Shown one piece after another: positions 1-64,000 of a stretch of 64,000 bases of DNA (within the stretch, counting starts at the first letter, position 1; each line of letters starts with the position of its first letter). This DNA comes from Glandiceps talaboti (Eukaryota; Hemichordata; Enteropneusta; Spengelidae): the NCBI RefSeq assembly GCF_964340395.1, contig NC_135554.1, positions 7,396,475 to 7,460,474 on the forward strand, given 5' to 3'. The notes under the pieces are model-generated. The model made no database searches and had not been told where the DNA came from. It saw only the letters and a program-made list of their open reading frames with translations. Made by a program: the position numbers and the translations under genes.

Positions 1-2430
1 AGGCGTCTCTCTGGGGAGAATATTGCTCAATTCATTATAAGTAGCAAAGCAGGCTTAATGCAAGGAATTATGAGAGTCTAAGACATTACTCAAGATGGTT
101 ACACTACTGAGATCTTAGATCGTTGGACCGGTTTGACAAATTGGAACACACAGATAAAGACAGACAGATTGACATACTTTTTTTTCAAATTTCATGTAGA
201 GTGTCAGTCTTTTTTTATTTGTTATGTATTGTATATATGTTATTAAATTTAATTTATTAGGGAAACAAACATATTACATACATTTCTGGATCTTCATTTT
301 CTAATTTTTCTCAGAGGATTTTTGTTTTATTTTAAATCATATGACTAACAAAGTCATCAATTTCTGCTACAGCTATACTAATAATAGGTATCAAATAATT
401 AAATCAAGCAAACTGACTCGATAACAAATCAAGCATTGCGTTCATCTATCTGCAAAGAGGATGCATTCTATAATTTGTATTTATGCTAAAATGATGTTCA
501 AGTTCACTTTAAAAAATTAAATAAACATAATTTCTTTTTTAAAAGGTTGCTTCTTCTCTCACTGTGTTACCATAACATATGATTCGGAATGCATTGCACC
601 AAATATACTGTGATATCGTTATATATCAATACCGTATATGATTGATGACAACTATATATGAACATTGCATAAATATAAAGTCTACCGCCAAGTTTAAGTT
701 ATAAGTATACCTCCACGCCAGGATCCAGTGGGTTCATCCTTAGCATATATTCCCAAATTGCTAATTCAATGGTTGAAATGTAGCTAAAGCTAGTTTTGGG
801 TGGGTTAGTTTTGATTACAAGACTATTTGGTCCATTCGTCATAAACAACCAAATAACGTGCACCGACAACATGTAACACGGGTAGTAGTACATGATTGAA
901 TTGCAAAATGTGAATAAAGAATATGTTTAAAGTCCAAACGAGTGTAGTACTGTAATAACATACTTGGTAGTTTGATTATTGTCACAGTATCTAGTAACTG
1001 ATAGTTGTATACAGCGCCCCCACACATATGAATGTTGTGTGTACGGAAACTGCGGCATTGGCTAGTTAACAGTATTACAACTACTCTGGTAACTATTAAT
1101 CCCAAGTACCTACATTGACCTAACAATAACTGGCCTGTACGTAAATTAAATGGTATATGAAAAATAAATAAACAAATTAAAATCTGTGTTTTTATGAGTA
1201 TACATTTTGAGGATAATGGTCGTAAAAAAGGGGACAATACAGAAATACTTATCATTTGCAATGACGCGTGACTTGTTTAAATCATTTTGAGACTATTTAA
1301 GGCTCTTCTACCCGTTTATTCACTTTGCCTGAATTTGTAAACAACTTGTCAATGCAAGGCATGATGAGATTGGCATTGTTATTGTCGTTTATATCACTGC
1401 ATGAAAACAGACGTTTAAGCTTTTATAAGCTATCGTAATCACGTCGGCTCCGCTTCGTTTGCCGTCGATTAAGCCGGCTTAAATTTCCTCAGGTGTGACC
1501 GGCAGGAACGTATTCATCGTAAACTTCACACTTACGACGTTACACGACGTGTACGTCGATCTACCAATAATGCCTAATACATGGTTCAGCGTTGAGAGTT
1601 ATAGAAATGTTGAAGTGTTGCACTTCAGTTAAGACCTAAACTGTCTGTAACGTAAGACTGTGTTGTTGAAAGGACTGACAAGGTGTAGAAAATCCGACAT
1701 TTTGGTGTCGGAAAGGGTTACGCTGGTGTTCCGAAGTTACTTGCGAGTGTTGTCAGTGTGACAGACGGGAAAAACCAGCTGTTAGTACCAGTATAACAAT
1801 GGGGAAGAGTCGCGTCTATTCATAGACCCTCCACCAGTCTATGTTATATTGTACTATGCGGGCAGTGGCGTTGTCTAATTTGCATCCAAAAGATCTGAGA
1901 CCACTAAGAAAAGATTAACAGCATAGGTGTCGGTCAGATATCAAAATCAATCTACATTTTACTTGTTGAGGTTTCACTTCATGTAAATATCACTGTGTGG
2001 TGAAAATATGCTTACGAGTATTGATTGCTTTAACCTCTGCTGCTCCCCAGAGCTTCTTAGACGATTTTTCTTCCATGGTTATTTGATTTCTTCAATAGCT
2101 GTCAGTGTAGACTATTATCCCCGTCCTATCATGACCAATGCACTTTAACCCTTTGCATGAAACTGTGGAATGTTGATTGACTATAGTGTATATTGCCATG
2201 GGGTTTACCTCAATAAATTGCATTTATGTCTTCATTAAGCAGTGGGGTTATTTTAAGGTCAGACAAACGCTCACTAAACTTATGAGCAGTAGACAGCCAT
2301 TTGTTCTGCTTAGGTGAATAAGGGTGACGTTACTATCAAACAGACACAGTGTAGACATCGGCTATCGTATTCACAAAAGTTTAAACTGCTTACAAGTCGA
2401 TAAAGGACAATACGATGCAAGATAACACAT

Positions 2431-2476
2431 GCAATACAATACAATACAATACAATACAATACAATACAATACAATA
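2431..2476. repeat. (ACAAT)n microsatellite
   Basis: Nine or so perfect copies of a 5-bp unit, followed by a short degenerate ccata/tacca tract to about 2503. Confidence 0.95.
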
Positions 2477-5299
2477 ATTACCATACCATATCATACCATA
2501 CCATCTTACTAAATACTGTAAGCAAACTTCGTTGTAAATTAAGTAGAGTCAAAAAAGAATTTAGCCTCACCATGCATTTACGTTCAACGTTATTGTTTCA
2601 CTTGTTATTAATCAGAAATGTTTTATTTTCTGAATTACAGGACTTACTTATTCAGCAATAATAATTAATAGCAAATATCTAGACCAGTCAAGCTGATGCA
2701 AAAAGAAAGCGATCTGACATCAACTTCACAGCAATATGTATTGTAGTTTGTCTTGGGTGAGACAAAAATGCATTATTTTAAAATTTGGTTAATATTGATG
2801 AAACAAGAGCAATTCCCCTTTGAGATTTTGTTTGAATAAACTCTATCTCTTTAACCAATATTGAATTTATATCATTATGTTGTGTGGTGTATTTGTGAGA
2901 GATTAAATGTGTATTAACGATGTGGTGAAATGGCATATACGATACGAAATACTAAGACAGAACCATTCGCCAGCAGCATGTTTGTAACATACACTTTAAT
3001 GATGTAAGCAGACCATTTGTCATGTTGACACTGTTGTTCTACGCTTGGCAACATAAATAGTGATGCTAAACATAGCAGCTTTTCATTGGAGTTTATGCCT
3101 CTTAAGTGAATTAGTGTAATGTCCCTCTTGCTCTTCAACTACGACTTACTATGTTCATCGCCGGAATTCACACTCTCAGACAAGTGGTTTACATTATAAG
3201 CGTCTAATGTCACCTGCAGACGAAGATTTAAAGTATACACATGACATCATGTAACTACTGAGGGTAATCGTTACCCCTCTACTTATCACAGCTTCATTCA
3301 GGACTTTACCAACACGGATTGGTGTAGCCTTTGGTAGTCTAGTCTCAAAGGTTATAATTAACATATTCATGGAAATGGTTTGAACAACCATGTCATCAGG
3401 AAGAATTATGTTATAGAACTAGGGAAGGTGTACAGGTAATTGAAAGGGAGAGCGTAACGATATAACAAATGGCACATGGGTTGGTGATCTACTCTAAATC
3501 AACAACCAATGTAAAATAAGAGCATTCTTCCAAAAGAAACATGCCTCTGGTCTTTGAGTAAAACACTGATTACAAGTCTTCGTGTTAATACTTTTTTATT
3601 CAATGAAAAAAGAACAACTGTGTTAAAAAAACAAACATAATACAAAATTCATACAAATTCATAAATTGTCATCCCATTGTTGTTACAAACACGGTGAGTC
3701 TTGGAGACCAAATTATTCAAAGTTGTTAGTTTATGTCGTTAGGGAGAATGGGACTGGGAAGGCCAGTCTGCCGAGTATTGTGTGACCCTCCCCGGTTGGG
3801 TGTTCTAAAACATAGCCACTCGCAATTTGATTTTTGCTAAAATATGACCTCCTCCCGTCCGAACATTAAAAATAAAACAATGTATTAAAATGTTGTTAAG
3901 TTTCGACATCAGTACAATAATGATATTTTACAATGACACAATCAGTCAAAGTTTAATGTGGCAATGCTAATTTTATATTCGAAAATGTCATCCTTCCTCG
4001 ATGACCAGAACGAATTTGTAAAATATGTCCCAAATAATAATTTCCTGGCCCCTCCCATTTGTAACTATTAAAGTCGCCCTTATACAGATTATACTAATAC
4101 AGATATATTGACCACAGCTAAAATACATGTGATGGTAGTAAAGAAATTTAACTGTTATTAGACACACACAGCCATACTTGAAATTCTTATTATAATGCCA
4201 AGTACGTACCAGGTGCAACACCAAATATGGAAGATATACTCTGGTCGTTCTACGTCACTACAACGCGTGTCTATGTCACGACAAGGCGTGTCTACTCCAT
4301 TGATTCTGCTGTGTTTGAAGTATCAGTAAAAACACCCAAAATTTAAATTAGTTTTCCAGATTTCTTTTATAATACTGGCGATGGTATAATTACATTATTC
4401 CCAATATGTTTCTTCATTCATCCGGAAAATGACCCGAGGTGTTCAGTATGAGTCACTAGACTGGCCACTTATTAGGTCACACATACTTTTTTCCTTGGCT
4501 AAAAGAAGAAACACATTGGGGAAAAATATCCAATTATTCCCCAACGAACTGAAGATTTAACTTTACAAAATATAAATCTACATAAATGTATTAGGGCAAA
4601 ATGGTATGTACTTGGTTTTCTTGGTTACATATAAAACAGTGTAAACTGAAATGTCTAGATGCCATCACTCTAAACTGAACTATACATGTTAATACAATTC
4701 ACCATTAGTGCAATTCATTTATACCAATCCTATTTCTGTTTCTTAAAAGAAGATTTCCATGATTATTATTGAAAACAAACCATCTGAGTTATATCAAGAG
4801 ATTTATAATAAAAATACAATTCTTGATAACATTATAACACCTTCAGATACAAATTTGATTAATTATAAATGTCACTTCACATTAAGTTTCTGCCATACTA
4901 AATAACAAATATTATTAAGTATTAAAATGTGGTGCACGTCCAAGCCAAATCCTAATCTATCCTGAGATGATATGATTTGCTTTTTGACAGAATTTCAAAC
5001 CATGAATACGTTTTTAATCAATCATCATTCAGAAATACGTCGTTAGTCACGCACCTAAAATATTAAAATTCGATGCATATCTTTTTGTGCGAAGCTAGGA
5101 TTAAATACCTGTAAATTATAATGAATACCGATCATAAGTCGAAGGGTGTGCAGCATATTGTTAAATTGTATATTAATTTATTTATTTTCCATGTTACATT
5201 TATAATGGATAATACTGCATAGTAATATTTCATGTATCCCCCGAAATTAACATTTTGTACGTATATCTCGTTATTAATAATCAATGTATGGAAGGTCTC

Positions 5300-5520
5300 A
5301 TTTGACCACATGTTTCCACCAGTGTACAGCCTGTGAATATAGGTTGTGTAAGTGAGTGAGTATGAGACATTGCCACCTATGAAAATTTATCCACGCCTTA
5401 TATCACGTCCCTTAGGAGCTGTGCACACTCAAATGTGTACTTCGTCTCGTACTACTCCTGGACATGGGTGATGTCGGGTGGATCACTGGTATGGTAAAAA
5501 TTGGATAAGTTAGACTTTTC
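5300..5520. repeat. Dispersed repeat copy (partner near 42415-42640)
   Basis: Both copies start with a gaccA(c)atgt.tttccac motif, share gagtgagtatgagac or ggtgagtatgagac about 60 nt later, and continue with alignable sequence through a cgtctc(g)tact block to a ggtagggtaaa-like or ggtatggtaaa-like end. The length and position suggest a SINE-sized interspersed repeat. I could not identify a pol III promoter or a tail, so the class is open. Confidence 0.45.
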
Positions 5521-5944
5521 GTATAGTGAGCATATATGTATCAACCGTTATTAATTACAACCATTTTTAGATAAGCCTACAATTTGAAAACTCTGGACAT
5601 GCCAAGAATTTTGACATTTGAGTAGTCTATACCTGTATATTAAATTACACCATTATTGTTAGGGTTCAATAATTATATTAAATAGTATGTATTCATATAA
5701 AAAAGTGACGCACCAACTCCCTAACCCCAGCAAAATACTTCTTGAGTAATATTGCACTTATCGATGTGACATACCATATACCTAAAATGTTGTTTTATCA
5801 AATTAATTATATGAAGTGTAATGGAATACCCGGATTACTTTTTGAAATAGTGGAAATCACGAAAATCTCCACGCGTAGTATATGCGTGTTCACGCGAGAT
5901 ATATACACGTGGACTGCTCACTGATCGAACTGAGTCGGAAACAT

Positions 5945-6018
5945 TGTATGTATGTATGTATGTATGTATGTATGTATGTATGTATGTATGTATGTATGTA
6001 TGTATGTATGTATGTATG
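5945..6018. repeat. (TGTA)n microsatellite
   Basis: About 18 perfect tetranucleotide repeats, 300 bp downstream of the phosphatase stop codon, probably beyond or within its 3' UTR. Confidence 0.95.
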
Positions 6019-6225
6019 CTGACTGACTTTACTCGATTATCTTTTTGTTTATTTTAACTCCTCATGTAAGCATAATTATTAATAATTTGAGATGAAACCA
6101 ATAGTTGCCTGCTTCCTAATCTCAATGATAGATAGAAGTTGCGTTTTAAAAGAAACAAATTCGCTACAAGGACTAAACCCTTCTCTGCAACATTGCTTCC
6201 TGAAACAAAGATTACTTACTACAGT

Positions 6226-6231
6226 TTTATT
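6226..6231 (-). terminator. Candidate polyadenylation signal of the RPTP gene
   Basis: AATAAA on the minus strand, about 100 nt after the stop codon at 6332-6334. A second AATAAA lies at 6048-6053. Neither has transcript support here, so this is positional inference only. Confidence 0.35.
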
Positions 6232-6331
6232 CAAACGTGAGATATGTCGTTTTACTTTTCTTGTGTGATGATCTTCAATAGGAAATAGTTCACAGGTCAT
6301 AGAAAATTGCCTCATGTTGAAGATTCAATCG

Positions 6332-7403
6332 TTATTCAAAGTTGGCGTAAGTGGCAAAGGAGTCTAGGTAGGCAAGAAGGGCGTCGTAGATATATTCATA
6401 TTGTGCCTGTAACAAATAATCATGCATGCTATTAGATGTCATATGGATGAGGATTAGGTAGTTAGTTTGGATTTTTTTAAATACAATTTTGACATGGCTT
6501 CTTGCTTGATTAATCAATGTAAAACAACACGTCAACTCCTTGTTTGTTAATATATAAATTGCAAAACATTATTAATTGTGTAAAATGTGTGTTATTATAC
6601 CTACAATGACACACTTCTTTTACTATTTGTTTAGCCCTTTGCAAGTAACTGTCAAACATAGACTATGGCTATATTGATTCGCATTGATTTTCCAAGTAGG
6701 GCATCATGATGATGACATCGGTTCATGAATTAAAAATCCAAAATAAATACCAAATCCAACAGCAACTGTAAGTGATGATTCATTGAATGCCATATGTAAA
6801 GATAAAGCAATGACAAAAGCTAGGGTATGTGAGAGTTCTAGACAGCAGATGAATTATAGTTGTAAATATATCAGATCAAACTTACAAGCGTCTCCACCAT
6901 TTGAGGTCTGTTGTCCCTCAATGTCTTGACTGCCTGGAATACATTCACGATTTGCTCCATTTTGATCTTTTCGTTGGCTGCGACAAATGCGCAGAAGACA
7001 CCACTTCGCCCGAGTCCATTTCTGTGGGGTGGGGGTGTAGGTAAACACGGATTCAGAAAAGCAAAAATCCATTCACCCTATGCTATGTTTGCATTGACTT
7101 TGATAAAACATGTTAACAATCAACAAGGGCTGTTTTGTAGTCGATACATTAAGATCATCAATACAAACCGGCAGTCTTTATACTTTCGTTTATCCAAGGA
7201 AGGAGTGACGTATACGTAGTACACATACCTGCAGTGAACAGCTATACGGTTGTCACCGGACTGTTGCTGTGCTTTTTCAACCAATGTTAACATCTCTGAC
7301 ATAATGGATGTAGAATCAGGGATATCTTTGTCAGATGGCCATGCAGTCAGTTGTAAATGTGTAATCGTTCGTTTGACGACAGTTTTACCGCCCTTCTGAA
7401 ATA

Positions 7404-7502
<99 letters not shown>

Positions 7503-10500
7503 CGTGAATAATGCACATCATGGCATGACATCTCTGGTTGGGAAATATCTGACGACTGATCTCGACAAACAACTTAAACTTTAAATTTACTCCCATTTGA
7601 GTCTACCATACCATCAAGCTGTTCGCAATTAGATGTTAACTGGGTATATAATATGGATCTGCATCGTGAAGGTGTCATGATATGGTATTTCTCGCTGTCA
7701 CACCAGTGCACAAGTGAATAAACAATGTAATGGAGCAATGATGTCTACCAACCACTCCAATGTGTGGTCGATAAACGTATACTCAAACCTGAAGTATTTG
7801 TTAAAACGACGTTTCAAACTGAGTATGCAGGGGTGCCATCTCAGTTTCAGTCGTATGGAGTTGTTGTTACTACCAAACCAGAAAGTGTACAGAGTTTCAA
7901 TTAGGCACGCTTTGTGTTTTTCTTTTACATTCCACACAATGTTTTGTGATACGAATTACATAAGCAAAATACAGGGACTTAGAGGGCACACGCACATCAA
8001 ATGTGACATTTTATATCACAGGCTGTATGTAATTCGTAGCAAAAAACAAACTCTGTATGAGATGTAAAAAGCATCGTGCTGCCTAATTAAATTCTCTATT
8101 CACTCTGGTTCGGTAATAAATCAGTACAACTCGAAATACAGGCCACTGCAGAAATCATTCAATTCAATAGTCTAAATGTATACACAGTGAAATATTTTTC
8201 TCTAATGATTAAGCAACTCGACAATGCAGAGTGTTGCTCATCTAATTAGTCAATGTAAATACACATACCCCTTGTATATTGGCAGTGTTTGTATTATTGT
8301 AGTTTATGCAAAATCAGGTTACCCTTAAAAAAAAGATATTTGATATTCAAGTGTTGCAAACATGAAACCTTAGGTATTCCACACTATTTTTGACCCACCC
8401 GTTCTCTATAAGCTTCACTTGTTATTAACATGCAACCAAAAATTACTATTAAATTAGGAAACTTTGAATTTTTTTTTGCTTTTCAGAAAAGTTCTTCATT
8501 GACTATAAATTCAAAATGATTGCAACCACTGTATTCTTTTTGTTTTATTTTAAAGACCGATGGCCTATTACAATACACAGTGAAATACAATTCACCTATG
8601 TTATTACCTTGGTAGAGTAGAGTGTCAAACCAATACTTCTCTCAACTATGTGACCGATATCTTCAGTCTCTAAAACTTCAACTTCAAATGGACCATATCG
8701 CATGATGCCATCGTCACACCAGTATTGTCCTCTTCTCTATTGAACCATTTGAAACATTTTGTTAGAGATAATGCAATGCAGTGCATTTTTAGAAAACACA
8801 ACACAACACAACACAACACAACACAGAACAAAAGAACAGAACACGACACAACGTAACACAACACACCACAACACAACACAACAAAATAACAGAACACAAC
8901 ACAACACAATACAACACAATCAATGCAATACAGTACAGTAAAGTAACATAAATTACAGTAGAAAAGCACAATACAATACAATACAATACAATACAATACA
9001 ATACAATACAATACAATGCAATACAATACAATACAAGACAATACAATATAGTACAATACTATACAATAATACAATACAGTACAATGCAGTGCAAGGAAAG
9101 GTAAAGCACTACAGTAAAGTACAGTAAAGTACAACACAGTACAGTATAACTAACACGAGAATGTCTTCTGAATCTACATAATCTTGCTCAAATTGCTACA
9201 TTGGTTTGCACTGCCTTCTTTTTCGCATCATGCAATAAATTGAAACAGTGTCTACAAATAAGATCTTTCTCGATCAAGACGACATGCTGTTACAGGTATA
9301 ATAACTTCTTCAATGTCAGCATAGTTAATGTCAAGCACGTGCACTTGTGCTAAGTATTTATCTTCCTTTCCTTGTGTGTTGGTATACATAAGGTCGGGGT
9401 GTAGTTTATGGATATTTGTTCGATTTAGGAAAACTGTTTGTATATATTATAGATGTGATGTATCACCCTTCTTTTATTTAAATTTTTCACAAAGAAGGCA
9501 CTTTCCTAGTGTTATAAGTAAATGATTGTACAAACTTGGTTAAGTCATCATAAACAAGCTAATTGATATATCTATCACTTACCATATCTTCACTGTCAAT
9601 ATAATTCATCTTAACAATGGAGTTAGTTTTATAGTATCACTTACCGTATCTCTTCACTGTCAATATAATTTATCTTAGCAATGGTGTTTGTTTTATAATT
9701 GAACTTACCATATCTTCATTGCCTATATCATTTAACATAACAATGGCGTTTGTTTTTGATTTATAACAGTACTTACCATCTCCTCACTGTCCATATCATT
9801 TAGCATAACAATGGTATTTGCCTGATAATCGTACACCATTCTCCAGAAATCAACAATAGTGTGTGACATCGGCATTTGTGTGGCTAGGAAGGCATCTTTA
9901 CGAGTGTATGCCTAGAACAAAATGTAATATAATTAGTGCAAATGCATTTAGCTATTTTTAGTTTTTATTTATGCATAATACATAAAAAGCTACACAATTT
10001 TGTTATTTACAGGTCTAGATACCTGTTTGGTTACACAAAGAATATGGAAGGTGAAATGTACGCTTATAACAAAGAATACCACCAAGTATTCATTGTAAAC
10101 ATGTTTTCATTACATGTATGACATTGTTTGGCGAACAATAATATAACCATAAGTTCATAGAGAACATTGGTGATTACATGTTGCTACTGATGGGAAAACT
10201 GTATTTTATCACACGTTCAATGTATAAAGTATTGGCTTTGTGACAAATATGTGTAAGGTTCAAGGCAAAGGTTACTTAAACATTCAAATGTAATTGAAAA
10301 AATGAAGTTCAAGTTTCATGTTTTGTCATACATAAAAGTATGTATCTTTTTGTGTTAGGATTGACTCGATGTAAGAACACCACTTTGATCGATATTCATT
10401 ATGAGTAAAACATCCAAACAAAAATGTCAATAGAGGGACATAATATATGTATATAATCATACCTGATTGACCAAATTAACATACGTAACAGAAATTAACA

Positions 10501-12713
10501 GAAAGGATCTCATTAAATAAAAAAGAGTCTTCGCAGAAGACACAGACCTCAAAGACCTTACTTATATGTGTTTGAATTGAGACACGATTTAAAAGAAATT
10601 GATGGCAGCAGACTCTATGTATTAAGGTTGTTGAGTTATATGGTTAATCATTATTATTCGCTACAAATATGGATGCCATTGAGTAAAACAGTAAAGCATT
10701 TATATGTTTTTCTTGTGTGCATTCTATAAACATGAAAGAAAAGACACAAGCCACACATAATTGCTACAAAGTGACTGCAATATGTAATTGATAGCTTAAT
10801 TCTGATGATCCCCTCTGTAGATCAGGGTTAAGGTCAAATGCCACTCATACAGTAGAGCTTGCATGTGATTATATGGGGTTAGACACTTGGATAGATTCTA
10901 TTTATTGAAGTTTTTGAGTCATGCAGTAATATAGTGAGTTTTTACTGTAAATATGACTGACATTCAGGGAATATTACATAAGCACCAAAAATAATGCTTG
11001 TGTATATACTTTTTCAATATTACTTGTAGATATGATTTAAAAGAAAGTGGCAATATATAAACACTATAATGTGTCTTTAATAGACAGGAATTGGCTTGAT
11101 TTTGATAACCAGCCCTGAAAGTCAAGGTCAGGGTCAATGGTCAAGCCCCCCCCCCCCCGAAGATAGATTGCATCTGATAATAGGGGGTGAGACACTTGAA
11201 TGGATTGTCTAAATTGATTTTTATATAAAATATGGCCACCATTTCGTCAGATGTGAATATATCAAAAAAGAAATTGATGTGCATATGTCCCATTTTAAGA
11301 AATCTGACTGCATGACTGATGCATTACTGAAGGACGGACTCCTGGATATACACACGGATTGACCCCATCGAAATTGCCATGCCTTCGAAGTTTAAAAATA
11401 CTAACGGTGAGAAAGCTGGCATTGATATAATCAGTGGATCCCTTGATATCTACTGGTGTTGTCAGGAGTGGTCTGCATCGATCAACTGCAAGTAAATGGT
11501 TAGATAAAGCACATGTTATACAATTGCCAAACAACTCGTGAATGAGAATATCTTCGTTTCTACGACTGGTAAATAATCAGGCCACATATCTTCACATTTT
11601 CAAGGAAGATGGAAGATTAAAACATATTGGTTGAGCGAATGAGTTACTCATTTGCCATGTGTTATGGACATGACACTAGTAGCAAGAAAAATTCCGAAAA
11701 CGACACTTTCCAATTTTTAGTTCAGATTGGGTTCAATTCTGTACATTTATGCTTAAGAGGTTTCTGTACTTTCCCATTAACTCATGTATAATCGGATTCT
11801 ACTCCTCTCAAAAAAGTAATTCATATTGCTAGTCAGAAGAGATTTAAATACATTTCCATTCAGTTCAGAATAAATTAATCAGTTCAACCGTGCACTAAAC
11901 ATATGAATATTCAAATCTACTTTCAATCACTGCTATCACAAACAAGGAAGCATCCTTGATAAATAATCTACCCCTTCCTTCAGTTACATTTCCCAATCGA
12001 CTAACTTCGAATGACAGTATGTTTGAACGTTAAAACTGTGTGTGCTTACTTGGTATTATCTCAGGGTATCTATTTTTACCAAAGTTTTCCTTTTCTCTCC
12101 CATCAGAACATTCGCCATCAATTGGTTCACTGGAAACTTCATTAAGGATCTTAAATAACAAAAATACAGTACTGAAACAGTGAATACTAGTAGTGAGATT
12201 GTGTCAACCATTTATGGCTTATATATAGTTTACTATGCAAACGATTTAACCTTACAAAATTATTCGGATAACCCTTTTAGAAGACCTACAGTAGACGATA
12301 TAATACTATAAATATATCGTTCATTAGGAGATAGACTGTCATGATAATGATATTTTAAGAATTGAATTGGACCAAGCAGTATATTGCATGCCAAAGAATG
12401 ACTGGGAATCGTGTCAATTATTTACAAGCTTTCCTCTTGCTCATTATGGGCTAATAAAATGTTGAAAAAATAATGTGAATATCTACCATATCGACATAGT
12501 TATAACAATTATGTCTACCACAAAAAATTGTTCTCACTTTAAACTGAGAGGTTATCTACTTACTCGAAATTCTTTATCTAATGCAGACTTTCGTGTTGCT
12601 TTGTCTTTCATCTTTAGCTCCGTTAGCTTCATCCTCAGATTTCCTGTCTCTATTTCTGTATTTCCATATACAGTAGCCTCTAGCACTGCAGAGTAGATAA
12701 ACTCATACTGGTC
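6332..12713 (-). CDS. RPTP exons 22-29: second phosphatase domain D2 and C-terminus
   Basis: Eight exons (12564-12713, 12050-12149, 11406-11485, 9777-9911, 8608-8736, 7229-7395, 6886-7021, 6332-6406). Motifs: [34 protein letters not shown] (WPD aspartate replaced by Ser1287), [10 protein letters not shown] (Cys1321 and Arg1327 kept), and the usual C-terminus Y-L-D-S-F before TAA at 6334-6332. Membrane-distal domains of tandem RPTPs are normally regulatory; the lost WPD acid fits low or no activity. Confidence 0.9.
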
Positions 12714-15700
12714 CTATAGGTAAACATGGATACATGGGGCACTGTTATAATGTCAAAATTCATGACACGTTATAATTAGGAAATGTAAACATACTTGGAA
12801 AAGTATTGTCAGTGTACTTTTACCTCACATTAACACACCTTGTTATGTGAGTTGATACTGTGTAGTTTAAAGGCCCTTGTATTGTGACATCTTAGAAGTT
12901 ACCACGGATTAATTGTGATGTCATGGTAATTGTACACGTGCTAAACAGGTTAAGGCTTTGCCTAATAGTCTATACGATATGTTTCCAATGGTTGGCCACA
13001 CTGTGTGGTATTAAACTTAAATCCGTCTCTCCTATTATACCGATTTGGTATTACATCTTTATTTTCTTTTGTAACTCTAAAATTGTGTAATCAATTCTAA
13101 AGTTTACAATGTGAAAATCATCTTATTTGATAAATTAAGGATGTGCTTATAGGAAACAAGTACTTATTAGCAGTTTTACTCACACTCGTCTGTACAAAAT
13201 GCATCCGGTCTTGCCTGGCTTGATATACGAAATTGAAAATGTCGACTTTGCCTTCTGCTTCAGCCATCTCTAACATGGAATCGATTGTGATAAATGTCCC
13301 AGTACGCCCAACACCAGCACTAGGTAAATATGTGATATGATTATGAAAATGTATTGGAGAAGTACAGACTGAGACTGAGAGTACATTTATTTTGATCTTG
13401 ATCAAACTTCAGTTGAGTACATTTATTAGACATTATTTGTATTTAAACATGAAGAATTGTCACATGTGGAGTAATAATGAACATATGGTCAATCGTTAGT
13501 TATATTGGTTTCTGTAGTGAATATGCATATCATGTTTTCGTTTTTGGACCCTGGAGTACAAAGATCAGCAGATCAAAATACGATTAATATATAGCATGCA
13601 CTTTCTTTCTAGTCTGATCTATTCAATCCCCTGTAAAACAATTTCGTTATGAATATCGTAAGATATCTGTGGTCATTTCCAAATCGGTAAGCCGTCATTA
13701 TCTCTCTCATGAATTAGTATTTTTGAAAGTAATACATTTGCATGCTAACTTTTTGACGGTTCGGCTATTACGTGTACCAACCTGCAATGGACGACCAAAG
13801 GACCAGCATTGGATGGGATGTAGGCTCTGATACGTCGAAGAAATGCCAACACAGTAGACGGATATTGTGGTACACCCATGTCAGGCCACACGGTGAAATG
13901 AAATTGCTTTATTTCACGCACTCGTCCTTGGTCCACCTAGAACATTATACAATACGGAAAAATAAATATACACGCAACGAGTTGTTTTTCCTACTACTAT
14001 CGCACCTCCCTCTGTGGCGATGACGTTACGATACAGTTTCATCCCAATCTTTCCTTTTTTCGAATATGCACTTGCATTCACACTCAAACCTCATCACGTT
14101 GATAGGTCGTCAGGGGCCTTATTGTATCATTGTTAATAGCATCATCATCATTATTATTGTAACACTAACATTAAACTTGGGCTAACAATGGATGGATGGA
14201 TGGCGGTTGTGTATAATAGATGCCGATGGTAAGCGTTATGACCTGAAATACATCACTTCTATTCTGCAATAATATCCATAGTATGTACAAATGTGTGATC
14301 ATCCGTACTCTATCCATCAGGTTTCAATTGAATTGGGTTTGCATGTCAGATAAATGGTGTATTCTGTAGGTACACACATACAGAGAAACGAACAACTGCG
14401 TGCATGCGCAGATGGATGAAGCGATTTGTGAGGGGGGGGGGGAGACTAGAAAAATAACATTTGCTATAGCTTACTTTCTTCACATGGAATGTCCGGATCA
14501 TGGAATCTACAAAAACCTCTTCACGGACATTTTTGACTGAAATAGCATCATACACTTTTTCGCCTTCTGGTTGATCTGGCCAATACTTTGCACACTTTTC
14601 CTGAGGTGGACAAAATAGGATAGCAAATACAATTTCAGTGTTATCAACATAAACATTTACGAAAATCCCACAACTTCCGTGTCGTTTGCAAAAAGCTCTT
14701 CATGGTTTCCCAGTCGTGAAGTAAACTATGCATGTGTAAGCACAGCTAGCTGTTAACTGCACAAATATATCTCCAATATATCCTTTCACTATTCGTAAAA
14801 TATTACAAACTATATGTGACATGTCTTAATTACACTACATCCTTTAACAAACATCTATTTGTAATGGTATGATGTGTAATAACCCATAGGGCAAATATCA
14901 ATTGGAGGTGAGTTAGTGTTTAAATAATGTTAGAATATCCTTCAATTGTTTATGTCAGTCTCACCTTATTCTTCTCATTTAAATTGGTAGCCATTAATAT
15001 ACAGGTACTCTTCTCCTGCCATACCATTTTCCATAGATCAGCAATTGTCCATATCTTTGGACCTGCATGTTAGACAAACAACTGTTACATTTCAAGTATC
15101 GTCAATCATAGAACAAACACATATTGAACAAAGACTGTCTGGGATTGACCCATCAACCCCACCTGAGGTAATGCGATGACTAGCTTGTTAACTGTCAACT
15201 TTAATGCATGCTCGGGGATTTTTTAATTAAATCACTTCTTGTTAAATCTTTTTGAGGTATAATACTGATATGCCTATGACTATCACTGCCAAATGACGAC
15301 CACTCAGTGTTTTGAAATAATTGCAATTAGTGGACATATCTTTGAAATCAAACTTTTTATTTTTACACTTTGTGTTAGCTGTTTACATGGAATTAACATC
15401 TTGTGTGGAATCAAATAATAAATACATACCCTGGGTAGCTATGTAAGCTTTCTTTTTCTTGTAGCCCTGGAAATTTGTGATGAAAAATAAAAAAAAATGA
15501 TTATCTAAAATTCATAATGTTCAATTATACATGTATTTATATGTATACATGTATATGCATATTTATTTAGTCAAATGTAGTTTTGCCCTCGGTTTAAACC
15601 TAATTATTATATATGCATATTAGTTAGTGTTCACGTTGTATGTAAACCAGTTAACAGTGAATTTCTATATTATAAGTGACGGGTGGTTGGTCAAAAGCAA

Positions 15701-18700
15701 ATGTACTGGACTAGCACATGATAAAGGTTTGTGATAGCCATCACATCAGAACGGATTTAATACAAATACGCTCGAAAATGGTATATGTCACAGTGTATAA
15801 GCGATTAGTATTCCAATCTATGTCAACATCTACGTTAAATCTTATCTTGTCAGTCTTGTCAACGTCTATTCAGGAATTGGACCAGGGTGCTAGTTACTGA
15901 CTAAACACACCTACATACACCTATATTCTACGATCTATTAGTGTAACAAGTAAAGAGCGAGCAATTGCTGTATAGTTGACAGTTTTGTGATGTGATCAGG
16001 TAGTTCATCCCAGTCCTTGGAGGGAGCTTGATCTTGTGTACCATTGAACATTTTGGTTTCTAGTTTTGTTCTAATTCATGGTTAAACGTACTCTGGTAGT
16101 TGTGTGGCAGTTTAGTGGTTTACGATTTTATACATGATGTACAAGCGTATTTGTTGTAGTGTTGTGTATGCTTGTTTGACTGTGGTAAACATTGACAAAG
16201 GGCACGCCATATGAATCCTAGTGTTCTAGAGGCATGTGATGTCAATGCTGCAATATGTGGTTTCCAACTTAGTTTTTCATGACTGTTGAAAGTGTAACAT
16301 AATATATGTTTAGAAGTGATGTACTAAAATGTGTCCCTACTAAACTAAGACTCTGTAATATATAGGTTTACTTACATTTATGTAGGATGCATTGATGTAG
16401 TCAGACTCTGAATCTTCATTTTCATCAACCAATATAACCCGTGAACGGTCATCTACATGCAGAGATAAAGATAGGATCAATTTCTGCGCACAAAACTGAT
16501 ATAACAGAACACAGACGGCGAAGGGGTGTTATAGATCGAATTGGAACATTGAAAACACAACTATGTCGAATATATACTATAGTATAAACGAATTTGAGAT
16601 CTAGTCATACAGGAGTACACGTCATCTTGAACACGAGAATGTTAGATAGACTTACATGCCAAAACGTTCCTGAATCGATTCTTCGGTTTATTGATATCCG
16701 TCAGCGAAAACGTGTATGCCGCTACATCATCCGGTGGTAACAACTGGGAAAAGGGTGAAATTTATAAGTCTCAAATATGTAGTTTAAGGTTATCCCCTGC
16801 ACCCCTTTTAAGACAAGAACATTTAAGTTATTGTAGGCCATGCCTTGTGCATCACTAAAATAACACTCTCTTCAAAGATGGCGACGACAAAGACGACGTC
16901 GATAACCCACACTATCACCACAGGGTAAAGGAGAAATAATCAATTTTGTACTCCGGATTTCTAATATTATTTTCTGTATATTTCAAATAAAGTTTTAAAT
17001 ACTGTTTCCTCTCACAGTTGTTTTTCTTCTATTTCCTACCTCATATCAATGTCTTATCTGAGTTTATCAGCTTTGCATTAATTAGTAGCTTGCTAGAACA
17101 AACTCACTATTTGCCCAAATTAACGCATTATGCCGTGAGTGTAAACATCTACTGATCCGACTAATGGTAGTACACGGAATGCGTTAATTTTGGCAAATAG
17201 TGAGTTTGTTCTAGTGATCTAACAAGCTACTAATTAATGCAAAGCTGATAAACTCAGATAAGATGTTTAGCAAACATATATACCAGAAATTTTGAATTAA
17301 TAACTACGATTTCACTTTCCGGAGATTTACAATAGCATCCCTTTCATTTCAATTTGTATTTATTATTTTTTCTTGTAGTTTTTGATAGGCCAAACCCTCA
17401 ACACTTGTACATATATTATTTACCTTGTACTCTGTTTTAAATCCGTCTGTTTCACTCTTATTCTTTCTTTTGATGTAGGCTACGAGATCTTTGATTTTTA
17501 TTGGTTGTATCTCCGGTTTAAGTGCCGTGGCAGTTTCATGGATTTGAGTGACTGTGGTATCAGGTTTTGGTGCTATTGCTGGTTTAGGCTTAAGCTCCGG
17601 TTTGAACGGCACTTTCTCGTCTTCTGTAACATTGTCGTCTTCTGAAACATTCTGTACATGTGTTTCTACATTCGCATACGGATTCTCTACTGGGATAATT
17701 CGTGTGCTTTCTGGACAACGGTAAAGAGAGAGGTGACATATATGAGGTCACACATATATTCTTAAATATGGGTTACTCAGTTATGATCTTGAATGCCCAG
17801 GACTGCGCACCTTGTAAATATAAGGTTAGGATTTATTGTACAAAGGAATATTATACCGGTAACAAAGAAAAACCTTAATTAATAGAAGGAAAATTGTAAA
17901 CATTACCGGCATGTAGTCATGGAAATGATGTATTTTTTTTGCAACTTGAAATAAGAACGTACCTTCCGTGTCCAGTGGACAGGAATATGATATTTCTGTG
18001 GCGTTTTCATAGTTTGCATCTCTTTGTTTAGAGAAGATGTCCTTCAATGATCTACCAGTTCTATAAAAAAAGTTAAATATAAGTTTAGTGTTTATATTTA
18101 CTTCGATAGATTTGAAAATAAAGGATAACTGGGGAATATATTTGTGAATTAGTAATCTGGATATAAATGTACACATATTGGGATACATAATTATATTCAT
18201 ATCGATGATTTCTAAAACCTAACTTAAGTTATGCGATATTATTATTGTCAATGGTTTTTTGTATTAATAATCTACTATTGAGTAATTTAACTTACCGTCT
18301 TAGGTAAACAAACACAGATAAGATCAACACAAGTAGAACAAGGACAAGCACACCAACTACAGACCCAGATATCACTGCAGAAGATGAACCGACCGATGAC
18401 AAAGCTGAAAGAGTAGTGAAAACCAAATAATAGTTAGCCTGTTTAATGTGCTGAATGTCGACTGACTTCGATAACTCCCATCTTCTCCTGATTGTCCTGT
18501 TAACCGTAGCAAGTCGATAATTATGATTTCGAATTGTTAGCCACCCACCCCCATAAAACACAACACAACAAAACAAAAAAACTACTAAAAACAAAAGCCT
18601 TCACAACTGATTAGTCGCAATAAAGAGCTGTTCCATATTTTTGTAAATTAAACAGTCTGACGTACACATCTAAATACTCTCTACTGGAACTGATAAGCTG

Positions 18701-19894
18701 TGGAGATATTCTGCTAACGGCTTTTGGGACCTGTGGCCAATTGTGTCGATTTTCAGAATTGAAATTCTAGCATAATACTATACTAATTTTACTCACGTTT
18801 TGTATCAGCTGTTGCTGCGTTACTTCTAATACTGGTACAGCAACTATTTTCGGCAACAACCTATGGGGAAACAATTAGTTGCCAAAGTTGTAAGTCAAAC
18901 ACGAAAATTACACACTCGACCCCTTTTACCTTGGAAGACCATGTATACTATTTAACTAAAATTGGTCTACAGAACAACTGGGATAACCTAATGATAGTAG
19001 GAGATGCCTGTACATGTATAGGTTGGGCAGCCTGGATTGGGCATTACAATACTTCGATGTGTGGACTCAGCTGTTCGATGGGCTATTCCAGAAGCATAAG
19101 GCATTGACAATTCTATTTGACTAAGGACATTTTTTACGTCGACATAATGAATCAGATTCGCTTTTCTTTACCTGCAAGGTATAATTAGTGTTCGGCATCA
19201 GTTCTCCAATTTTATAATACACATTTTTACTGGCATCAGTGGTGACATCGCTGTTCAAGATGTATCTAACTTGACTGGCAGTACTTTCGTCCTTGTCTGT
19301 TTCCCAATAGTGTATCACGTAAGATATTAAAATACCATTTGGACACTTTGGGGGATTCCATGTTGCTTTTATTTCTGTGTCTGATACTCTTCGAGTCTGC
19401 AAATTTAATGGCATCGATGGCTCTACAACAAAGACAACACGATAAATACATAAATAATCAATAAAACGAACCCTACGTTGCATCGTCTGACAAACAGGGA
19501 AGCTTTTCTTGACTCGTATTCAACGTCGAAAGCAATGATACAAAATTAACACATTGAAAAGTACAGTGAATCAATCCATTAACCGACCCTACAAACCGTC
19601 AACATCAACATTTTTTTAAATTATAAAATTGATTAATTTCAACTATTAACATTCAACGAATAGAAATAAACATACAATAGCAGAATACTGCATTAAATCT
19701 AAATTCATCTAAATATTTAATGTAATCATATAACATGATATATATATATAGTTTATATGAAAATGGTATGACTATAACTCAAAAGACAGTGTGCGGGTAG
19801 AGATTGTCAACAATGTGTTCAGTGTATAGACAAAACTATTACACTCTGCCACTGCGGTATAGAGCACTGTCTTAGCAGATTGATACTCACCGAG

Positions 19895-19968
<74 letters not shown>

Positions 19969-22900
19969 ATATATATCTATACAACCAAGACTTATTGCCA
20001 GTCACGTGATTAGCAGCCACCTTTGAGTTTTATTTGGTATTTTTGCAACATCATCTCGAAATACAGATACGTCTACAATTATAATTCCGTACATTTAATT
20101 TGTGCCACACTAGTACATTTCTTTTCATCCCCATTTAAATTATATAACGTCTCAACAACAAGTCTTATAAATTAATATCTTACCATCTTCTCTTGTTGTT
20201 TTGATAACCACACTAGAGGATCCCATACCGCTGTTTGAAAATGGTATGACTGTAACTGAAAAGTCAGTGTGCGGGTAGAGATTGTCAACAATGTGTTCAG
20301 TCATGTTCGAGGTGAGACTCTTGGGACCAAATGTTATCTTATCTCCACACTCATATCCGGATACTTGTTCAAATACTAATTCATATCCTTCCAGTGGACA
20401 ACTAAAGTTTTCAGGTTTAGACCATGTTGATCTAATGACAGAGGAAGACTCGACATTGGCTGTAAGGTCACTCACTTTTGGTGGTACTATTAACATAAAA
20501 AGAAAAGTTTACGATAAGGAAAAGAATAGGTTTCTTTTAAAACTGCTAATGTATTTATATAAATGTGTTATTTGTTGTGAATATGAAGTAAAGAATGATT
20601 GCCTACTACGATGTTCTAAAATATATGCATACGACTTGAAATTGGTATTGGCAGGATTCAAGAGATTTGTAATCTTATTTTCTCAAACCCATAGGTGTTA
20701 TTTCTTCCGTGACACTGCGAAATAACGAATTCTGGTTTGTTATGATGGACTGACATTTTTTCAGAGTAGTAATAAATATTCATGAGTAATGACGTGATGA
20801 CAAACCATATTTGTTATGTTGTGCAAGCATGTTCACCGTACGTGTATCTAAGGCAGATCGTGGACTAATTATAATTCAACTCTGGCTTATACCTGACTTG
20901 TCATTGTGAACGAATGTCAATGTTATAGGGCCATTCCCACGAAGTAAGATTGTTTTCTGACGGTATCAAGTGAGTCAAAAAGGCAGATATAACATGAACA
21001 GTAAGTGTTGACAGATACGTGCACTGAGTTAATGTGAACGGAAGATTTAAAAGACCCATGTAAAAGTTACTAATGTCATTTAAATCTACTAGGATAACCA
21101 ACATTTGATGGAGATAACGAGTATAAAGTAAGGACCTGGAAAGATTTGTTGAAGATTGATATTTAGGGTTGATAAACGGACACTAGCACTGAGTACTAGT
21201 AAAACTGGATGCCATGAATGCAGTCCCGTAGTTCCAGAGTCATGTACCCAGAGAACACTGTGCTAAAAGGTCGTACTTTTATAATGTTCAGAACAAATTC
21301 AGTTCCTTGTAAAGTCAAGAAAAGTATTTTAAACAACATTTCAATAACTACAGGTTGATATTACGTTTACCTCGAGAGAATTCGCATGAAACGGCCAATC
21401 TCAGCTTGTTGTACCCTACATGTACGGCTGTTGTACTAACTTACTACAAACTCACAATCGTATAAGATGGTATACAGCATCAATGAGAAATCCATTATGT
21501 CACAAACCCTAATTGATACTTCCACAATTTTATGAGTCGTTATTTTTCTGTCCATGTCATTCCAATCTTGTAAGTAGGATGAAAACAAAATCAGCAACAA
21601 GAACCCAACCCCAACTTGTCCAAGTCATTTTTCAGTGTACGTACTAGTATCTTGCCAAGATTCTGTATATCAAGTGGTATGCGTGAGGCAATCCGGTTGA
21701 CTGTAGTGTTGATGTACAAAGCCACTGTGAGAAATACTGCTTTGTATATGGACGAAACCACGGCCTCGTGGCGTTGAGTCTTGGGGGGTGCAGTAAAAGA
21801 GGCCATGGTTTACGATGATAGGTATTCTGAACCCATGTGAATGGTACTTTCCAGTTATTGATAATGTATGTGATATATATATGTAAACTAGTGGTTGGTA
21901 TATATAACATGTTCTGTTGCCTGTAAAAGCAATGACATGGTGAGAAGAGGCACTGCAATCATTTATTACAGCAAATTGACGAATTGTTAAGTTTTCACTC
22001 TAGTATATCACTGTCATTGGCTAGCAACATTAGCTCCTTGTGAGACGGAAATCAAATAAGAAAACGCAAACAAATAAACAAACAACAAATAAAACAAACA
22101 AACATATGCACCAGTAAAGGATGGAAAGGAATAATAGGGACTCATTTGGACATTGTATTGCAGCAGGGTAAAAGCTTTTAAATTCCCTGAAGCGTTCAGA
22201 GGATGCTTTATAAAGTTTATAAATCAATCAATTAATTGAATGTTGTTTGATTAATGTTGATTTCAAATCACCGTATAGCATAGTTGGTAATGCTAGGTTC
22301 AATGACAAACTGTCTGAGACTTTGTTGAGGTATACAAGAATTGTTGCATACACTCTACTGAAGACCACACTGCTAAACAAATTCAAAGTAGAATTCATAA
22401 TTAAAGGTGTTCTAATACCAACACAATTAAAGGTGTTCTAATACCAACACATTTCGTATAAAAAAAACAACAACCGTCATATACAACCAATACATGTACA
22501 CGTACAAAGTCTGGCAACAACATTGGAATGTGACAAAATCCCTTGTTCATAGGGCAGGTACAATTGATACTGCTGTGGAATATTTGACATGATAACAAAT
22601 TTGCTTTACTTGGAAGTTGGGATGATTTCTTGATATTATTTTTAATTGGGGTTACTTGATGTTGTATTTTATCTTTGGTAGTTTCGTTTCTTTCCCTTAC
22701 AGCAGCTTTTTGTGAGTTTCTGTTTGACAGAATTTTGCCTAACTATTGAGTAGTGTTGTAATTCCAAAATTTGTGTTGCTGGTACGAAAGAAGAGATGTC
22801 AGTTGAGGTTTAGGCGTTTACAGTATCTAAAATAGTGGACTCTAGTGAAAGTTATGGCGAGTTGAAAATACCCAAAAATAAGGCCCGTGAGCAGCCATTC

Positions 22901-25900
22901 AAAGTGTAATAGTTGCAAACTGAAGGATAGAGTATGCAAATGAGGATGTTGCGGACTGGCTGATTATGTAGAAGGGGTGCAGAATTTGGAATTGAAGTTT
23001 ACAACCCTGTTTCGAACAAACGCTTGTCATTTGGGCGCCCAATGCGTAGAATTATGAGTATAGCACATATTACATTGCTTGTTTGACGTCAATAGTGTCG
23101 GTCATAATGTTCATTAACATATTCATTTTTTATTCAAATTACAAAAAAAAATCATAAAAAATGAAAATGAAGACGTGCTGACTTGAAATTAACAAATCTA
23201 AGTAAGCTACCCTCTGTACATCAACACACCAGATATCAAAGCAATCTAATAAGTAGTATTCGAGGAGATGATGGAAATGTCATTTTTTTTTTTTTAAATC
23301 ATAAAAAATTGAAAATGGCACAGATCAACTTGGCATGAACAAATCTGAAGAGCCTCCCCCAAGGGAACATGCACACCAAATATCGAAGAATTCTGACCGT
23401 CACTTTCGGAGAAGATGATGAAAATATAAATATTTGACGGACACCAATGATTCCACCTATACTCTATACCTTAATACAACCTATACCTAAAGCCAAGCTT
23501 TTGTTACAAAGTATATAACTGTATTATAAACACAGTAATTGTATCTAGGTTACCCGACCGTGTGAGGTCTAATTGATTAATGAGATAGTAATACGAGCTA
23601 GACCATGTTATTACTTGTAATTAAGTGAACGTTTGCAAGTGTCACTACAAGTGATAAATCACAACTTTTAATGAATTCAGCCTTAGTAGAAAAGAGTATT
23701 TTCAAAATAGATTATCTCTGAATTAAATTAACTGTAGTTCATAAACACTTCCTATATAAGGAAAAGAATTGAAGTTTACTGTAAACATGTTATTTACTAT
23801 AACCATATTTGTATTACGGAATGAAGATTTTAGATTTGAATAAAATGTGAATGTTGGGTGTATGCTAATAAGCTACTTTACACGGGGAGAGATCTTGCGG
23901 GGCGGAAGAGAGCAACACGTCTGGATTTACGGTGTCTGATCTGCGTCGTAGTATGAATACTACGGGGAACTATTGTTTCTATCTAGTTTGAACTGCCGTA
24001 AGTGAAGGAAAACGAATTCAAAGCTCTCGTATTGTCGGTTTAAGCATACACCCACTTCACCAAAAGTAATATTCTGTGTGCTTGTGAGTTTATCCCCTGA
24101 ATACGTGTCCTGAGATTCTGGTACCTCTGAGATTGACTGTGTGCGTTTGAAGTTACAACTTGAATTTGGTCAATAACTATCAACACCAAAGACAAGTCTG
24201 TAGCACTGGTGGACGACTCCGGGCAGGATACAGTTATTCAAAAGACAAAATTCGTCAAAAGTGAGTACTTTGTCAAAACATTGTATGCTTCTCCGATCAG
24301 GCCGACAATTAAGAAATCTTGAACGGATACCACAAATTCCAATTGATATGGCAAACGTCGAACAAAACTTACAACCTAATATTCCTATTGAACAAAATTT
24401 GGAACCGCAAGATATTCCAGCTAATCCCCTTGATAATATTCAAAATCAAATTGAAAACGTAAATAATAGGCTGGAACGACTTCAAATGAACGTTGAGAAG
24501 CCTCCGTATTACAATGGCCGCCCCAATGAATCACCGGAACTCTGGTTAAAAAAATTCGACGCATTTGCCATACTGAAGAATTTAGATGACGAGCAGAAAA
24601 TTCAATATTTCATATTATTGATGAGAGAAGTAGCAGACAAGTGGTACTCAGATTTGGATCAAAACTTGGCACAAGATTGGAACGAAGTACGACCACTGTT
24701 TATTGCAAGATTTCATCGCATACAACCAAGATGGCTCACTGACCAACAATTAAGTCTAATACGACAACAGCCCAATGAGACAGTTGATCAGTTTTCATGT
24801 CGCTTGAGAGATGAATGTTCAAAGTCGAATCGTACCGCTGCAGAGATATTAAGTCTATTCTTACAGGGACTGCGCCACAATATAAAGATTGCAACCTTAT
24901 CTCGGGAACCCAACGACTATGAAAATGCGTTCTCAGCGGCCAAAACAGCGGAAATTATATCCCAACTACCGAATCACGACAGTCAACAAACTTCAAGCGA
25001 TACAACATTGAAGATGCCTAAGAATGGAATTGATCAATTATTGCGGGATGATATGGTGGAACTTACTTCACAGTTGAGTCAACAGAATCAATTGCTCACT
25101 CGTCAGAATGAAGATTTGCGACAACAGGTAGAGTCTCAAACATTTTCTGACAATAGGGCGGGATATTCCCCTCAAAGGTATAGAGATACTCAGTCTCGCC
25201 AATTTCAGGGTAATTATTCCACAGTAAGACGGCCCAATTTCAATGGAAATCGACCTATAAATGGCCATCAAAGTAATATTGATAGAAATCGTCCACGTTA
25301 TGGGGGACGAGAAATCATGTCTGGTAGACAAATATGCAGAAATTGTAATCGTCCAGGGCATATGGCACCTTCTTGTCCAGAAAATTATAACAGAGGCTGT
25401 TATTCGTGTGGTCAAATAGGTCACATTGCCAGAAATTGCCGTAAACCTGATCAGGGTAATTACTATTCAAAAAACATGTAAGGAGTGTGGAAAATACCAA
25501 AACCAGAGAATTTAATGTTTTTCACACGCCAAAATTAAACTCTGTAAAATCTGCTGATTTAAAGGTACAAAGTAATAATTTGATAACTGTTAAAATTTTT
25601 AATACAACTACTTCGGCTTTGGTAGACACAGGAGCAGAAATAACTGCGATCTCAACGAAATTTTTCAACAAAATTCCACAATTAAGACGATTCAAAATCA
25701 AGAAACCTATATACAAATGTGTAAAATTACCAAACAATCAGCAGATTCCTATTCATGGCTATGTAACAATTCCAGTACATTTTGATAATCGACTAATCAA
25801 TATTCCAGTGCATTTAATTAAGGATTTAGACAGAGATTTCATAATTGGGATGGATTTTCTGAAACAGCATAAAGCAGTAATTGATTTGGCACAACAGAAA

Positions 25901-28900
25901 TTACGTATCCGTACTAATACAATCTTGAGACCAGCAAAACAATATGTGATACCCCCTAGGTGTGAATGTATAATTTCGGCTAAGTTAAGGGGCTCATTCC
26001 CAAATGGTCTGATAGGAACCACTACAAATGTGACATCATTAAATTATTTAGGTATTCAAACAGCGAGATTATTAACATCAACCAATCATGATTCAGTTCC
26101 AGTCAGATTAATTAACGTTTCTGACGACCAAGTTACATTAGGGAGGCACATACGTTTAGGAACTTTTCAGCCACTCCCAGACGGCACAACTTTGCATAAT
26201 TTTGACATGACAGACAATAATATACATAATGAGACACAACCCTCTATGGAACGGGCAGAATTTAATTCCTTATTTGACTTCACTGGGCAATGCTCTGATT
26301 TGACGGACAGCCAAATTAATGACTTACAAGACGTACTATGGAAAAATAGACAGGCTTTTGTTGACAGATCAAATACTTTGGGCTATTGTGATATTATCAA
26401 GCATACAATAGACTTAGAGCCCAATGCCCGTGTAAAACCAAAGGCACCTTATAGGGTTTCGCCACAGAAACGTGAGGAAATAACAAGACAAATAAATGAC
26501 TTGTTAGATCAAGACATAATTAAACCTAGCACATCCCCATACAGTGCTCCGGTATTGCTGGTTAAAAAACCATCAGGAAAATGGAGGCTTGTAATTGATT
26601 ACCGTGAATTGAATAAGGTAACAATTCCAAACACATATCCATTACCTGAAACAAGGGATGTCCTCGAAACAGTCGGAAGTCAGTCGCCCAAATATTTTTC
26701 TACACTCGACATGACGAGTGGATTTTGGCAAATAGCTCTCGATGAGAAAGATTCACATAAAACGGCATTCGTTAGCCATGATGGTAAGTTTGAGTTTAGA
26801 ACGTTGCCACAAGGCCTGCGTAATTCAAGTGCCTCGTTCCAAAACACCGTAAAATTCCTCTTACGTAACTTAGAATTTCGCACCTGTATTTGTTACGTGG
26901 ACGATATTTTAGTGTACGCAAGGACGTTTCAAGAACACCTTCACAACCTTGACGTTGTCCTAGGTAGGCTAATTAATGCAAATTTGAAATTAGGTCCGCA
27001 AAAATGTACATTTGGGAAAAGGGAGGTAAAGTTCCTAGGTCATATATTGAATGAGAATGGCATTTCAACTGACCCAAAAAAGGTCGAGGCAATATCTAAA
27101 TTTCCAGTACCAACAAATAAATCCCAACTTCAATCATTCTTAGGCTGTGCGGGATATTATCGACGATTTATACACAACTATTCTAAGATAGCTAATCCCC
27201 TGCATAGACTACTTGTAAAGGATACAAAATTCATATGGGACAATGATTGTCAACTAGCATTTGATAAGTTAAAACTAGCATTGACATCAAAACCGATATT
27301 AGCATATCCACGATTTGACGAGAAATTTCTATTATATACGGATGCGTCAGCATACAGTGTAGGTTTCGTATTAGCACAAGTTCAAGATGGTATGGAACGA
27401 GTAATATCTTATGGAGGACGCACTCTCAATCCGGCACAACGAAATTATACGTGTACAGAACGTGAGGGTCTTGCTGTAATACATGCATTAGCTCAATGTG
27501 ATGTGTACCTACGAGGAAATGAATTCACAATAATCACAGATCATGCAAACTTAGTCTACTTATTCAAAATGAAAGCTCCGAGCGGTAGGCTAGCCAGATG
27601 GATTTTAAAAGTGCAGGGATACACATATAATATCATACATAAGTCAGGCGCTTCTATACCACATGCCGACGGTTTATCGCGACGTGAATATCCACCTGAA
27701 AAGTATCAAAACACTGATATAACATCAACAGAAAATTCTAGTTCAAATGAGATAAATTTTACACACGATCAGTCACAACTAACTATGAATGAAATTACTA
27801 ACATTCCAAAGATATCCGAGTTACAACTCAACCCACATGAGGATATCCTAACGGATATTAGAAATCTATACGACTCGCCTGAAACTGATATCAAGACTAA
27901 ACAGTCTAACACGATCTCTTCTAACACAGTGACCTTACATAGTGAGACAACTGATACTGATGACTTTAATGCCGACAACCTCTCTACTTTACAACGTCAG
28001 GACAAGCAATTATTGCCAATGATTAACTATTTAACTAACGATGGTGAATTACCTTCCAACACTAAACATGCTCAGAAAATAATACAAAGCAGTGACAATT
28101 TTGTTGTCCTAAACGGAGTTCTATATCATTACTGGTCCCCCACAGGCAAATCAGCTAAGGCTCGTGATTGTATCCGACAATTAGTACTCCCAAAATCCTT
28201 ACAACTATACATATTAAAGAGGCTTCATGATGATGTTACAGCAGGACACTTGGGTACTTCCCGAACAATACAGGCAATCCGGTTACGTTATTATTGGGAA
28301 AGTTTAATTAAGGACGTAACGACTTACGTGGCTTCTTGTGCATTTTGCCATTCACGAAAACATGGAATTCGCTATCGTTCAAAATTACTTCCGTTAAAAG
28401 TAAATGGTGTATTTGATAAGATAGGAATTGATTTTGTAGGAAAATTGACCACAACACAACGTGGAAATAACTACATATTAGTTATCACAGAATACCTTAC
28501 CAAATTTTGTTGGGCATTCCCAACCGCGGATTGCAAAGCGGAAACAGTTTCTCGAATACTATTCGAAAACATATTCTGCCAATTTGGATTCCCAAATACA
28601 TTGTTGTCTGACCAAGGATCAGCATTTATGTCTCAAATTGTTACTGAATTATGCAGATATTTTGACGTCATTAAACGATCTTCATCTGCGTATGCACCTT
28701 CAACGAACGGTCAAGTGGAGAAGTTGAATGGTTCTATACTTACGATGCTTTCTATGTATGCAAATTTATCTGCAAATGATTGGGACGAATATCTTCAATC
28801 TGTCCTTTTTGCATACAGGGCAACACCCCATGAAACTACTGGAGTATCACCCTTCTGTGCTCTCTTTGGCACGGAACCGCGACTTCCAGTCGATGTTGAA

Positions 28901-31900
28901 ATATTGCCAAAATTAGGTAAATCACGTAACATTCAATTTCATTTGGATGAACTGGCAAACAGAAGGAATTTAGCAATATCACTAGCCAAGGAAAACATTC
29001 AGAAAGCACAAGATAGAATGAAAACATATCATGATACAAAAAAGGCACGGGATCACATGTTCAAGGTAGGGGATATTGTATATTTACATCACCCTGCAGT
29101 CAAACTGGGTCATAGTCGTAAATTTCACCATCCTTACCGTGGACCGTTTAGGATAATCAAACAGGTTTCACCTGTAAATTTTGAGTTAGAACATATCACA
29201 GGAAATAAGAAATATCCTAAGGTAATTCATTCAAATCGACTGAAGCATGCCCGACTAAGACCCCAGCATCTATTGAGTAATAATGAAGAGACAACAACAC
29301 AAACAGATACTGAAAATCCTGCTAGGCAAAATAATCACACTACAACCAACGACACTAATGTCACCTTAATAACTAACAATGACGATGAACAACACACAAA
29401 TAAGACACAGTATCACATGAACTCAGAAACTGAATATTATTCATTTCCGGAAGCAACTTCAGGTTCACACACCAAGAGTCCAAGAGGACGATCGTGGCGC
29501 CAAACTATTCGTAAACGAGCTGAAATAAGGCGGGAATTACAAAATACTCGACAAAGTCAGACTAATGTAAGTTCTGATACCGCTGCAACTATATCTACCA
29601 CTGACAATGAACAGACATATTATAGCATTGAGAAAATAATTCGTGGTAGGTATAAGAATGGTAAACTTCAGTATTTAGTTAAATGGGAAAATTACTCCTC
29701 AGATTTCAATAGCTGGGAACCTATAGAAAATTTAAACCAATCTGCACTAAGGAGTCTAAAAGACAACCCCGTTTCTATATCTGGTTCACGAAGTTATAAA
29801 CGTCATCGTCAAGTAAACACTTAGGGTCAAATTTCGGGACACGACCTGTTTGATTGCTGCAGACGGTCTCTCACACAAGACGTTAACATATCGCATTGTG
29901 CGAAATTGATATTATTTGACATCTGATATCACATAGTATTACAAAGTTATTCAAGGTCAATTAATTGAGTTATCATTTGAGAGTGCCTGTATGATTGATT
30001 GTGAGTTAAAATTAAAAAGGGGTTTATATTTTCTGGAACAAAGACGGTTGTGATTGTGTGAGTGATTGGATTAGTCTGGCCAGACGCTGAATGAGAGAGG
30101 CCATGGAAAGGTACTTCTTCAATGATCACTCAAAAGAAAGACCGACATTTTCGAAAACAAAGTGATAATCGCTATATTTATATTTGTTAAATTACTCCTG
30201 TCATTGAAAATATTACTGTTTGATTACCACACAAGAAGACAGCAAATTCTTGACCAAAGTGGTAAACATTTTGTTTGTATGGCAAAACAGTCAGATTCAT
30301 TACCATATAAGTCGTTGGGCGTTAATCTCTAAATTCATTTTAAAGATGTTCCGCGTTTTCTAACTTTAGTCAATGATATTTAAACGGTCTTAATATTGCA
30401 TTACGTCTCTATGCCTGGGATTTTGCACTCCTTTGAGATTTAACGTACTATTCTAAACATGGACGATTGGTTCTACCGTGAAATTTATTATGAAAACGAT
30501 GTGTGGACAACGGATGCGTTGGATTATAACTGTTTATTAATTGAAGATCCATTTAACAGGGCTCTTAAAATACATCAAGATCCACTTCTTCTAGAAGCCC
30601 TCAGATTACAATGTATTGCTGATTCGCCAGCGTCGAGAGATTATACTCCTATATATGAAAATGTCGATGAATATTGTCCACGAAATACCAAATATTTCTA
30701 CAGAATGGATAAAGCGGTGCATCAAGCTATTAAAACAGACCACGGTAACTTTTTAGAGTACGCTTTGAACAACTATGACTTACGATTTCCTCTCAATTAT
30801 TATGATCACTGGCAAACACACATAACGGTAACGGCTTTGGAGCATCTCAGTTTAAATTGTTTAAAGGTCATATTCGCGTATTTTTCAAAATTCAATATCC
30901 CTTGGCATTCTTTGAAAGTAGATGTGCTCTGTCACGCATTATCTGAATGTTATAATTACCGTCATGTAGAACTTCATGATGCCAAGTTTCAAAGGGCACT
31001 GAAAATCTTAAAATATATCATGTCACATAAACAAGCGCTGACTCCTCACGCACAAGCATTATTCAGTTCCATGTACAAGATTGTCTCTTTGCGGCCATAT
31101 CTAAAACCAATCATTCCGTATTATAATCAACCAGATACCTTATTTGCTCAATGTATTTTCAAAATTAGACATTGTCTATCGTTAGGTTGGAGTCCAAAGT
31201 TCTATGGAGGTTATATAAATTTGTCTATTACAAAGCAGGAAAGTGAACGCCGAGTTTCACGATTACAACTTCCAAAATCTATCAAATCAGCTGTTTCGGA
31301 TTCGCGCACTATTTTCACTGTTGCTACTTTTCCATTACCTCCATTTCATCCTCATCATTATACCTATAATTGGTATAATGGCTATCCTAATACGGTAATT
31401 TACCCACAAATAGATGACACGTATTTATTTCCACGCAAACAAACAAACAAACAAACAAACGACAAAGTGAACTAATTAGAAATAGACATTTTTACATTCT
31501 TCGGATCTCATACAGATCACTCTTTCCAAATTCGTCATATTACCTTATATGGTAAGAAAAGTTTTGACTACCCCAGCCTCGTTATTTTCATAACAGAAGA
31601 ATTTCTATAATCGGACATGATCACACTACCCACTAAATACAATTGCTAAAAGTTTATTTCATCATTCACCATGGCACGAACAACTTTTCTATCTAAAATG
31701 GTTGGAACGACTTTCTTACTCTACATCACATTTGTACCATTTTTAAATGCCAAAAGTGAATGGTCTGACGATTTCGTGGCAACCGACGATATCCAACGCC
31801 TAAATTATGGAGTGATTTTCGAAAAAGTTGCAGTAATTGAAGCATCATCCAGCAGTTGGTCACTAACAATCGCAGTTCCGTGGCTAGATATCTCTGAAAT

Positions 31901-34900
31901 CGCAAAGGCTACGTCGACATTTCAACATAAACAGGTGTGTCTCTTAAATGTTACTGATGCAATGTGTGATGAATTCTCTGCTTCTATTAAAACGTTAAAC
32001 TATCGTATAAAATACAAACTGAAAGCATTACGACATTGTTTAAATGAACTGGATCGACTATCATCATTTAAGTATGGAAACAAGGGATTTGACAAAACCT
32101 TTGCCACCTCGGAACGTCAGTCTCGAGCAGCAATTATACCGATTATTGGCCAAATATCGAAAACTTTATTTGGAACAGCTACAACAAAAGATGTTACAAT
32201 TTTGGCTCGTCATATTTCTTCAGTTGAGGAGGAACTAACACATCAACGTACAGGTCTACGTCATTTCACATCGGATCTGAGTTCTGTACTCAAGATAACG
32301 AATCAACGAATTGACAATTTGTGGTCTTCTGTTAATAACACTTTTTCGACTGTAGAACAATTAACAATTGCAGTAGCAGACATTGAACGACTCCGTTTAC
32401 AAACACAACGACAAGAACACAGTTACCATCTTTCAAATGACCAATTTCATCGTTATATGTTGCTTTTAAATGCTCTCGATGACAGATCAAGAACATTGGA
32501 TGTTTTAATCAACAAAGCAACAGAACGCTTAATTGGAATGCAAACTCTACTGGAAGGTTATTTACCTCCAGAATTCGTTTCTTCTAAGCTTCTGGAAGAC
32601 TCGCTGCAAAATTTACAGGAAAATTTTCAAAAGAAATTCCCACAATATTCTCTGTGTCATTCGCATTCAAGCTATTACCATCGACAGAAAGGAGCTACAT
32701 TTTATAGATCTGGTCATAACATGTATATCAACATCCTAGTACCTTTATGTCGCCATTCATTGATTTTTGATGTATTTAAGGTAATTCATCTACCAATTCC
32801 ATCATTTCCTTTAGGAGATCATAACACAAATGAAACTGCCCTTGCACGATCTGTTACTGTTTTAAATAATTTGCCAGATTACTTTGCAGCCCAGCGAAAT
32901 GGGGAATATTTTCTAGAAATGTCAACAGCTGAATTTCAAACGTGTCAAGGTTTATCGATTCTAATTTGCCAACCACTTACGATTCTAAAACCAGATTTAC
33001 CATCATGCGCTCGAGCAGTAATATTGAATCAGCATTCAAAAATTTTAAAATGGTGTAATCCTCAAATGATTGTCCGTCATACCGGTATTCCAAAAGCTAA
33101 AGTACTTCGAAATTCACAAGTATTAATACAGGGTTCTTCGTCAGACTGGCATCTCTCTTGTAGTGACTCAATGGTACAAAAAATTGACAAGTGTCACTTT
33201 TGCATAATTACAATACCGTGTGGTTGTCTGTTATTTTCAAACCACTATTTCATAGATACATTGGCAAATAGTTGCCAGCAGGATCACAAGGTAGTATACA
33301 GTCATACTTTAAATGTACCAGTCCTTATGTCCTTGTATAGCACAACCCTTCCGAATTTGAAATTTTCCACTTTGAGTGAAACTCCCATGACTGTTCAATT
33401 GCCCCACATAAAAGTTATGGAAAATGAGTGGCAACAAACCTTGGGCAGGGAAAATAATATCAAAATCGATTTAAATCGTGCTGCCACTATGCTTCGTGAA
33501 AATTCTAAAGTTTTTCTCACGCCAATGGATCAATTTAAAGACGAAAATATCAAAATTAGTGATAGTTCACTGGATTTTACCTTATTCTCAACCCCGACTT
33601 GGATACCATTGGCATTTTCATGTTTTAACTTAGCACTAACAATCTATCTGATGTGGAAATTGAGAAATTTGAATATAACACTACAAATCCTAATGACTAG
33701 AAAAGTTGATTCGCAGCAAATTTATTGGTTTAAATCTACGATCCCATCGCCTACACAAGCATTTGAACCTACACAGAATACCGATTATATCAAATATATT
33801 ATTGAAGCACTGTGTATCTTTGCTCTCTGTTTCATATTCATGGCCACCTATAAATACTGCCTTCGTACAATTAGACAATATTGGCGAAAACTAACAAGTA
33901 AGAATAGAGATCATGAAGAGGGTCCTGGTGAGATGTCTAGCATTCCGATGCTACCCACTCAATCTAATGATAGTATGAACAATAGTAATAAGGACATGAT
34001 ACCCTTGACTGTCTGTACGATTCATGACAACCCCTTAGAAGGCCCCTTCATTCATGAAAATAAGGACGCACCTAATGCGACTATTGACATACCAGACGTG
34101 ACTGATACACGGTCTCATAGTGTTGATGCTAGTAAATCCAGCGCTAATAAGACCTTACGTACTCCGGTTAAACATGATAAGGCTAATTCACAGTGTGACC
34201 CCTTGAGTTTAACTTGGTTTACAATATAAAGGTAGCGTCACTGGAATTTTGATGGTTGACTATAGTCAATTTTGATTTCTGACTTTGAATTTATTATTAA
34301 TGGTACCTATTTATAATGATGATTTCAATTTTGACGTCAATTTGTAACATTTTATTGATTTTTTTTGTATAATTACTTTTGAACTTTATTACTTATTGAA
34401 ATGAGAACATTGAACTCTGGACGTTGAGATCATTTCAACTATGACTGTTGAAATAATATTGAACTCTACACTGTGAGACAATTTTGAACTTCTGATAAGA
34501 AGAAACATTTCAACTATGGACATTTTGAGTAATAATTAAGATAATGCGTTAAGATTAGATAAGAGATATTTTAATTTGTTGAAGACAAGTATTTAACGTT
34601 TATATAAGACACTTTTTCCATTTTAAGATATTTAGATAAGAGTGTTTACGATTTTGGATAAGTATATTTTAACTTTCAATGCCGACGTGTGTAATTTTCT
34701 GTCGACATAAGTGATTTCAATAATTTTATTAACATACTTGTATTAACATTCTAACATTTAAGTAATTTCAGAGACTTTGAACTTTTACTAATATTTTAAC
34801 ATTTTAACTACAACCAAAAACAACAAAAAAACAAAACAAAACAAAAAAAATAATTATTACCGATTTTCTATTCTTTGATTACATTTTACCTTACACAGAA

Positions 34901-36853
34901 TATCTTTGAATTTTGAATTTTACACAAATTATTAACATTTCTATACCTTTAATTACTCTTTTATTATTCTTTTCAATTTCAATTGCTTAATTGTTTTGGG
35001 GACAAAACACTATGGGGTAGGGGGTGGTGTTACAAAGTATATAACTGTATTATAAACACAGTAATTGTATCTAGGTTACCCGACCGTGTGAGGTCTAATT
35101 GATTAATGAGATAGTAATACGAGCTAGACCATGTTATTACTTGTAATTAAGTGAACGTTTGCAAGTGTCACTACAAGTGATAAATCACAACTTTTAATGA
35201 ATTCAGCCTTAGTAGAAAAGAGTATTTTCAAAATAGATTATCTCTGAATTAAATTAACTGTAGTTCATAAACACTTCCTATATAAGGAAAAGAATTGAAG
35301 TTTACTGTAAACATGTTATTTACTATAACCATATTTGTATTACGGAATGAAGATTTTAGATTTGAATAAAATGTGAATGTTGGGTGTATGCTAATAAGCT
35401 ACTTTACACGGGGAGAGATCTTGCGGGGCGGAAGAGAGCAACACGTCTGGATTTACGGTGTCTGATCTGCGTCGTAGTATGAATACTACGGGGAACTATT
35501 GTTTCTATCTAGTTTGAACTGCCGTAAGTGAAGGAAAACGAATTCAAAGCTCTCGTATTGTCGGTTTAAGCATACACCCACTTCACCAAAAGTAATATTC
35601 TGTGTGCTTGTGAGTTTATCCCCTGAATACGTGTCCTGAGATTCTGGTACCTCTGAGATTGACTGTGTGCGTTTGAAGTTACAACTTGAATTTGGTCAAT
35701 AACTATCAACACCAAAGACAAGTCTGTAGCACTTTCAGCTTTCGCTGACAGCGGAGCTAAAAAGTCGACAATATAAAGTTCACTACAATAAGGAAGGTAG
35801 GCATACATCGAGTCATTACCACGTTATAATGTTCAGCCTACAGAATTGTGTAAAGTATACCCTTTAAAACATTCATGTATGATGTCAAATTTTGTTTACT
35901 TACTTCCAGACCTTGTTGTCAAGAGTAACTGGTTACTAGAAGGGCCACTTCCTGCCATGTTATCCATTGTCATTGTTAATTCATAAGCTGTACAAGGATT
36001 TAGTTCTGTGATTGTCACACCAGTGTCGTCAGAGTCAGTCATTATAGTATCATATTCTGTATTACTTCCATTTATCCTGAAGTAAACCGTGTATGACGCC
36101 ACTTCATTACATCGAAGTCTAGCAGGTTCAAGATCAGCTTCGGCTGTCTGAAATCGAAAATCGTACAACAGTGAATGTCATAAGTCACATGTCTCTGTGT
36201 GGTATAACGTGGTCAGGACAAAAATGACCAACAGAAATGACCAACAATTTCTAAGTAATACCTGCTCTCCCGGCTTTTGAATAGGAAAAAAGCCATTCAT
36301 CAGAAAACTTCCTCAATATGAAGGCAGTGTTTCAAGTTACCAACTCTGTTTGCCAGAGTTCCTTGAAGAATTCAGGATATACTATTACTAAACACACCAA
36401 TACTTCCTAAAAGCTGAACTACAGGGATCCGAGCATTATGTTATGCAGATCAATGTGTCAACATCGTTTTGGTAAGATTAAATGTAGATTGACCTTACAT
36501 CATGTGTTTCGCCAGATACAACATACACACGCCATAACACATGAATATTATAAAAATAAAACAATGAAAAACAACTTGTTAGCAATCCCTTTAACAAAGA
36601 CAATGGACGTTTAATTTACAATGGTCGGTATTGATATACCATGTAAATATTGACAGTGACATGTGTATGTATATATACCCATACCCAACCCATTGTCCAT
36701 CTTTAAACCACTTGCAAAATACGGATTAGAATGATTTGGTTCCACGTTGCTCACCTCCCATGTGATTTGAATATATGATGACGTCACAGTGCTGGCTTGA
36801 TTGAGATTTGGCCTACCCAATGGAGCTGTGTATAAAATAATAAAATGAACAAA

Positions 36854-36913
<60 letters not shown>

Positions 36914-36950
36914 ATTGTATAATACTCTCGTATAATGCTTCTTCTACCCT

Positions 36951-37020
<70 letters not shown>

Positions 37021-37267
37021 AGGGTAGAAGAAAATCAAGTCGGGTTTTTCGTCTCTACAAGCCTGTTTCGTGAGTAAATCACTCGTCAGGAGATGTTGAT
37101 GTACTGAATATTCAGTACATCAACATCTCCTGACGAGTGATTTACTCACGAAACAGGCTTGTAGAGACGAAAAACCCGACTTGATTTTCTTCTACCCTCA
37201 ACATATACTCCGCTCTGCGTGCAGACGTATCGAGCACTGTACTACGGACAAATCTTACCACTGACTT

Positions 37268-37364
<97 letters not shown>

Positions 37365-40300
37365 AAATAATGACTAGAAGAGATGACACAGTTCAAAAGT
37401 CGGCCTTACTTCCAATGCCAAGATGTGAAGCGATGAGGAACGTTTCAATGTGACTTGCACACCTTTATCAGGCTCAGCTGTTACTATAACTACCTGACAA
37501 ACCTGGAGTAACTGCGCATGTATGTTGTAAACAAAATAGAACTTAAGCTTGATAAACACGTGTCTAAAAAAGAGTGCAGTGCAATTGTATAATACTGGTA
37601 TAGACTAGTCTGGAATTGCTGTTTGTTCGTAATCATTAAGTCCTTGTGGGTACATCGATCTTGCTCTGTGTATCCAGATGATTTCCGTTTGTTCCATTGT
37701 ATCAATGTCTGGTTTTGGGATATGGCAAATGATTGTAGCTGTAAACGCATTGTCGGATATAGTGTGTCCTGACATCCGGAAATAGGCACAACATAAGGAC
37801 TTCTGTCTTTTCTATTAGTTCTTATGTTCGAGCGGTGTCCATTGATTCGTTTGTGGAAATGTTGAGTAGTTTGACCGATGTATTGTATGTTGCAGGTACG
37901 GCAGGTTATGACATATAATATATTACATGACTTGCAATTGACTTCATCCTTGATGTGATAGCTTTTTCTCGTGACTGTCGATGTGAAAACTTTGGTGTCT
38001 TGAATTATTGAGCAGCAGGGGCATCTTGGTGTTTTGCAAGGTTTGAAACCCAAAGTAACTTGCTCTGACTTTGCGTGTTTCAACCGGTTTTGATGAAGAA
38101 TGTCGCCAATTGTTGCTGGTTTTCTGTAGGCAATGACTGGTGGTTCCGGCATGACTTGTTGCATACGAGTTGACGACTGTAGTATAACTTTCTGAAGATG
38201 TGGTTGGCGTGGGTCGTAAGTTGTAACCCAGGGCATTCTATTCGTTGGAGTTTTCTGCTGGTATTGTAGCAATTTGGTGCGATTAGGGATGGAGGCACGA
38301 GCAGACTGTGAGTTGATGCATTTTTCAGAAAAACCACTGTTCTTGAGGAAGATGTGAAATTCTGAAAGTCGTTTATCGCACCATTCTGGTTTGCTACAAA
38401 TGCGACGGATTCCGAGAGCACCTGGGTAGACGATGGATATAAAGGTATGCCGTTAAAGGTAAAACAAAGTATAAAGGTATAACGATGGGAAGCGATGGGT
38501 TTACTGTAGAGATCCGTTTCTAATTTATTGTTGTCTAGGTGTATATTGACGTCGAGGAATGCAACGTAGGTTAAGCTTATTTCTGCGGTGAATTTAATTT
38601 TCGGGTGGCGGTTGTTGAGTCGGTAGCTGTTGAGAAGGCAGCGAGATCATCGATGAACCGATCCGTTACTTCTGGATGATTTGGTATAGTAAAGTAATAT
38701 TTTCTCATCCACTATCTCATGTATATATTTGCATACGAAACGGCAAATGGTGTCCCCATAGCTGTACCTGAGACCTGCCTGAAGTAGTTACTATTGAATG
38801 TGAAGAAGTTATTCTCTAAAATGAATCTGGCTAATAACGCTATGTTTTTTTTATGTCTTATTGATTGGTAACTGAACCTGTGCGCAAGGCGTCTTCTACT
38901 GCTGCGATGCCTCCATCGATGTCAATATTGGGGTAGAGTGCCACTACATCTATAGCTAATATGTGTATGAAAGGGAGTGGGACCATTATAAGTTGTTCAA
39001 CATGATAAAGGAAGCTTGTGGTGTTTTTTACTAGCTCTGTGCAATACAGATGACAAACGGGTGAACGTTTCCAATCGACCCAAAGAGAGGCTTCGCGTGT
39101 AGGGGCTCCCACCTGGCTGCATATTGGTCGTCCTGGAGGTAAATGACCTGTAGCTTTGATCTTATGGATTTTACCGAGGATGTGGAAGTAGGCACCTTTA
39201 CGATTAGGCCAGTTTAAAATAGCTTCAGTTTCCTTGTCTGACAATTTGAAATGAAAAGATATTAAGTCGGAGAGTTGGCTTTGGACGTTCGTTGATTGGT
39301 CAGATGCTACGCTTTCATATGCAGATATGTTCGATAGTTGGGAGATGCATTCCTTCTCGTAGTCTGCAGCATTCCATATCACTGGCTCCTCCCTTGTCTG
39401 CACGACCGATCACAATAGAATTATCATTTTTCAAACATTGAGAGCTCTGCGTTGTTGTAAATTAAGACTACTCCTAATATCTGGCACCTCATGACTTTTG
39501 ATCGTGCGATATACGTTTTTAGGATTGATAACACTCAAGTGCATCGTTACGATTTAGTGGTGGGTTACGGTTGGAATGAATGTAGAGTAATGGTGGAGGT
39601 GCTCATTGGTGATTCAGAATTTTGGTCGAAAAAGAACTCTTTCCAACGAATGCGCCTAATATAATTACTAACATCTGCCAATTCACGTGCATGCTTATAA
39701 AGTGGCGGTGGAGGACGGAATGATAATGGGAGCTGAAGAAGAGATGTTTCATGTGGAGACAAAGAGCGATTACTTAAGTTCAGAATGTTATTATTGTTGA
39801 CCGAAAGTGAGCTCAGTTTGCGCATCTCGGGTTGATGTTTGTGATTACAAGCTTTCCGTCTTGAACAAGGAAAATGTCGATTTTTACGCGTTTCATGGGA
39901 AGATCTTGAGGTTCAGTGGACGTCTTCATATTTACAGTACATTTGTCATTAATTAAAGAAGACAGTTTCTTGTCATGACGACGTTGTATTTGTTTTCTGA
40001 GTGTGCCACATCTGTTAGTAATTTCACGGCGTTTTGAATTGTATTCGCCACCAGTTGATAACTTCAATGTATTCAGGGCAGTCTTGTTCTGTATTCTTAA
40101 TTCAGGAATGTACTGTTTTTCATATGTAGATATGAGGAGATAGTTCAATTTAAGTGATGTGTCATCAAGCACTGAGCGCCAATCAGAAAGCAGGCGGGGA
40201 TCATTTACAGGTGGCGTAGGGACTGGCAGTTGTAATGCATTGGTGGTTATTCTCTTTTGTTGACAATATTTGGAGTAACGTAAATGTTCAACAAAACGTG

Positions 40301-43300
40301 TTAGTTTCTTTGATGTTCTGATCGCTGCAGAATACTCTGGTGTATAGATCATAGTGGCAATATCTGTATCCGATCCAAGAAAACTGAATTCACAGGGTCT
40401 CGGCAAGGTTAAGTTCAGATAAATAGATATGGTGAGACACGCAAAAATACAGACCACTAAGACTTGGGAGATCCGAACCGCTGTTGTTGGTGGATTCATT
40501 AGGATGTAAAGTACAAACATATATATATACCAAAATAATGACTAGAAGAGATGAAACAGTTCAAAAGTCGGTATTACTTCCAATCCCAAGATGTGAAGCG
40601 ATGAGCAACGTTTCAATGTGACTTGCACACCTTCATCAGGCTCAGCTGTTACTAACATGACAAACTTAGAGTAACTGCGCATTTTTATTAATTTATGGAC
40701 TGCATTACTGTCAAACGTGATATGAAGATTTCTATTATAGATCGAGTATTTATTGCTTTAAAAATACACTTATGATTTTTTAGAAATATTTCCAAATTTG
40801 AGAAATGAGCATACACGACTATGAAATAATCATTTACGTCAAATTCCTATTGAATTTATATATTTTTTTTACAACATGTTTTACTTGAAGAACATGTTTA
40901 ATTTTAAATAGAATGTGCCCGTTGACTGTTTGCCTTTTCCGTTAATTATTTGAAAGTAATGTTACACATTCAACGAAACTTATATTAGATATGATCACAT
41001 TTTACTAATACTATCTATGATCTTTGAAAAAGAAATGTGACCTCAACACTAAACAGTTGTAAAGTTTTAAACCTTTCAATTTATTTACGTTGTGGTTTTG
41101 ATACAGCAATGCTAATACTGAATATTTAAGAACGCTTGCTCTGTAGGATAACTCATCAACCTTATTAGTACTAAATTGTTTCCTCCTATGTTGTCTTAAA
41201 TTTCTAGGAAGGAATGAGTCTAAACTGGTGATTGATCCAAATTTCTCTAGTGTTTTCAGGAAACAGGGTGTGTGAAAAGGTTAGCTTCAATTATGTAAAT
41301 TCACGTGTGAATCTTGTCAGTTATGTACATTTAACTGGTTATGTCACTATAGATTGCTGAAATGTCAGTTCTTTGGTACGTTGCCACATTGATTAACAGA
41401 TTGCTACCTTTGATTAATATGGCCTCTAATAGTGTTATGTTACCATGTGCTGCTCTCTGTATATTATCGTGACTGACTGACTGACTAACTGAGTGTGAAG
41501 TTAGTACTTAAGCTTGCTGGCCACTTTTATGTATGTAATGTGTTGGTGAAATTGCTGATTGGTCTAAATTTCCGTTTGGTGTTTGGACCAACTGATTCAC
41601 CTCTTGTAGAAGGTCATGCACCCTGGTAAATTTATTTGGTAGATGACATTTTCTTAAATTTTGCTCTTCATCGTCTCCCATATTTTAAAATCATATATAT
41701 ATCCATATGTTTTTACTTTAGATTTACCGGTCCCTTTTCCTTTCCCCGGTATCATTTCTGTGCGTTCTGTAATGAATTACTTTCCTTGCATTGTTTTTTT
41801 TTTTTTTTGCATTTGTATTGGTTAATTAAGCAAATTCTGTATCCTGTGTAAATTGTATTTGTGTCATTACGATACATACATATATGTCAGCTTATGTCAC
41901 CAGACTATATATCGACACTAAATATAAGTATGATTTGACATGGGAGGAGAATTGCAATGTAGAATATAATATCAACTTACAGTCGCATTTAGTTGTCGCT
42001 CTTACATATGGATTTAAAGCACCATCACCACCTTCACCAGGTCTGTAGGTCCTTACAGCAAACATGTAGTCAGTGTAGGGTGATAAACCATCGACCACTA
42101 AAACTGTTTGACTGGAGACAACTTGAGGATACGCAGCATAGTCGTTCTCACTCGTCTTCTTGTACCATACTTCGTACTTTTCTATCGGACCATCACCAAT
42201 ATCGACTCCACGTTGCCAGGTATTCCACTTTACCGTAACTTGATACGTTTCGATATTTTCTATAAGTGGAGCGTCTCTTAACACTGGTTGAACTGAAATA
42301 TACCAAATATGAACACATGGTTACTTGTTATTTTCTGAATAGCTGTACCTGTCATGTCTGTGTTTTTGAAATGATTACTCTAAACTCATGCCACTATACT
42401 AAAAGTCACATTTGACCATGTCTTTCCACTGGAGTAAATCTTGAGCAGAGTATGTGTAAAGGTGGTGAGTATGAGACGAAATTGAACCATTGGCTTAATT
42501 TACCCGGTGATCTATCCCCTGGGCGTTGTAGACAGTCAAAAGTGGCACTGCGTCTCTTACTGCACGCTGGACAAAAGCTGGTGGTTAGGTGTGTCACAGG
42601 TAGGGTAAAGATTGCAAGGGTAAAGGTAGATAAATTGGGGTTTTCTTGTAGTGTTTGACAGTACTTCCCAAAAGGAAACTATACTACTAGTTGGCTCTTA
42701 ATTGTTTATGTACAAATTGTCTGTGCAGCAAAATTACGTAGGCACAGAAGCATGTAAGGCTTTATATAGCGCCATCTCTTGACAGACGAGAACATTTTTC
42801 ATAATCTCAAGGAGCTATTTTCAAAGCGACTGTTTGCCATTTTCTCACAGCTACACAGCGTCAAAGGGGTTTAAGTAATGTTGTTTTTAATTAAAGAATA
42901 GCATAATATGTCAAGTTCAATGTGATAACAGCGTGTGATAAAATTGATTTAATACATTGTACATATAGGAAACCAGATCTAAACAGGATAAGTTTGAAAA
43001 AGATAAAACACAAGCTTTTCGAATATTTATATACATATTATCATATATCATATATCATCAGAATTTCAAAATGCACAGCTCTGTATTAGTAAACTAACTA
43101 CTAGATTACACGAAATTTGAGGGTTGTCTTATTTGTTATTATCGATATATGTAACAATTTGAAACTACATGTATATGAAATTGGAAGCTTCCAACATATT
43201 TCTTCTGATTACCAAACATTGTTCTCAATGTATCAATGCAAACGACGTATTATTATATAAATACGTCAACAACCTTTGTAAGGTATGCGCACTCTGTTCA

Positions 43301-44764
43301 ATTTTATATACATTGACTTCTATAATAGGAAATATAAATCTTTTTCATGAACAATTAAACCACTGTCTCTTATCTCAGCCCACTGCAATAAGACGGGTTT
43401 GATGTGCAGTGGCTGTTAAAAGCAAAGAGTTATGTTTGTACAAACGAACTATTAATATTGTATTGATTGGCACTGCCATGTCATTTGGGTTATTTTATTA
43501 TCTACTTCAGAAGTTCTCCAATTGTTGACATAGGTTTGTAGTTTAGATTTCCATCGAATATACATATGTGCTATATCTGTTGCAATTGGTATATAATTGT
43601 ATAATCTTACCAAATGCCGTGGCCTCAATTGTTTTAAGTATTGTCCCACCACTATATGTAGCAATGCATTTCACATTTTCACCGTCAGTTACAGACACGT
43701 CATTAAAATAATGTGTGCGAACATAGTTAGGATGCAATCCACCTGTAGTTGATGTAGGTGAATATGAGCTTGATGCTATTTCTATGGTGACAGTTGTGTG
43801 TACATTGTCTTGTACTACACACGTGAATGTAGTTGGGTGACCGGAATTGGCTTTCACGTCTTGGGTTAAAGTGGATATAGACGGAAGACCATCTAGAAAA
43901 CATAAACAATAACGAGTCAATACGTAAATAGGGCTAAAAGACTGATATCATAACGTATTTCTAGATACCTTAAATATAGTTTTACTCTGTAAGAGCATTG
44001 GAAAATCAAAGCTACACTTGCAGCTGCAATTAGAACTTTCTACAAACTTTTATTTGATAAATAATGACTTACTAATAATATCAAAAAAAATTGCATAGTA
44101 TGGACACCTATACATATACATATTCGTGGCATGGTGAAACAGTTTCAATGAAATTGAGGGGGTCAACGCACCAATGAACAACCCTTTCAACTTGGAGGTT
44201 ATTACTTCTAGGGATAAAATCAGTTTGTATTAACATGTACCCGGTCGAATTATTGGTATTTGAACTATTTTCATAGCATATATTGTTGTCTGATTGGGAA
44301 AAAACCTAGTTACAGAAAGTCCATGTTTAACGAGCATACAAATCCTATGAGTTTTGCTTGAACACACACTATATATCAAATTTACCCTGTAGGCAATTGA
44401 GAAAGTAAATATCCACCTTTTTGCAGATGTGTCCAGTGTGAAGTTAACATGCTATTGCAAGTACAAATAATGATCTCATCTGGTTTGTTTTCATATTTTA
44501 CTAAGTATAACTATCGTATAACAGCGTTTACATTCTCGAAGCTTTGTTAATTATGTAGAAGTAAATAGATCGGAGTCTATCAGATTCGATCAACAGCAAC
44601 AGCAATCTACTAGTATTCAATGGAAATCAATGAGTCAAAACATTGTGTGTGAAGAGGTACCTATATACATCCGATAATGACAATATTCTCATCACATTAT
44701 GACGTCATGAATGACTTTGTTAATGTGTACCAAAACGTACACGCGACATACAGACAAACAGACC

Positions 44765-44808
<44 letters not shown>

Positions 44809-47800
44809 GGCAAACAACCGTGAAATTAACAATTAATAGCTTATATAGCCCGAACGACTACGACGTGGATATTCGATAAACAAATCTACAGCAATTCTAC
44901 AAAATAAATGGTACACTTGACGCATGCACACCAAATATATACACATTGTACGGATTTGCCTAGGATATCGTTACATTACTAACGATGGAAGTGTTCAGGA
45001 TAAAACATATTGTCGTCAATTAGCTAACACACCAACGTCGTTTGAGCTTTAACTGCAATAAATTTCGTAGTAGAAGGGAGCTAAGCGCAGCACAAGTGTA
45101 CAGCACCCGTGACACGGGGTGCACTGCTAACGATGTCCAAACACTAGTAGTGAGAAAACGTCAGAAAACGACAGTTTCTGTACTTTAGTTCAGTTCGAGT
45201 TCAATTATGTACGTTTATGCTGATGAGATGGACGTTTCTGTACTTTCCCATTAGCGCCTGTCTAATCGGGTTATACTCGATCTGAAAAAATAGTTCAGAT
45301 TGTGAGTCGGAAGTGATTTGAATACATTTGCATTTAGTTCAGAATATATTCATGAGTTGAACCCGATAACCGAGCAGTAAACAAAGGAATATTCAAAGCT
45401 ATCTCGCTTGCATGTGATTCAAAGCGTGTGCACTAATTGTTTGGCTACATGAAGGCGGGGGGGGGGGGGGGTGGTGCATAACAAAATGGTTACACACATG
45501 TTTGATATGATGAGAGCTATGTACATTTAATGTACATGTCAGTTGACATGTATACGAACTGACATGTATACGTACATATAATCGTAATCTATCCAGAGAC
45601 TTATCGTTCTTGGTGCATCCACCGATAACGTCAAAGGGATGATCGGAGAAAACCGAAAACAACAACGTGCAGATAACGTCCAAATATAAAAATCTCACCT
45701 GATTGGCAGTTCAGTCCAATAAACCCCACAGCACACATCGTTGAACAATCACCAGTAGTCCTATCACATGGTTGTAAACAGTTACAGTTTGTACATATAC
45801 CATTCTGATTAAATGTGTTGTAATCACAGCCTTACAAAAGACAGGAACAGTAATTGTCATTGAAATAAAAAAAGGTCTCCAGTAAAGGTTTCATTTGGGA
45901 AACTTGACAACAATAATAAAAAAAACTAGACACTAAATCATTATAATTACATTCAGCATCAACATTCTGTAATATGTTTGCATAGTAGTACATACATAAC
46001 TCGTGATTGTAATTGCTCGATATATTGAGAATAAGTTCACACGTTTATCACAATGGTAGAGTGCAGAATATCATATTTTACTGGTTTCGTTGCCAAGCTG
46101 TATTACACATTTTTATATCCAGGTTACATTCACTGTTAAATAAATGCATTACGTTAATGGCCAGCTTTTGTCACTTTAGTGTAAATGTAAATGTTTTTTT
46201 TTAATCATCTATTTACTTCCTCAAAATCTAAAACACACTGGACAAACTACTAATAACAAGAACTATAATACTACTTACCATTAGCCTGGTAACAGTTTGG
46301 TATATTCCTATTATCAAAACAGCAACCTCTTTCAAGACAATCAGCCATATTGTTTGAACTGCAACTTACGCGATTTGCAGCTGTGGTGTCACATTCGTCT
46401 TGTTAATATAGGAAACATGAGAGAAGAATAAATACAGATATGTGAGGAAACAGTATGTAAGATAAATACGAACGCCATTACGTTTTAATAAGCAATACAA
46501 CAGTGTAACCCCTCCTTCAGATACACATCATATACATGACTGTTGTTATCTTTAGTAAACAATATGCATAAGTATGTAAACCATAAATGTAAAGCTTAAA
46601 GTGGCCATATGGATGAAAATTTGGTATTTATTTTGGATTTTCATTTGATAAAACAGCTTCACTATGTTTTTCTTCTTGAAAAAATAAAGCGAAAGTACAT
46701 ATACCAAGTCTACGTTCATAACTCAATACATTGCAAAAAGATGCAGAAAGTGTAAAAAGTTTGTTATTGTACGAACAATATCAAAATTTTTACACATTGT
46801 TTAGTGTTTTGCTGTTTATTGAGATGTGAACATGGACTTGGTATACGTTATTTCACATTATTTTTTCAAGTAGCCGCTGTTTTATCAAATGAAAATCCAA
46901 AATAGATACTAAATTCTCCTCCATATGACCACTTTAATTAACGGAATAACAAAAGATGGAAAAGCAAACTATACGCACGAGCTAAAGAACAAATTCGCCC
47001 TCCATTCCCAATTCCATGGAACCAACAACAACCCATTGCGAGACATTCTATTCTCCAAACTTTTGGACTGTCAGGACCGCACTTGTTTCGCTCTGATTCT
47101 TCCATAGAACATCTTTCTAAGTAATGTAATGGTTACATGAAAATTTTATTTTAGATATATATATATAAACTACCAGGCATCATCCCTTTATAAATCACGT
47201 AGTATGGCAATGTGCAGATATCAGAAGACTTCTATAAAGAATCTAGATTATTTCCAGGATGATTCATAAAACGTGATAATTTGAGTAGGTTGCACTAGAT
47301 ATAAAGAAGAAAGAAAAATATAATTTAATATATCTACATTGAAATTAATAATAGCTCGATATTTCCAGATGTAAAAAAGATTGCCTCCCGTAAGGACACA
47401 ACCATAGATTTCTATTCTTTTGCATATTTTGAATGGAAAATTCTGAGGTAGAGATATTTATAAATGATAAATTTGTTTATATAAAATTCAAAGTTTGCCA
47501 AAGATATTGTCTAATTATAGAAAATCGTTTATCTTGCCAATGAACCATTACAATTATAAGCTTTAAAGGACATTTGCACCTCTTCACCATCAGTACATTT
47601 GCAGCGTGCATTCTAAGGCCTAAACAAATTGTTCGCTTCCGGCTACCGAACCACGCCTACTTATTCACTGCCGTCCATAAACATTGTTTAGTATCTAAGA
47701 TAAAATAAATTAAAATCATGAAATTTGTGAAGCCTCGCGAGAAACATTATAATGAATGTGGACACATTTGACTGTAATTGGAACAACACAATTTTATTTA

Positions 47801-48982
47801 GGACTAAATGATATTACTTAACTAATTATCAATCAAAAATGATAATAAAGACATTGAATATCTAAATTAAAAACTATATAAAAATGACCAGTGTATTGTT
47901 GTTTTTGATGTATGTATCAAATCATATGAAATTTGATGAGCGAGCACTCTAAATGTGCGCTTTTTGACACACCGTGCATATGCAATTTGAAGCTTGCATT
48001 TTGAGATGTGCCCTAACCTAATGATCAAAATTCATTCATTATGTAAAACACGAAAAATATAATACACTTGCACGTTCATAACATAAATGAATACAGAAAA
48101 GAATATGAAACCCAAAGCTTGAAATCTAAAGACACAGCTTAATTACCGAAAACCAATAATCCATGCAAATGATTCATTAAAACTAAAAGCACTGTAAACT
48201 AACTCCATACAACATGTACATATGTGAATTGTTACGAATAATATATGACATTTGAAACTTACTTTCTTACATTAAAGCCTAGATACAAAAAAAATCACGC
48301 AAATTATTAATTAAACCTAAATTAGCTATGCCAATGGGCTTTATTAGGTATGTGTACTTTGTTATGGTGGATATATGTACCACATTATATGGAATTTGCA
48401 GCGTGCATTACTTGTTATCAAAAGTATTAAAGTTATTCATAGCAATAGTAAAATATACATGTCAACAAACTTCATACAGCATATAAGCATTAATATGATT
48501 GATAACAGGATTATGTGAAATTTGGAGCTTGCCATCTTGCCCTAATTGCCAATAGGCATGGAAATTCCACATTAAGACTAAAATGCTAGCTAAACAGGCT
48601 TCCTATGTCTTGTGTGATTATTTTGGTTCATGTATGTACTAAATAGTGTATAATTTCAAGTGCCAATTCTGTATGGCTTTATTACAGAAAGAAATCGTTG
48701 ATTATGGAAATTAAACATTTCCGTCAATAGATACTCTAACTGGCTTTGTTAATTTTAATATAGATTAACTACTGAAAATCGTGAATTATGCAAATAACAA
48801 ACAAAATTTAATGTGTTTTGTTATAGTTAAGAAATATGTACGTATGTATTCTTGTTACTAAATATTATTCATTGGATGTTTACCAAAATCTAATCAGCTC
48901 TTGGGCTTCTTTTGGTACCCAATTTCATTAGGATCAATGCAGTATTTTTTGACATATCGCGTCCATGGACAAAGACACCCGC

Positions 48983-49019
<37 letters not shown>

Positions 49020-49030
49020 GGCACAGATAG

Positions 49031-49093
<63 letters not shown>

Positions 49094-52000
49094 AAGAAAG
49101 AAAGAAAGAAAGAAAAATAAAGCATAACATTCCCTATCGGGACGTCAATATGAAAGATATTTAATTATAAATCAAGGGCATCAAAATGTACTCGGGTATA
49201 CTTACTTGGCAGACTGCACTGTGGTACACCACTGCTAACAATACTGTCATAACAACAATCAGCATCAAGACACGTAGTTTCTAAATCATCGTGCGTATTA
49301 CAGTCGAATCTATTGCTTTCTTCTTCAACCTTGTCGCAAACCTGACCTATAGATTTATAATAGATGCATGATTTATCATGTACAATGTAAATGATAGCTT
49401 ACAGTGGAAGTAAAAATAAAGCAAACAAAACAAGCAGTGAATACAAATAAACCGACCACAATCTTATGTCATCCATACAATAAAACAAACATGCAACCAC
49501 ACAGTAATGTATAAAACACACATTCACACATATTTGCGTATGTGGTATTCTAACCTTTGCACTCGGAATAGAAGCTTCTTTTCCTTCTTGGTTACTGAAA
49601 GTTTGTTATGAAGATTGTTTGTTCTTTTGATCACGAAAGTGCTCCACGGCATATTTCACTTTACTATAGTCCATGGGCCAGAGGGGGTTACCGTGCACCC
49701 CCCCCCCCCAAACCTCCAACATAGGTATTTGTTGTTCAATGGAGTCTACTGAATAAGAAACAAAATGTTAACAGTGAACATTTTGGGATGCACTACCTGT
49801 TTGGCCTCGATTTCATATTACATGTGTGTCCCGGAATGGCGTCAACAAGTTGAGGGTAAGGGTAACACATTGTCTTCCATATGACACATGCAAGCACGGA
49901 CTTTATTATCCGTTATATATTTGGAAAGCTTAGGAAATTTCCTTTCAAATGATATAATGTTTGCCATACATATGCCGAGAAATAAAAATTGTGGAGGCTT
50001 TAAGTTGTCGATTTTTAAAAAAATTTTCAGCATAAACTTTTCATTCTTTTTTTTTTTAAGTAACATGATCTGATACACATAAGGGATGTTTTTTATTCAG
50101 CTGAATGAGCTGAACAAGGAAAAGTAGGTTAACATTGAACATTTTGTGGGTTATTAGTGATTGATGATGAGCGTGCTCATACATTTTTCTGATTGCTAAA
50201 ACATATATCTTTACAGGAAATATACTTTCTTTGAATAGGTAGCTTGTTATGTTGACATAACTATTTAAGGAAAATATCCATGGCTATTTAAGGAAAATAT
50301 CCTAAGATTGCTGAATGTAAATGGGGTAGGGGTATGATGTCTTCCTATGTGCTTAGTACATAATGCCTACATATGTAATCAATGCAGTAACACGGTTTTG
50401 TGATTGATAGATTATATTTCTTAAAAAAAAGAAATTGAATTCACTTTGAATGTCTAGCAAATTATGTGAAAATAAATGCCAATGAATATGTGGAGGCTTT
50501 AAATTGCCGATTCCTGAAAAATCAACATTTTTCCCCGTAAAAAGACATAAAGTTTCCATTCTTTGTTAAATAACATGACATGATACACATAAAGGGTGTT
50601 TGTTTATTTAGTTGAATGAGCTGAACAAGAAAAAGTAGGTTAACATTGAATATTTTGAGGGTTATTAATGATTTCCCCAATTAAAAGCAATACTATACGC
50701 TATTATTTTGAAATACTGACAGTAGGGGGTAAGGGTAAACTATCCTCTTCTGTGCTTTTTATTCAGCATCTTAGGAGCATATTAATACATTTTTTTCTGA
50801 TTGCTAGAACATATATCTTTACAGGAAGTATACTTTCTTTGAATAAGTACCTTGTTATGTTGACATACATGCCAAGGATCAATCTCAGGATATTTTCCTT
50901 AAATAGTATATCTTTGATATATATAATGGGTAATAAAGTCCGTGCTTGCATGTGTCATATGGAAGACAATGTGTTACCCCTACCCTCAACCTTTTGCCAT
51001 TCCGTGACGCACATGTAATTTGAAATCGAGGCCAAACAGGTAGTGCATCCCAAACTTTTCACTGTTAAAATTCTGTTTCTCATTCAGTAGACTCCAATGA
51101 ACAAAAAATACCTATGTTGGAGGTTTGTGGATGGGGGTGCACGGTAACCCCCTCTGGCCCATGGACTACTAGTCATGAAAGTAAACTGAGTAAGTCAAAA
51201 GAGGTTTGAATACTAGTGTCTACCATGGGCGCCAGCAGAGTTGGGGTTGGCAACTCTGCAGATGTCATTATCTTTCATGTTCGTATGTACGTACATAGAT
51301 TACTGTCGTGCGCCCTCAACGTAAAACATTGCCTTAGTATTTATATGTTCATTGTATGCCTTGAACCGTAGCGAGCATAGGTAGCCCACATACATGACAA
51401 TATACTGTCGAATAAACAAGTATGCCGCGTGAAAAGGACAGTCAGCGTCAGATATAATCTGTATAGTGGTACACTATCTTGTAGATAATAATATATACGG
51501 CCCGGAATTTGAAGTGCGCAAATCAGGTTGCTTACATGGTGCTAAGTTATGGTTATCTTGTTTAGGCCCTACCAAAATATATTTGGTTCCGTTTACCGAA
51601 GTATTTCACTGTCGACCCTAAGAACCTTTTTATGTGAAGTCTCGCCAGAGTGGATGCGGAAACTGTCATTAACTTAAACATGTAAAAATGACAATATACA
51701 ACCTATAAAACAATAACACAGAGACCATATTATAAAAAGAAAAATTGTTCTTCATCCCATGAACATTATACCACTGGACTAAGCGTGCGGAAGTGTTATT
51801 ATTGTATATTAACTTGAAAAAAGGAGGATATGCATAGCTGTGAGTTCAGAAAATATCCCAGTTCCACTTTTATTATGTACTTTCAATGATAACATAAGAC
51901 TAACTATTTAATGTAACAGAGCTGAGCTGACTATGAACCATGCTAACTCTGAAACAACTCTTAATAGAGGAAGTGACGTGATGTTATTTTGAAAACATTC

Positions 52001-52324
52001 AAGTCAAGTATAGGTTGAAATATATCTTATATAATCAAATTAGTCTGACAATTTACACAATGGTTCCCAATAAATAGCCTGTCAGGGGCTGTAATATAAT
52101 AGGCAGACGGACGGGATACCAACACCCACCCATCCACCCACCCACCCACCCACCCACACATCCATGGTAATACGAACACATCCACCCTCTCCCCCACACA
52201 CATGTATTGCAAGCCTATGATGTTAATTGCGTCACAAAGACATATACATACCGTTGATAACATCATTAAAAAAAACATTCAGAGTCAAAGAAACCACGAG
52301 GGCTGCAGTCACTGGTTTCGCCAT
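6332..52324 (-). CDS. Receptor-type protein tyrosine phosphatase, 29 coding exons (whole gene)
   Basis: I read a complete spliced CDS on the minus strand. Exons in transcription order (plus coordinates): 52252-52324, 49206-49346, 46279-46398, 45699-45830, 43611-43892, 41981-42292, 36755-36825, 35904-36147, 20184-20486, 19172-19422, 18797-18860, 18296-18404, 17963-18060, 17424-17710, 16656-16743, 16376-16452, 15430-15466, 14965-15062, 14475-14600, 13782-13936, 13184-13319, 12564-12713, 12050-12149, 11406-11485, 9777-9911, 8608-8736, 7229-7395, 6886-7021, 6332-6406. Every donor is GT, every acceptor AG, all phases join, and the total is 4176 nt (1391 aa). Architecture: signal peptide, 2 trefoil, EGF-like, Ig, 4 FN3, one TM, PTP D1 (active-site Cys1022) and D2 (Cys1321). 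It should be a plasma-membrane phosphatase that removes phosphate from tyrosines in response to extracellular contacts. I do not assign a vertebrate orthologue. Exon borders are ab initio, so alternative or missed small exons are possible. Confidence 0.9.
7408..7498. repeat. (AT)n microsatellite
   Basis: A near-pure AT dinucleotide run next to exon 27 (its acceptor is only about 10 nt away on the minus-strand 5' side). The Ile-Tyr ORFs seen across it are artefacts. Confidence 0.97.
8796..9150. repeat. Compound (ACAAC)n/(ACAAT)n microsatellite
   Basis: About 350 bp of ACAACAC-type units passing into ACAAT units, with occasional changes, in the intron between exons 25 and 26. Long ORFs on both strands here are repeat artefacts. 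Confidence 0.95.
9577..9830 (-). repeat. Four tandem copies of an exon-25 end plus 5' splice donor
   Basis: The last about 45 nt of exon 25 with its GTAAGT donor is followed downstream by three degenerate copies. On the plus strand the four acttac donor complements lie at 577-582, 639-644, 703-708 and 771-776 of the 9 kb block, at 62-68 bp spacing. The copy at 9771-9830 is continuous with the real exon. The others keep a coding-like end and a perfect GTAAG donor but have no acceptor of their own that I can see. Confidence 0.8.
10790..11220. repeat. Degenerate tandem repeat, about 300-bp unit
   Basis: Two clear units: each has a gat.a(c)c..cc(t)ctg...tcagggt.aaggtcaa block, then ttgcat(g/c)tgat(t/a)at.gggg, gagacacttg.at.gatt and an A/T-rich end. 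Earlier, weaker units may extend back to about 10.35 kb. Intronic (between exons 24 and 25). Confidence 0.55.
11665..11915. repeat. Dispersed repeat copy A (partner at 45140-45400)
   Basis: The two copies share, in order, cgaaaacgaca.tttc, tttagttcag, gttcaattctgtacatttatgct, tttctgtactttcccatta, a tcgg-tt-tact block and ttcagaata.att.at, ending in aatattcaaa. Similarity runs over about 250 bp with scattered changes and small indels. No coding potential; class unknown. Confidence 0.65.
13184..16743 (-). CDS. RPTP exons 15-21: catalytic phosphatase domain D1
   Basis: Seven exons (16656-16743, 16376-16452, 15430-15466, 14965-15062, 14475-14600, 13782-13936, 13184-13319). Family motifs appear in order: K-N-R-F (phosphotyrosine loop, usually KNRY), [31 protein letters not shown], then W-P-D-M-G with general-acid Asp990, and the split signature [11 protein letters not shown] with Cys1022 and Arg1028. 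The end R-M-H-F-V-Q-T supplies the Q-loop region. All catalytic residues are present, so D1 should be active. Confidence 0.92.
17052..17263. mobile_element. Foldback (hairpin) element in intron 14
   Basis: Long inverted repeat: a left arm of about 80 bp (tcttatctgagtttatcagc onward) matches the reverse complement of the right arm ending at 17263, with a loop of about 50 nt and a few small interruptions. Size and structure fit a MITE-type foldback element, with no coding capacity. Confidence 0.7.
17424..18060 (-). CDS. RPTP exons 13-14: juxtamembrane region with tyrosine motifs
   Basis: Exon 13 (17963-18060) and exon 14 (17424-17710) form the cytoplasmic linker, residues about 701-829. Visible tyrosine motifs are N-Y-E-N (Y-x-N, Grb2-SH2 type) and N-P-Y-A-N-V (NPxY, PTB type, overlapping Y-x-N). 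A Lys/Pro-rich stretch (K-P-E-L-K-P-K-P) follows. The end of exon 14 ([10 protein letters not shown]) matches the helix that opens PTP domains. Partner binding is inferred from motif rules, not shown. Confidence 0.8.
18296..18404 (-). CDS. RPTP exon 12: transmembrane segment
   Basis: About 37 residues: a Ser-rich stalk, then a run of about 22 V, L, I and G residues (roughly 677-698), ending in Y-L-R-R as a cytoplasmic stop-transfer. This sets the topology: N-terminus outside, phosphatase domains inside. Acceptor TTTCAG, donor GTAAGT. Confidence 0.9.
18797..19422 (-). CDS. RPTP exons 10-11: fibronectin type III domain 4
   Basis: Exon 10 (19172-19422) has [20 protein letters not shown] and [13 protein letters not shown], then the donor GTAAAG. 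Exon 11 (18797-18860) completes the G strand with V-V-A-E-N-S-C-C and N-A-A-T-A-D-T-K. The T-L-Q-V-V-A-E-N junction confirms the splice. Confidence 0.85.
19751..19826 (-). pseudogene. Relic partial copy of FN3 exon 9
   Basis: About 75 bp matches the middle of exon 9 (20231-20302), including gaaaatggtatgact, cagtgtgcgggtagagattg and tcaacaatgtgttcagt, with several substitutions. It has no splice sites and sits about 400 bp from its source, beside an (AT)n tract. Confidence 0.75.
19897..19979. repeat. (AT)n microsatellite
   Basis: Pure AT run ending in two tatatatcta variants, in the intron between exons 9 and 10. Confidence 0.97.
20184..20486 (-). CDS. RPTP exon 9: fibronectin type III domain 3
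   Basis: Residues 459-559: P-P-K-V-S-D-L-T start, core V-I-R-S-T-W, C strand Y-E-L-V-F-E, and [18 protein letters not shown]. Acceptor TTAATAG at 20487, donor GTAAGA at 20183. It is the first exon after the LTR-element intron; phases across that intron (1/2 nt split) remain compatible, so splicing could still work. A relic of part of this exon is found at 19751-19826. Confidence 0.85.
20487..23501. other. Intron 8, part downstream of the LTR element
   Basis: No exon or gene is supported. The short minus-strand ORFs at 21.6-21.95 kb lack splice or protein features. The region contains two 147-bp-spaced repeat units near its left-element border (see 23141-23445). Confidence 0.55.
23141..23445. 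repeat. Two tandem units of about 147 bp
   Basis: The phrase aaatcataaaaaa(t)tgaaaatg recurs at about 23149 and 23296 and is followed in both by a diverged gacttg...acaaatct...gcc(t/a)cc...acac.a.atatc..a...t segment and a gaga(a/t)gatgatg(g/a)aaat end. Such units are typical of core repeats in nonautonomous Helitron-like elements; here only the two units are visible. Confidence 0.6.
23502..24205 (+). repeat. 5' LTR
   Basis: 704 bp beginning TGTTAC and ending GTAGCA, a mirror of 35028-35731. Contains a TATATAAG box at 23753-23760 and AATAAA at 23839-23844. This order (TATA, then poly(A) signal within about 90 bp) fits a short R region, so U5 would be the long right part. Confidence 0.95.
23753..23760 (+). 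promoter_or_regulatory. LTR TATA box
   Basis: TATATAAG inside the 5' LTR, about 250 bp from its start; the same octamer is at 35279-35286 in the 3' LTR. Transcription would start about 25-30 nt downstream. Confidence 0.6.
24207..24224 (+). other. Probable tRNA primer-binding site
   Basis: TGG starts one base after the LTR end, as expected for pairing with a tRNA CCA end; the pairing block would be tggtggacgactccgggc. I could not assign the tRNA by inspection. Confidence 0.55.
24285..25481 (+). CDS. gag: Gag polyprotein with two CCHC zinc knuckles
   Basis: The frame opens before the first ATG (a GTG at 24261), but ATG at 24285 is the first AUG and gives 398 residues. A retrotransposon-gag (capsid-type) region is recognisable in the first half (W-Y-S-D-L-D through F-x-C-R-L-R-D-E-C). 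A Gln-rich coiled segment follows. Two knuckles sit near the end: [14 protein letters not shown] and [14 protein letters not shown], which bind genomic RNA. The ORF ends TAA at 25479-25481, just after a slippery heptamer used to enter pol. No matrix myristoylation signal is evident. Confidence 0.92.
   Translation: MLLRSGRQLRNLERIPQIPIDMANVEQNLQPNIPIEQNLEPQDIPANPLDNIQNQIENVNNRLERLQMNVEKPPYYNGRPNESPELWLKKFDAFAILKNLDDEQKIQYFILLMREVADKWYSDLDQNLAQDWNEVRPLFIARFHRIQPRWLTDQQLSLIRQQPNETVDQFSCRLRDECSKSNRTAAEILSLFLQGLRHNIKIATLSREPNDYENAFSAAKTAEIISQLPNHDSQQTSSDTTLKMPKNGIDQLLRDDMVELTSQLSQQNQLLTRQNEDLRQQVESQTFSDNRAGYSPQRYRDTQSRQFQGNYSTVRRPNFNGNRPINGHQSNIDRNRPRYGGREIMSGRQICRNCNRPGHMAPSCPENYNRGCYSCGQIGHIARNCRKPDQGNYYSKNM
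25460..29824 (+). CDS. pol: Pol polyprotein: protease, RT, RNase H, integrase, chromodomain
   Basis: The -1 frame has no in-frame AUG near its start, so it is read as a Gag-Pol fusion. Numbering from the GTG at 25487: protease A-L-V-D-T-G-A (Asp47); RT with [17 protein letters not shown] and Y-V-D-D at 470-473; RNase H with Y-T-D-A-S (Asp619), T-E-R-E and T-D-H-A-N; integrase HHCC zinc finger near 912-950 (H-x-G-H ... C-A-F-C); catalytic triad Asp982, Asp1042, Glu1078 (D-x59-D-x35-E); a GPY/F-like Y-R-G-P-F; and a C-terminal chromodomain (about 1378-1420: Y-L-V-K-W, Y-x-S-x-x-N-S-W-E-P). All catalytic residues seen are intact over 1445 residues. The chromodomain probably guides insertion to modified chromatin. 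Confidence 0.95.
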   Translation, partial: LLFKKHVRSVENTKTREFNVFHTPKLNSVKSADLKVQSNNLITVKIFNTTTSALVDTGAEITAISTKFFNKIPQLRRFKIKKPIYKCVKLPNNQQIPIHGYVTIPVHFDNRLINIPVHLIKDLDRDFIIGMDFLKQHKAVIDLAQQKLRIRTNTILRPAKQYVIPPRCECIISAKLRGSFPNGLIGTTTNVTSLNYLGIQTARLLTSTNHDSVPVRLINVSDDQVTLGRHIRLGTFQPLPDGTTLHNFDMTDNNIHNETQPSMERAEFNSLFDFTGQCSDLTDSQINDLQDVLWKNRQAFVDRSNTLGYCDIIKHTIDLEPNARVKPKAPYRVSPQKREEITRQINDLLDQDIIKPSTSPYSAPVLLVKKPSGKWRLVIDYRELNKVTIPNTYPLPETRDVLETVGSQSPKYFSTLDMTSGFWQIALDEKDSHKTAFVSHDGKFEFRTLPQGLRNSSASFQNTVKFLLRNLEFRTCICYVDDILVYARTFQEHLHNLDVVLGRLINANLKLGPQKCTFGKREVKFLGHILNENGISTDPKKVEAISKFPVPTNKSQLQSFLGCAGYYRRFIHNYSKIANPLHRLLVKDTKFIWDNDCQLAFDKLKLALTSKPILAYPRFDEKFLLYTDASAYSVGFVLAQVQDGMERVISYGGRTLNPAQRNYTCTEREGLAVIHALAQCDVYLRGNEFTIITDHANLVYLFKMKAPSGRLARWILKVQGYTYNIIHKSGASIPHADGLSRREYPPEKYQNTDITSTENSSSNEINFTHDQSQLTMNEITNIPKISELQLNPHEDILTDIRNLYDSPETDIKTKQSNTISSNTVTLHSETTDTDDFNADNLSTLQRQDKQLLPMINYLTNDGELPSNTKHAQKIIQSSDNFVVLNGVLYHYWSPTGKSAKARDCIRQLVLPKSLQLYILKRLHDDVTAGHLGTSRTIQAIRLRYYWESLIKDVTTYVASCAFCHSRKHGIRYRSKLLPLKVNGVFDKIGIDFVGKLTTTQRGNNYILVITEYLTKFCWAFPTADCKAETVSRILFENIFCQFGFPNTLLSDQGSAFMSQIVTELCRYFDVIKRSSSAYAPSTNGQVEKLNGSILTMLSMYANLSANDWDEYLQSVLFAYRATPHETTGVSPFCALFGTEPRLPVDVEILPKLGKSRNIQFHLDELANRRNLAISLAKENIQKAQDRMKTYHDTKKARDHMFKVGDIVYLHHPAVKLGHSRKFHHPYRGPFRIIKQVSPVNFELEHITGNKKYPKVIHSNRLKHARLRPQHLLSNNEETTTQTDTENPARQNNHTTTNDTNVTLITNNDDEQHTNKTQYHMNSETEYYSFPEATSGSHTKSPRGRSWRQTIRKRAEIRRELQNTRQSQTNVSSDTAATISTTDNEQTYYSIEKIIRGRYKNGKLQYLVKWENYSSDFNSWEPIENLNQSALRSLKDNPVSISGSRSYKRHRQVNT
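25469..25527 (+). promoter_or_regulatory. -1 ribosomal frameshift signal between gag and pol
   Basis: The heptamer A-AAA-AAC lies at 25469-25475 in the gag phase (X-XXY-YYZ). After a 9-nt spacer, 25485-25495 can pair with 25517-25527 as an 11-bp stem (two G-U pairs) around a 21-nt loop. The pol frame is exactly -1 relative to gag and is open from 25460, so the overlap (25460-25481) contains the site. This is a textbook layout; actual efficiency is unknown. Confidence 0.85.
29825..30458 (+). other. Noncoding spacer between pol and the third ORF
   Basis: 634 bp without a long ORF. A spliced mRNA for the downstream ORFs would need an acceptor here or near 31.5-31.67 kb; cagcaaatt at about 30238-30246 follows an AG but lacks a strong pyrimidine tract. 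Nothing decisive. Confidence 0.4.
30459..31475 (+). CDS. Accessory ORF: ankyrin-like plus putative SOCS box
   Basis: A 338-residue uninterrupted ORF with an ATG, between pol and env, where Ty3/gypsy elements normally have nothing. Helical repeats around residues 75-190 look like degenerate ankyrin units (for example H-G-N-F-L-E-Y-A-L and [13 protein letters not shown]). Residues 227-240 ([14 protein letters not shown]) fit the elongin BC-box consensus [T/S/P]-L-x3-C-x3-[A/I/L/V], and 269-279 ([11 protein letters not shown]) resemble the Cullin-5 box L-P-L-P-x-x-L-K. The segment between them is about 18 residues longer than in host ASB proteins. If right, it would be a substrate adaptor for an E3 ubiquitin ligase. 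The C-terminus is Lys/Asn/Gln-rich, read from a caaacaaacaa tract. The ORF is real; the domain call is by eye only. Confidence 0.65.
   Translation: MDDWFYREIYYENDVWTTDALDYNCLLIEDPFNRALKIHQDPLLLEALRLQCIADSPASRDYTPIYENVDEYCPRNTKYFYRMDKAVHQAIKTDHGNFLEYALNNYDLRFPLNYYDHWQTHITVTALEHLSLNCLKVIFAYFSKFNIPWHSLKVDVLCHALSECYNYRHVELHDAKFQRALKILKYIMSHKQALTPHAQALFSSMYKIVSLRPYLKPIIPYYNQPDTLFAQCIFKIRHCLSLGWSPKFYGGYINLSITKQESERRVSRLQLPKSIKSAVSDSRTIFTVATFPLPPFHPHHYTYNWYNGYPNTVIYPQIDDTYLFPRKQTNKQTNDKVN
31671..34229 (+). CDS. env: Env-like fusion glycoprotein (class similar to baculovirus F / errantivirus Env)
   Basis: 852 residues with an ATG in a strong context (caccATGg). Signal peptide 1-27. A furin-type site R-Q-S-R at 149-152 is followed by a hydrophobic fusion-peptide-like stretch containing I-G-Q-I-S-K and L-F-G-T, the pattern found at this place in insect errantivirus Env and baculovirus F proteins. 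A heptad-rich helical region follows (about 180-290), then Cys-rich ectodomain, a hydrophobic segment at 644-664 and a second at 706-730, and a tail of about 120 residues. Several N-x-S/T sites are visible. It should be membrane-inserted and could support particle release or transfer, but no function is shown here. Two membrane segments are more than the one usual for F proteins. Confidence 0.88.
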   Translation: MARTTFLSKMVGTTFLLYITFVPFLNAKSEWSDDFVATDDIQRLNYGVIFEKVAVIEASSSSWSLTIAVPWLDISEIAKATSTFQHKQVCLLNVTDAMCDEFSASIKTLNYRIKYKLKALRHCLNELDRLSSFKYGNKGFDKTFATSERQSRAAIIPIIGQISKTLFGTATTKDVTILARHISSVEEELTHQRTGLRHFTSDLSSVLKITNQRIDNLWSSVNNTFSTVEQLTIAVADIERLRLQTQRQEHSYHLSNDQFHRYMLLLNALDDRSRTLDVLINKATERLIGMQTLLEGYLPPEFVSSKLLEDSLQNLQENFQKKFPQYSLCHSHSSYYHRQKGATFYRSGHNMYINILVPLCRHSLIFDVFKVIHLPIPSFPLGDHNTNETALARSVTVLNNLPDYFAAQRNGEYFLEMSTAEFQTCQGLSILICQPLTILKPDLPSCARAVILNQHSKILKWCNPQMIVRHTGIPKAKVLRNSQVLIQGSSSDWHLSCSDSMVQKIDKCHFCIITIPCGCLLFSNHYFIDTLANSCQQDHKVVYSHTLNVPVLMSLYSTTLPNLKFSTLSETPMTVQLPHIKVMENEWQQTLGRENNIKIDLNRAATMLRENSKVFLTPMDQFKDENIKISDSSLDFTLFSTPTWIPLAFSCFNLALTIYLMWKLRNLNITLQILMTRKVDSQQIYWFKSTIPSPTQAFEPTQNTDYIKYIIEALCIFALCFIFMATYKYCLRTIRQYWRKLTSKNRDHEEGPGEMSSIPMLPTQSNDSMNNSNKDMIPLTVCTIHDNPLEGPFIHENKDAPNATIDIPDVTDTRSHSVDASKSSANKTLRTPVKHDKANSQCDPLSLTWFTI
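34230..35027 (+). other. Element 3' noncoding region and polypurine tract
   Basis: About 800 AT-rich bases including an A/C run near 34807-34851. It ends in a G-rich stretch (ggggtagggggtgg, 35014-35027) that abuts the 3' LTR and is the likely polypurine primer for plus-strand DNA, although it contains a few T residues. Confidence 0.65.
35028..35731 (+). repeat. 3' LTR
   Basis: Same 704 bp as 23502-24205 with no difference I could find by reading. Poly(A) signal AATAAA at 35365-35370. Followed by the target duplication cttt. Confidence 0.95.
35904..36825 (-). CDS. RPTP exons 7-8: fibronectin type III domain 2
   Basis: Exon 7 (36755-36825) encodes the first strands up to I-Q-I-T-W-E and stops at the donor GTGAGC. 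Exon 8 (35904-36147) resumes in phase 0 and carries Y-T-V-Y-F-R-I-N-G and [14 protein letters not shown]. Splitting an FN3 after the core tryptophan is common in RPTP genes. Intron 8, which follows, contains the large LTR element. Confidence 0.85.
36857..37016. repeat. Two (AT)n tracts around a 45-bp spacer
   Basis: (AT)n at about 36857-36910 and 36955-37016. The spacer contains gcaattgtataatact, also present at 37581-37596 in the Penelope-like element, and cttctaccctcaacat, which is the inverse of gttgagggtagaag after the second tract. Confidence 0.9.
37012..37207. repeat. Perfect 196-bp palindrome
   Basis: Two 98-bp arms are exact reverse complements with no spacer; the centre is gtactgaat/attcagtac at 37109/37110. 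The outermost bases run into (AT)n on the left. It can form a long cruciform or a perfect RNA hairpin if transcribed. Confidence 0.93.
37271..37362. repeat. (AT)n microsatellite at the end of the Penelope-like element
   Basis: Near-pure AT run directly adjoining the pseudo-LTR at 37363. Penelope-like elements are often found next to such tracts. Confidence 0.95.
37490..40520 (-). pseudogene. Penelope-like reverse transcriptase / GIY-YIG ORF remnants
   Basis: The single protein expected of a Penelope element (RT followed by GIY-YIG endonuclease) is split over at least four frames. The RT metal-binding Asp pair (F-I-D-D) and the GIY-YIG core are still readable. The C-terminal tail keeps H-K-R-I-N-G-H-R, the usual Arg/His-rich block after the GIY-YIG motif, and a preceding Cys pair C-x2-C. 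Confidence 0.85.
40531..40682 (-). repeat. Upstream pseudo-LTR of the Penelope-like element
   Basis: Matches 37363-37519 over its whole length with about ten differences and small indels. Contains the hammerhead core described separately. In transcription order this is the 5' copy. Confidence 0.9.
40602..40644 (-). ncRNA. Hammerhead ribozyme, minimal Penelope type
   Basis: Minus strand: TGAGC (stem I) - CTGATGA - a stem-loop of about six pairs (stem II, loop caagt) - GAA-ACGT-T - GCTCA (stem I partner). Both invariant boxes, CUGAnGA and GAA, are present. Stem III is the two-base palindrome ACGU without a loop, the reduced form known from Penelope-like elements, which probably acts as a dimer. 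In the downstream copy (37434-37475) the core reads CTGATAA and stem I is broken. Confidence 0.75.
41981..42292 (-). CDS. RPTP exon 6: fibronectin type III domain 1
   Basis: Residues 250-353 in a single exon. The B strand has V-T-V-K-W-N, the C strand Y-E-V-W-Y-K-K, and the E-F turn [19 protein letters not shown], all FN3 hallmarks (Trp, Tyr, Leu-x-Pro-x-Thr-x-Tyr). Acceptor TTTCAG, donor GTAAGT, phase 1/1. Confidence 0.85.
42415..42640. repeat. Dispersed repeat copy (partner near 5300-5520)
   Basis: See the partner entry; this copy lies in the intron between exons 5 and 6 and keeps the ggtgagtatgagacga core, the cgtctcttact block and the ggtagggtaaag end. Confidence 0.45.
43611..43892 (-). 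CDS. RPTP exon 5: immunoglobulin-like domain
   Basis: Residues 156-249 read as one Ig fold: V-K-A-N-S-G, then T-F-T-C as the B-strand cysteine, and [14 protein letters not shown] as the F-strand with the second cysteine. There is no obvious C-strand tryptophan, so the set is degenerate. Symmetric phase 1/1 exon; acceptor TCTAG, donor GTAAGA. Confidence 0.75.
44765..44808. repeat. (GACA)n microsatellite
   Basis: About eleven tetranucleotide units in the intron between exons 4 and 5. Confidence 0.95.
45140..45400. repeat. Dispersed repeat copy B (partner at 11665-11915)
   Basis: Same order of blocks as copy A. It lies only about 300 bp from exon 4 and is followed by a G-run (about 45457-45471). 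Confidence 0.65.
45699..45830 (-). CDS. RPTP exon 4: EGF-like domain
   Basis: Residues 112-155 carry eight cysteines with a short C-x-C-x4-C cluster and end in C-x3[10 protein letters not shown], the typical end of EGF or laminin-EGF modules. It is a symmetric phase 1/1 exon with the donor GTGAGA. The eight-cysteine count is closer to MEGF/laminin-type repeats than to a canonical six-cysteine EGF. Role in ligand binding is inferred only. Confidence 0.75.
46279..46398 (-). CDS. RPTP exon 3: second P-type (trefoil) domain
   Basis: Residues 72-111 repeat the six-cysteine trefoil pattern: E-C-D, then N-R-V-S-C, A-D-C, the diagnostic R-G-C-C-F-D, and P-N-C-Y. The match to the P-type consensus (R-x-x-C; C-x4-C-C-F-D; P-x-C-[FY]) is clearer than in exon 2. 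Same phase (1/1) as exon 2, consistent with a tandem exon duplication of a symmetric module. Confidence 0.8.
46599..46934. mobile_element. MITE with long terminal inverted repeats and TA target site
   Basis: Left arm aagtggccatatggatgaaa onward matches, with a few changes, the reverse complement of the right arm ending at 46934 (gaaaatccaaaata...ccatatgaccactt). Arms extend roughly 130 bp. TA flanks both ends (46597-46598 and 46935-46936), the target duplication of Tc1/mariner-type elements. No coding sequence. Confidence 0.75.
47384..49146. mobile_element. Helitron/HINE-like nonautonomous element, copy 1 (tentative)
   Basis: The left end gattgCCTCCCGTAAgga matches the end of the 59742-61984 element (read on the other strand). 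Inside are degenerate units of 130-150 bp (a at-g-aaatt...aaact-aaa...c start at about 48162, 48296, 48556, 48706), then ggtaccaatttcat, a (GACA)n tract at 48985-49020 and (GAAA)n to 49115, and a weak end ccctatcgggacg. Core repeats plus a GACA microsatellite near one end is the layout of nonautonomous Helentron elements. Confidence 0.5.
49206..49346 (-). CDS. RPTP exon 2: first P-type (trefoil) domain
   Basis: The exon encodes about 47 residues (25-71) with six cysteines in trefoil order. They include R-F-D-C, then T-T-C, the adjacent pair D-C-C-Y-D and a final P-Q-C. That spacing is the family signature of P-type domains, which are compact disulfide-knotted modules of mucosal peptides and some secreted or membrane proteins. 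It is flanked by an acceptor ending ATAG and the donor GTAAGT. It lies just beside the end of a microsatellite-bearing repeat element (47384-49146). Confidence 0.75.
49667..51168. mobile_element. 1.5-kb element with about 260-bp terminal inverted repeats
   Basis: Left TAGTCCATGGGCCAGAGG... is the reverse complement of the right end ...CCTCTGGCCCATGGACTA; similarity continues inward about 260 bp through cacattgtcttccatatgac. CTA occurs on both outer sides (49664-49666, 51169-51171), a possible 3-bp target duplication. The interior has direct repeats (gatacacataa.gg.tgtt at about 50070 and 50581; tttacaggaa.tatactttc at about 50211 and 50819). No transposase is seen. Confidence 0.7.
52124..52157. 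repeat. (CCCA)n microsatellite
   Basis: Cytosine-rich tetranucleotide run, about 100 bp downstream of RPTP exon 1 in the sense of transcription. Confidence 0.9.
52252..52324 (-). CDS. RPTP exon 1: start codon and signal peptide
   Basis: The ATG is at 52324-52322, followed by about 24 residues with a basic n-region (MAKP), a hydrophobic core rich in A, L, V and F, and then the donor GTATGT at 52251-52246. The exon ends in phase 1 and joins exon 2 to give Gly-Gln-Val-Cys. This ATG was chosen because it alone gives a signal peptide in frame with the trefoil exon. The 5' UTR and promoter must lie at higher coordinates; I see no clear TATA box. Confidence 0.75.
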
Positions 52325-52816
52325 TTCTACCAACTGCGCCGAGTTTCTCTAAACATCAACAGTCTCTGTAGCTGTTGTTTTATCTTCAAACTCCCTAAAT
52401 GATAAGACAAATTTGTGATAATTTCTATCTTGAGATATACCGTATTATTATCATAATTTGAATAACTTGTTGATAAATATAATGATAATTATTACATATG
52501 TACCATTGTGTACGTTGATGTAGTCAAAAATAAAATCGGTATTTCACTGATGTCTATGCAAATTAGATAAATTGAGATAAAATAGATCCAAAAGTAAAAC
52601 CAATTCCTGATGAAAATAAGCAAATAAATGCATTTTTTAATGCACATTAAAAATTGTTCCTGTTGTTACACACTTTTTGAAAACAATTTTGTTGGTTCAT
52701 AAGGTATTTCACTATTTTTCTCGACCATTGGGGTATCAAATAACTATGCAAAGTAGTGCCTTACCTATGAAATAACTATGCAAATTAACAAGGTATTTTC
52801 ACTGTTGATTCTGCAA

Positions 52817-53179
52817 ATGAGTAAACAACCTTTCGAACTACTTTATGTGTGTAAGTATTGCCGGCGACCACTACTTTACATGTTATATTGTTACATGGAA
52901 GATACTTCGGCGGATTCTGAACATAACGATTTGTTTAATTTGAATTATTTTGAACTTTCTGAGAGTGAATTTTATTATGATCAACAACAAAATAAATCTG
53001 ACTCGAGGCCCGATGACCAAGGCCACCGATGTCATCGTACGCATAGTTCACATCAACAACGCCCAACAAATGCAGCCGATGGGAGATCGTGCAACACATT
53101 CCTCAGGACCATCAACCAGCCAGAACGCAGTCAATTAATTCCTACAGTTATGCGGAATGTTTTCAAACACACAGTTTAG
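52817..53179 (+). CDS. Unrecognised ORF, 120 residues (low confidence)
   Basis: An ORF from ATG 52817 to TAG with ordinary amino-acid composition: an N-terminal C-K-Y-C pair, an acidic Ser/Glu segment, then a Gln/His/Arg-rich half. I recognise no family. It stands divergent to the phosphatase gene, 500 bp from its ATG. It could be chance, a first exon of another gene, or part of a repeat. Confidence 0.2.
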   Translation: MSKQPFELLYVCKYCRRPLLYMLYCYMEDTSADSEHNDLFNLNYFELSESEFYYDQQQNKSDSRPDDQGHRCHRTHSSHQQRPTNAADGRSCNTFLRTINQPERSQLIPTVMRNVFKHTV

Positions 53180-53670
53180 CGGCGGATCTTTCAATTTCAC
53201 GTTTCATGTCGCCGGAAACAGCTCTCTCAAAGTCAAAGTTCTAGTGTGTTTACATAATAAAACGTTGCAGACAATCCGTAATCTTTTCCAATTCTGATGA
53301 AGACTAACTCTTATAATATTGTACATTTTGAAAGATTTTGCTGAATTACTATTATATAGGACACTAAGAATACCACGCTGTTGAATTGTATCTGTTTCTA
53401 TTACTAAAATAACCGTGTATGTATTTCGTCTGATCGGTTTTGTGAATGAATCACAACGGAGCTTGCGAGCGAGAGCAGGTCAACACATAATTTGCATATC
53501 AATACTTATTGTTGTTGACAACCAATCATCGCTCATAATTCACGTCTCTGACCTCTGCCTGACATGAATGACATGAGCTGGTGACCTGATACATCTTCAT
53601 GCGAATATGTTGTTCGCCCTTCCCCACCTGCACTTCGTTGCGTTTTTGGTGTACATATGTAATAATAATA

Positions 53671-53850
53671 GAACCCCATGGCCTCGCAATGGACGGTAGG
53701 GCATACAAAAGTTATTTTCACTCGTGATTCGGTTTATTCTGCTGTATTTTCACTTGCTATCGCTCGTGAAAATACGCGGCAGAATAAACCGAGTCACTCG
53801 TGAAAATAACTTCTGTATGCCCTACCGTCCATTGCGAGGCCATGGGGTTC
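53671..53850. mobile_element. Foldback hairpin element, 180 bp
   Basis: gaaccccatggcctcgcaat at the left is exactly complementary to the right end attgcgaggccatggggttc; the arms are about 85 bp with few mismatches around a short centre at about 53757. Structure like a small MITE; CpG-containing core (ctcgtgaaaata). Confidence 0.8.
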
Positions 53851-55569
53851 TGTCATAGTATTGCATACATCAACATATACACACAGAAATTAAAGAGTGC
53901 ATTTACAAACATACAAAACAAAACAAGTATCATCACTATATAAACACTCCCAAGCCTCTCTAGGCGAGCAAACATAGAAATGAACTAAAACAATTACTGT
54001 GATACGTCGAAAGCAATCTATTGGTGAACACTGGAATATAAAACACTCACAGAATCGGCTAGTCATTGGAAAGTACCTCCCAGTCGTTTGTATGTATATA
54101 TTCACAGACACGTCCGATAATAATGCATTTACGGGGACTAAATTCAAATAGGCTGGTTACATCGACATCACTCTTTTGTGTTAGCTAGCCCATGTCACAT
54201 TACTGGCTTCGGTTAAAGTAGTGGTACCACAGTCCTAATTATTCACATTAACAAACTGTTAGTTTGTTTGCACACTTCCTACTTATGTTTACTAATGCAT
54301 TCAACATCTCACAGTGGCCACACCTGAATACTGTTTAACGATCTATCCTCGAGTTTTCTTTATAACAGTATACCTTGTCATACAAACACCACGTAAAATA
54401 AAATAGATCGGTCACTCTCGTATTACCAAACCGAGGTTTACAACACCCATTACTCAAGGGCGAATTCACATAAAGTTTACCCATATTCCATTGTACAAGT
54501 GACATTGACAGCGCTTGTATTTTGCTGGGACTAAACTGTATTTAAACTGTAGTAGAAAGATCTATACTCGCGACCACCAGGAAAATAATTACCCATTCTG
54601 TTCAATATAAGTTAAGTGACTTACCCAAACTGTAGTATACCTTGAACTTGGCCTAGATTAATCAGGTCTTCATGTTATTTTAACTATGTTAGGTATAGAA
54701 AAAAAAAACTATAAAAAAACAAAACATGTTGTAATTTTCAGAATGAAGGCGTTTCACAGTATATCGAATACGGACAGCGTGTAACTCGGTCAAGTAGAGC
54801 TTCACTTGATTTGAATATATATACATATGTGTCCAAGTACAAGTAGTTTGGTTTGCCCCACTTTGTTCTTATGTCAACTAAGCACAATAGCATGAGGTCA
54901 CGTCAGGTCTGCCTAGTAAACACTTCCTAGTGACGTCCCTGTAATTGCAGATACCAGTATCATTTTACATTTGTAGAAAATAGAATTTGTGAAGAGGATA
55001 AAAATCTGATATTACATTTTCGATGGAATATATATGTCTCTTATATGTGGAATTTGACAGCACATATATCGGAAGCTGAACAATGCACGATATTTTACCT
55101 AGGCAGTAAGGAAGTTCAATATGACACATTTTAGCAAGTGTAAAACTATTGAACACCTGGCAAATATAAGGCAATTTTAATGACATTGTTTATGTCAGAG
55201 CTAAATACGGGTTCCTTACAAATAAATTTGGATGGGGGGGGGGGGGCAGATAAAGTGGTATATTGCCAGGGCGCGCGCATGTGTTATATTATCCCCCACA
55301 GGAATACTCCGGATGGGTCATGATGATCAACGTCCATCTGTTTGTGCATCCATCTATTACCAGCCCTATATCTGTTATCGGTGACTCAATTTAAATTAAA
55401 CCTGATACCATTGTCAGGCAAAGGTCATATCCTTAGATATAAACTTGATACTTAGTATTGTCATTTATCATATATCTTTAGGTCCAAATTGTGACTAGTG
55501 ATTGTGTAAATAAACTTGGAATTGTTGTCATTGGTATAGAATTTGCATGTATGTCATCATCTCTATTAT

Positions 55570-55573
<4 letters not shown>

Positions 55574-55649
<76 letters not shown>

Positions 55650-55665
55650 GACAGACATAGACAGA
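55574..55665. repeat. (GA)n(GACA)n compound microsatellite
   Basis: A GA run passes into GACA units and ends with imperfect acagacatagacagag. Confidence 0.95.
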
Positions 55666-57446
55666 GACAGAGAGCATGTGTGGATAAATTAGCCATGTGG
55701 TAAGATTTCGTATGGCACAAATATCGGTAGCAATTAACCAAAATAGTAAATCTGAAAACATGTCCTCCATGGATTAATTGAAACTATTCACTGCAGAAAA
55801 ATAACATTTTGGATGCATTGGACAGTATGAAAATTGATATATTCATGACCGCTCATAAACCATATATTCACTACATATTTTTCTATATTTAAAGAACTAT
55901 TGGAACAACTTACTTTTAGTTACAGCAGCAGTGGTGATTTATTTCATTCGTATAATATGGGGAACTTTAGATCGTCACAGCAAAAAATAAACAAGATATT
56001 TCAGTTAGCTGTCATGTATTCATTCTCTGTTTTGTGAATGATGTATTATCACACACTGCCACACCGCCGGGTAGGCATTCTTGATTAATAACCAAAGAAG
56101 ACAAACCCCCTTTGACAGCTCGACGTATGTAACTTTCTTAAAATTGATTAACAAAAGATGCAACTTTCACATCTATTTTCATTTCTCCATCACATGTTAT
56201 TTGTAGTTTTAACGGGGAAAACATTAGTTGCCTTTCACAAATATATGCCTGTAGGCGGTAAAAAACACTTCCTGCTCTATTAACGTGTTAAGGGAAAGTA
56301 TGGCGATTCCTCTCTGAAAGAACATCACGTAGTACACAAAATGGCCGTTGCCCATGATGTTAACGACCAATTGTGCCAAAAATACCGTCTTCAATACGTC
56401 TTAATAGTGAAATATTAATACACAACTGTTGGGAGCAAGATTTTGGTAATATATATTCACACTTCTTGTTTATCTACTATTAGAATTCTGCCAAAAGGAC
56501 TTTGCCAATATCAGACTGTTTTGTTAGACTATTTCCTGCTGTGTGACACAGTTCAAAATCTCACCTCTGCCACACCCACGATGCAAAAGTATATCTTGCG
56601 TATGATTTTTCGATTAAAAACACTATTAGTAAGCCAATACCTAAAATAGACAGTTACGTTAATTATTATGAATGAGGGGGATTAGGTAGTAACAAATCTC
56701 GACAGTGAGTATGGCCGAACGATTTGCAGAAGTAAAGGGGGCAATGCGACCAGCTACCAGCAGTTTGGTAGTCGCTTGCCACGGTTGACATCGCAGCAAT
56801 TTTCACTAAAATAATGAATATAACACGTACATTTTACTTACAATACTTTTATCCCGTCTCAATATAAACACTGTCCAGTTGACGTTCAACTTGCTGAGTG
56901 TAACACACGTAGAGAAACACGCACTTCTCGTACTTACATTTAATTGAACAGCGTAGAATTGCACGACTGGCGATAACTACAGTCTAAAGGTGACAAAAAA
57001 GGTTACACAACATTTGAATATAAATCAACCTCACTGAATACAACTATTATGGAGATCACAATTCGTCTTCTCGGTTTGATGTTTACACTATAAAGGTCAT
57101 CTGAGGCGAAGGCTATACCTCTGTATACAATACGCCTGTGTGTACTAACATATTATGGGATTGCTATTGACGTCTAGATTCACGTTGCTGTAAAAAGATG
57201 AATTACCGTCGATTACGTCTATTGGTCCACTTTAATTAACAATTTGACATAAAAGAAGTGTCCACTTGGGTACACCATCTGTCACATTCAATAAAATTAA
57301 GAGTGTGACAGTAGAAAAAAATATTAATTGTTTGCAAATGTAAATAATTTGTATTAAGCACAAACCTGGAGTTATATATATATATACATAACCCGAAAGG
57401 CTTGGTAAAGACCCATGTGATTGGATATCCTGAATGAAAATGTCAC

Positions 57447-57923
57447 TCAGAAGAGCATGAAAATAGTACTGATTATACCACTAAATCGTATTGAAATGGG
57501 AAGGGGGAGAGTGGCGTTTGATCGAACAACAACAAACTGAAATTTCAGGTCGGATTGATGCTTTTCTAAAATGCATCTCGAACCATCTGCAACAACCAAA
57601 ACGAGTAGTGTCGAAACATAATTCCATTCAGTTACTATTGTAACATGCATATCAGATGATGTCAAGATAGTCTGACGTATGTTCTGTTTGTACATCAGTT
57701 CAGTTGATGTAAGTTTCGACCAAGTTGTTTTCTCATCCATGGTCTCCGGCACTGATGTTCTATAACTGTTGCACCACACATGATTTGATCGAGTGCAATT
57801 CGGGTCACGGCAACATATATGTAATGCATTGCTGGTCAAATCATTACTTTTTACCATGGGTAATTGTGAATTAATACTTTTCTTGTTTAGAGAACTTGCT
57901 GTTAATGTTTTTTTGTCAGACAT
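57447..57923 (-). CDS. Unrecognised single-exon ORF, 158 residues (low confidence)
   Basis: An ATG-started ORF with balanced composition, a central C-C-R-D-P-N-C ... W-C cysteine group and a hydrophobic C-terminus. No family recognised and no signal peptide. It is long for chance in this AT-rich DNA but stands alone without neighbours. It could be a gene, an exon, or part of an unknown repeat. Confidence 0.25.
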   Translation of the reverse strand: MSDKKTLTASSLNKKSINSQLPMVKSNDLTSNALHICCRDPNCTRSNHVWCNSYRTSVPETMDEKTTWSKLTSTELMYKQNIRQTILTSSDMHVTIVTEWNYVSTLLVLVVADGSRCILEKHQSDLKFQFVVVRSNATLPLPISIRFSGIISTIFMLF

Positions 57924-59324
57924 GGAGGGATGATGTGTATTATAAACTTAAAAAACCTAATTGGGGTCAGAGATCCCTATAACTTGGAATCCGTTGTAGA
58001 GTTGTAAAATGTTTGAATTCTGTCCAAAGTTGAAAACATTTTTTTCAAAAACGCCATTGATATTTAATGGAAATACATCTACCCTTAAAATTTGACCTTA
58101 TGGAATACACAAATTACGAACTTATTACAAATTCCTTAGTGCCCCCTATTCTAACTGGACGTTTAGGAATCCATAAATGAAAAATAAAATTTTTATTTGA
58201 GTATACGAGAGACTGTAAACGTTGTACTTTTAAAACCCTGCGTAATAATGCTAACTGTACGGCAAGACAGTGGATCGCATTATTTCAGACATAACATGGG
58301 CGAAAGTAGCATTACCTTTGATGAATGCCCGCAGAGACGCGACCCTTTCATGTAGGTTCTATGGTATACTATAGATCTTGTCAAGACCTTACCAACGATG
58401 TGTGATGTATTTAAGCTGCACTTGCTGCAACTGAACATTTTTTTTCTTTGAATCAATTCCTACCTCGTAATATCGTATACCCTGAACAGTATTGAATCAT
58501 ATATAGGTGTGCATATTTTTTGTAGCTGTATATAGATGATAAATCAAGTCACAATGACTATTTGGTACATACCAAAAAAATGAGCGATCTAAAACCTGCT
58601 ATTACAGTACTCATGGATAGGAGCGACCACTAATTAACATGTGTAATGTCAGATTATTGGTATTTTAACACCATATTGACCAATTATTAAAGAAAATAAT
58701 CAAGTTGCAGCTAGGGCAGCTTTAAAATAGGGTGACATGACAAGAAGAGACAGTAATGAATTGGATCCTCAACATGGTATATTATTCATAGGAAGGTCTG
58801 TTTTCATAGGAACTCCATTTTCATGGCTGGGTTTGTTTGTACAACTAATTTCAATTGGAATGATAGCTTTATTGATATACATATGACAGACACGATTGGC
58901 AGGTTACAACTGAATTTAATATTCAGCGACACATACATATTTAAACTGAATGCCATCCGTAGTGGGAGCCTTGCAATGTCATGATTTCTGCAAGAAATGT
59001 ATCTGTGATTGTTCAAGTCCTAGTGAACGTGAGTTGTCAAAATGTTGTTCAAATGCTCGCTTCCTATTCTAAACACAGGAAAGCTTGCTATTCTCGACGT
59101 CACTCGGCTTTTTGATCCCCTACATACCCAGGATATGTACACTGACTCGTTTCCACAGCAAATAATACACGAAATTCAAACACTCACAACATTGCTATTA
59201 CACATCCGAAAGTTAAATACTTCATGAAGTGATACGGTAGTTTTGCCCTACTTCGTCCCTGGGTAAAGTTTATACATTCCTGTTTCGACCGAGATTGACA
59301 GACTCACCATTAGCTCTGGATGTA

Positions 59325-59736
59325 TAAGCTACGAAGTTAGATACGTTCAAGATGTGTCAAACTTTGTAGCATATAAATCTAGAGCTAACACACCATCTGC
59401 TCCAAACCCTACAAGTTTCTGTTTCCAACTTTCATCAACCTTGTCACATACACTTTTTTGTGGCACTAACACTACCATCGGCATGTTCGTGTTGAACTTC
59501 CTTCTGTCCCATTAAATTCACCTAGGTTTACAAGTAGGGTTGCCTACTCGTTGCACGTAGACTATTTGACACTGCTGCATAGCTCTATCAGTGTTTCTGT
59601 TAATCAAAATAGAAATATATTTAGCTTTGTTTCTGATATTGTTAGCCAAGTCATTCCTGATTAATCCAGCAATTGTTCTGATCATCTCTGAGCATTTGTG
59701 ATTGTTATCATAGGTTGAATTTAATATCGATGCCAA
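59325..59736 (-). pseudogene. hAT-like transposase-derived relic
   Basis: Minus-strand fragments read A-K-Y-I-S-I-L-I-N-R-N-T-D and V-Y-V-Q-R-V-G-N, then in another frame C-D-K-V-D-E-S-W-K-Q-K-L-V-G-F-G-A-D-G. This order (I-S-I-x-I-D-x-S-T-D ... L-V-G-F-G-x-D-G-A) is that of DUF4371/hAT-type transposase-derived proteins. Frame changes and loss of the first Asp motif show decay. Confidence 0.6.
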
Positions 59737-59771
59737 TTTTACCTCCCGTAAGGGTACGGGGGTATTAAAAG

Positions 59772-59826
<55 letters not shown>

Positions 59827-59920
59827 GTGTCATCATTTTCTTAAAAACGGCTGGCTTAACTATACTGAAATTTGGTACACACAGTGGTTCGGGTAATGGC
59901 TAGACCTCATTATATTTTAA

Positions 59921-61195
59921 TGATAATAATAATAATAATATTTATTTTTCTATACCGTAAATCCATAAAATGCTCTAAACAGTTCACAAATCTAAAAAAA
60001 AAGGAAAAAGCACTTGATACTAAAACAACACTTGATACATCTTAAAAGACAATTAATTAAAGATGTGTTTAAAAACTTTTCTTAAAACAATCAACGATAT
60101 TACACATTCTAATCCCAGCTGGTAAATCATACCATAACCATGGAGCAACATGGCGGAAGGCCCACTTGTAGACGAAAGATGACCTCGTAAACGGAACCTC
60201 AAGCAAGCCCAAATCTGAAGAACGCAGACGACGCGTAGTATTTTTGGGTGTTAAAAGATCAACAATGTACATAGGCGCAAGTCCATGAAGTGCCTTAAAA
60301 ACCAGTAGTAAAACTTTGGATTCAATTCTACACTCGATTGGGAGCCAGTGAAGTGATCTTAAAACAGGAGATATATGATCATACTTGCAGCAGCCAGACA
60401 ATAGGCGAGCCGTGCAATTTTGAACTAGCTGTAGTTTCCGTAGTAAACACAAAGGAAGCCCAAGAAACAGTATATTACAATAGTCTAACTTAGAAAAAAT
60501 GAAAGCATGAATGAGCCTTTCAAGTGACAAACGTGGAAGAAATTTATATAAATGTGAGCTATATTTAATTTCTTAAATGAAAGTATGCACTCTTGCATGT
60601 GGATGTTACATGCCGCTCCATCGTCAATTGGCTATCGAGAAGAACACCAAGATTTTTAACTACCGGCGCCGGATTCACGAAGGAGCCGACGATTGCAACA
60701 TTCACATGCCTGAGATAAGACAGGGAATGCCTAGTACCAAGGCAGATGACCTCCGTCTTACTGTCATTCATCTTCAAACGGTGACTCAGCATCCAACACT
60801 GCACACCCCTAATACAATCATATATCTGAGCAATGGTGGGTGCAGCTAGAGTCATTAACCTCGAACAAGATGTAAATCCCTGTGTCATCCGCATACAATT
60901 GATACGAAACATCACGATCAGTGAGCAGCTCAGCTAATGATGATGTGTATAAATTAAATAAATGGGACCCAGTACACTCCCTCGGGGACCCCACATTCCA
61001 ATTTTTTGGTAGCTAACACAGCACCATTGAGAACTACACATTGATCACGGTTTGAGAGTTAGGAAGAAAGCCATGATAACACCTTTCCAGTAATTATAAT
61101 GCCAATTGAACGAAGTTTGTGTAACAAAAGATCATGACTAACAGTATCAAAGGCTGCTGACAAATCAAGCATGACAAGCAAGACAACTTGCGCAA
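59921..61195 (-). pseudogene. Truncated CR1/L2-type LINE reverse transcriptase
   Basis: Minus-strand RT motifs in order: L-D-L-S-A-A-F-D-T-V (about 61175-61145), G-S-V-L-G-P (about 60985), Y-A-D-D (60884-60895), L-K-M-N-D-S-K-T-E, N-L-G-V-L-L-D, then the thumb region with L-D-Y-C-N and L-x-W-L-P-I. It is 5'-truncated at about 61195, has frameshifts (Y-A-D-D and the next block are in different frames) and ends in an (ATT)n-type 3' tail at 59924-59945. Not functional. Confidence 0.85.
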
Positions 61196-61204
61196 GATCT
61201 GTTC

Positions 61205-61975
61205 ATGTTAATTAGAGAAATTTGCATATCAATGAAATCAACTAATTAAGCAATATCTCAAGACTACGTACTTCAATTTCACTATAGTTTAGCATATTAG
61301 TCAAACATAAAAAAATGCATTTGTCCTATAAAATTTATTGATGTACAGTGTTAATGACTCATTTTGCATAATTAATTATTTTCAGTAATTAGGATGTATC
61401 TTAAGAATGCATACTTCAATGTCAATATAATTTCATACATACATTAACTATAACAAATTGCATATGTCCTATAAAGTTTGTTGATATACCTTAGTGTTAA
61501 TGACTAATTTGCCTAATTAATGAGTTTCTGTAATTAGGCTATATCTTAAGACTGCATACTTCAATTTCAATATAATTTACTACATATATTAAACATAACA
61601 AAGTCCATATGCCCTATAAAGTTTGTTGATGTACCATACAGTGTTAATGACTAATTTGCATAAATAATTAGTTTCAGTAATTAGGATGTATCTTAAGAAT
61701 GCATACTTGAATTTCAATATCATTTAGTACATAATGTTAACCATAACAAAGCGGGTATGTCCTATAAAATTTGTCCATATAGCTTCCAGTTTTAATGAAA
61801 AATTTGCATAATTAACGATTTTAGGTAACTAGGCTGTATCTTAAAAATTCAAGCTTCAAATTTCGTCGTATAATATTATATATCTTGTCAACCGTAATAA
61901 TACGTACCTGTCCTTTGAACTTTGTTGATACAACTTTTACCTTTAATGAATTATTTGCCTAATTAATGATTCCAT
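61205..61975. repeat. Tandem repeat, about 147-bp unit, five copies
   Basis: The landmark taatga(ct)...tttgc.taa.taat starts at 61352, 61498, 61645, 61793 and 61944, giving spacings of 146, 147, 148 and 151. Each unit also has gtaattagg.tgtatcttaag, gcatacttcaatttcaata and tgtcctataaa(g/a)tttgttgat. The outer units are more diverged. Confidence 0.9.
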
Positions 61976-63457
61976 TACGGGAGGCATTCAACTTAAATCT
62001 GGTTTTCCGAGTAGTGAATTGCCGTTCATCATTATCTAAAGGAATTGTCAATCAAAACTAACATTGGCAATGTTGGCTGTCTTTGTATGTTTTGATTCAT
62101 TGGAGTCAAAGTATGTCAGGTCAGGCCAACAACAACAGACGATTTGTTTTCTGGTCAGTGTGCATCACTTAAATACCCTGATTAGATCTTCTTTTTTCTC
62201 CTGTTTGTCCATTCATGTAGATCCAAGAAAAAACACAAAATAACTCTCCCTACATTAATTGCCACTGCAGGGAAGAAAACAGCAGAACAAATCGTGAAAA
62301 TTAAAAAACAAATATTCGCGTTGAAAAGCAAAAGTCCCAAAGTAAAGAACTGTCAGTGAACAAGTAAGGCCTTACCACCAGCTAGATCAAGCTCCCTTAT
62401 GTAGTTTGATTCATTGGTAAAGACAACATGAAATAATATCGTGATCGTAGATTAATACAAAAAAATATGAAAAACCACTGCTAATGGGAATAGAAATATT
62501 ATTCAGAAAGACTGCTTAGATATAGCGTTTACTTATCTTGTACCAGAAATCTCTCAATTTGCAAGCACAAAATAACGAAATTATACACTATTTTTCTCAG
62601 CAATATTTTATTCAAACCCACTCACCACCAGTATTATGAAATACAAATACAACTAAAAATTGGCCAAAAGTACTAAATAGCGTCAAATATCTGTAAATTG
62701 AATATCCATACCTGGCGTAGGACACATACGTGAATTGTAGTGATCCAGGCGTGTTAAAATAACGCCCAATACAACCTTAATGTCTGATCCTTGTAATTCG
62801 GTGATTATTATAATAACAATGACGAGAAAAAAAGAATAAGTATTTTCTGTATCATTTATTTCAAGGTTCCCAGATAGGCGGATGGATGAACAGACAGAGA
62901 GACAGAGAGACAGAGAGACACAAAAAGAGAAACACCCAGTCACAGTCAAGACTAACTTCCTGAATTATGAACTATTGTCTGCTTGTTAATTTTCTCGTAC
63001 ATTCAGGCAGTGCATGTAAAAGATATGTGTATGTGAAATGTTACCGTTGAATATAAATGATAATCTGATTATACATATTCACTGCCTTTGCCAATAAAAC
63101 TTTTCCAATAAAGATAAAGTCTGTGTGGATTACTAGTAGTCGTTTTACACGTGTATTATTGTATAGGCCAGTGTTTATTTTATTTATTTTTTCCAGTCTC
63201 CATAACATTCTAAATCGATACAGCACAGTACAATGTATCGACTGTCGTGCAATCATGGTTCATTCCGGAATGTTGTTGTTGCCAAGTCCTGTGGGATTGC
63301 TTAATGATGTGTACACGTCAGTGTTCTGAAACACAAATTAAAAGAAGCCGATGACCAGTGTACTACAATCCTTATTCGTGTTGTGTACATTTACATAATA
63401 CTGTAAAGTTACTATAATAGTAGATATTCCGCTACAAGTAAATGTACGGCTTTATGG

Positions 63458-63491
63458 ATTATACATGCAGTGTTTACACTGCATGTATAAT
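63458..63491. repeat. Perfect 16-bp inverted repeat with 2-nt loop
   Basis: attatacatgcagtgt-tt-acactgcatgtataat. Could act as a short hairpin or be a relic foldback tip; no function can be assigned. Confidence 0.85.
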
Positions 63492-63635
63492 AGTTGTAAT
63501 TGTTAAACATGCTACTCATAACTACTCACACTAGTCGATGATTAGAATCGATTAAAGTGTCTTATCGGGCATTATTGATACTAATCACCGATACTGGTCA
63601 CAATGTAACAGCTATTGTATCTAAACTATACTTAC

Positions 63636-63784
63636 TCCCCGTTCAAGATCAGCATAGTGTCCTTCGTTTGATAAGCCTTGGTGATGACCTTGCTTCACAT
63701 CACAATAGGTTGTGTCTTCACCTTCAGGGATTTCGCCCTTTACCTCTCCAACTTCCATATAGTTACTGTCATCCTGAATATTAC
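63636..63784 (-). CDS. Probable exon of a neighbouring minus-strand gene (cytoplasmic tail with tyrosine motifs)
   Basis: 149 nt between an acceptor (AAACAAAG at 63785) and a perfect donor GTAAGT (63635-63630). The frame is open and protein-like, very acidic, with N-Y-M-E-V, T-Y-C-D-V and H-Y-A-D-L, three tyrosines in Y-x-x-[V/L] contexts, as in intracellular tails of receptors. It starts after 1 nt and ends in phase 0. Upstream exons would be beyond 64000; I did not find the next one. Confidence 0.5.
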
Positions 63785-63857
63785 CTTTGTTTGAAAGTAA
63801 CAAGGAATACTGTAGACATAATGTACATTTTGCATTGTATTTGCGATATACAATGCT

Positions 63858-64000
63858 GGTGATTAATCGACTAATCAGTCAATCAATCAACCAATCGATC
63901 GATCGATCCAACCACCTATCCATCCATCCATCCATCCATCCATCCACCAACCAATCAACCAACCAACCAACTAACCAACCAACCAACCAACCAACCAACC
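63858..64000. repeat. Compound (CAAT)n/(CGAT)n/(CCAT)n/(CCAA)n microsatellite
   Basis: Tetranucleotide runs change unit along the tract and continue to the window end, so the true length is unknown. Confidence 0.93.

Follow-up and report, generated by a model that had tools for sequence, protein, structure and literature searches.

The Ty3/gypsy element described here, from the hemichordate Glandiceps talaboti, carries an intact additional open reading frame (orfX) that occupies one fixed position, has been preserved by selection in two families (A and B) and contains SOCS-box-like sequence. In the reading that we favour, and to which we give rather more credence than doubt, orfX is an accessory gene encoding a cullin-ligase substrate receptor, the partner of which would be ubiquitinated and removed, benefiting the element. 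What is new is an env-bearing Ty3/gypsy element with a gene that probably codes for a ubiquitin-ligase adaptor.

The element, orfX and its copies

The window, that is, the whole 64-kb stretch of DNA that was analysed, holds a single LTR element at approximately 23502-35731. It is of the Ty3/gypsy class (Metaviridae) and has the hallmarks of that class, namely LTRs, gag, and a pol ordered PR-RT-RH-IN. Its genes run 5' to 3' as gag, pol with a chromodomain, orfX, and an env-like ORF, all on the + strand, and its features are:

23502..24205, + strand: 5' LTR (TGTTAC...GTAGCA), identical over 706 bp to the sequence from 35028
24261..25481, + strand: gag, with capsid and zinc knuckles (Retrotrans_gag, 8.4e-10; zf-CCHC, 8e-11)
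25487..29824, + strand: pol, with protease, RT, RNase H, integrase and chromodomain (Pfam matches)
30056..30125 (bounds set by eye), + strand: non-coding block that precedes orfX and is conserved between the two families (A/B alignment)
30459..31475, + strand: orfX, accessory gene of 338 aa between pol and the env-like ORF, with no internal stop
30546..31133, + strand: predicted helical part of orfX (residues 30-225), with five helix pairs in an ankyrin-like arrangement (model and structural alignment)
31137..31166, + strand: BC-box-like motif, orfX residues 227-236 (T-L-x3-C-x3-I)
31254..31295, + strand: Cul5-box-like motif, orfX residues 266-279 (family-B counterpart, VSQLPLPKRIQQAI)
31671..34229, + strand: env-like ORF of 852 aa (features read from the translation)
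35028..35731, + strand: 3' LTR, direct repeat of the 5' LTR

With TG...CA taken as its termini, each LTR measures 704 bp. As read from the sequence, a 4-bp repeat, CTTT, that may be a target duplication lies on either side of the element, at 23498-23501 and 35732-35735. The end of the 5' LTR was set at CA because this possible duplication then borders the element, which we call young because its LTRs are identical. The pol domains are well matched in Pfam (RVT_1, 1.9e-34; RT_RNaseH, 1.1e-31; Integrase_H2C2, 5e-18; Chromo, 3.7e-12; RVP_2, 6.2e-8). For the env-like ORF no Pfam family, and no known fusion glycoprotein family, passes the cut-off; the name "env" is therefore inferred from the translation, which has a hydrophobic N terminus, an RQSR site with a hydrophobic stretch after it, and hydrophobic segments toward the C terminus.

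Within the conserved non-coding block, positions 30074-30085 form a perfect palindrome of 12 bp, GTCTGGCCAGAC. In the gap between orfX and env (31551-31576), GGTAAG is kept between families, as is ACTACCCCAG close behind it, the latter in nearly the same form in B; the two look like splice signals. Elsewhere in the window, ORFs on the - strand at 37490-40520 resemble the remains of a Penelope-like element that ends in a GIY-YIG-type part, and there are simple-repeat arrays with an 8-base period (7341-7537, 19833-20023, 48950-49133, and others).

A first-pass annotation of the window had described an intact ORF of 338 residues between pol and env, and this description was borne out, with no internal stop and a location inside identical LTRs. 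From stop to stop, the frame spans 343 codons. When 2,000 random sequences were generated for this interval with a Markov chain, their longest open frames had a median of 86 codons and never exceeded 198, so that orfX is far beyond chance length.

The genome (590 Mb, 47 contigs) was searched for further copies, and all counts are lower bounds. There are at least 41 matches to orfX of family A and at least 46 to that of family B, many of them fragments. These include at least six loci of family A (L001-L006), to which the window copy belongs, and at least 15 of family B (L007-L021), the proteins of the two families being about 57-58% identical. The ORF is full length in four of the six (L004 with an altered tail) and in 14 of the 15 (L007 one codon shorter), that is, in 18/21 loci; related elements thus do not show the decay of orfX that the first-pass annotation had named as counting against its own reading. 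The other three copies are broken in their C-terminal part, L006 and L021 inside the box discussed below and L005 beyond it. At every one of the 21 loci, orfX is flanked on both sides by open frames of the expected size; judged by their start sequence, the upstream frame is pol in 20 and the downstream frame is env in 20. Older or partial relics of orfX are also present in the genome.

Comparison of orfX between families A and B gave a pN of 0.264, a pS of 0.737 and a dN/dS of about 0.11, with dS saturated. The corresponding dN/dS values for the flanks are 0.25 (last part of pol) and 0.08 (first part of env). Protein identity is lowest in orfX (57%, versus 66% for the pol part and 84% for the env part), which makes it the fastest changing of the three. 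Within family B, the 14 full-length copies differ from one copy by 17 distinct codon changes, of which eight are non-synonymous (one of them a stop one codon early); the expected non-synonymous share is 80% (P = 0.0026), and the test is approximate because the copies share history. These comparisons, of a kind that had been suggested in the first-pass annotation, point to purifying selection on orfX both between and within families.

They also bear on whether orfX is a passenger, recently acquired host DNA that does nothing for the element. Retroelements are known to carry captured sequence (PMC5408684); here, the ORF holds the same position in two families that are only 58% identical, most copies are full length, amino-acid changes are deficient, and older relics exist. 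We reject a passenger in the main, on copy number, position and selection, and regard it as highly improbable.

As a separate observation, synonymous divergence between L001 and L008 amounts to a pS of 0.74 for orfX, above the 0.50 of the pol part and the 0.58 of the env part, as if the history of orfX were older or mosaic.

The SOCS-like box and the helical domain

The SOCS box is a handle through which proteins recruit a ubiquitin ligase, and typically comprises about 40 residues in three short helices. Its two halves, the BC box and the Cul5 box, were sought with consensus patterns drawn from the accessible parts of PMC13342108 and PMC4812663. Both motifs lie where the first-pass annotation had placed them, T-L-x3-C-x3-I at residues 227-236 and L-Q-L-P-x-x-I-K from residue 269 of the window copy. 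Family A matches the BC-box consensus, and family B (DLFALCVFKI) matches it at all except the first position, which is weak evidence alone. The strict Cul5 box (phi-xx-LP-phi-P-xx-phi-xxx-phi) is matched exactly in family B (LPLP), whereas the window copy reads LQLP.

One way of judging such short motifs is by shuffling, for which 20,000 shuffles of each protein were made. A loose BC pattern (Lxxx[CAS]xxx-hydrophobic) occurs in 73-81% of them, and the BC box was rejected as stand-alone evidence. The BC box and a relaxed Cul5 box in order occur in 0.16-0.2%, and the strict Cul5 box in 0.03-0.06%.

When the C-terminal segments (76 and 79 residues) were compared by hmmscan with 24,736 Pfam families, SOCS_box was the sole family listed for both, although these segments were chosen with the motif already known, which is a bias. 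The matches (E 0.0063 and 0.0081) score 17.2 and 16.8 bits against a cut-off of 23.5, and the best stretch spans the Cul5 half only. Pfam scans of the whole orfX of A and of B listed nothing, SOCS_box included. In the host genome, a search with PF07525 found at least 38 places over the cut-off, and orfX copies are absent among the 45 places listed.

We also built a host SOCS profile from 26 of the 38 over-cut-off places. Family A scores 15.4 bits and family B 14.0 bits, with both halves matched in order, versus 13.4 (A) and 7.4 (B) for the best of 2,000 shuffles. Scored alongside the 120 listed relatives of pol and 208 frames of the window (the frame of orfX included), orfX ranks first at 15.3 bits, followed by the pol frame of the window at 10.9 bits. 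Its alignment score to the ASB9 box is equalled or exceeded by 11 of 3,000 whole-protein shuffles for A and by none of 3,000 for B. Host SOCS boxes with LQLP (L063) and with LNIP exist. The AlphaFold model predicts three helices in the box region at low confidence.

Taken together, a C-terminal SOCS box in orfX is moderately supported. This part of the first-pass annotation stands on the segments, the host profile, the family-B motifs and, partly, the relics, against a Pfam match that stays below the cut-off. Should the SOCS-like residues be coincidental, orfX would be an accessory protein that selection keeps for some other task, such as RNA export, particle assembly or spread. The sub-threshold SOCS matches, the genome-wide Pfam search without orfX among the places listed, and the lack of a whole-protein family or PDB match are all in keeping with another job, as are the accessory proteins of very different kinds described for other Ty3/gypsy elements (PMC11952523, in its available text; Cer1 CERV). 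We nevertheless consider it unlikely, if deserving of serious attention, given that both box halves are ordered in two families, each outscoring its 2,000 shuffles, and that no Pfam family other than SOCS_box was listed for the C-terminal segments.

The two halves of the box have not been kept equally. Across copies and relics of orfX the Cul5 half is the more variable, and in the relics the BC half is partly kept, with poorer preservation of the Cul5 half (LKLS, LNLP). The loop that joins the halves exceeds that of host SOCS boxes by about 18 residues, which brings the box of orfX to approximately 58 residues. Both features would suit a protein with a working BC box that acts as a decoy or regulator and destroys no host defence protein, blocking host SOCS/ASB ligases through elongin B/C or a cullin, or tuning an Env-type protein of the element; the host SOCS-box places over the cut-off, at least 38 in number, would be open to such competition. 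The Cul5 box of family B is, however, complete, and selection also maintains a large helical domain apart from the box; together, these make a decoy or regulator improbable.

That domain, at residues ~30-225, is probably helical and ankyrin-like. The AlphaFold model of orfX is of low-to-middling confidence (pLDDT 51.4, pTM 0.50); a model made from the single sequence (pLDDT 36.8) was set aside for claims about the fold. In structural alignment, the modest-confidence model resembles ankyrin folds. Ankyrin repeats recognisable by sequence were rejected: the ankyrin profile gives 0.5 and 0.2 bits, inside the range of shuffles, and Pfam lists no ankyrin match. The ankyrin-like helices of the first-pass annotation accordingly find a resemblance in the model and no support in the sequence profile, and the profile searches that it had proposed came out mixed, positive below the cut-off for SOCS and negative for ankyrin.

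Relatives and comparable systems

Among the titles and starts of abstracts listed in a literature survey that covered few subscription journals, none described a SOCS-box gene in an LTR retrotransposon; the sole SOCS-type retroelement protein in the same survey was lentiviral Vif. Nor was a homologue of orfX found among 5.8 billion proteins, with family A alone (E<=1, 770 candidates) or with an A and B alignment (E<=10, 2,599 candidates), in searches that reach only relatives with common short exact words or patterns. There was no match among PDB chains (E<=10) or, for family A, in PHROGs, and viral_contigs yielded no confirmed relative of orfX, env or pol. A search with pol gave 654 related proteins (E<=1e-50), of which the top match is 61% identical, so that orfX may be lineage-restricted, absent from the collections, or too diverged.

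The vif gene also sits between pol and env, and Vif touches cullin 5 via a zinc-binding part. As an accessory protein of lentiviruses, Vif acts by recruiting elongin B/C together with cullin 5 (PMC4812663, as far as its accessible text goes), and it requires CBF-beta. The likeness is that of an accessory protein of a reverse-transcribing element, for which we propose the same recruitment of elongin B/C and a cullin; a SOCS-type Cul5 box together with a helical domain sets orfX apart from Vif, and host, family and target differ. No kinship was seen in a general search of PDB chains at E<=10. The best reading is that orfX would be like Vif in action, not in descent.

The ankyrin-SOCS (ASB) proteins have the same order of parts, helical repeats and then a SOCS box, and the ASB-type spacing P-x-T/S-L-x3-C/S-x3-I-R also occurs in orfX. 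Unlike them, orfX has no sequence-recognisable ankyrin repeat, and it has the longer box loop and a 50-residue tail after the box. The five host ankyrin-SOCS genes that were read (L061-L065; C9, C14, C23) are single open frames of ~370-450 aa.

Host SOCS-box places occur in close pairs. On C14 (15025-15028 kb, 15067-15078 kb), two such places have a group of decayed orfX fragments ~40-50 kb away, which may be chance; one of the two reads as an ASB-like gene, L061.

Viral ankyrin/SOCS proteins are already known. In the MGF505 proteins of African swine fever virus, ankyrin repeats are predicted alongside a SOCS/VHL-like box, and MGF505-1R recruits EloB and Cul5 (PMC13342108, available text); by description, they differ from orfX in belonging to a DNA virus and in having the box at the N terminus. 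Extra genes beside gag and pol are likewise known in LTR elements, for example, the ORF3 types of bdelloid rotifers and sORF2 of the MDG1 group. Their products are esterase, exonuclease, env-like or small fusogen-like, and the accessible parts of the sources describe no ubiquitin-ligase adaptor (PMC5408684, PMC11952523).

Proposed mechanism and meaning

In the substrate-receptor reading, the helical, probably ankyrin-like domain would bind a partner protein, and the SOCS-like box (~225-288, with its long inter-half loop) would bind elongin B/C and cullin 5. Cullin 5 is favoured because family B has LPLP; cullin 2 is possible, and its pattern (phi-P-xx-phi-xxx-phi, from the available text of PMC13342108) also fits both families by eye. 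We infer that the partner is ubiquitinated and then removed to the element's benefit, that it is, as a first guess, a host defence protein, and that orfX descends from a host ASB-like gene. The guess of a restriction factor follows from the analogy with Vif, and the protein removed may instead be a different one. The fuller proposal, that a Ty3/gypsy element independently evolved a Vif-like strategy in which an ankyrin-like/SOCS receptor, ASB-derived or convergent, destroys a host restriction factor, is one that we put forward tentatively, as possible and still short of likely.

Hepatitis B virus turns a cellular ubiquitin ligase on host factors. Lentiviral accessory proteins likewise direct such a ligase at host factors (PMC4812663, in the part available). 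In the literature survey described above, no protein of this kind turned up for an LTR retrotransposon. If the substrate-receptor reading is true, the strategy of hijacking a ligase would have arisen again, in the very different branch of Ty3/gypsy elements. The orfX protein would then serve as bait, and the protein that it binds would be a candidate for a so far unrecognised defence of animals against retroelements; were that protein a restriction factor, the host would have a restriction system in an arms race like that of APOBEC3 versus Vif.
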